Virus record (IMG/VR): IMGVR_UViG_3300022916_000683
Location: 1-26,837 of that record
Strand: one strand, 5' to 3'
Length of the DNA: 26,837 bases
Origin: a virus
Below are positions 1 through 26,837 of the stretch, piece by piece. The translations under genes were made by a program, and so were the position numbers. Under the pieces are notes generated by a model. That model had not been told where the DNA came from. It saw nothing but the letters and a program-made list of their open reading frames with translations, and searched no databases. The number at the start of each line of letters is the position of its first letter. The stretch's first letter is position 1.

Positions 1-866
1 ATAGGATGCATCAGTTCATCATGTTTAACCATATGTCCCCATTTACGGATGAAATTACGGGTGCTACGGAGGTTTTGTGCTAACCACTCACTACTCTCCC
101 TACCTTTCATAAAGACTTGTCCCGCTGGATTTCGAAGAGCACCATCCTTAAATCTACTGCCTCTACAAGTCATATGATATACCAAACCTTTCCAAGTCTG
201 AATCAAATCGTATCCAGCTAATACAAACCGATTGAATATATCACTATCTTCTTTACTTTGTGGAGCGTATAATGGATCGTGGCCACCTATTCTCTGAAAA
301 TCATCCTTGTATATTACCCACGGAGCAAATATACCACGAGTTGTTTCATCTTCTCGTGTTCCAACGTGGTCTGATACAAAGTCTAATAATCCTTGTTCAT
401 CAAACTCTTCTGGTTCTATACCAAAGTCTTTAAGTATCTTTTCAGGTCCATCTGGATGTAATGGTGGTTCTATTCTCGTTGCACTTACTACCTTACCCCG
501 TTCTAAATGTTTAATTATCTCTGTATCCAAGTTGGGACAGGCGTACATATCACTATGCCAAATCATAACTATATCATTAGTTGCCACCTTATTAATAAGC
601 CGATCATAAAGTAATGTGTGCCCCATTCTTTTTGGTTCATCTTTATTCTCTCCGAACCAACTTCCATCATTTACTATATACTTAAAGTTTGCATCTTTTT
701 TAGATATTTCTTCACACCATTCCACCGTTCCATCCGTAGAATAATCGGATGCCACACAAATCTCATGTCTATATCCTAAATTCTTACGAATGCTATTATA
801 ACTCCACTCTAAATAAACTTTATTATTTCTTGATGGATTAATAAAACTTATAACTCTATCTTCCAT
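1..866 (-). CDS. GT2-type glycosyltransferase, C-terminus cut by window edge
   Basis: The frame is open from an ATG at 866 to the left edge (288 codons), so the C-terminus is missing. It reads as a GT-A fold, family 2-like glycosyltransferase. ASDYSTDGT (about residues 39-47) fits the nucleotide-binding strand end, HSDM (104-107) sits where the DxD metal motif is expected, and GGHDPLYAP followed by KEDSDIF near residues 206-220 resembles the acceptor/catalytic 'ED' region of GT2 and GT27-type enzymes. It would transfer a sugar from an NDP donor to a glycan in the cytoplasm; donor and acceptor cannot be read from sequence. Its ATG lies inside the last codons of the upstream gene (11-base overlap), so it is probably translationally coupled as part of the glycan operon. 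There is no signal peptide or membrane segment in the visible part. Confidence 0.82.
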   Translation of the reverse strand, partial: MEDRVISFINPSRNNKVYLEWSYNSIRKNLGYRHEICVASDYSTDGTVEWCEEISKKDANFKYIVNDGSWFGENKDEPKRMGHTLLYDRLINKVATNDIVMIWHSDMYACPNLDTEIIKHLERGKVVSATRIEPPLHPDGPEKILKDFGIEPEEFDEQGLLDFVSDHVGTREDETTRGIFAPWVIYKDDFQRIGGHDPLYAPQSKEDSDIFNRFVLAGYDLIQTWKGLVYHMTCRGSRFKDGALRNPAGQVFMKGRESSEWLAQNLRSTRNFIRKWGHMVKHDELMHP

Positions 867-1842
867 TATTTAGTTCCTCTAATATATTTGTTATATAAGG
901 TGTGAATTTCTCTTCGTTGTATAAAGAAACCTTATAATTTTCTCTACATAACTTACTACATTCATTGTAAAAATCTTCACTATCTCTTAATTTGATAGCT
1001 AACGTTTTAGCTGACTCAATATCCCCGTCATCTACTGATAACATCGGATGTAATTCTTCTTGTGTATCCAATCCCTTATACCCAATACAAGGTATACCAT
1101 GAAAAGCACAATTTAATGTAAATGTACCAGCCGCATGTGTTGGCATCAGATGAACCCCATACTTAAATTTACCTAAGTTATTTATCCACTCAACCCAAGT
1201 CATATAAGGAAAGTGATTTATATCCATCTCATCTTCTCTGTCAATCTTTCTACCCATTGATGGGGCTGATATTGGTACTCCAAACTCTTGAGCTACTATA
1301 TAAGAATCAAATCCACCATACCATCTAACCATATTACCACCGATTATAACTGAGTCATTTTTTCCTCTATTCGATTCAATACCCAACCTTTCAGCTAACA
1401 TTAGTGTTGGCATCTTATGAACAGGTTTATTCGTCAAACCGTTATAGTATTTCACATCCTTATTATTATGAGCAAATAACATATCAAACTCTGTAAGAGC
1501 ATTATACCACCAAATCTGTTGTTCCATAGTATAGTCTTGAAATAACCAATGTGGTCCTTCTTGCATTGAAATAGTTTTCTTACATAACTTCTTTAAGTCG
1601 CCCATCATATCAAACTTCATTAGTTCTTCTGTATTTGTTTTGGGTAGAGTTACAATACCAAAATCAAAGTGATTCTCACCAAAGTGCTGTAGTACTTGTG
1701 GTATCTGAAAGATAGGGTAATGTTCAGCTCCTACTGTATACATCGTAGATACATCATTCCTCATATTAGGATTATCTAATCCAACCTTGCCTTGCCAACC
1801 ACCTTCGGTGAACCAGACTATCTTATAATCTTTTAACCCCAC
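856..1842 (-). CDS. Putative GT-B glycosyltransferase
   Basis: This protein of 328 aa starts at a GTG that overlaps the end of the upstream dehydratase gene by 10 bases. I see no GT-A DxD motif. The second half has alternating Rossmann-like strands, with SVIIGGNMVRWYGG (about 164-177), a conserved-looking HLMPTHAAGTFTLN segment (about 232-245) and GIPCIGY near 250. This resembles the donor-binding C-terminal half of GT-B glycosyltransferases, where a short acidic/glycine-rich stretch binds the NDP-sugar. A role in glycan assembly is inferred mainly from this resemblance and from neighbours on both sides that are sugar enzymes. The exact family is not recognised; a sugar-binding or non-catalytic role is possible. 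Confidence 0.68.
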   Translation of the reverse strand: MGLKDYKIVWFTEGGWQGKVGLDNPNMRNDVSTMYTVGAEHYPIFQIPQVLQHFGENHFDFGIVTLPKTNTEELMKFDMMGDLKKLCKKTISMQEGPHWLFQDYTMEQQIWWYNALTEFDMLFAHNNKDVKYYNGLTNKPVHKMPTLMLAERLGIESNRGKNDSVIIGGNMVRWYGGFDSYIVAQEFGVPISAPSMGRKIDREDEMDINHFPYMTWVEWINNLGKFKYGVHLMPTHAAGTFTLNCAFHGIPCIGYKGLDTQEELHPMLSVDDGDIESAKTLAIKLRDSEDFYNECSKLCRENYKVSLYNEEKFTPYITNILEELNNGR

Positions 1843-2747
1843 ACCAATTCCTTTATTTCTTCTTCTGTCATCATCTCAGCCGACTTTGAATTGTATGGTT
1901 CTGTTAATCTATCAGCGCCTTCATTCTCTTCCATACGAATATGAATATCATCACCATGTATATAGGTTCTATTTATTTCCCTTTCACTAATCAAATCTTC
2001 ATTAGTCTTTTCGCCTGGTCTTTTTCCTACTATATCAATAGGTACTTCTTCATTAGCTATAAACATAGCTAAATCTAACATATTAATACATTTCATCTTA
2101 TATGAGTTAACAAACCCACCACCATGATCCCGTGTCCATTTGATAGTTCTGTTGATTAAGTGTGCCGCATCTTCTTGTGTGAATATCAATCTGTTCATAT
2201 CAGGATCCGTAAGCTTTAGTGGTTTACCCTCTGATTTTAACTTTAACCAAAATGGTAATACTGAACCATTACTGTGAGCTACGTTAGCAAATCTAGTTAA
2301 TGCAAATCTATTAGCATTGTCATTATTACTATTCATAAACACTCGTTCCATCAGATACTTTGAAGCCCCATAAACACTCTCAGCCAAACAAGCTTTATCT
2401 GTACTGATACCAACTGTGATTGGAACGTCATTTATTATACTAGCCTCAACCACATTCAAACTACCCATCACATTTATGTTACAGCCAGCAATAGGATTAG
2501 TCTCCATCAAATCAATATGTTTCATAGCAGCTGCATGAACTACTACATCGGGTTTAACGTCCTTAAATACTCGTAACAATAGTCCTTTGTCCTCTATATT
2601 ACCCACATAAGACTTTACCTCTGGATGTTCTCGTTTTAGTTCAGCTATCTTCTCTTCGTTTCTACTGACATTGATGTACTCATTGTCATTTAATTTGATA
2701 AGAGCTTTACCAACTGTTCCTGTACCACCTGTTATTAATATTTTCAT
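1833..2747 (-). CDS. NAD-dependent sugar-nucleotide dehydratase/epimerase (UDP-GlcNAc 4,6-dehydratase-like)
   Basis: This is a 304-aa extended short-chain dehydrogenase of the CapD/PseB/FlaA1 type (Polysacc_synt_2). The NAD(P)-binding loop GGTGTVG is at residues 7-13, the HAAAMKHIDLME motif typical of this subfamily at 71-82, the catalytic TDK triplet at 116-118, and the YxxxK pair Y126/K130. Family members convert UDP-GlcNAc to a 4-keto-6-deoxy sugar (PseB, FlaA1) or epimerise UDP-sugars at C4. Length matches the short, soluble, membrane-free subfamily. Its ATG overlaps the stop codon of the CgeB-like gene. No PseC-type aminotransferase is present in the window, so the product would have to be used as a keto sugar, reduced by another enzyme, or aminated by host enzymes. 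Exact substrate is uncertain. Confidence 0.85.
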   Translation of the reverse strand: MKILITGGTGTVGKALIKLNDNEYINVSRNEEKIAELKREHPEVKSYVGNIEDKGLLLRVFKDVKPDVVVHAAAMKHIDLMETNPIAGCNINVMGSLNVVEASIINDVPITVGISTDKACLAESVYGASKYLMERVFMNSNNDNANRFALTRFANVAHSNGSVLPFWLKLKSEGKPLKLTDPDMNRLIFTQEDAAHLINRTIKWTRDHGGGFVNSYKMKCINMLDLAMFIANEEVPIDIVGKRPGEKTNEDLISEREINRTYIHGDDIHIRMEENEGADRLTEPYNSKSAEMMTEEEIKELVWG

Positions 2748-3676
2748 TAATACTCCTTATTTATCAATATATTTAATTTTCCAAAAAACTCTTTATCTTT
2801 CTGAATCATAAATTTATTTAGTTCTTTTGATTTAACTTTGTATTCTTCGTGGTTATTATTTATAGCAATTACCATATCATTTAACTCATCAGCTGATGAA
2901 ACGAAATTCAAATATTTTTCTGCACCATACCAATCAATCGTGTCATAATTATAAGTTATGATAGGGCATTCACAAACCGACATTTCCGTATATCGATTAT
3001 TTATCATACCATGTTCTCGTTGTCCTTTTGCTATAATTCCAATAGCACATTTTGCAGATGAATATAATCTCCCAATATCCAATGGTGGTAATAATCCTCG
3101 CCAATGGGTAAATTCCCCCCACCCATTACCATACACATCAAATTCAAATGGTTGTTCCTTAAAGAATATTTCTCGTTCCAAATTATATTGAGAATCTGTT
3201 AATCGATTAAATCCCATTCCTAAAAATACACAGTTATGATCATATTTTTCATCAAATTGTTTTTCTTCTTCTTTGATAGCAGAATGATAATATTGATAAT
3301 GTTCCGAAACTATTCCATTTTTTTTAAATTTTTCAAACATGATTTTCGAACCTGTGAATATTTTATCATACCATTTTCCTTTATAATCAAGAATTGCATC
3401 ATAATCTATCAACACTCCACCAGAGGCGTGTAGTAGTATTCGTTGACATTTTAGTTGTTCTATTATCTTAAATGTTTCTTTATCTAACATCTCATAATAC
3501 ACTAAATCAAAATCCATATCAAGAATTTGCTGTACATATTCTCGTGTAGCAAGATTACCATTTAATTGTTCTAATGCATATACATCATGCCCTTCGGATT
3601 GGAGTTTATCTGCAACTGCTACATTTAGTTTATAGTTACCCATTGGCCAGGGTTGATGAAATACTAATATTCTCAT
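2747..3676 (-). CDS. CgeB-like GT-B glycosyltransferase
   Basis: This 309-aa protein begins with a GT-B-like strand and loop (MRILVFHQPWPMGNY). Its C-terminal half fits the Glyco_trans_1_2/CgeB pattern: a YSSAKCAIGI segment, then NNRYTEMSVCECPIITYN (about 228-245), where these enzymes hold the donor sugar nucleotide and replace the classical E-x7-E motif. This family is common in marine T4-like phages and in bacterial surface-glycan loci. The start ATG overlaps the upstream methyltransferase stop as ATGA, which indicates coupled translation. The region is clearly more AT-rich than the dehydratase gene downstream. Donor and acceptor are unknown. Confidence 0.75.
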   Translation of the reverse strand: MRILVFHQPWPMGNYKLNVAVADKLQSEGHDVYALEQLNGNLATREYVQQILDMDFDLVYYEMLDKETFKIIEQLKCQRILLHASGGVLIDYDAILDYKGKWYDKIFTGSKIMFEKFKKNGIVSEHYQYYHSAIKEEEKQFDEKYDHNCVFLGMGFNRLTDSQYNLEREIFFKEQPFEFDVYGNGWGEFTHWRGLLPPLDIGRLYSSAKCAIGIIAKGQREHGMINNRYTEMSVCECPIITYNYDTIDWYGAEKYLNFVSSADELNDMVIAINNNHEEYKVKSKELNKFMIQKDKEFFGKLNILINKEY

Positions 3677-4341
3677 ATTGCCAGTACCATTTCCATGTTA
3701 TATGGTTTATATATACCTATGTCATAATTTGGATTTATATCTAATAGCAAGCTCTTTACCTTGTCTAATGTAATTTCACTATAATCACATACCATATTAC
3801 CATTAGAATCATACTGTTTTTGTCCAAACAAATGGGCATCATCTATTCCTATAATATGATTTTTAACATGATGTTTAGCTATTGTACTTAATTCTTTTAT
3901 CAATGGAACGTCATCATCACCTCTGCTATACTTTGATGCCCCAGCATGCGCATCTAACCAAAAACAAACAGGTTCATCTAATTCCGATAACAGACTCTTT
4001 AACATCTCTGGGGAGTCTCCACATATTAACTTTAACTTATTATCAAAGTAGTATTCACTACCACTAAAGGATTCATCCTTTTTATTCGTATGAAAATCAA
4101 ACTCTGATAAATCACCGGTGTGTTCCATAAACAACTTATATCTTTTAGATGCTACCTTGCATATTTCTTCACCAAGTTCTATTGTATATAACTTATCAAA
4201 AGGATTGAAGTTACCATTTGTCTCTAACATTCTATGTGGAACTCCTCCCATAAAAGTACCCGTTTCAACAAATACTTTAGGTAAAGTTACATCATGGTCA
4301 TGACAAAGTGATTGATAGATTTCCGGTAAAATATATCCCAT
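3673..4341 (-). CDS. Class I SAM-dependent methyltransferase
   Basis: This 222-aa protein has a Rossmann-type SAM site: VETGTFMGG at residues 25-33 matches motif I, TIE at 53-55 the acidic residue that binds the SAM ribose, and FWLDAHAG at 127-134 the motif IV region. GIDDAH near 165 adds a second acidic loop, which in related small-molecule methyltransferases can hold a metal. Located between gmd (1-base gap) and a CgeB-like glycosyltransferase (4-base ATGA overlap), it most likely methylates a sugar or a glycan hydroxyl. A protein or nucleic-acid target is less likely given the context but is not excluded. Confidence 0.75.
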   Translation of the reverse strand: MGYILPEIYQSLCHDHDVTLPKVFVETGTFMGGVPHRMLETNGNFNPFDKLYTIELGEEICKVASKRYKLFMEHTGDLSEFDFHTNKKDESFSGSEYYFDNKLKLICGDSPEMLKSLLSELDEPVCFWLDAHAGASKYSRGDDDVPLIKELSTIAKHHVKNHIIGIDDAHLFGQKQYDSNGNMVCDYSEITLDKVKSLLLDINPNYDIGIYKPYNMEMVLAI

Positions 4342-4342
4342 A

Positions 4343-5308
4343 TTAAACTCTACTTGATAATAATTTTATATCATTTACAACCATTTTCGAAACCATATCC
4401 TGAAAAGATGTTTGTGGGCTCCACCCCAACAAATCACGTACTTTAGAAGAATCTCCTGCCAAGTAAAATACATCCGCCGGTCTCATATATCTTGGATCCT
4501 GTCCAACGTATTTACTCCAATCCGTTATACCGATATGTTGAAATGCACAATCTAAAAATTCACCAAGAGAGCTGGTTTTTCCAGTCGCAACAACATAGTC
4601 ATCTGGTTTATCCTGTTGCATCATTAACCACATTGATTCAACATAATCTGGTGAATAACCCCAATCTCTTTTGGTATCAAGATTACCCAACATTATTTTG
4701 TCTCGTAATCCTAAATGTATTTTGGCCACACCATCAGTAATTTTTCTCGTGACAAATTCTATCCCCCTACGCTCAGATTCATGATTAAATAATATCCCAC
4801 AACAATTAAACATATCATAAGATTCACGATAATTTGTAGTAATCCAATGACCATATAATTTAGCTACACCATAAGGACTTCTTGGATGAAATTTGGTATC
4901 TTCATTAGCAAACTTTGTCATCTTTCCAAACATTTCTGAAGTTGATGCTTGATAAAACTTAATTGGCTTTCCATACTCTCTTATAGCTTCTAACATTCTA
5001 AGCGCACCAAGACCTGTAACATCACTTGTCTGTTCGGGTGTATTCCAACTCTCTCCTACAAATGATTGTGCTCCTAAATTATAAACTTCATCTGGATCAG
5101 ATTCTTTTATTACTCTAAGTAATGAATTTTGGTCTGACAAATCTCCATTGATAAAATTTATCTTACCTTCAAGATGATATGTATTTGTTCTATTTTTAGA
5201 TGAAGAGCGCCGTTCCATGCCATATACTTCATACCCTTTACTTAAAAGTAAATCAGCTAAGTGACTACCATCCATTCCGTTAACACCTGTAATTAATGCT
5301 CTTTTCAT
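4343..5308 (-). CDS. gmd: GDP-mannose 4,6-dehydratase
   Basis: This 321-aa protein is a clear GDP-mannose 4,6-dehydratase. It has the NADP-binding GVNGMDG loop at residues 8-14, an ERRSS stretch near 32-36 that fits the NADP 2'-phosphate site, STSEMFG at 122-128 with the catalytic Thr/Glu, and Y146/K150 in the YxxxK pair. The later RDWGYSPDYVE motif and the NHESERRG loop are hallmarks of Gmd. It converts GDP-D-mannose to GDP-4-keto-6-deoxy-D-mannose, the branch point to GDP-fucose, GDP-rhamnose, GDP-perosamine and GDP-colitose. The length is normal for the short bacterial and viral forms. The enzymes for two further steps lie in the same operon at 8575-10594. The gene has higher GC than the glycosyltransferases beside it by eye, as if acquired separately. 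Confidence 0.96.
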   Translation of the reverse strand: MKRALITGVNGMDGSHLADLLLSKGYEVYGMERRSSSKNRTNTYHLEGKINFINGDLSDQNSLLRVIKESDPDEVYNLGAQSFVGESWNTPEQTSDVTGLGALRMLEAIREYGKPIKFYQASTSEMFGKMTKFANEDTKFHPRSPYGVAKLYGHWITTNYRESYDMFNCCGILFNHESERRGIEFVTRKITDGVAKIHLGLRDKIMLGNLDTKRDWGYSPDYVESMWLMMQQDKPDDYVVATGKTSSLGEFLDCAFQHIGITDWSKYVGQDPRYMRPADVFYLAGDSSKVRDLLGWSPQTSFQDMVSKMVVNDIKLLSSRV

Positions 5309-5310
5309 AT

Positions 5311-6357
5311 TTACTTCTCCATATTTATATTTTCAAATTCATTATATGTATTAAATTTACTCTGATATTTTCCGAATGTAGATAAATTTTGATTAGCTAA
5401 TGCTTTTAAATTTTCATACCAATTTCCACGTTGATTTGGTCCCTTCTCTTGAGTACAAATTCCATCACCCACCATCTGTAGGCAATACTTTCTTTTCCCT
5501 GGGTGATTTCTATTGTGGACCTTTAATATATTTTTTACAATAAACTGTACATATTGGTCGCCCATTATTTGTTTACAACTATACATCATACTAGTATCAT
5601 CAACTGCATGACCTAAAATACATCTTGGAACATTCACGCCATTTTTCAACAAATCCGAACTCAGTACCAAAATAGATCCATCAAATTGCGGTTGTTTTAA
5701 AACTCGAACATCCAATTCATCACATCTTTGATTTATCTCATTCATCTCATCAATAGACATTGAGTATCTAATACTATGTGGTTCTGTAAATGCCTTTTCA
5801 TTTCTTGTACCATCTGGTAACTCAGTTTCATAATATTGTTTATCAGTAAATTCAGTATGCTCTAAAACTTTCCAAGAATCATCCCACATTTTTCTTAATG
5901 CAAACGTGACTACGTACCTATGTATATTATTTTCAATGCCATAACCATTAATTACTTCTAATGTACTAAAAACTTCTTTCGGTAATAAAGCATCTGACTC
6001 CCCCCATATTACATAGTCGTTATCAACACAACCAAAGTAATTTAAATCTCTTCTGTAGTCAACCATAGTTATTGGATTATCATTATCTTCGTATATTTTA
6101 TATGTAACATGACAACCTGTATCTTTAAGTGGATTAACCAAAGAGATAAACTTATCAATCAGTTTATCTTTAGATATTTCCTCTGTATTTATCTTTTCAA
6201 AATATTCTGAAATATTATAGAATAAATCTACTGTAATATTTTCCTTATTATCTACAGTTTCAATAGCATTAATAATACTCTGTATGTGTTCGTTGACCAT
6301 CTCAATTTCATAGAACATTATATGTGTTCCAATTATATATTTATTTTTTAGATTCAT
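5311..6357 (-). CDS. Putative GT-A glycosyltransferase
   Basis: I place the start at the ATG at 6357 (348 aa) because a GAGGA Shine-Dalgarno lies about five bases upstream; the ATG 12 bases earlier has none. The protein is not closely recognised. A WGESDALLP segment (ESD at about 120-122) is preceded by hydrophobic YVIW, as the DxD of GT-A enzymes usually is. The DGSILVLSSDLL region near 220-235 resembles the acceptor side. It stands between a GT8-like gene and gmd, so a glycosyltransferase role is reasonable but rests on one motif plus context. It overlaps the upstream gene by 17 bases. Composition is AT-rich. Confidence 0.6.
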   Translation of the reverse strand: MNLKNKYIIGTHIMFYEIEMVNEHIQSIINAIETVDNKENITVDLFYNISEYFEKINTEEISKDKLIDKFISLVNPLKDTGCHVTYKIYEDNDNPITMVDYRRDLNYFGCVDNDYVIWGESDALLPKEVFSTLEVINGYGIENNIHRYVVTFALRKMWDDSWKVLEHTEFTDKQYYETELPDGTRNEKAFTEPHSIRYSMSIDEMNEINQRCDELDVRVLKQPQFDGSILVLSSDLLKNGVNVPRCILGHAVDDTSMMYSCKQIMGDQYVQFIVKNILKVHNRNHPGKRKYCLQMVGDGICTQEKGPNQRGNWYENLKALANQNLSTFGKYQSKFNTYNEFENINMEK

Positions 6358-7108
6358 ATAATTCCTCATATGTTTGTTTCATCCAATATTCAGGTCCTGG
6401 TTTTGGCCATGTGTTAAAATGGTACACCCACCCCATTTTTGTAAAAAGTAAATCATCTGTCAACAATTCCTTTCTACCCATGTCCATCATGTTAAACTTA
6501 TACGGTAACAACTTAACATCTATTTTATTAATATCCAACAAAAAATTCAATGGAGTTTGATCAGTTCCGGTATGAAACGTTTCCTGCATTTCTACCAAAT
6601 TATCTTGATTAGAAAAATAAAAATTTATTATATCTGTAAAAAATTGTTTATGTCCTTTATTTACAATCTGAAATCCTCCATTTATATATTTCCACCAATC
6701 AATCATCTTCCCATCGAATATATATTTAGAATAATTTTCAATACTTCTTAAAATCCAATCATAACTACCACTATTATGCACACCACAATACTTATGCTCC
6801 GTTTTATTAAAAAAATTAGGACAATCTGGGTGAACTATAGTATCGGCATCTACCATTAAAACTTGATCATAATTAATGTTATTGTGTTTTAATATATCAA
6901 ATAAATAATATCGTTGCCAGCATATAGACATTTCTTCAATTGGGATTAATAAATCTTCCAACACAAAAATATCACAATTATTCTTATTACACCAATGTTT
7001 CCAACTATTTATAGAATAATGATATGGATTACTTCGTTCCTTATTATATCTACCATCACCATCCAATTTGACATCTAAAATAAAAACTATATTCTTTTTA
7101 TCACTCAT
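6341..7108 (-). CDS. GT-A (GT8-like) glycosyltransferase, paralogue of the next gene upstream
   Basis: From the ATG at 7108 this is 255 aa; the frame also has a TTG at 7120, but a GGTGGTGA element just before the ATG favours the shorter form. A LMVDADT motif (DADT about 87-90) is the DxD metal site, and KYINGGFQIVNK and HTGTDQTPLN follow in the order seen in GT8/GT34-type retaining galactosyl-, glucosyl- or mannosyltransferases. The final YHFNTWPKPG matches a WHFTGFP segment in the adjacent gene, so the two are tandem paralogues. It should transfer a hexose to a growing glycan; substrate unknown. Confidence 0.75.
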   Translation of the reverse strand: MSDKKNIVFILDVKLDGDGRYNKERSNPYHYSINSWKHWCNKNNCDIFVLEDLLIPIEEMSICWQRYYLFDILKHNNINYDQVLMVDADTIVHPDCPNFFNKTEHKYCGVHNSGSYDWILRSIENYSKYIFDGKMIDWWKYINGGFQIVNKGHKQFFTDIINFYFSNQDNLVEMQETFHTGTDQTPLNFLLDINKIDVKLLPYKFNMMDMGRKELLTDDLLFTKMGWVYHFNTWPKPGPEYWMKQTYEELYESKK

Positions 7109-7859
7109 ATTCACCACCAATATTTTCCCACAATCGCTTCATTATATCAATTCTATTTTCAATAGGAAATCCAGTGAAATGCCATACATATGCATATTTC
7201 ATAAAAAATGGAGTCTTATCTTCTTCTAACTGCCAATTGTAATTAAACATCTCTTTTCTATGTATAGCTGTTAAGTTCCAAGTTGGATTTATATATTTAA
7301 TTTTTATGTTATGTTTTCTCAGCATATAATTTAATACGGTTTGATCCGTACCAGAATGTGGTACATCCCAATTATCTAATACAGTTTTGTTATCCATATA
7401 AAACTGAAAAACTTTATCAATGAATGATTTATGCTTTCTATGAAATAAAATCATACCGGAATTTATGTATTTATAATAATCTAAATCTATACCTTTAAAA
7501 AATTTATTATACGCATTAATACTATTATTCACCCACCACATATTATCATTATCTATCACACCACAAAATTCATCATCAAATAAATCAAATGGATTTGGAG
7601 CATCCCATTTAATCATAGTATCTGCGTCTACCATAGCTATCTTTTCATATCTGTTATCAATATTATCAAATATCAAATATTTATTCCATTTAGATTTTAA
7701 TATTCTATTATCACCAGACCTTACAACCATAACATCTACATCATTTTTATTAGCCCACCCCATCCACGAATTAATTCCATATTCCGCATATTCTGAACAT
7801 TTTATTTGTGATGTTGCATCATCAATTGCAATTATATATACCAAATTTCTATTCAACAC
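7101..7859 (-). CDS. GT-A (GT8-like) glycosyltransferase, paralogue of the next gene downstream
   Basis: This protein of about 252 aa has AMVDADT (DADT about 78-81), KYINSGMILF, HSGTDQTVLNYML and VWHFTGFP in the same order and spacing as the next gene downstream. This makes a tandem pair. The start is uncertain: GTG at 7865, GTG at 7859 and TTG at 7856 are all in frame, and an AAGG element six bases before 7859 makes that GTG the best choice. It overlaps the end of the upstream gene. A retaining hexosyltransferase is the most likely activity. The two copies have diverged substantially, so they probably use different donors or acceptors. Confidence 0.75.
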   Translation of the reverse strand: MLNRNLVYIIAIDDATSQIKCSEYAEYGINSWMGWANKNDVDVMVVRSGDNRILKSKWNKYLIFDNIDNRYEKIAMVDADTMIKWDAPNPFDLFDDEFCGVIDNDNMWWVNNSINAYNKFFKGIDLDYYKYINSGMILFHRKHKSFIDKVFQFYMDNKTVLDNWDVPHSGTDQTVLNYMLRKHNIKIKYINPTWNLTAIHRKEMFNYNWQLEEDKTPFFMKYAYVWHFTGFPIENRIDIMKRLWENIGGEYE

Positions 7860-8550
7860 AACCACCCTTATGTATTTGTTCTATTATAATTTTTTTAGGT
7901 ATCGCGCACTTCATATTTTTCATCATAGTTAAATTTTGATGCTTTGACTCAAAATCATTTGGAGTTTTATATGAATAAATTTTAATATAATCACCCAATA
8001 ATTTTATAAATAATTCTTTTTCATGTACCGCGACAGTAGAATAAGTTTTTAATGGTGAATTTTTAGAATCCCACATCCAAATATGACTACCTTCTTCATA
8101 TTTATGTTTACTTCTAACATAAGGCTTAAATTTCGGATCCGGATCCCAATATCCCGGAAGGTATTTATGTATCTTAGCTAAAAAAATATGCTTAACATTA
8201 TTTTCAAACAAAGCCTCATTGAATATATTTTCCCAATCACGTACATCACCATGATAAACAAAATCTTCCGTTAAATATAAAACATATGGTGTCTTTATCT
8301 GTTTAACTAAATTCAATGTAATTTTTCCCCAATTTTTATCAAAATTCGTATAAAATTTTAAATTTTTCACATTATCTTCATACAACTCTCGTATAATATC
8401 TAAATTTTTATTAGTGTTATAGTTAACATAAAAAGAATAATCACTAAATACTTTAGCCATTTTAGGTAAATTTTCTAATAACACATCTAATCTCAAATCT
8501 TTAGTACAAATAAAATTCTGCACTATACTTACATTTTCATATCCGATCAC
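7849..8550 (-). CDS. GT2-like (GT-A) glycosyltransferase
   Basis: This 233-aa protein begins at a GTG at 8550 with AGAGGTGG upstream. A hydrophobic VLYLTEDF strand (TED about 94-96) stands where the DxD of family 2 glycosyltransferases would be, after a LKFYTNFDKNWGKITLNL stretch that resembles the donor-binding helix. The C-terminal half has HIWMWDSKNSPLKTYSTVAVH, aromatic-rich as in acceptor sites. No membrane segment is present. It is separated by 24 bases from the ColD-like gene. Assignment as a glycosyltransferase rests on fold-like patterning and neighbours. Confidence 0.62.
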   Translation of the reverse strand: MIGYENVSIVQNFICTKDLRLDVLLENLPKMAKVFSDYSFYVNYNTNKNLDIIRELYEDNVKNLKFYTNFDKNWGKITLNLVKQIKTPYVLYLTEDFVYHGDVRDWENIFNEALFENNVKHIFLAKIHKYLPGYWDPDPKFKPYVRSKHKYEEGSHIWMWDSKNSPLKTYSTVAVHEKELFIKLLGDYIKIYSYKTPNDFESKHQNLTMMKNMKCAIPKKIIIEQIHKGGCVE

Positions 8551-8574
8551 TATACCACCTCTAACTCATAATTT

Positions 8575-9723
8575 CTATAAACCATTATTCACTATATTAC
8601 TAATAAACTTTATTTCTTCTTCAATTAATGATGGGTGATTCGGCACATAAAATCCACACTCATCAATAATAGAAACTTTTGGTAATTTAAGTTCACCAAA
8701 TTTTTTAACATAAAATGGTTGAGTTCCCATTGAACCACAAATCATGGGTCTAACCTCAATTTGATTTTCTTGTAAACTTTTAACTATCTCATCCCTATTT
8801 GGACTTATTATTGGATATGCAAAATTAGATGTTAAAGAACCAGGATATGATTTCGGTTTCCAATAATCATTTTTTATTAACTCCTGATAAAGATTGTAAT
8901 TATGTTTTCTCTTTTTACCCCAATCATCTAACTTATCAATTTGAGATAATCCAATATATGCCTGTAAATCTGTTGACCTCATATTGAACCCCGAATAATA
9001 AAATGTATACATAGCATCAAATTCAGAAACACCCCACTCCTTTTGTAATTTAACTTGAGTTTTCTCACTCAAATCTCTATCCCAACCATGACTTCGTATA
9101 GATAATAATAACTCATATAACTCAAAATCATCAGTTGAAATTATACCACCTTCAATTGTAGAAATATGATGTCCAAAAAATGTAGAGAAACTTGACATTC
9201 TTCCAAATGTTCCAAGTTTTTGTCCTTTGTATTCACATCCCATTGACTCACAGGTATCTTCTAAAAGAATAACATTATACTCATCACACAGATTAACTAT
9301 CTTATCCATATTGGGAACTAAACCTAAAACAGAAACGAACATTAAAACAGACGGCGATTCATCCTGAAATATCTTCTCTAAATGTTCTAAGTCTACTGAC
9401 AAATCTTCCATATTAGAATCACATAAAACTGGTTTTAATCCTAATTGAATTACGGGCGACAAATCTGTCGCCCAAGCAACTGATGGAATTACTATTTTAT
9501 TATTTTTTAAATATTCACCCTGTTGTAATACAGATAACATCAACAGATTTGCCGATGACCCAGAATTAACAAAAACAGAATATTTTCTACCCAACCACTC
9601 TGAATATTTTCTTTCAAAATCTAAAGTAACTGGTCCCTTTGTTAATCGTGGGTAAGTTTTTAACCACTCAACTAAGCTATCAATATCTTTATTATCAATT
9701 GTGTCTTTTACTAAAGTTATCAT
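8575..9723 (-). CDS. colD: DegT-family sugar 3-dehydratase with His in place of Lys (ColD-like)
   Basis: This 382-aa protein has the DegT/DnrJ/EryC1/StrS aminotransferase fold: VNSGSSANLLML at 52-63 (phosphate-binding), IPSVAWATDL at 79-88, LEDTCESMG at 154-162, then FFGHHISTIEGG at 182-193. In aminotransferases of this family a Lys that binds PLP stands at H185; here it is His. The HHISTIEGG pattern is that of ColD, GDP-4-keto-6-deoxymannose 3-dehydratase, where PMP and a His base remove the C3 hydroxyl. RfbH (CDP-sugar) also has His but is longer, carries Fe-S cysteines and acts on CDP-sugars. Gmd downstream and a fucose/colitose synthase overlapping by 29 bases point to a GDP-sugar substrate. 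The residue swap is seen directly; the colitose assignment is inferred from family and context. Confidence 0.85.
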   Translation of the reverse strand: MITLVKDTIDNKDIDSLVEWLKTYPRLTKGPVTLDFERKYSEWLGRKYSVFVNSGSSANLLMLSVLQQGEYLKNNKIVIPSVAWATDLSPVIQLGLKPVLCDSNMEDLSVDLEHLEKIFQDESPSVLMFVSVLGLVPNMDKIVNLCDEYNVILLEDTCESMGCEYKGQKLGTFGRMSSFSTFFGHHISTIEGGIISTDDFELYELLLSIRSHGWDRDLSEKTQVKLQKEWGVSEFDAMYTFYYSGFNMRSTDLQAYIGLSQIDKLDDWGKKRKHNYNLYQELIKNDYWKPKSYPGSLTSNFAYPIISPNRDEIVKSLQENQIEVRPMICGSMGTQPFYVKKFGELKLPKVSIIDECGFYVPNHPSLIEEEIKFISNIVNNGL

Positions 9724-10594
9724 AAACTCTTTTTATCCCATCTCCTAACGGTGTAAATTTAAATTCTTTCATAACTGAAATTAGTTTGGAAGAATCAACA
9801 TCTTTTCTATACTGACCATCTGGTTTTGTATCATCATAAATAATTTCTAAATCACCCTTACCACAAGATTCCATTCCTATCTTAGTTATTTCTTTTATTG
9901 AATGAACATAATCTGGTGCCACATTAAAATTATCAACTATATTATTATCAATCATATAAACTATAACTCTTGCCAAATCTTCAGCATGCATAAATTGTCT
10001 TAGTGGTTTTCCAGTTCCCCATACTTCTACTGTATCTTTTGACTCATAAATTTTCTTAATAAGTGCTGATACAAAATGACTGTGATGTTCTTCATATTTA
10101 TCATGTTCACCATACAAATTACAAGGAATTAAATAAGACCATTCCTTTCCATATTGTTTTACATAAGAATTTATTTGGGTTGCCATACATCTCTTTGACA
10201 TAGCGTAAGCAAAATTATCTTTAGGTGGTGGTCCATTAAACAGTTCACCTTCTTTCATTGGATATACACCTACTTTATCTGGATAAATACAGGTGCTCAA
10301 AATAGCAATAACTTTTCCTACTTTAAAGTCATTACAAACTTTTAAAACATTAGTATTCATTAAAATATTTTCTTCAAGATAATCAACAGGATATGTCATA
10401 TTATCCATTATACCACCAACTCTAGCGGCCAGATGTATAACAATATCTGGTTCATATTCATTCATCATATCTCTAACTTCATCTATTCTTGTCAAATTAT
10501 AATCTTTAGATGATATATAAACTGCGTGAGGTAAAATATCTTTAAGATGTCTACCAACTAATCCACTACCACCTGTAACTAATATATTATTCAT
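9695..10594 (-). CDS. GDP-L-fucose synthase / GDP-L-colitose synthase-like epimerase-reductase
   Basis: This 299-aa short-chain dehydrogenase is of the Fcl/WcaG type. The NADP loop GGSGLVG is at 8-14. The catalytic S100 and Y130/K134 are present, as are C102 and H173, which match by spacing the Cys109 and His179 acid/base pair that epimerises C3 and C5 in E. coli GDP-fucose synthase. It would turn the Gmd product into GDP-L-fucose or, acting on the 3-deoxy product of the overlapping ColD-like gene, into GDP-L-colitose, as ColC does. Sequence alone cannot separate these. Its codons for residues 12-57 are repeated exactly in a second, truncated gene at 11186-11464. The ATG follows directly after the upstream methyltransferase stop. 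Confidence 0.9.
   Translation of the reverse strand: MNNILVTGGSGLVGRHLKDILPHAVYISSKDYNLTRIDEVRDMMNEYEPDIVIHLAARVGGIMDNMTYPVDYLEENILMNTNVLKVCNDFKVGKVIAILSTCIYPDKVGVYPMKEGELFNGPPPKDNFAYAMSKRCMATQINSYVKQYGKEWSYLIPCNLYGEHDKYEEHHSHFVSALIKKIYESKDTVEVWGTGKPLRQFMHAEDLARVIVYMIDNNIVDNFNVAPDYVHSIKEITKIGMESCGKGDLEIIYDDTKPDGQYRKDVDSSKLISVMKEFKFTPLGDGIKRVYDNFSKRHN
10423..10558. repeat. 136-bp perfect direct repeat, copy 1 (inside fcl/colC-like gene)
   Basis: These 136 bases are identical, base for base, to 11281-11416. The copy encodes residues about 12-57 of the GDP-fucose/colitose synthase-like enzyme. Identity stops abruptly on both sides (C versus A before it, T versus G after it). The two copies are in the same orientation with 722 bases between them, spanning a methyltransferase gene. 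Confidence 0.97.
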
Positions 10595-11185
10595 TTATTT
10601 ACTATCTTTATTGATGATAACTAACTTGGTATTACGGTGGCATGTTACACATCTAGCTATAGGTATATTCTCTAATAATTTTTCAGCTGTATATTCAGTA
10701 TCTTCTATAACATAAGTTCCACCCTCCATTAAGAGTGGATAAAAATTATTAAAAGTTTCAACCTGAGCTTTATAAGAATGAGCTCCGTCATCTATAATTA
10801 TATGAAAATACGGTTCATCATTATCACCACGAGTCTTTATATCCAATGAACTACCTTGTATAACATCACATAAATTTCCATTTTTAAATGCTCCCATAGA
10901 TTCTAATTTAGGTTTCATTAAATCAAATTCAGTAATATTTATATCAATTCCATATATGTTCCCATTACTAAAATAATCCGACCACATAGCTAAAGACCTA
11001 CCTTGAAAAATACCTATTTCTAAAAAATTAATTTCATCATTTCTAATTTCATCAAATAATTTAATATATACATCAGTATATCCACACTCTGATGCATCAC
11101 CGCCAGTATTCTGTCCACCAGTTCCTCTATTAGTAGCAGAAACTTTACCACCGTATTTACTTGAAAATTCGTTTAAAATATTCAT
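10595..11185 (-). CDS. Class I SAM-dependent methyltransferase
   Basis: This 196-aa protein carries a SAM-binding motif I, LEIGIFQGRS (55-64), an acidic GIDI (79-82) for the SAM ribose and IIDDGAHS (130-137), the pattern of the Methyltransf_24 / cephalosporin hydroxylase-like group often found in O-antigen and antibiotic-sugar clusters. In that family the DDGAH loop can hold a metal. It sits between the two repeat copies, with stop and start codons abutting both neighbours (no gap). Sugar O-methylation is the likely role. Loss or gain of this gene by recombination between the flanking 136-bp repeats is possible. Confidence 0.78.
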   Translation of the reverse strand: MNILNEFSSKYGGKVSATNRGTGGQNTGGDASECGYTDVYIKLFDEIRNDEINFLEIGIFQGRSLAMWSDYFSNGNIYGIDINITEFDLMKPKLESMGAFKNGNLCDVIQGSSLDIKTRGDNDEPYFHIIIDDGAHSYKAQVETFNNFYPLLMEGGTYVIEDTEYTAEKLLENIPIARCVTCHRNTKLVIINKDSK

Positions 11186-11464
11186 CTATTTTCCACCTCT
11201 TATATCCTCAGCTTCATCTTGTGCTTCGTCTGCAAAACTTGAACCGTCAAATCTATAATCAACTTGTTTCATAGCACCTATAGCGGCCAGATGTATAACA
11301 ATATCTGGTTCATATTCATTCATCATATCTCTAACTTCATCTATTCTTGTCAAATTATAATCTTTAGATGATATATAAACTGCGTGAGGTAAAATATCTT
11401 TAAGATGTCTACCAACGAGCCCTGAGCCTCCGGCTGTGAGCACTTTCTTTCGATCAATAATCAT
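11186..11464 (-). pseudogene. Chimeric, truncated GDP-fucose synthase-like fragment
   Basis: The start is taken as the ATG at 11464, which overlaps the upstream stop as ATGA; the 92-residue frame ends in a TAG touching the next ATG. Residues about 7-22 read KVLTAGGSGLVGRHLK, an epimerase nucleotide loop. From the LVGRHL segment to HLAA the DNA is identical to the full fcl/colC-like gene downstream. The bases before the repeat encode a homologous N-terminus in quite different, more GC-rich codons, so that end comes from a divergent relative. After HLAA the frame switches to an unrelated tail (IGAMKQVDYRF ... IRGGK). The catalytic Ser, Tyr and Lys are absent, so it cannot be an active enzyme. 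It may be a recombination scar or an assembly artefact; the preserved coupling signals favour a real scar. Confidence 0.75.
11281..11416. repeat. 136-bp perfect direct repeat, copy 2 (inside chimeric fragment)
   Basis: This is the exact second copy of 10423-10558 in the same orientation. The flanks differ: on the high-coordinate side the sequence is GC-richer and encodes a divergent version of the same epimerase N-terminus; on the low-coordinate side an unrelated tail follows. Confidence 0.97.
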
Positions 11465-12147
11465 GAACCCTCCCCCGCAACCTTTTTCCATCCTCTAATT
11501 TTCCGATGATATATAAAACAATCACCAAGCACAAAACTTCTCCCCCCAGCTCTCCATATTCTTTTTTGTAATTCTTCCTCATTACCTCCCCACGGATAAT
11601 TTTTTTCATCAATTAAATTTCCATCTTCCATTCGATATCGGTTATAAAATTCACGAGTAAAGCCAAACAAAAACCCATTTACCATATTGGAAAAATTTCC
11701 TGTCAATTCAGTAATTTGGTGAGTGGGTGCATTATGCTTTTGACACCCACCTAATATTCCATTACTTACTGGACCATATATACTACAATCATTAAATTCA
11801 TGTGAATATATTTGGCCAATAAACAAATTTATAGTGTCATTTAATTCCACATCATCATTACTTACTATAATAACATCACACCCATCATTAACTGCAGAAA
11901 TTATTCCATCATTCCATGTACCACTTAACCCCCGCAAAAACTGATCTTCAACTCGTATTATCTCAACATAATCATAATCTAAGTTTGGTAATTTTTTCGA
12001 GCTTGCATTATCAAACACATATAATTTAAAAGAATCATTTATACATTTAGTAGATTCACTATACTTCTTAATATATACATCACCGTTTGGCCGATATTCA
12101 TCACTAAAATGTGCTGTAACTACAATTCCTATTTTTATATTTTTCAC
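11461..12147 (-). CDS. GT2-family glycosyltransferase
   Basis: This 228-aa GT-A protein opens with IGIVVTAHFS, has VFDNASS at 44-50 (the common nucleotide-binding DNxS of rhamnosyl- and related transferases) and VSNDDV at 95-100 as the DxD metal motif. A WGGNEEELQKR segment near 189-199 fits the 'ED' catalytic/acceptor region. It starts at a GTG at 12147 with AGGAT upstream, 12 bases after the previous stop. Transfer of a deoxy sugar or hexose to a glycan is likely; the donor could be the GDP-sugar made nearby, but nothing in the sequence proves that. The last codons, near the recombinant fragment, are richer in GC than the rest. Confidence 0.8.
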   Translation of the reverse strand: MKNIKIGIVVTAHFSDEYRPNGDVYIKKYSESTKCINDSFKLYVFDNASSKKLPNLDYDYVEIIRVEDQFLRGLSGTWNDGIISAVNDGCDVIIVSNDDVELNDTINLFIGQIYSHEFNDCSIYGPVSNGILGGCQKHNAPTHQITELTGNFSNMVNGFLFGFTREFYNRYRMEDGNLIDEKNYPWGGNEEELQKRIWRAGGRSFVLGDCFIYHRKIRGWKKVAGEGS

Positions 12148-12159
12148 TTTAAAAATATC

Positions 12160-13173
12160 CTAAATTATCACACCATTGAGATTTTTAAAAATATCATAAA
12201 TATGCAATACTAAATTTTTTAAATTATATGTTTCTTGATATTTTTTTCTCATATTTTGCACAAGTCTTTCTCTGATATTATCATAATCCGATAATACATA
12301 ATCGATTTTTTCTTCTAAATTAGACCAATCATAATTAACGGCAATATAAGTTTCATCATCATCGTATATAAAGGGTTCTGATGCGATATGACTCATGTCA
12401 GGTTTCATTAAAACCGAACCGAACATAGCAGATTCTAAATCTCTTGGTGCCATCTCACCATAACCAAGTGGTGCCATAATAATTTTTGAGTTAAACATTT
12501 TCTGATAATATTCTTCTGTTGGAATTCGTGCACCATTAATTAATTTAGCAACATTATACTTGTCACCTAAAATATCCATTAGATTTTTTCTATGTGGATC
12601 ATAGTAATCAGTTTGACATATATCATGCTCATAAACTGGTTCTTTTGTGGGATAACCAAACATACACGATACGTCATATGATTTTTTTTGGTTATAATCT
12701 AACCAATTTGGTTGTATCGTATGTAACCAATTACACCCAGATAGTTTCATCTTGGGTTTTAACTCATCGATATCGGGAACTAAATAATCACCATCACCCC
12801 AATAATATCTACCATTAACCCAACCTTGTTTATATAAATCAAAATCTTTCAAGTAAGTATTTTTTAAAAACAATTTAGCATTTGATTCACGAAATACATC
12901 AATAGTACCAATTAAAGTAGTAGAATCTTGACCATCAACTATAAAGTAATCACCAGTAATTTTAGATAAAAACTCTACTCCATTGTCTATAGATTCTCTT
13001 AATGGTTTCTTTTTATCTATGATACTAGCTTGCCCAACCCAAGCATAATCATAGGTATCGGAAGTGGTGAATTCTACCCCAACTTCTCTAAATATATCTT
13101 GAGCCATTAGAAAGGGACGAAAAGTAGTTTCATTTCTATGTTTTTCAGGTTCATATAATTTAATTTTAATCAT
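12160..13173 (-). CDS. GT-B glycosyltransferase (Glyco_trans_1_2/exostosin-like)
   Basis: This protein of 337 aa starts at the ATG at 13173 (a GTG three bases earlier is also in frame). The C-terminal half has YYQKMFNSKIIMAPLGYG followed by APRDLESAMFGSVLMKPD, about residues 227-262. This is the donor-binding segment of GT-B transferases of the exostosin and Glyco_trans_1_2 type, with the R/E pair that contacts the NDP-sugar. The N-terminal half is a weaker Rossmann-like domain with YAWVGQASI. The DNA at the 3' end is extremely AT-rich. The start overlaps the previous small gene by eight bases. Substrates are unknown. Confidence 0.75.
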   Translation of the reverse strand: MIKIKLYEPEKHRNETTFRPFLMAQDIFREVGVEFTTSDTYDYAWVGQASIIDKKKPLRESIDNGVEFLSKITGDYFIVDGQDSTTLIGTIDVFRESNAKLFLKNTYLKDFDLYKQGWVNGRYYWGDGDYLVPDIDELKPKMKLSGCNWLHTIQPNWLDYNQKKSYDVSCMFGYPTKEPVYEHDICQTDYYDPHRKNLMDILGDKYNVAKLINGARIPTEEYYQKMFNSKIIMAPLGYGEMAPRDLESAMFGSVLMKPDMSHIASEPFIYDDDETYIAVNYDWSNLEEKIDYVLSDYDNIRERLVQNMRKKYQETYNLKNLVLHIYDIFKNLNGVII

Positions 13174-13390
13174 CACTATGAAACGGCGTAAGTACTTTTG
13201 AATTTAAAGAAAAATTCTTTACTAAAAATTTCTTTACAACTATCCAACCTTGTCTTGGATATTTTGTGTAAATTTCCGCATTGCCTATCTTTATAGCTTC
13301 CTTAATAACTTCTTTAACTAATTCCGCGTGAATATCACTTCCACGTCCTTCATATGACAATTCTATTCCATTTTTATTTTTATATTTCAT
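13166..13390 (-). CDS. Small hypothetical protein, 74 aa
   Basis: I do not recognise this protein. It is 74 aa, basic, with a central helix-like HAELVKEVIKEAIKIG and no cysteines or membrane segment. The start ATG overlaps the upstream GT2 stop as ATGA and its end overlaps the next glycosyltransferase, so it is embedded in the operon and probably translated by coupling. It could be a small partner of one of the flanking glycosyltransferases. Confidence 0.6.
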   Translation of the reverse strand: MKYKNKNGIELSYEGRGSDIHAELVKEVIKEAIKIGNAEIYTKYPRQGWIVVKKFLVKNFSLNSKVLTPFHSDD

Positions 13391-14019
13391 CTCATAATCC
13401 CCGCGTATTTTTCATTTTGCTGTTCTTGTTTTTCAATCGTCTTATAATGTAATATACAAAAAGGTTTTTCCGTAGGTAAGTGTGAATAGGTCTGAAAACC
13501 AATTAACATCTCATGTACGGGTTTTTCCCATTTTATGTTTGGTCTATTACGAAATACTCGACCTTGCCAATCAGGAAAATTAACCCAACCATCATCATTA
13601 ACATTCCAATGCCAATATTTAGCATGTTGTTCAGTTAAACCATCTACTGTATTTATTCTTGGTAAGTAAATTAAATCAATTTCGTTCTCTTCAACAATAC
13701 TATGTATGTTTTTTATCAACCAAAGACTTATCATCTCATCAGCATCAAGGTTAAAACTATAATCTCCACTACACATACCTTTTAGATGATTCTTCTGTGA
13801 AGCAAAATCACCCAATAGATTTCGTTGTTCAAATACTATATCGTGTGCAGATACATAGAAATCTAATAATTGTTTTGTTTTTTTATCATCAGAATAATCA
13901 TCAAGTATTACAATCTCATCTTCAGGTTGTTTCCACTTGATTAAGAACTTTAGTAACTTCTCTAATGAATTCGTTTCGTTATGAGTTAATATGGAATAAC
14001 TAATCTTCACTAATGCCAA
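13387..14019 (-). CDS. GT2-family glycosyltransferase (KdtX/WaaE-like)
   Basis: This 210-aa GT-A enzyme begins with ISYSILTHNETNSLEKLL, the typical GT2 N-terminal strand and helix. It has IVILDDYSDD at 36-45, and FNLDADEMI at 89-97 with the DxD metal motif. HWNVNDDGWVNFPDWQGRVF and KWEKPVHEM later match the acceptor region of WaaE/KdtX-like beta-glucosyltransferases of LPS cores. The start is a TTG at 14019 overlapping the upstream gene; a GTG at 14010 is an alternative, and neither has a strong Shine-Dalgarno. It probably adds a hexose to a lipid- or protein-linked glycan on the cytoplasmic face. Confidence 0.85.
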   Translation of the reverse strand: MALVKISYSILTHNETNSLEKLLKFLIKWKQPEDEIVILDDYSDDKKTKQLLDFYVSAHDIVFEQRNLLGDFASQKNHLKGMCSGDYSFNLDADEMISLWLIKNIHSIVEENEIDLIYLPRINTVDGLTEQHAKYWHWNVNDDGWVNFPDWQGRVFRNRPNIKWEKPVHEMLIGFQTYSHLPTEKPFCILHYKTIEKQEQQNEKYAGIMR

Positions 14020-14470
14020 CCATGTTTAATTTAATATTCGTAACCTTTAGTGCTGTCAACTTAGTTGTTTTGTAACTACGATATGCTTGTTTAAATACAT
14101 TATCAGCACTAACGATATCTGAATAAAATCTTTTGGTAGTCATAGCAGAACGTTTCTTTGGGTTAGCTATTTGTATCCTAAAATACTCTTCCTTTAATGA
14201 TATTAGATTTTCCCTTTCATCCACTTCAGTTTTTTTCATATCAATAACTTTAAATAGTTTTTTCACCTTACTTGCATTAATATAATTAATATTCAAACCC
14301 TCTAGTAAGTTAGTTTCTTTATCACGATGTAAGAATAATAAAACAGGTCTTGGATCCTTAACACCTGATTCCGAATAATTAAACGTCACAATCATACCAG
14401 GTAATATCTTACCAATAGGTAATGTTTGTTCTGATAGAATTATCTTACGATTGTTGTATCTGGTCGCCAA
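14000..14470 (-). CDS. Conserved phage-type hypothetical protein, 156 aa
   Basis: Function unknown. The N-terminal part (IGKILPGMIVTFNYSES, then KDPRPVLLFLHRD, then LEGLNINYI, about residues 18-63) resembles small beta-rich proteins widespread in tailed phages with a 'Y..DP.PLvl ... GlNlhYl' pattern; I know no function for that group. The C-terminal half is basic and helical. The start is a TTG, supported by GGAG seven bases upstream; no ATG is available before residue 26. It overlaps both neighbours. Its place among glycosyltransferases suggests a virion or assembly gene interspersed in the operon. Confidence 0.65.
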   Translation of the reverse strand: MATRYNNRKIILSEQTLPIGKILPGMIVTFNYSESGVKDPRPVLLFLHRDKETNLLEGLNINYINASKVKKLFKVIDMKKTEVDERENLISLKEEYFRIQIANPKKRSAMTTKRFYSDIVSADNVFKQAYRSYKTTKLTALKVTNIKLNMVGISED

Positions 14471-14846
14471 GTGTTTTCTCCAATTTTTCTACCATTTTGT
14501 ACGCATCACTAAAATGCGGAACTAAGACTTCGGTTTCTGGATCAGTTTGAGCAAATAATCTCCACTTCAATACTTTCTTTTCCACCAACGGAACTACCAT
14601 GTAATTTTCAGTAGTAAAAACTGATGGTGCCCACCACCTATCACTTAAATTCCTACACACGTCTTTAAACTCTTGTGGAAATGGATTATCATCAATATGC
14701 GATTTCATTGCTCTATTTGAAGCAAAACCACAATGTAAACATTGCATATTCTGTTCATCATCACCAAGCAATACTAACGAATCATCAATATCAATATCAT
14801 CTAACAAACAACAGGGGCAAGTTACCCGCAAAGTCATGGGATTCAT
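14445..14846 (-). CDS. Zinc-ribbon hypothetical protein, about 133 aa
   Basis: The N-terminus has two cysteine pairs, CPCC near residues 9-12 and CLHC near 37-40, separated by an acidic stretch (DDIDIDDS). This is the layout of a zinc ribbon. The rest has DRWWAPSVF and a region KWRLFAQTDPETEVLVPHF. No enzymatic motif is visible. The ATG at 14846 overlaps the upstream stop (TGATG); a GTG three bases earlier is possible. It may bind nucleic acid or act as a transcription or assembly factor, but this is only inference from the ribbon. Confidence 0.62.
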   Translation of the reverse strand: MNPMTLRVTCPCCLLDDIDIDDSLVLLGDDEQNMQCLHCGFASNRAMKSHIDDNPFPQEFKDVCRNLSDRWWAPSVFTTENYMVVPLVEKKVLKWRLFAQTDPETEVLVPHFSDAYKMVEKLEKTLGDQIQQS

Positions 14847-16207
14847 CACGTTATCTTCTTTAATTTAGGTAGTTTTATCTTTGCTGGTTGACTTGGTGTG
14901 TCATTACCTATCTTTTTCAACTTAGGTAATTTCAAACTAACTGGTTGTGGTATGTGAGTTAAAACATTATCAAGTGTTTTATTAAATTTATTTGCCATAG
15001 CCTTTAATGAAAATTCTCGTCTATTTTTCTTACCTAATCGTTTTGCCTTCTTGGTTATTAATCCTTGTTTTTTATAAAACATTCTCAATTTTCTAACTAC
15101 ATCAGCTTCATTGACACTAAACCACTTTGATGGTTTAACAATAATTGGCTCCCATATCATAGAGTCTGGAACTTCAGTTAAACTACCATTAATCAGTAAT
15201 GATTCTGAATCACTTAGGAAATCCAAATGACCACTCCAATTAGAAGCGATGACCGGTAAGTCACAACACGTAGCCTCAGCCATTGGTCTACCATAACCCT
15301 CTCCATGTGTACAAGTTAAAAAGGCTTTTATCTTTGGGTTATTATATAATAAAGACATCTCTTCAATAGTCAAATCACCATGTATTAAATAAATATTTGG
15401 TACTTTATCAATTTGTGAAAATTCATCTTTAATTTGATTAATATTTTTAACAAGTTCAGCTTTATCCAAAACAGAAAAATTAGCACCACTTGTTTTCAAT
15501 ACTAATGCAGGTGATTTGGGTTTATTTGCAAATGCCTGTAAGAAACATTTAATCATCAATGGTATATTTTTCCTATCTTCTCCATACTTACCTTTACCCC
15601 ATTGACCTACATGAAGATAAGCCATATCTTCTTTAATTAAGTCATTTAATTCGTCTGTAAATTCTGATTTTAGTTCATGCCTATCCATTGGATAATATAC
15701 GGATGTATCAACGCCCTCAAACAATACTTCAATTGGTTTCTCTAACTTAATTTGAGCTACTTTTTGTTTTGAACCATCAGGTTTCTCTTCCATCTTATCG
15801 TAATTACATTTTTGAAATGTTTGTGCTGTAAAATTAGATGGTACTATATTCAAGTCCATTTTATTCATACCAGCCAAAAACTCAGGAGAAACTATATCAG
15901 TTTCAACTCCAGCCGTGATTCCAATATTGAATTTTGCCCCATTTGAGAATTCATTTGGTATTCTAATATCAATCAATACGTCAGGTTGTTCTTTAATGTT
16001 ATTCCCATCAATGAACGTACCCAAGAGTTTTTTATGCCGTGGAACTTCAGGATTTAAATGATTTCTTGGAGTACTACCCCATTTGACATCAATACATTTA
16101 ATATCTAAATCATCTCTATCCATTATGGAATAAAATATTGACCTTGCGTGATCTCCATAACCACTACGAGTATTGAATGGTGCAATCATTAAAACAAATT
16201 TCTTCAT
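14846..16207 (-). CDS. GT4-family glycosyltransferase with duplicated basic tail motif
   Basis: This 453-aa GT-B enzyme has APFNTRSGYGDHAR near residues 9-22 (acceptor-side loop), VPSNFTAQ near 122-129, and the donor-binding HGEGYGRPMAEA with E303 and E311 as the E-x7-E pair. VIASNWSGHLDF follows. GT4 enzymes retain anomeric configuration and use GDP- or UDP-sugars, so GDP-mannose is a plausible donor. The C-terminus, after the fold has ended, carries KLPKLKKI twice (residues 426-433 and 445-452), which is unusual. The start overlaps the upstream GT4 stop as ATGA. The two GT4 genes are adjacent but not close copies. Confidence 0.88.
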   Translation of the reverse strand: MKKFVLMIAPFNTRSGYGDHARSIFYSIMDRDDLDIKCIDVKWGSTPRNHLNPEVPRHKKLLGTFIDGNNIKEQPDVLIDIRIPNEFSNGAKFNIGITAGVETDIVSPEFLAGMNKMDLNIVPSNFTAQTFQKCNYDKMEEKPDGSKQKVAQIKLEKPIEVLFEGVDTSVYYPMDRHELKSEFTDELNDLIKEDMAYLHVGQWGKGKYGEDRKNIPLMIKCFLQAFANKPKSPALVLKTSGANFSVLDKAELVKNINQIKDEFSQIDKVPNIYLIHGDLTIEEMSLLYNNPKIKAFLTCTHGEGYGRPMAEATCCDLPVIASNWSGHLDFLSDSESLLINGSLTEVPDSMIWEPIIVKPSKWFSVNEADVVRKLRMFYKKQGLITKKAKRLGKKNRREFSLKAMANKFNKTLDNVLTHIPQPVSLKLPKLKKIGNDTPSQPAKIKLPKLKKIT

Positions 16208-17562
16208 ACTTTCCCCATCGTGTAACGTTTTTTAGGTTTCCAATTATCAAAAGCACCGTTCATTGAATTGATAAAGTTCTTACCCATCTCTTGACTTGTC
16301 ATTTGATTTTCTTTACAGAACTCAGCACCCAAGTTACCAAGTCGTTTTCTTTCTTTCCTATCTAAATCATAAAATTCACGTAGACTTACAGCAGCATCTT
16401 CAGGATTACATCTATCATCCCAAATATAAGGTGTCATCGGTGAACCCTGTAGTGATATTGAAGCTGGATAAACTGGCTTTACCCACTCACCATGAGTCTT
16501 GTATTTACCTCTATGGTTAGTACCGAGTTCAATATAATCTTCAGCAGTTAATAACTCCCCATCATCATCTCTGAATCCACATTGGTCTTGTAGTCCACCC
16601 GTTACATTAACGATAATTGGTGTCCCTACCGTAAGGGCTTCGGCACTACCTAATCCAAATCCTTCATTGGATGCTAAATTAACATAAACATCAGATGTAT
16701 TAAATAATAAATTCATCGCTTCGTCACTAAATGGTCCACTTTTATCATAAGTAAAACATATATCATAATCGGGACACAAATGCTTATGAACTCTTGGTAA
16801 ATCAGTTCCATTATCATCTACTGGAGCACAATGAAATATCAATACACATTCATCTCGTTGTTCTGGAGTTAATCCATCCATAAAGTATTTATAAGCCAAT
16901 AATACATCATTTGGTTGTTTCCTACGAATATTTCTATTGCTGTAGAGTATTTTATATTTCTTATCCAATATGCCAAACTTTTCATCAAAATCCATTAATT
17001 TGACATCATCATCTTGAACTTTGTAAAATCTCCGTGGCGATATACCGTGTGGTACAAATGTAGTTTGCCAATCCTCATATTCAGGTAATAAACGATTATT
17101 AATACCATAAGTTTGTTTTGATATCCCCATTAATAAATCACTACTTTTGTAATAATTTGTATTGTATTGTGGATCTGGTAAATCATCCCAAATGTTATAA
17201 TAGAAAATTGGAATATTACGTCTTATTTCAGCTTCCATATTATAGAACCAAATCCAAAAACGTGGATCCGTATAGTGAAGAATAGCATCGGGTTTCTCTA
17301 CTGCAAGTACTTCTCGTAATAAATCTTCATTTCCATAACCATCAACGGGATAAATTTTCAAATACCCATCTTTAATCCCAAACTCGTCAAGACCTTCAGA
17401 CATATCAACAATCTTACCTGACTCAGGATGTTTGATTGCTCCACCCATTTGAACCCAATCATATTCATTTAGTGTTTCCATAACTATATCTTTAGACACG
17501 GTAGCGACACCACTATGCATCCGTAAATCATCGGACATTAATAGAATTTTCTTTTTAGCCAT
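16204..17562 (-). CDS. GT4-family glycosyltransferase
   Basis: This 452-aa GT-B protein begins KKKILLMSDDLRMHSGVA, the glycine-containing N-terminal loop of GT4 enzymes. VPHGI at 170-174 starts the C-terminal domain, YSNRNIRRKQ near 207-216 resembles the conserved basic donor-phosphate site, and SNEGFGLGSAEA carries the E-x7-E pair at E300/E308. It is the first glycosyltransferase of the operon in the direction of transcription, overlapping the small upstream gene by eight bases. A retaining mannosyl- or glucosyltransferase acting in the cytoplasm is likely. No membrane helix is seen, though the fold often associates with the membrane peripherally. Confidence 0.88.
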   Translation of the reverse strand: MAKKKILLMSDDLRMHSGVATVSKDIVMETLNEYDWVQMGGAIKHPESGKIVDMSEGLDEFGIKDGYLKIYPVDGYGNEDLLREVLAVEKPDAILHYTDPRFWIWFYNMEAEIRRNIPIFYYNIWDDLPDPQYNTNYYKSSDLLMGISKQTYGINNRLLPEYEDWQTTFVPHGISPRRFYKVQDDDVKLMDFDEKFGILDKKYKILYSNRNIRRKQPNDVLLAYKYFMDGLTPEQRDECVLIFHCAPVDDNGTDLPRVHKHLCPDYDICFTYDKSGPFSDEAMNLLFNTSDVYVNLASNEGFGLGSAEALTVGTPIIVNVTGGLQDQCGFRDDDGELLTAEDYIELGTNHRGKYKTHGEWVKPVYPASISLQGSPMTPYIWDDRCNPEDAAVSLREFYDLDRKERKRLGNLGAEFCKENQMTSQEMGKNFINSMNGAFDNWKPKKRYTMGKV

Positions 17563-17794
17563 TTAAAACCTCTTTAGATCCTGTATTACCTTTAAAGTAT
17601 TTTTGCAATACATTTAATTTTTCATCATAGTTAGCAATAACTTGTAATTCCTTTTCAATAGTCTCTACTATATCTGGATGTTCTGCTACCCCTACTTGAT
17701 TTTCAAGTAAATTTTCCACATTAATTTTATGTTTTTGAATTTGAGCATTAAAATACAACTCACTAACTTTAATTAAATCTTCTCGATAATTCAT
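17555..17794 (-). CDS. Small helical hypothetical protein, 79 aa
   Basis: I do not recognise this 79-aa protein. It is rich in charged and leucine residues and probably all-helical, perhaps a coiled coil (IVETIEKELQVIANYDEKLNVLQKYF). It overlaps the stop of the ribbon-helix-helix gene and the start of the first GT4 gene, bridging the accessory block and the glycan block. It has no cysteines and no membrane segment. Confidence 0.62.
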   Translation of the reverse strand: MNYREDLIKVSELYFNAQIQKHKINVENLLENQVGVAEHPDIVETIEKELQVIANYDEKLNVLQKYFKGNTGSKEVLNG

Positions 17795-17991
17795 TAAAAT
17801 CGACTCCCACTAGCATATAGTTTATCATAGTTTTCTATTTGTTCTTTAATAATTACGTTGTTCAAATATTGATGGACTGATCTATTAACTAATTTCTGTA
17901 AATTCATTGAAGAATTGACAGTTTTAAATTTGAATTGCTCGTATAGTGTTTTTATTATTTTAACGGATGTTAATTTTGTTTCATGCTTCAT
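17794..17991 (-). CDS. Ribbon-helix-helix DNA-binding protein candidate
   Basis: I take the ATG at 17991 as start (65 aa) because AAGG lies just before it; a longer frame from 18069 would run back into the SLOG gene. The pattern TKLTSVKIIKTLYEQFK (a short strand, then a helix) followed by NLQKLVNRSVHQYL fits the Arc/CopG ribbon-helix-helix fold, whose members bind DNA as dimers and often repress their own operon. The 37-base gap upstream is the longest inside the main operon and is very AT-rich, so it could hold a promoter or operator, though I see no good consensus. A regulatory role over the following glycan genes is speculation. Confidence 0.65.
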   Translation of the reverse strand: MKHETKLTSVKIIKTLYEQFKFKTVNSSMNLQKLVNRSVHQYLNNVIIKEQIENYDKLYASGSRF

Positions 17992-18028
17992 AACCTTACC
18001 ACTTTTGTATATACATAAATATAAAACT

Positions 18029-18445
18029 TCAATCGATAACGAGTGTTTTTTTTCCAAATTTATTAGCATAATTTATCGTAGACATAGAACCCTTTGATTC
18101 AACTCCTCTTGGTATGAATGCCACGACATATTCTGAATAGATAGCAATTATTTTATTACGAGCAAAAAAGTTTTTCACACTATATGGTCTACCATAATCC
18201 TTTTGATTCTTTGGGCAATATAAATTCCAATTTTCATGTTGTGGTGGAAACTCTTGATACTGCATTCCCAATTCTAAAGCATATTTTTTAGCGTAATAAT
18301 CAGCGCCTGTTTTACACCCACCACTAACTATAATAGTATCTGGTCCTTTCTCGGTTTTTAATTTAAATATAAATTCCTTAATCTTTCTTCGGTTTTCATA
18401 TTTTCTACTACCGACTATCCCTACTCTTAAAGTATCTTTCCCCAT
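18029..18445 (-). CDS. SLOG-superfamily (DUF2493-like) nucleotide-binding protein
   Basis: This 138-aa protein reads VGIVGSRKYENRRKI (8-22), IIVSGGCKTGAD (38-49), then FFARNKIIA near 93-101 and a SKGSMSTINYA stretch near 117-127. This order of GSR, VSGG-x-GAD, RN and SxGT-like motifs is that of DUF2493/YspA-type SLOG proteins, a Rossmann-like family related to DprA and lysine decarboxylase-like LOG proteins that bind nucleotides or nucleotide-derived ligands. Such proteins are frequent in phages, with function rarely known. It overlaps the nuclease gene by 19 bases. A role in nucleotide or DNA metabolism during infection is inferred from its neighbours. Confidence 0.82.
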   Translation of the reverse strand: MGKDTLRVGIVGSRKYENRRKIKEFIFKLKTEKGPDTIIVSGGCKTGADYYAKKYALELGMQYQEFPPQHENWNLYCPKNQKDYGRPYSVKNFFARNKIIAIYSEYVVAFIPRGVESKGSMSTINYANKFGKKTLVID

Positions 18446-19290
18446 TTACAATGCTCCGTTTTTACAAACTCACAGAACTTACAAGCACTACCAGGAGAAG
18501 CATTATAATCTCTGTCTATTTTGTGGTTTCCTTCTTCATCATAGATAGCTTCACGAAATTCTGTGAATGCTTTCATGGTCTTATTGACACTAACTTTACC
18601 ATTAGACGGTTCAAACCTCTGTAACCTACTGATTGGAAAATCACTTTGTTTTGCTATCTTTCTTTTTAATATCAAGAACTCTACTGTTATCTTATCCAAC
18701 GGTACATTGAATTTCTCTGAATAGAATTGTTTATATATTAATAATTGAGCTTTCTTGTAAAAGTTCTTCTTATGATAATTTGTCCAACTTCTAGTTGATG
18801 TTTTTAAATCAATGATGGTTATTCTACCTGATATCTTATTTCGTATCACTACATCAAGAAAACTTTTTAACTCTACGTTCTCTTGTAGTTCCATAGTTAT
18901 AGGCAACTCAATACCAACTAACTCGTAGTTCTTTTTCATAAAATACTTACCACGATGTTTTCTAAAGTGATCAAGTATAGCCAAACCATCTTGGTAAAAC
19001 TCAATCATATCATCTTGACTACAAGGTAAGGTTTCTTGGTTTTCTTTTATCTTTGTAAACTCACTCATCATCTCTTCTTTTAATCGAGACTCCATATTAA
19101 GTTTATCAGCAGCTATAATAGAAGTGCCATACATAACCGTGAGATATTCTTGTATGACGGTGTGGCAAGCTGATCCGAACAATGTATGAATATTACCTGT
19201 AAATGTTCCTAACTTATCTATATAACGAAGTTTCCATTTAAGGTTACATTCGTTATAACTTACAAACTGACTATGTGATACGTGTCCCAT
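18427..19290 (-). CDS. PD-(D/E)XK nuclease, Cas4/RecB-like with Fe-S cysteines
   Basis: This 287-aa protein shows the full RecB/Cas4 nuclease signature: SHSQ at 5-8, GSACH with H43, SFLDVV with D146, IIDLKT with D161 and K163, and QLLIYKQF with Q182 and Y186. Four cysteines fit an iron-sulfur cluster: C15 at the N-terminus and C270, C273 and C281 at the C-terminus, as in Cas4 and AddB. Such enzymes degrade or resect DNA ends. There is no CRISPR array or other cas gene here, so it is a phage recombination/DNA-processing nuclease rather than part of CRISPR adaptation. The start overlaps the ClpP-like stop. All catalytic residues look intact. Confidence 0.88.
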   Translation of the reverse strand: MGHVSHSQFVSYNECNLKWKLRYIDKLGTFTGNIHTLFGSACHTVIQEYLTVMYGTSIIAADKLNMESRLKEEMMSEFTKIKENQETLPCSQDDMIEFYQDGLAILDHFRKHRGKYFMKKNYELVGIELPITMELQENVELKSFLDVVIRNKISGRITIIDLKTSTRSWTNYHKKNFYKKAQLLIYKQFYSEKFNVPLDKITVEFLILKRKIAKQSDFPISRLQRFEPSNGKVSVNKTMKAFTEFREAIYDEEGNHKIDRDYNASPGSACKFCEFVKTEHCKWGKIL

Positions 19291-19889
19291 TATACTATCT
19301 CGTCAATCATACCATAATCCAAACAAGTCTGAGCATCCCACAATAAATCACGTTTTAATATTTCATCAAGTTTTTTCATTGGTAGTTTAGTGTATTGTTT
19401 ATAAACGTCTTTTATTGTTTTCATCATTAAATCTAAGTTTTTTTTCTCATCCTCAAAGTTAGAATATGTTCCCCAAAAGTTACTACTTAACTGATGAATC
19501 AACATATAAGAATTTCTACTCATAAATCTTTTATCACCAACAACAGTTAAAAAAGTAGCAGAACTAGCAGAAAATCCATCAACGTAAGTGTGAACTGGAA
19601 CTTCTGTTCTTATTATCGTATCCATAGATGCGATACCAGTTACGATTGAACCCCCACCTGAATTGATAAATAACTTTATCGGTGGTGGTAATATACCAAG
19701 AGTTTTTGATAAAGTCAAGCTTTTACTTTCCATTTCTCCAATTTTTTTATTTAACTCAACACAAGAGTTTCTATTTACGCCAGAATAAAAATAAATCTTA
19801 TTATCCTGTACTGATATATGTTTTTCGTTATTGTCACCATTTGTCGTATTAGCTGATTCTTTTCTTTCTCCCCAATGTCTTTCCATCAT
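19290..19889 (-). CDS. ClpP-like serine protease
   Basis: This 199-aa protein has the ClpP/crotonase-like protease core. INSGGGSIVTGIASMD at 75-90 is the GG substrate loop, and GFSASSATFL at 105-114 aligns S109 with the ClpP nucleophile. LIHQ with H132 and RDLLWDA with D181 complete the triad; H-D spacing (49) equals that of E. coli ClpP. Family proteins form tetradecamers fed by ClpX or ClpA. No unfoldase gene is in the window, so it may use the host's or act alone on peptides. It is unlikely to be the prohead protease, since T4-like phages use the gp21 family and this gene lies among replication genes. The start overlaps the upstream stop as ATGA. Confidence 0.88.
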   Translation of the reverse strand: MMERHWGERKESANTTNGDNNEKHISVQDNKIYFYSGVNRNSCVELNKKIGEMESKSLTLSKTLGILPPPIKLFINSGGGSIVTGIASMDTIIRTEVPVHTYVDGFSASSATFLTVVGDKRFMSRNSYMLIHQLSSNFWGTYSNFEDEKKNLDLMMKTIKDVYKQYTKLPMKKLDEILKRDLLWDAQTCLDYGMIDEIV

Positions 19890-20272
19890 TTACCCCACTT
19901 TCCATTTTTTACGATTGTTGCCATTATACCATAGTTGGACATATCCAAAAAGGCATCTTCTAATGGTTCACCCTCTACGGCATTAACTCTTCCACCAATC
20001 AACAAGGTCTTTACTCTTTGGATTTTGTCATTAATTCTGAAGAACAATCCTGTAAGAGATAGTTTTATATCTTCTTCTGTTTGTAATTGTGTCCCAACTG
20101 AAATATTCCCTGGGCCGTAATCATGTTGCTTGTGACAGAACAATTCATATTGTTCTCGTTGTAATCTTTTAAATTCTTCGGTCATCTCTGGCCATTCTTG
20201 TTCCATCATTGTTACAATATCACTACTGTTACTCATTGAACTAGAATTTGCTTCTTTTTCTGTAATAACCAT
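19886..20272 (-). CDS. DUF1599 / MazG-like nucleotide-modification-associated protein
   Basis: This 128-aa helical protein contains KQHDYGPGN (48-56), RINDKIQR (79-86) and EPLEDAFLDMSNYGIM (102-117). This matches what I recall of DUF1599 (nucleotide modification associated domain 1), a family that looks like an all-alpha NTP pyrophosphatase (MazG-like fold) with acidic residues for metal. Related phage proteins are thought to act in nucleotide-pool control or modified-base metabolism. The ATG at 20272 has GAGGAAG directly upstream. It stands between the replisome and the ClpP-like gene. Function is inferred from the family; activity is not proven. Confidence 0.65.
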   Translation of the reverse strand: MVITEKEANSSSMSNSSDIVTMMEQEWPEMTEEFKRLQREQYELFCHKQHDYGPGNISVGTQLQTEEDIKLSLTGLFFRINDKIQRVKTLLIGGRVNAVEGEPLEDAFLDMSNYGIMATIVKNGKWGK

Positions 20273-20280
20273 AACTTCCT

Positions 20281-20625
20281 CTATTTTATTATTAAATGTG
20301 ATAATTGTATAACAATAATAACAACTGATAAAACCAAACTTATTATTGTTCTCGTGTCAGGTACTTCGTGTAAAATCAAATAAGTCAATACGGTAAATAC
20401 TATTGTAGCCATTCCAAATCCAATGGGCCTAACATACCAATAATTTTGAAAATATTCATAATACCATTTTGTCCCATACCAAAAAGCAATACTAATCGGT
20501 ATACCACCAAATACAACCCACCATAAAGACTTAGCCCATTCATATTTAAATTGACCTTGCATATGAAACCAAGCCCATATATGACCTATCAATGATATTC
20601 CTAATGCCATCCATAGCTTACTCAT
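20281..20625 (-). CDS. Small multi-pass membrane protein, 114 aa
   Basis: The protein has about four hydrophobic segments (roughly residues 4-20, 34-52, 66-86 and 92-112) with short charged loops, including HMQGQFKYEWAK between the first two. It resembles small inner-membrane proteins that I recall from marine T4-like phages, with a shared QGQFK ... P-S ... GF pattern; I know no function for them. It could be a transporter of the small-multidrug-resistance size class, but I see no defining motif. Its ATG overlaps the gp62-like stop, so it is translated together with the clamp loader. Confidence 0.68.
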   Translation of the reverse strand: MSKLWMALGISLIGHIWAWFHMQGQFKYEWAKSLWWVVFGGIPISIAFWYGTKWYYEYFQNYWYVRPIGFGMATIVFTVLTYLILHEVPDTRTIISLVLSVVIIVIQLSHLIIK

Positions 20626-21041
20626 CTAATTTTCATCTTCTTTATTTCTTTATCGGATTTTCCATATTTTTTTACTAACAATATCAATTCTTCTTTTGAC
20701 ATCAAATCATAGTATTCAGCAGCCTGATGTTTACTTACTTCAAAGTAAGTCATAATGAAAGGAACAACTAAATCATTTGTCTTTTCTTTCTTACCACTCA
20801 AATACTTTAAGTAAGTCTTTTTCTTTGGTAGTAAATTACAATAGAATTGATACACGGCTTTATGTGGCATAACTTCTATCGTATATGTTTGAAAGTGATT
20901 TACGAAAGGTAAAAACTCATCACCCATGCTCAAATAACGATTTACCATAAATGGACTAAACTTCTTTTTGTCGGCATCCGAAAAAGAATCCCAATCTCGT
21001 TTACCGACAAATAGTTCATTAATCCAACTAAATAAGTTCAT
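20622..21041 (-). CDS. 62: Clamp-loader small subunit (gp62-like)
   Basis: This 139-aa protein matches the marine-phage form of T4 gp62: SPFMVNRYLSM near residues 29-39, VNHFQTYTIEVMPHKAVYQFY near 46-66, LPKKKTYLKYLSG near 71-83, and IMTYFEVSKHQAAEYYDLMSKEEL near 95-118. gp62 joins four gp44 ATPase subunits to open and place the sliding clamp on primer-template DNA. At 139 aa it is shorter than T4 gp62 (187 aa). It follows gp44 with a zinc-ribbon gene between them, whereas in T4 44 and 62 are directly adjacent. The start overlaps the zinc-ribbon gene by 14 bases. Confidence 0.82.
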   Translation of the reverse strand: MNLFSWINELFVGKRDWDSFSDADKKKFSPFMVNRYLSMGDEFLPFVNHFQTYTIEVMPHKAVYQFYCNLLPKKKTYLKYLSGKKEKTNDLVVPFIMTYFEVSKHQAAEYYDLMSKEELILLVKKYGKSDKEIKKMKIR

Positions 21042-21267
21042 TTATCTCATTTAACGGTAATATCTCACCACAGTTTCCACAATTAAACACTTGAATTGGA
21101 GCTATGACTTCTTTACCCGTTGGTGACATAATAGCTGATATTTTCTTTATGACATACCCTTGAATGAAAATCTTATTATTGCATTCTAGACAAGTCATTG
21201 TTTCTGCATCCTGTAAGTCTACCTGGACTTCTTGTTTTGGTAGTGGTTTCATTGGTTTTGTACTCAT
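21028..21267 (-). CDS. Zinc-ribbon protein of the T4-like replication region, 79 aa
   Basis: The protein has two CxxC knuckles, CLEC near residues 26-29 and CGNC near 63-66, with a conserved-looking middle IKKISAIMSPTGKEVIAPIQVF. Similar small zinc-ribbon proteins occur beside clamp-loader genes in marine T4-like phages; I know no assigned function. It is wedged between gp44 and gp62 with overlaps at both ends, so its product is made with the clamp loader and may touch it, the DNA or the RNA polymerase. Confidence 0.75.
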   Translation of the reverse strand: MSTKPMKPLPKQEVQVDLQDAETMTCLECNNKIFIQGYVIKKISAIMSPTGKEVIAPIQVFNCGNCGEILPLNEINELI

Positions 21268-22175
21268 TGTAATTTTCCTAATATGCTTGACATGGTTGCA
21301 ATAAAGTTAATCTCTTTATCCACACACATCACATCTTGATAAGCTCCCTTTGATATTTCAACAATAACATCGGGTATCTTATCACTTGTTATGTTTTCAA
21401 CTTCATCATAAAGAAACCTAAACAATTCCGTGTAGTCACTAAAACCACTATCAGCAATCAATTTACGAATTGACCGAATATCAGAATTATTTTGAATCAT
21501 CTCCAAAAACTGAAGTTTAAACTCATTATGTAACATTCCATCTTTGTCAATCTTCAACTTACCATCTATTGACATTCGTTGTAATTCATTGATTACCCTT
21601 CGTAAATCAGGATAACCAGCAGTTACAACGAGTGCCAAATCATCCAAGTCAAAAGATATGTTCTCTTTCTCCAAGATAGTCTTAGCATGTAGAGCAACAT
21701 CTTTTTTACTTGGTGGTACTATTTTGTAGCTTTGACAGCGACTCTGTATGGGATCAATAATCTTTTCTACATAATTACAGGTTAAGATAAACCTACAATG
21801 AGCAGAAAAGGTTTCCATTAGATTACGTAGAGCAGGTTGAGCAGAATTTACATTTAAGTAATCGGCTTCATCAAGAATAACTATTTTCATTGGCTTGAAA
21901 CCAATTGAAGAAGCAAATGTCTTCAATTTGTCTCGAACCAAATCTATGTTTCTTTCATCCGACGCATTAATATATAAATAATCACACTCAACGTGATTAA
22001 CAATAATCTTAGCAAGTGTGGTTTTTCCACCGCCAGCTCTACCATATAAAAGTAAATGTGGGACATTTCCATCAGTTATAAACCTCTCTACTTTTGATTT
22101 AAGATGGTCATTACCAACATATGTTGATAAATCTTTCGGCCGGTATTTTTCTACAAATAATCCATGTGATTCCAT
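21264..22175 (-). CDS. 44: Clamp-loader AAA+ ATPase (gp44-like)
   Basis: This 303-aa AAA+ protein has the RFC-family start VEKYRPKDLSTYVG (8-21), Walker A GRAGGGKT at 45-52, Walker B IVILDEAD at 98-105, a sensor 1 segment LTCN near 131-134 and the SRC motif at 145-147, which supplies the trans-acting arginine finger. It is slightly shorter than T4 gp44 (319 aa). With the gp62-like subunit it loads the clamp encoded just upstream. It starts one base after the clamp stop codon and its end overlaps the zinc-ribbon gene. All ATPase residues look intact. Confidence 0.96.
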   Translation of the reverse strand: MESHGLFVEKYRPKDLSTYVGNDHLKSKVERFITDGNVPHLLLYGRAGGGKTTLAKIIVNHVECDYLYINASDERNIDLVRDKLKTFASSIGFKPMKIVILDEADYLNVNSAQPALRNLMETFSAHCRFILTCNYVEKIIDPIQSRCQSYKIVPPSKKDVALHAKTILEKENISFDLDDLALVVTAGYPDLRRVINELQRMSIDGKLKIDKDGMLHNEFKLQFLEMIQNNSDIRSIRKLIADSGFSDYTELFRFLYDEVENITSDKIPDVIVEISKGAYQDVMCVDKEINFIATMSSILGKLQ

Positions 22176-22176
22176 A

Positions 22177-22890
22177 TTAAACCTGCTGTGAAACTAACCA
22201 ATATTTAACATTGAAGTCATCAACATTAAACTCGATGTGAGCCAAACCTTTATCACTAATCTGAAGTGTTGCTTTGGAACACTCTTTATTAGCATTTAAA
22301 AGTTCTTTAAAAAGATTAGCATTAAAGACAATCGAATCCGTCATATTAACAGCATCACTTTTTGCCTTAATACTAATACGATTTGAATTAATATCGCTAT
22401 ATCCAATTACAAACTCAACTCCACCATCTACTGGATTAATAGCAAATGTATCAACATCACCTAAAGCACCTTTACCTCGAATGAATGAATTGATAAACTG
22501 ACTATCAATATTCACAATCGTATTAAACTCAGGTATGTTCTTTAATTCAGGTACATCTGGTATGACACCAATGGCCGCCAATACATAATCAGCTTTCATT
22601 ATCGAATCCGATAACTTAAAGGCAACTGGCATATTATCAACTTCAGTTAAACTGAAATCAACCTTGTCGGCTAAAGTACCTATCATTTTTGACAATAATG
22701 GTGTATCATAAACACCAACTTCAAACTCAGGTAAAGTTTGTTTTGACAAAGTTAATTCACCTAATAGACTTTTGTCTGGTGAAATGAATCGAGTGGATAA
22801 TGTATCTCCAGTTGATTCCCACTTGACGGAATTTATACTTCCACCAAGATTGTATTTTTGGATAAATGTATCCAATGTTATTTTATTCAT
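22177..22890 (-). CDS. 45: DNA polymerase sliding clamp (gp45-like)
   Basis: This 237-aa protein matches T4 gp45 in size (228 aa) and layout: two similar domains, with repeated hydrophobic strands and FNANLFKELLNANKE near residues 192-206 resembling the gp45 C-terminal domain. The N-terminus (MNKITLDTFIQKY) also fits. It forms a trimeric ring that tethers the polymerase and, in T4, activates late transcription. The start ATG at 22890 has AGGAG eight bases upstream and its own sigma-70-like promoter at 22914-22942. It lies directly between polymerase and loader. Confidence 0.92.
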   Translation of the reverse strand: MNKITLDTFIQKYNLGGSINSVKWESTGDTLSTRFISPDKSLLGELTLSKQTLPEFEVGVYDTPLLSKMIGTLADKVDFSLTEVDNMPVAFKLSDSIMKADYVLAAIGVIPDVPELKNIPEFNTIVNIDSQFINSFIRGKGALGDVDTFAINPVDGGVEFVIGYSDINSNRISIKAKSDAVNMTDSIVFNANLFKELLNANKECSKATLQISDKGLAHIEFNVDDFNVKYWLVSQQV

Positions 22891-22913
22891 TATTACGACT
22901 CCTATTGTGTGTT

Positions 22914-22942
22914 AATATACGAATTTTTTTCATTAAAGTCAA
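22914..22942 (-). promoter_or_regulatory. Sigma-70-like promoter for the clamp gene
   Basis: On the minus strand a TTGACT -35 box (22942-22937) and a TATATT -10 box (22919-22914) are separated by exactly 17 bases. The -35 box begins one base after the polymerase stop codon. A start of transcription near 22907 would leave a short leader with AGGAG (22903-22899). The boxes share the extended form TTGACTT and GTATATT with the polymerase promoter. Confidence 0.85.
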
Positions 22943-22943
22943 G

Positions 22944-25472
22944 TTAAAAAAACCTTTCAATTGAAGTTTTTTTATCAATGGGCATATCCCATTTCATACT
23001 CTCATAGAACAACTCTATTTTCTTCTTTAGGGCTTTATCAAATAACTTATCCCTATCTATATATTGAGCTACGAAATCCATAATCTCTTTAGGATCATCA
23101 TAACCCTTGTAAGCGATAGCATCGATATTAAATGGATTGTCTTTCAGATAAACCCATCTAATTTTACTACTATTTCTAATCTGCTCGTGATTATTGACTT
23201 TAAAATGTTTTAACAAGTCATTATAGATAACTGATGCCTTAACGTGGACTGGTGCACCCTTTTCCATCTCGGTAAACATAGTCTTACTACCAAAACCATG
23301 TTTTGTCTTTTTCTTCGTGTATTTCTTTATACCCTTGACACCACTCGGTAAAGATATGTTTGTAATATCATGGTCGTTTAGACCCTTTTTAAATTCTAAA
23401 ATGAATTCATCAATTCTTTCTTTTGGAACTTTAAAAAGAATAGCTTTCAATACCTTAGTCATGAAATCACGAAATGCTGGTGGGAATGAACTACGGACAA
23501 TATCTAATCCCTTAACATCTAGCTTCTCACATGGAGTACCACCATCATTAATAATCCATTGACCATATCGTTTTTTAGTAACCCAAAAAGCAGCCTTAGC
23601 AATCATTTCTTGTTTAATCTCAAACCTATGTCCTTCATGTATGTTTAAGAAGTTTTTAGCAAAGTAATCATATGATTTGTTAATATATATTTGAACCTCT
23701 GAAGCAATATCAAGAATTTGTTCTGTCATAAACTTCTCATCTTTAACATCAGCATTTGGGAATCTATCCTTAACTAATGGTAAAGCACTATAGAATACTG
23801 AATCCGTATCCGTGTAGATACAATAGTCTTTATCGGTTTTCAATATCTTATTATAGTAGTTATTGGTAACTTTCTCCGTGAACTGAATTAACTTCACTCC
23901 AGTAGTCGTTGTACCCTCGGCATTATCTATATCATAAAACCTAAATACCGATAACCCCAAGACACCATATAAACTGTTAAGTAAAATCTTTTGAACGTGC
24001 TGTCTTCTATTGAAATGACTACTTAATTCTTCATCACCCGCTTTACCATATTTTTTAGACAATGCTCTATATTCAACTCTTTCATCAAACCACTTTTCCA
24101 AGATAGCTGGTATAACACCTTTCTTGGTTAAATCATATATAACTCCGTTGGAAGATATTGAGACATTATTTTTATTGAAGAAATCTTTCAACTCACCATT
24201 ACTGAATCGTCTAATTATCTTACCGTTCTTTTCTACGGAATATGTCTTTGTGACTCCTTTAATAAACTCTTCCGCATCCCAACCGTTAATCTTACCTATC
24301 TTGGTTTCGGGAGACATATTCAAACTCATAATGATACTTGGATACATAGAAGTTAAATCCAAATCAAATACCCAATCATAACAACCAGGTTCAGGACTCT
24401 TTACGTAAGCACCACTAAACCTACCATCCGAACCATCATAACTAACATCGTAGGCTTTACTCGGAGCGACTAAATTTAAACTTTTTAAATAAACTAACAT
24501 CGCACCTTCAATATAACGAGAACTAAAGTAAACCTCTTCATAAGGTATCCTACCTAAATGACATACACCCTTTGCTAAATCAATTAATTTTAATTTATCA
24601 TCAAGAGCCTTAACAATCTTAACGTCATTCAAGTTATATTCAATAAACTTATCAATATCATCTCTGTATAAATCATCTAATGTGCCTTCATACTCAACCT
24701 TACCAATTCCAACCTCAATAGTTCCTATATGGTCTAATCTATAACTTGATTGCTGAGTAAAGGTGAACTTTTTATATAAATCCATATAATCCAAAGCACT
24801 AACACCAGCAATTCGATACATCTTTTTGTTTGGGTTATACTTTACGATTTGAATCGGTGAAAGGGCATTGGCAAACTCCTCACCCAAGACTTTAGATATT
24901 CTATTATATAAATAAGGTACATCAAACCCATTTATGTTCCAACCAGTAATTATAGTCGGTTTAACATTCATCCAATATTGTAAAATAGCTTTTAATAACT
25001 CTATCTCGGTCTTGAAGAATTGAATATCAACCCCATCCTTAATATTACCTTTACCTTCACCTAAAACATAAACTGAATACTCTCCATTATGTTTAGTATA
25101 AAATGCTACTGATGTGATTTTATTACTAGCTTTTGCTGGTTCAGGGAAACCATCCGTGACTTCTACTTCAATGTCAAAGAATAGTTCTCTGTGATTTTTA
25201 GATGGTTCGTCTGAATCTGAATATCTATCTAAAAGTACTCTCGTATCTAATGGTATATCCGATTCGAATACTTTGCCTGTTTTAAAATCTTCTTCTGTCC
25301 AATACGTTACTTTCTTTAACTTATCTCCGTAAATAGAACGATATTGACCACTTCCGTCTTTTACGTAAGCGTAATTCTTAAATATAAAATTTTGATAACC
25401 AGCAACATCATCCCATAGATGAACTTCTACTTGATTACCACCTCTCTTTTCACACCACAAATTTTGATAAAT
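22944..25472 (-). CDS. 43: Family B DNA polymerase with 3'-5' exonuclease (gp43-like), probable AUU start
   Basis: Counted from the AUU at 25472 the protein is 842 aa. Exonuclease motifs are intact: FFDIEVE (D100/E102), NGFDVPYL (D184) and YNLNDVK (Y279/D283). Polymerase motif A is DLTSMYPSII (D372), motif B KILLNSLYG (about 495-503) and motif C YTDTDS (D555/D557); KKRYG follows. It ends SIERFF, like a clamp-binding peptide. It replicates the phage genome with the clamp and loader downstream. The longest open frame begins with a TTG at 25529, but that codon is the -35 box of a strong promoter, so it cannot be the start on that transcript. AAGGGAG lies six bases before the AUU, and T4 gp43 also begins with a Tyr a few residues in. 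The next TTG (25460) is too far from the Shine-Dalgarno. Confidence 0.95.
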   Translation of the reverse strand: MYQNLWCEKRGGNQVEVHLWDDVAGYQNFIFKNYAYVKDGSGQYRSIYGDKLKKVTYWTEEDFKTGKVFESDIPLDTRVLLDRYSDSDEPSKNHRELFFDIEVEVTDGFPEPAKASNKITSVAFYTKHNGEYSVYVLGEGKGNIKDGVDIQFFKTEIELLKAILQYWMNVKPTIITGWNINGFDVPYLYNRISKVLGEEFANALSPIQIVKYNPNKKMYRIAGVSALDYMDLYKKFTFTQQSSYRLDHIGTIEVGIGKVEYEGTLDDLYRDDIDKFIEYNLNDVKIVKALDDKLKLIDLAKGVCHLGRIPYEEVYFSSRYIEGAMLVYLKSLNLVAPSKAYDVSYDGSDGRFSGAYVKSPEPGCYDWVFDLDLTSMYPSIIMSLNMSPETKIGKINGWDAEEFIKGVTKTYSVEKNGKIIRRFSNGELKDFFNKNNVSISSNGVIYDLTKKGVIPAILEKWFDERVEYRALSKKYGKAGDEELSSHFNRRQHVQKILLNSLYGVLGLSVFRFYDIDNAEGTTTTGVKLIQFTEKVTNNYYNKILKTDKDYCIYTDTDSVFYSALPLVKDRFPNADVKDEKFMTEQILDIASEVQIYINKSYDYFAKNFLNIHEGHRFEIKQEMIAKAAFWVTKKRYGQWIINDGGTPCEKLDVKGLDIVRSSFPPAFRDFMTKVLKAILFKVPKERIDEFILEFKKGLNDHDITNISLPSGVKGIKKYTKKKTKHGFGSKTMFTEMEKGAPVHVKASVIYNDLLKHFKVNNHEQIRNSSKIRWVYLKDNPFNIDAIAYKGYDDPKEIMDFVAQYIDRDKLFDKALKKKIELFYESMKWDMPIDKKTSIERFF

Positions 25473-25478
25473 AACTAA

Positions 25479-25485
25479 CTCCCTT
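25479..25485 (-). promoter_or_regulatory. Shine-Dalgarno deciding the polymerase start
   Basis: AAGGGAG on the minus strand lies six bases before an in-frame AUU (25472-25470). No ATG, GTG or TTG in the polymerase frame lies within usable distance of it. The predicted transcript begins near 25493, so this site is the only good ribosome-binding site on the leader. Confidence 0.7.
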
Positions 25486-25499
25486 ATTTCCGATACCTC

Positions 25500-25529
25500 A
25501 ATATACAACAAAAACCCTATACAAGTCAA
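25500..25529 (-). promoter_or_regulatory. Sigma-70-like promoter for the DNA polymerase gene
   Basis: A TTGACT -35 box (25529-25524) and TATATT -10 box (25505-25500) on the minus strand are 18 bases apart. The predicted start near 25493 gives a leader of about 20 bases with the Shine-Dalgarno. The -35 box lies in the loop of an inverted repeat (25510-25537), which may affect its use. Confidence 0.8.
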
Positions 25530-25537
25530 GGGTTTTT
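25510..25537. repeat. Inverted repeat around the polymerase -35 box
   Basis: On the plus strand AAAAACCC (25510-25517) and GGGTTTTT (25530-25537) form a perfect 8-bp stem with a 12-base loop that contains the -35 box. T-runs follow the stem on both strands (seven T on plus, five on minus counting the stem), so it could also be a weak bidirectional terminator or an operator. Confidence 0.8.
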
Positions 25538-25539
25538 TT

Positions 25540-25579
25540 AGTAAAACGGGGGCTATATTTCAAGCCCCCGCACTTTACT
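25540..25579 (-). terminator. Intrinsic terminator after the TonB-dependent receptor gene
   Basis: On the minus strand, CGGGGGCT and AGCCCCCG (arms 25563-25570 and 25547-25554) form an 8-bp GC-rich stem with an 8-base loop, extended by AGTAAA/TTTACT outer arms. It is followed by TTTT and lies three bases after the receptor stop codon. It should end receptor transcription and isolate it from the polymerase promoter just downstream. Confidence 0.9.
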
Positions 25580-25581
25580 AT

Positions 25582-26837
25582 TTAAAAATTAACAGATAGT
25601 CCTACATTGTAGTATCTTGGTGTTCCCAAGAATACTTCAGCGTTATGAGCTAAGTGAAGTTTATCACCATACCCATTGTACTGACTATTGTCAACTGCGT
25701 CTTGAACATAAACACCATCAAGAGCATTAAAGATATGAGCACTAAGCGTCATATCATAACCACCAATTTCTGGTAGTTTGTATGCTATATGTAAGTCAAG
25801 TTTTGAATAGCCAGGAGCTTTCCAAACTTGAGTTTCATCGGCACCATCTTCATCGACTTCACGAGAATCGGGAGACCAATCAGCGTAATTATCATCATAC
25901 ATTTTATACAAACCCTGTATGCTAAGTCCTTCCAATGGTTTAAGTGTTAAACCACCAACATAAGCTGTTTGTGGTTGGTCACCGACCATTAGACCATCAA
26001 GAGCGTACTCATACTGAGTTGTAGTTTGACCGACAACTTGGTTGTCGTCATTATACTCCATCTCTTGATAATCACCTTTGGCATCACCATCGAACTGCCA
26101 AGTACCTTTACTGAATACTAAATTCAAGTCAACCATTTCGTGAAGAGCAATTTTAGACTCTACTTCAAAACCAGTATGACTTTGATTTACACCAGTTAGA
26201 TAAATGACATCTGTATCACCTGAATCTCCAGCACCTGTTTCAACAGATTTGGTAAGGTTTCTATCTTTCCATTGAGTATTATATGAACTCAATTTAAGAT
26301 CAACATTACCACTTGCATACTTTCCACCAATTTCGAAACTTGTAAATTTCTCATTGATTGGGTTGGTAGCAACTGTACCATCAAATTTGATTACATTATC
26401 TAAGATGGGTGGCTTCTCAACATACCCACCATTAATAAATGCAGACATTCTATCATCAAGGTTATAAACACCACCACCTTTCACTTGGAAAGTTGTAATA
26501 GCATCAGCCGAAACTTTAGAAGCATCAACAGCAAAATGGTCAAGATAAGAATATCCTATTGCGGATACTCCACCCATTCCATAAAGGTTGAATTTGTCAG
26601 TAGAATATTTACCTTGTAAAAATCCACCAATCCAATCTACGGTTGTTTCATTATGATAAGCGATAATATCACCTAACATAACTTTCTTCCCATCAGTAGC
26701 ATTTTTATCGGCGTAATCAACATAGTAATCACCACCTAATAAATCACGAACTTCACGTGCGTGTTCTATACCAGCAGTTCGCCAATCAATACCAACTTGA
26801 ACTTCAAGTTCATCTGATACATCATAGTTTAATTTAG
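25582..26837 (-). CDS. TonB-dependent outer-membrane receptor, C-terminal part (5' end outside window)
   Basis: The frame is open through the right edge (417 residues visible), so the Met at 26679 is internal. The sequence is a chain of short alternating strands with aromatic girdles (VYNLDDRMSAFINGGY, KFTSFEIGGKYASGNVDLKLSS, YSKLDLHIAYKL, LSAHIFNALDGVY) and ends YYNVGLSVNF with a terminal Phe, the outer-membrane beta-barrel insertion signal. Plug and TonB box would lie beyond the window. Such receptors import iron chelates, cobalamin or glycans. The GIDWRTAG and EVRDLLGGDYYVDYAD stretches near the edge are, from memory, typical of Marinimicrobia receptors. GC looks slightly higher than in the polymerase. 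It may be phage cargo, a host gene beside an integrated element, or a chimera. Confidence 0.88.
   Translation of the reverse strand, partial: KLNYDVSDELEVQVGIDWRTAGIEHAREVRDLLGGDYYVDYADKNATDGKKVMLGDIIAYHNETTVDWIGGFLQGKYSTDKFNLYGMGGVSAIGYSYLDHFAVDASKVSADAITTFQVKGGGVYNLDDRMSAFINGGYVEKPPILDNVIKFDGTVATNPINEKFTSFEIGGKYASGNVDLKLSSYNTQWKDRNLTKSVETGAGDSGDTDVIYLTGVNQSHTGFEVESKIALHEMVDLNLVFSKGTWQFDGDAKGDYQEMEYNDDNQVVGQTTTQYEYALDGLMVGDQPQTAYVGGLTLKPLEGLSIQGLYKMYDDNYADWSPDSREVDEDGADETQVWKAPGYSKLDLHIAYKLPEIGGYDMTLSAHIFNALDGVYVQDAVDNSQYNGYGDKLHLAHNAEVFLGTPRYYNVGLSVNF

Follow-up and report, generated by a model that had tools for sequence, protein, structure and literature searches.

A TonB-dependent receptor gene with a pseudoknot leader beside the polymerase gene of T4-like phages that probably infect Marinimicrobia

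The marine megaphage Mar_Mega_1 carries a SusC-like TonB-dependent receptor (TBDR), which its authors read as a nutrient-uptake gene (PMC9723777). The receptor studied here is likewise a TBDR encoded by a marine phage, but the two are only ~12% identical and belong to different subfamilies, and for the megaphage neither a leader RNA nor linkage to an adenosylcobalamin-dependent class II ribonucleotide reductase (RTPR) has been described. Gut viral bins of Bacteroides and Alistipes phages are enriched in plug and barrel domains (PMC8857322), a result that differs from ours in consisting of domain counts alone and in coming from the human gut. A literature search, with most subscription journals outside its coverage, returned no description of the cassette, leader RNA or host group reported below.

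The DNA analysed here, referred to as the window, is the whole IMG/VR contig IMGVR_UViG_3300022916_000683 (26,837 bp). An earlier note had called an outer-membrane receptor gene of bacterial type at its right end, next to a T4-like replisome and insulated by its own terminator. The features of this region are as follows.

20622-21041, minus strand: clamp loader small subunit, gp62-like (PHROGs and a further profile search)
21264-22175, minus strand: clamp loader large subunit, gp44-like (PHROGs)
22177-22890, minus strand: probable sliding clamp, in the gp45 position
22944-25472, minus strand: T4-type family B DNA polymerase (polB), with a likely start near 25472 judged from relatives
25500-25529, minus strand: sigma-70-like polB promoter, TTGACT-N18-TATATT, kept in relatives that lack the TBDR; far edge of the cassette
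25547-25570, minus strand: terminator-like hairpin, CGGGGGC...GCCCCCG then UUUU, 3' of the TBDR gene; part of the cassette
25582-26835, minus strand: 3' part of the TBDR gene, 417 codons plus stop, open to the contig end

The contig end truncates the receptor gene, and the remaining 417 amino acids, its C-terminal part, gave no Pfam, PHROG or NCBIfam match in profile scans of the fragment alone, so the original receptor call exceeded what such scans of the window show. The call was nevertheless borne out by a relative, L002, which is 99.87% identical to the window over 10,214 bp and extends beyond its end. The parts missing from the window lie in L002 as follows.

6427-8436 of L002: RTPR gene
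8453-8486 of L002: pseudoknot
8516-11254 of L002: full-length TBDR gene

The complete receptor has 912 amino acids in L002, with a CarboxypepD_reg domain, plug and barrel. Both Plug (E 4e-14) and CarbopepD_reg_2 exceed their cut-offs in this protein, and PF07715 Plug, above cut-off in L002, was matched in 22/22 full-length members. An AlphaFold2 model of the full-length protein (pLDDT 83.5) has a barrel-plus-plug fold, for which Foldseek returned PqqU (E down to 4e-41), Fiu, FhuA and BtuB; in a viral structure library, the sole full-length TBDR match was 'TonB-dependent receptor SusC' of an uncultured marine phage (A0A8D9FQQ5). By inspection, the N-terminus is hydrophobic, as a signal peptide would be, and a LEVLASRA segment, the putative TonB box, is conserved. 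The phage genes contain no internal stops. Assignment to the SusC/RagA subfamily was rejected, as NCBIfam TIGR04056 scored 43.9 bits against a cut-off of 368.25 and no SusD partner is adjacent, the neighbours being RTPR and polB.

The claimed separation of receptor and polymerase genes also stands: the TBDR stop codon and the polB -35 box are 53 bases apart (25582 to 25529), the hairpin segment 25538-25584 folds with -24.2 kcal/mol (z -5.75), and relatives repeat both hairpin and promoter. The hairpin was missing from a simple terminator scan because its U-tract is only four bases long. In a divergent subgroup, tRNA genes follow the receptor and replace the terminator and polB promoter (L065:11261-11410 and L069:11258-11555). 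For the T4-like replisome, PHROGs support polB, gp44 and gp62, and the clamp, which has no significant family match, is placed by synteny. Adjoining the replisome, positions 1-14019 of the window hold a long series of sugar-nucleotide and glycosyltransferase-like genes; within it, a 101-aa frame at 11186-11491 recapitulates the beginning of the epimerase-like protein of 9695-10594 (shared stretch GGSGLVGRHLKDILPHAVYISSKDYNLTRIDEVRDMMNEYEPDIVIHLAA), apparently a partial gene duplication.

The receptor gene is phage-borne. Among 2.9 million viral contigs scanned, we confirmed 179 relatives of the TBDR, almost all of them next to phage replication genes; in most of the loci fetched, polB, clamp, gp44 and gp62 come after the receptor, and several metagenomes share one near-identical population that carries it. 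Extension to the right, a check proposed with the original call, revealed no ordinary bacterial run: upstream of the TBDR, L002 encodes gp32-like, UvsX/RecA, 5'-3' exonuclease, DnaB-type helicase (gp41), methylase and ribonucleotide reductase genes. The T4-type major capsid gene gp23 is also present on three TBDR contigs, of 164,845, 130,380 and 57,144 bp. Cultured phages in INPHARED include no close relative of the receptor, the best full-length matches being 28-29% identical, and the closest isolate polymerase is that of Microcystis phage Mel-JY01 (45%).

The suggestion that the receptor would name the host lineage is also supported. Its nearest bacterial proteins are those of Candidatus Marinimicrobia/Neomarinimicrobiota (SAR406), with up to 68% identity, and 129/245 genomes searched contain a match at E < 1e-50. 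A tree of 137 sequences places the phage copies (81 rows) in one group nested inside the Marinimicrobia receptors, and the other FCB phyla fall outside. The identification of Marinimicrobia as the host lineage of these phages is thus well supported by phylogeny, and many ocean viruses with this TBDR probably infect Marinimicrobia. The phage genes are under purifying selection (median dN/dS 0.13), and tree, dN/dS and capsid gene together fit the definition of an auxiliary metabolic gene as one derived from the host and kept under selection in phages. Host-type receptors of Marinimicrobia (for example, L082 and L090) are up to 68% identical to the phage copy over the whole length and share its domains and putative TonB box; unlike it, they are chromosomal and monocistronic and have no pseudoknot. 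The host orthologue is a lone gene with housekeeping neighbours (primase-like and yqeY-like), so its substrate cannot be read from context, and no conserved transport gene was found among its neighbours. One Marinimicrobia MAG contig with bacterial flanking genes, L081, carries a receptor (953-3733) that is nested among the phage copies and adjoins a second TBDR gene. Since a single phages-only clade without L081 was rejected (AU test, p 1.7e-5), phage and host have probably exchanged the gene at least once more, and the L081 receptor may possibly reflect phage-to-host transfer.

A central result of the wider comparison is the genomic setting of the receptor. Where a locus extends that far, its gene directly upstream of the receptor is RTPR, which exceeds the NCBIfam equivalog cut-off (TIGR02505, 353.6 against 340.05 bits); RTPR is present on 14/14 TBDR contigs that cover the region, the one exception to adjacency being L076, where it lies elsewhere on the contig. 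Pseudoknot, TBDR and terminator together make up a cassette that some loci carry between RTPR and polB and others lack. When loci were scanned by RTPR only, 42/66 scorable loci had both TBDR and pseudoknot, and the other 24 had polB and neither. Over all loci scored, a set selected in part for receptor or pseudoknot, both were present in 187, both absent in 24, and none was mixed. At 16 of the 24 empty sites, polB begins 70-108 bases after RTPR, with a similar TTGAC...TATATT promoter between them. The RTPR tree implies at least five gains or losses of the cassette. Identities of RTPR and TBDR are correlated (0.44, Mantel p 0.001), whereas uvsX, exo, gp41 and polB correlate at 0.63-0.80 among themselves and at only 0.05-0.29 with RTPR or TBDR, indicating that RTPR and receptor pass between phages in part together.

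Other genes occupy the same junction in relatives. Glutamine synthetase (Pfam Gln-synt_N/C) is found there in some that lack the TBDR (L355:3042-4034 and L377:5380-6432), so the RTPR-polB junction looks like a hotspot for the insertion of auxiliary genes. At L363:2903-3412, and also in L364, the junction encodes a protein that matches dockerin weakly and carries Por_Secre_tail, the C-terminal sorting domain of type IX secretion, suggesting a phage-encoded protein that may be secreted via the host T9SS. Four relatives (L367:7026-8474, L388, L390 and L391) have at the junction a 483-aa protein, which in L367 has no Pfam match.

The leader element between RTPR and TBDR is a 34-base H-type pseudoknot, with a Shine-Dalgarno sequence and ATG ~30 bases further on. 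It consists of P1 (NNNGG/CCNNN), a CAGNN loop, P2 (RRCRCA/TGYGYY) and an A-rich third loop. In 55 distinct sequences, 97.7% of cells are paired and compensatory changes occur at 6/11 pairs; covariation is 0.282, compared with 0.129 for shuffled alignments (0/500 of which reach the observed value) and at most 0.097 for slid controls. Nested minimum-energy folding of the leader shows nothing, as expected for a pseudoknot. Among the matches listed from a pattern scan of viral contigs, only leaders between RTPR and TBDR were found where the contig had room to judge, and the 164,845-bp contig contains the element once. No pseudoknot was found in the TBDR-less loci searched, and Rfam 15 gave no match at gathering and nothing meaningful at E up to 10. 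In hosts, the pattern occurred in 0/15 genomes, and a covariance model run on 244 genomes gave weak matches alone, the best at 30 bits and not adjoining a TBDR. One Marinimicrobia genome has, at L422:1501, a hairpin (ACACACCTGTAGAAAAATGTGT; E 9e-5 for one genome) in which P2, P1' and loop 3 of the pseudoknot recur and the 5' strand of P1 is missing, a likeness that is possibly due to chance. A frameshifting pseudoknot was rejected, as the RTPR stop codon precedes the element in L002.

On balance, we favour a model in which a T4-like phage lineage carries a host-derived TonB-dependent transporter cassette that raises uptake of a scarce nutrient for phage synthesis, a reading we consider probable but well short of certain. 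A T4-like phage infecting Marinimicrobia would have taken a host outer-membrane TonB-dependent transporter and kept it as a pseudoknot leader-receptor-terminator cassette between the class II ribonucleotide reductase and polymerase genes. Judging from gene order, the receptor would be made alongside the replication and dNTP genes, and the pseudoknot may tune its translation; the protein would be exported by Sec and BAM, be powered by the host TonB-ExbBD and bring in more of a scarce nutrient on which phage synthesis depends. A search of 18 phage contigs found no ExbB, so the receptor would rely on the host TonB system. The plug is 0.90 identical between phage and host, plug and TonB box are as conserved between the two as within hosts, and the long loops of the phage receptor are not hypervariable. 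These features favour a working transporter over the decoy that the earlier note had offered among its options and that finds no support here. A copy of the host receptor that looks functional, set beside the replication genes and preceded by the pseudoknot, suggests that the phages may upgrade the nutrient uptake of infected cells. Structure permits no substrate call, since Foldseek does not separate PqqU, Fiu, FhuA and BtuB, all of them 12-14% identical.

Several other explanations have to be weighed against nutrient import. The window by itself holds just a truncated gene at a contig end, as a metagenome chimera or a functionless passenger might appear, but the TBDR-polB junction recurs identically in many independent contigs, the empty sites have clean edges, and the low dN/dS and intact reading frames speak against a passenger; we regard this explanation as extremely improbable. 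A special case of nutrient import is that the receptor supplies cobalamin to the adenosylcobalamin-dependent RTPR for dNTP synthesis, with the pseudoknot reading cobamide or nucleotide state. The equivalog-level assignment of RTPR and its shared movement with the TBDR fit this proposal, and in three Saprospiraceae the end of a homologue is closely followed by a cobalamin riboswitch and a BtuB-like gene, an arrangement that is suggestive only; the homologue is upstream of the switch, and so the idea that it is under riboswitch control was rejected. However, cobalamin riboswitches, present in 118/149 Marinimicrobia genomes, mostly precede another TBDR family in the loci sampled; that family is ~23% identical to ours where alignable and lies on other contigs, and a BtuB-type assignment by orthology to the host riboswitch-controlled receptor was rejected at this identity. 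No cobalamin riboswitch was found at gathering before homologues in nine Marinimicrobia loci, there was no B12-box signal above control before 106 bacterial homologues, and 24 phage loci keep RTPR without a receptor. We therefore consider the cobamide proposal unlikely.

We hold a similarly low opinion of receptor replacement or superinfection exclusion, in which the receptor made by the phage takes the place of, or dilutes, the host receptor on which this phage or its rivals depend. There are precedents: the Lc porin of the lambdoid phage PA-2 replaces OmpC, and the lipoprotein Llp of phage T5 blocks the TBDR receptor FhuA. TBDRs are common phage receptors. Among the solved structures nearest to the model, PqqU and FhuA both serve as phage receptors, and FhuA appears there in complex with T5 pb5 and also with Llp, so competition for phage adsorption is easily imagined too. 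A location among replication genes would suit exclusion, and at no more than 68% identity to known host copies the phage protein has diverged enough to change its loops. Yet long-loop identity is higher among phages (0.71) than among hosts (0.59), and between phage and host (0.60) it equals that between hosts, so nothing here points to an arms race. The TonB box and plug, for which exclusion would have no use, are retained, and this reading leaves the link to RTPR unexplained.

The cassette makes two things testable: the import substrate of a widely conserved FCB receptor and whether phages benefit from that import. Phages boost photosynthesis or central metabolism, but to our knowledge phage remodelling of outer-membrane nutrient import in a major uncultured ocean lineage is barely documented. 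The cassette is common and points to its host, and its uncatalogued structured RNA lends itself to tests in vitro without culture of phage or host. The leader RNA and the pairing with RTPR, neither of them visible from the window, are in our view the most valuable parts of the locus.

Short H-type pseudoknots also form the preQ1-I and SAM-II riboswitches and the translational operator of T4 gene 32. Like the phage leader, these elements have an A-rich third loop and precede a ribosome binding site. The position of the phage pseudoknot, about -63 to -30, resembles that of the gene 32 operator; compared with preQ1-I, the phage P2 would pair the bases that form the preQ1 pocket. It is conceivable, but in our judgement quite doubtful, that the element is a phage riboswitch of a new class, responding to the receptor substrate or to the dNTP or cofactor state. 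RTPR, pseudoknot and receptor would in that case make up a self-sufficient unit, gauging and importing whatever phage DNA synthesis lacks. Phage-borne riboswitches are known but rare, one being the glutamine riboswitch of the OM43 phage Melnitz (PMC9004378). Melnitz is, like the phages described here, a marine T4-like phage with a structured RNA that controls, or in the present case would control, one of its own genes, but its RNA belongs to a known family and controls tmRNA, unlike the leader of the receptor cassette.
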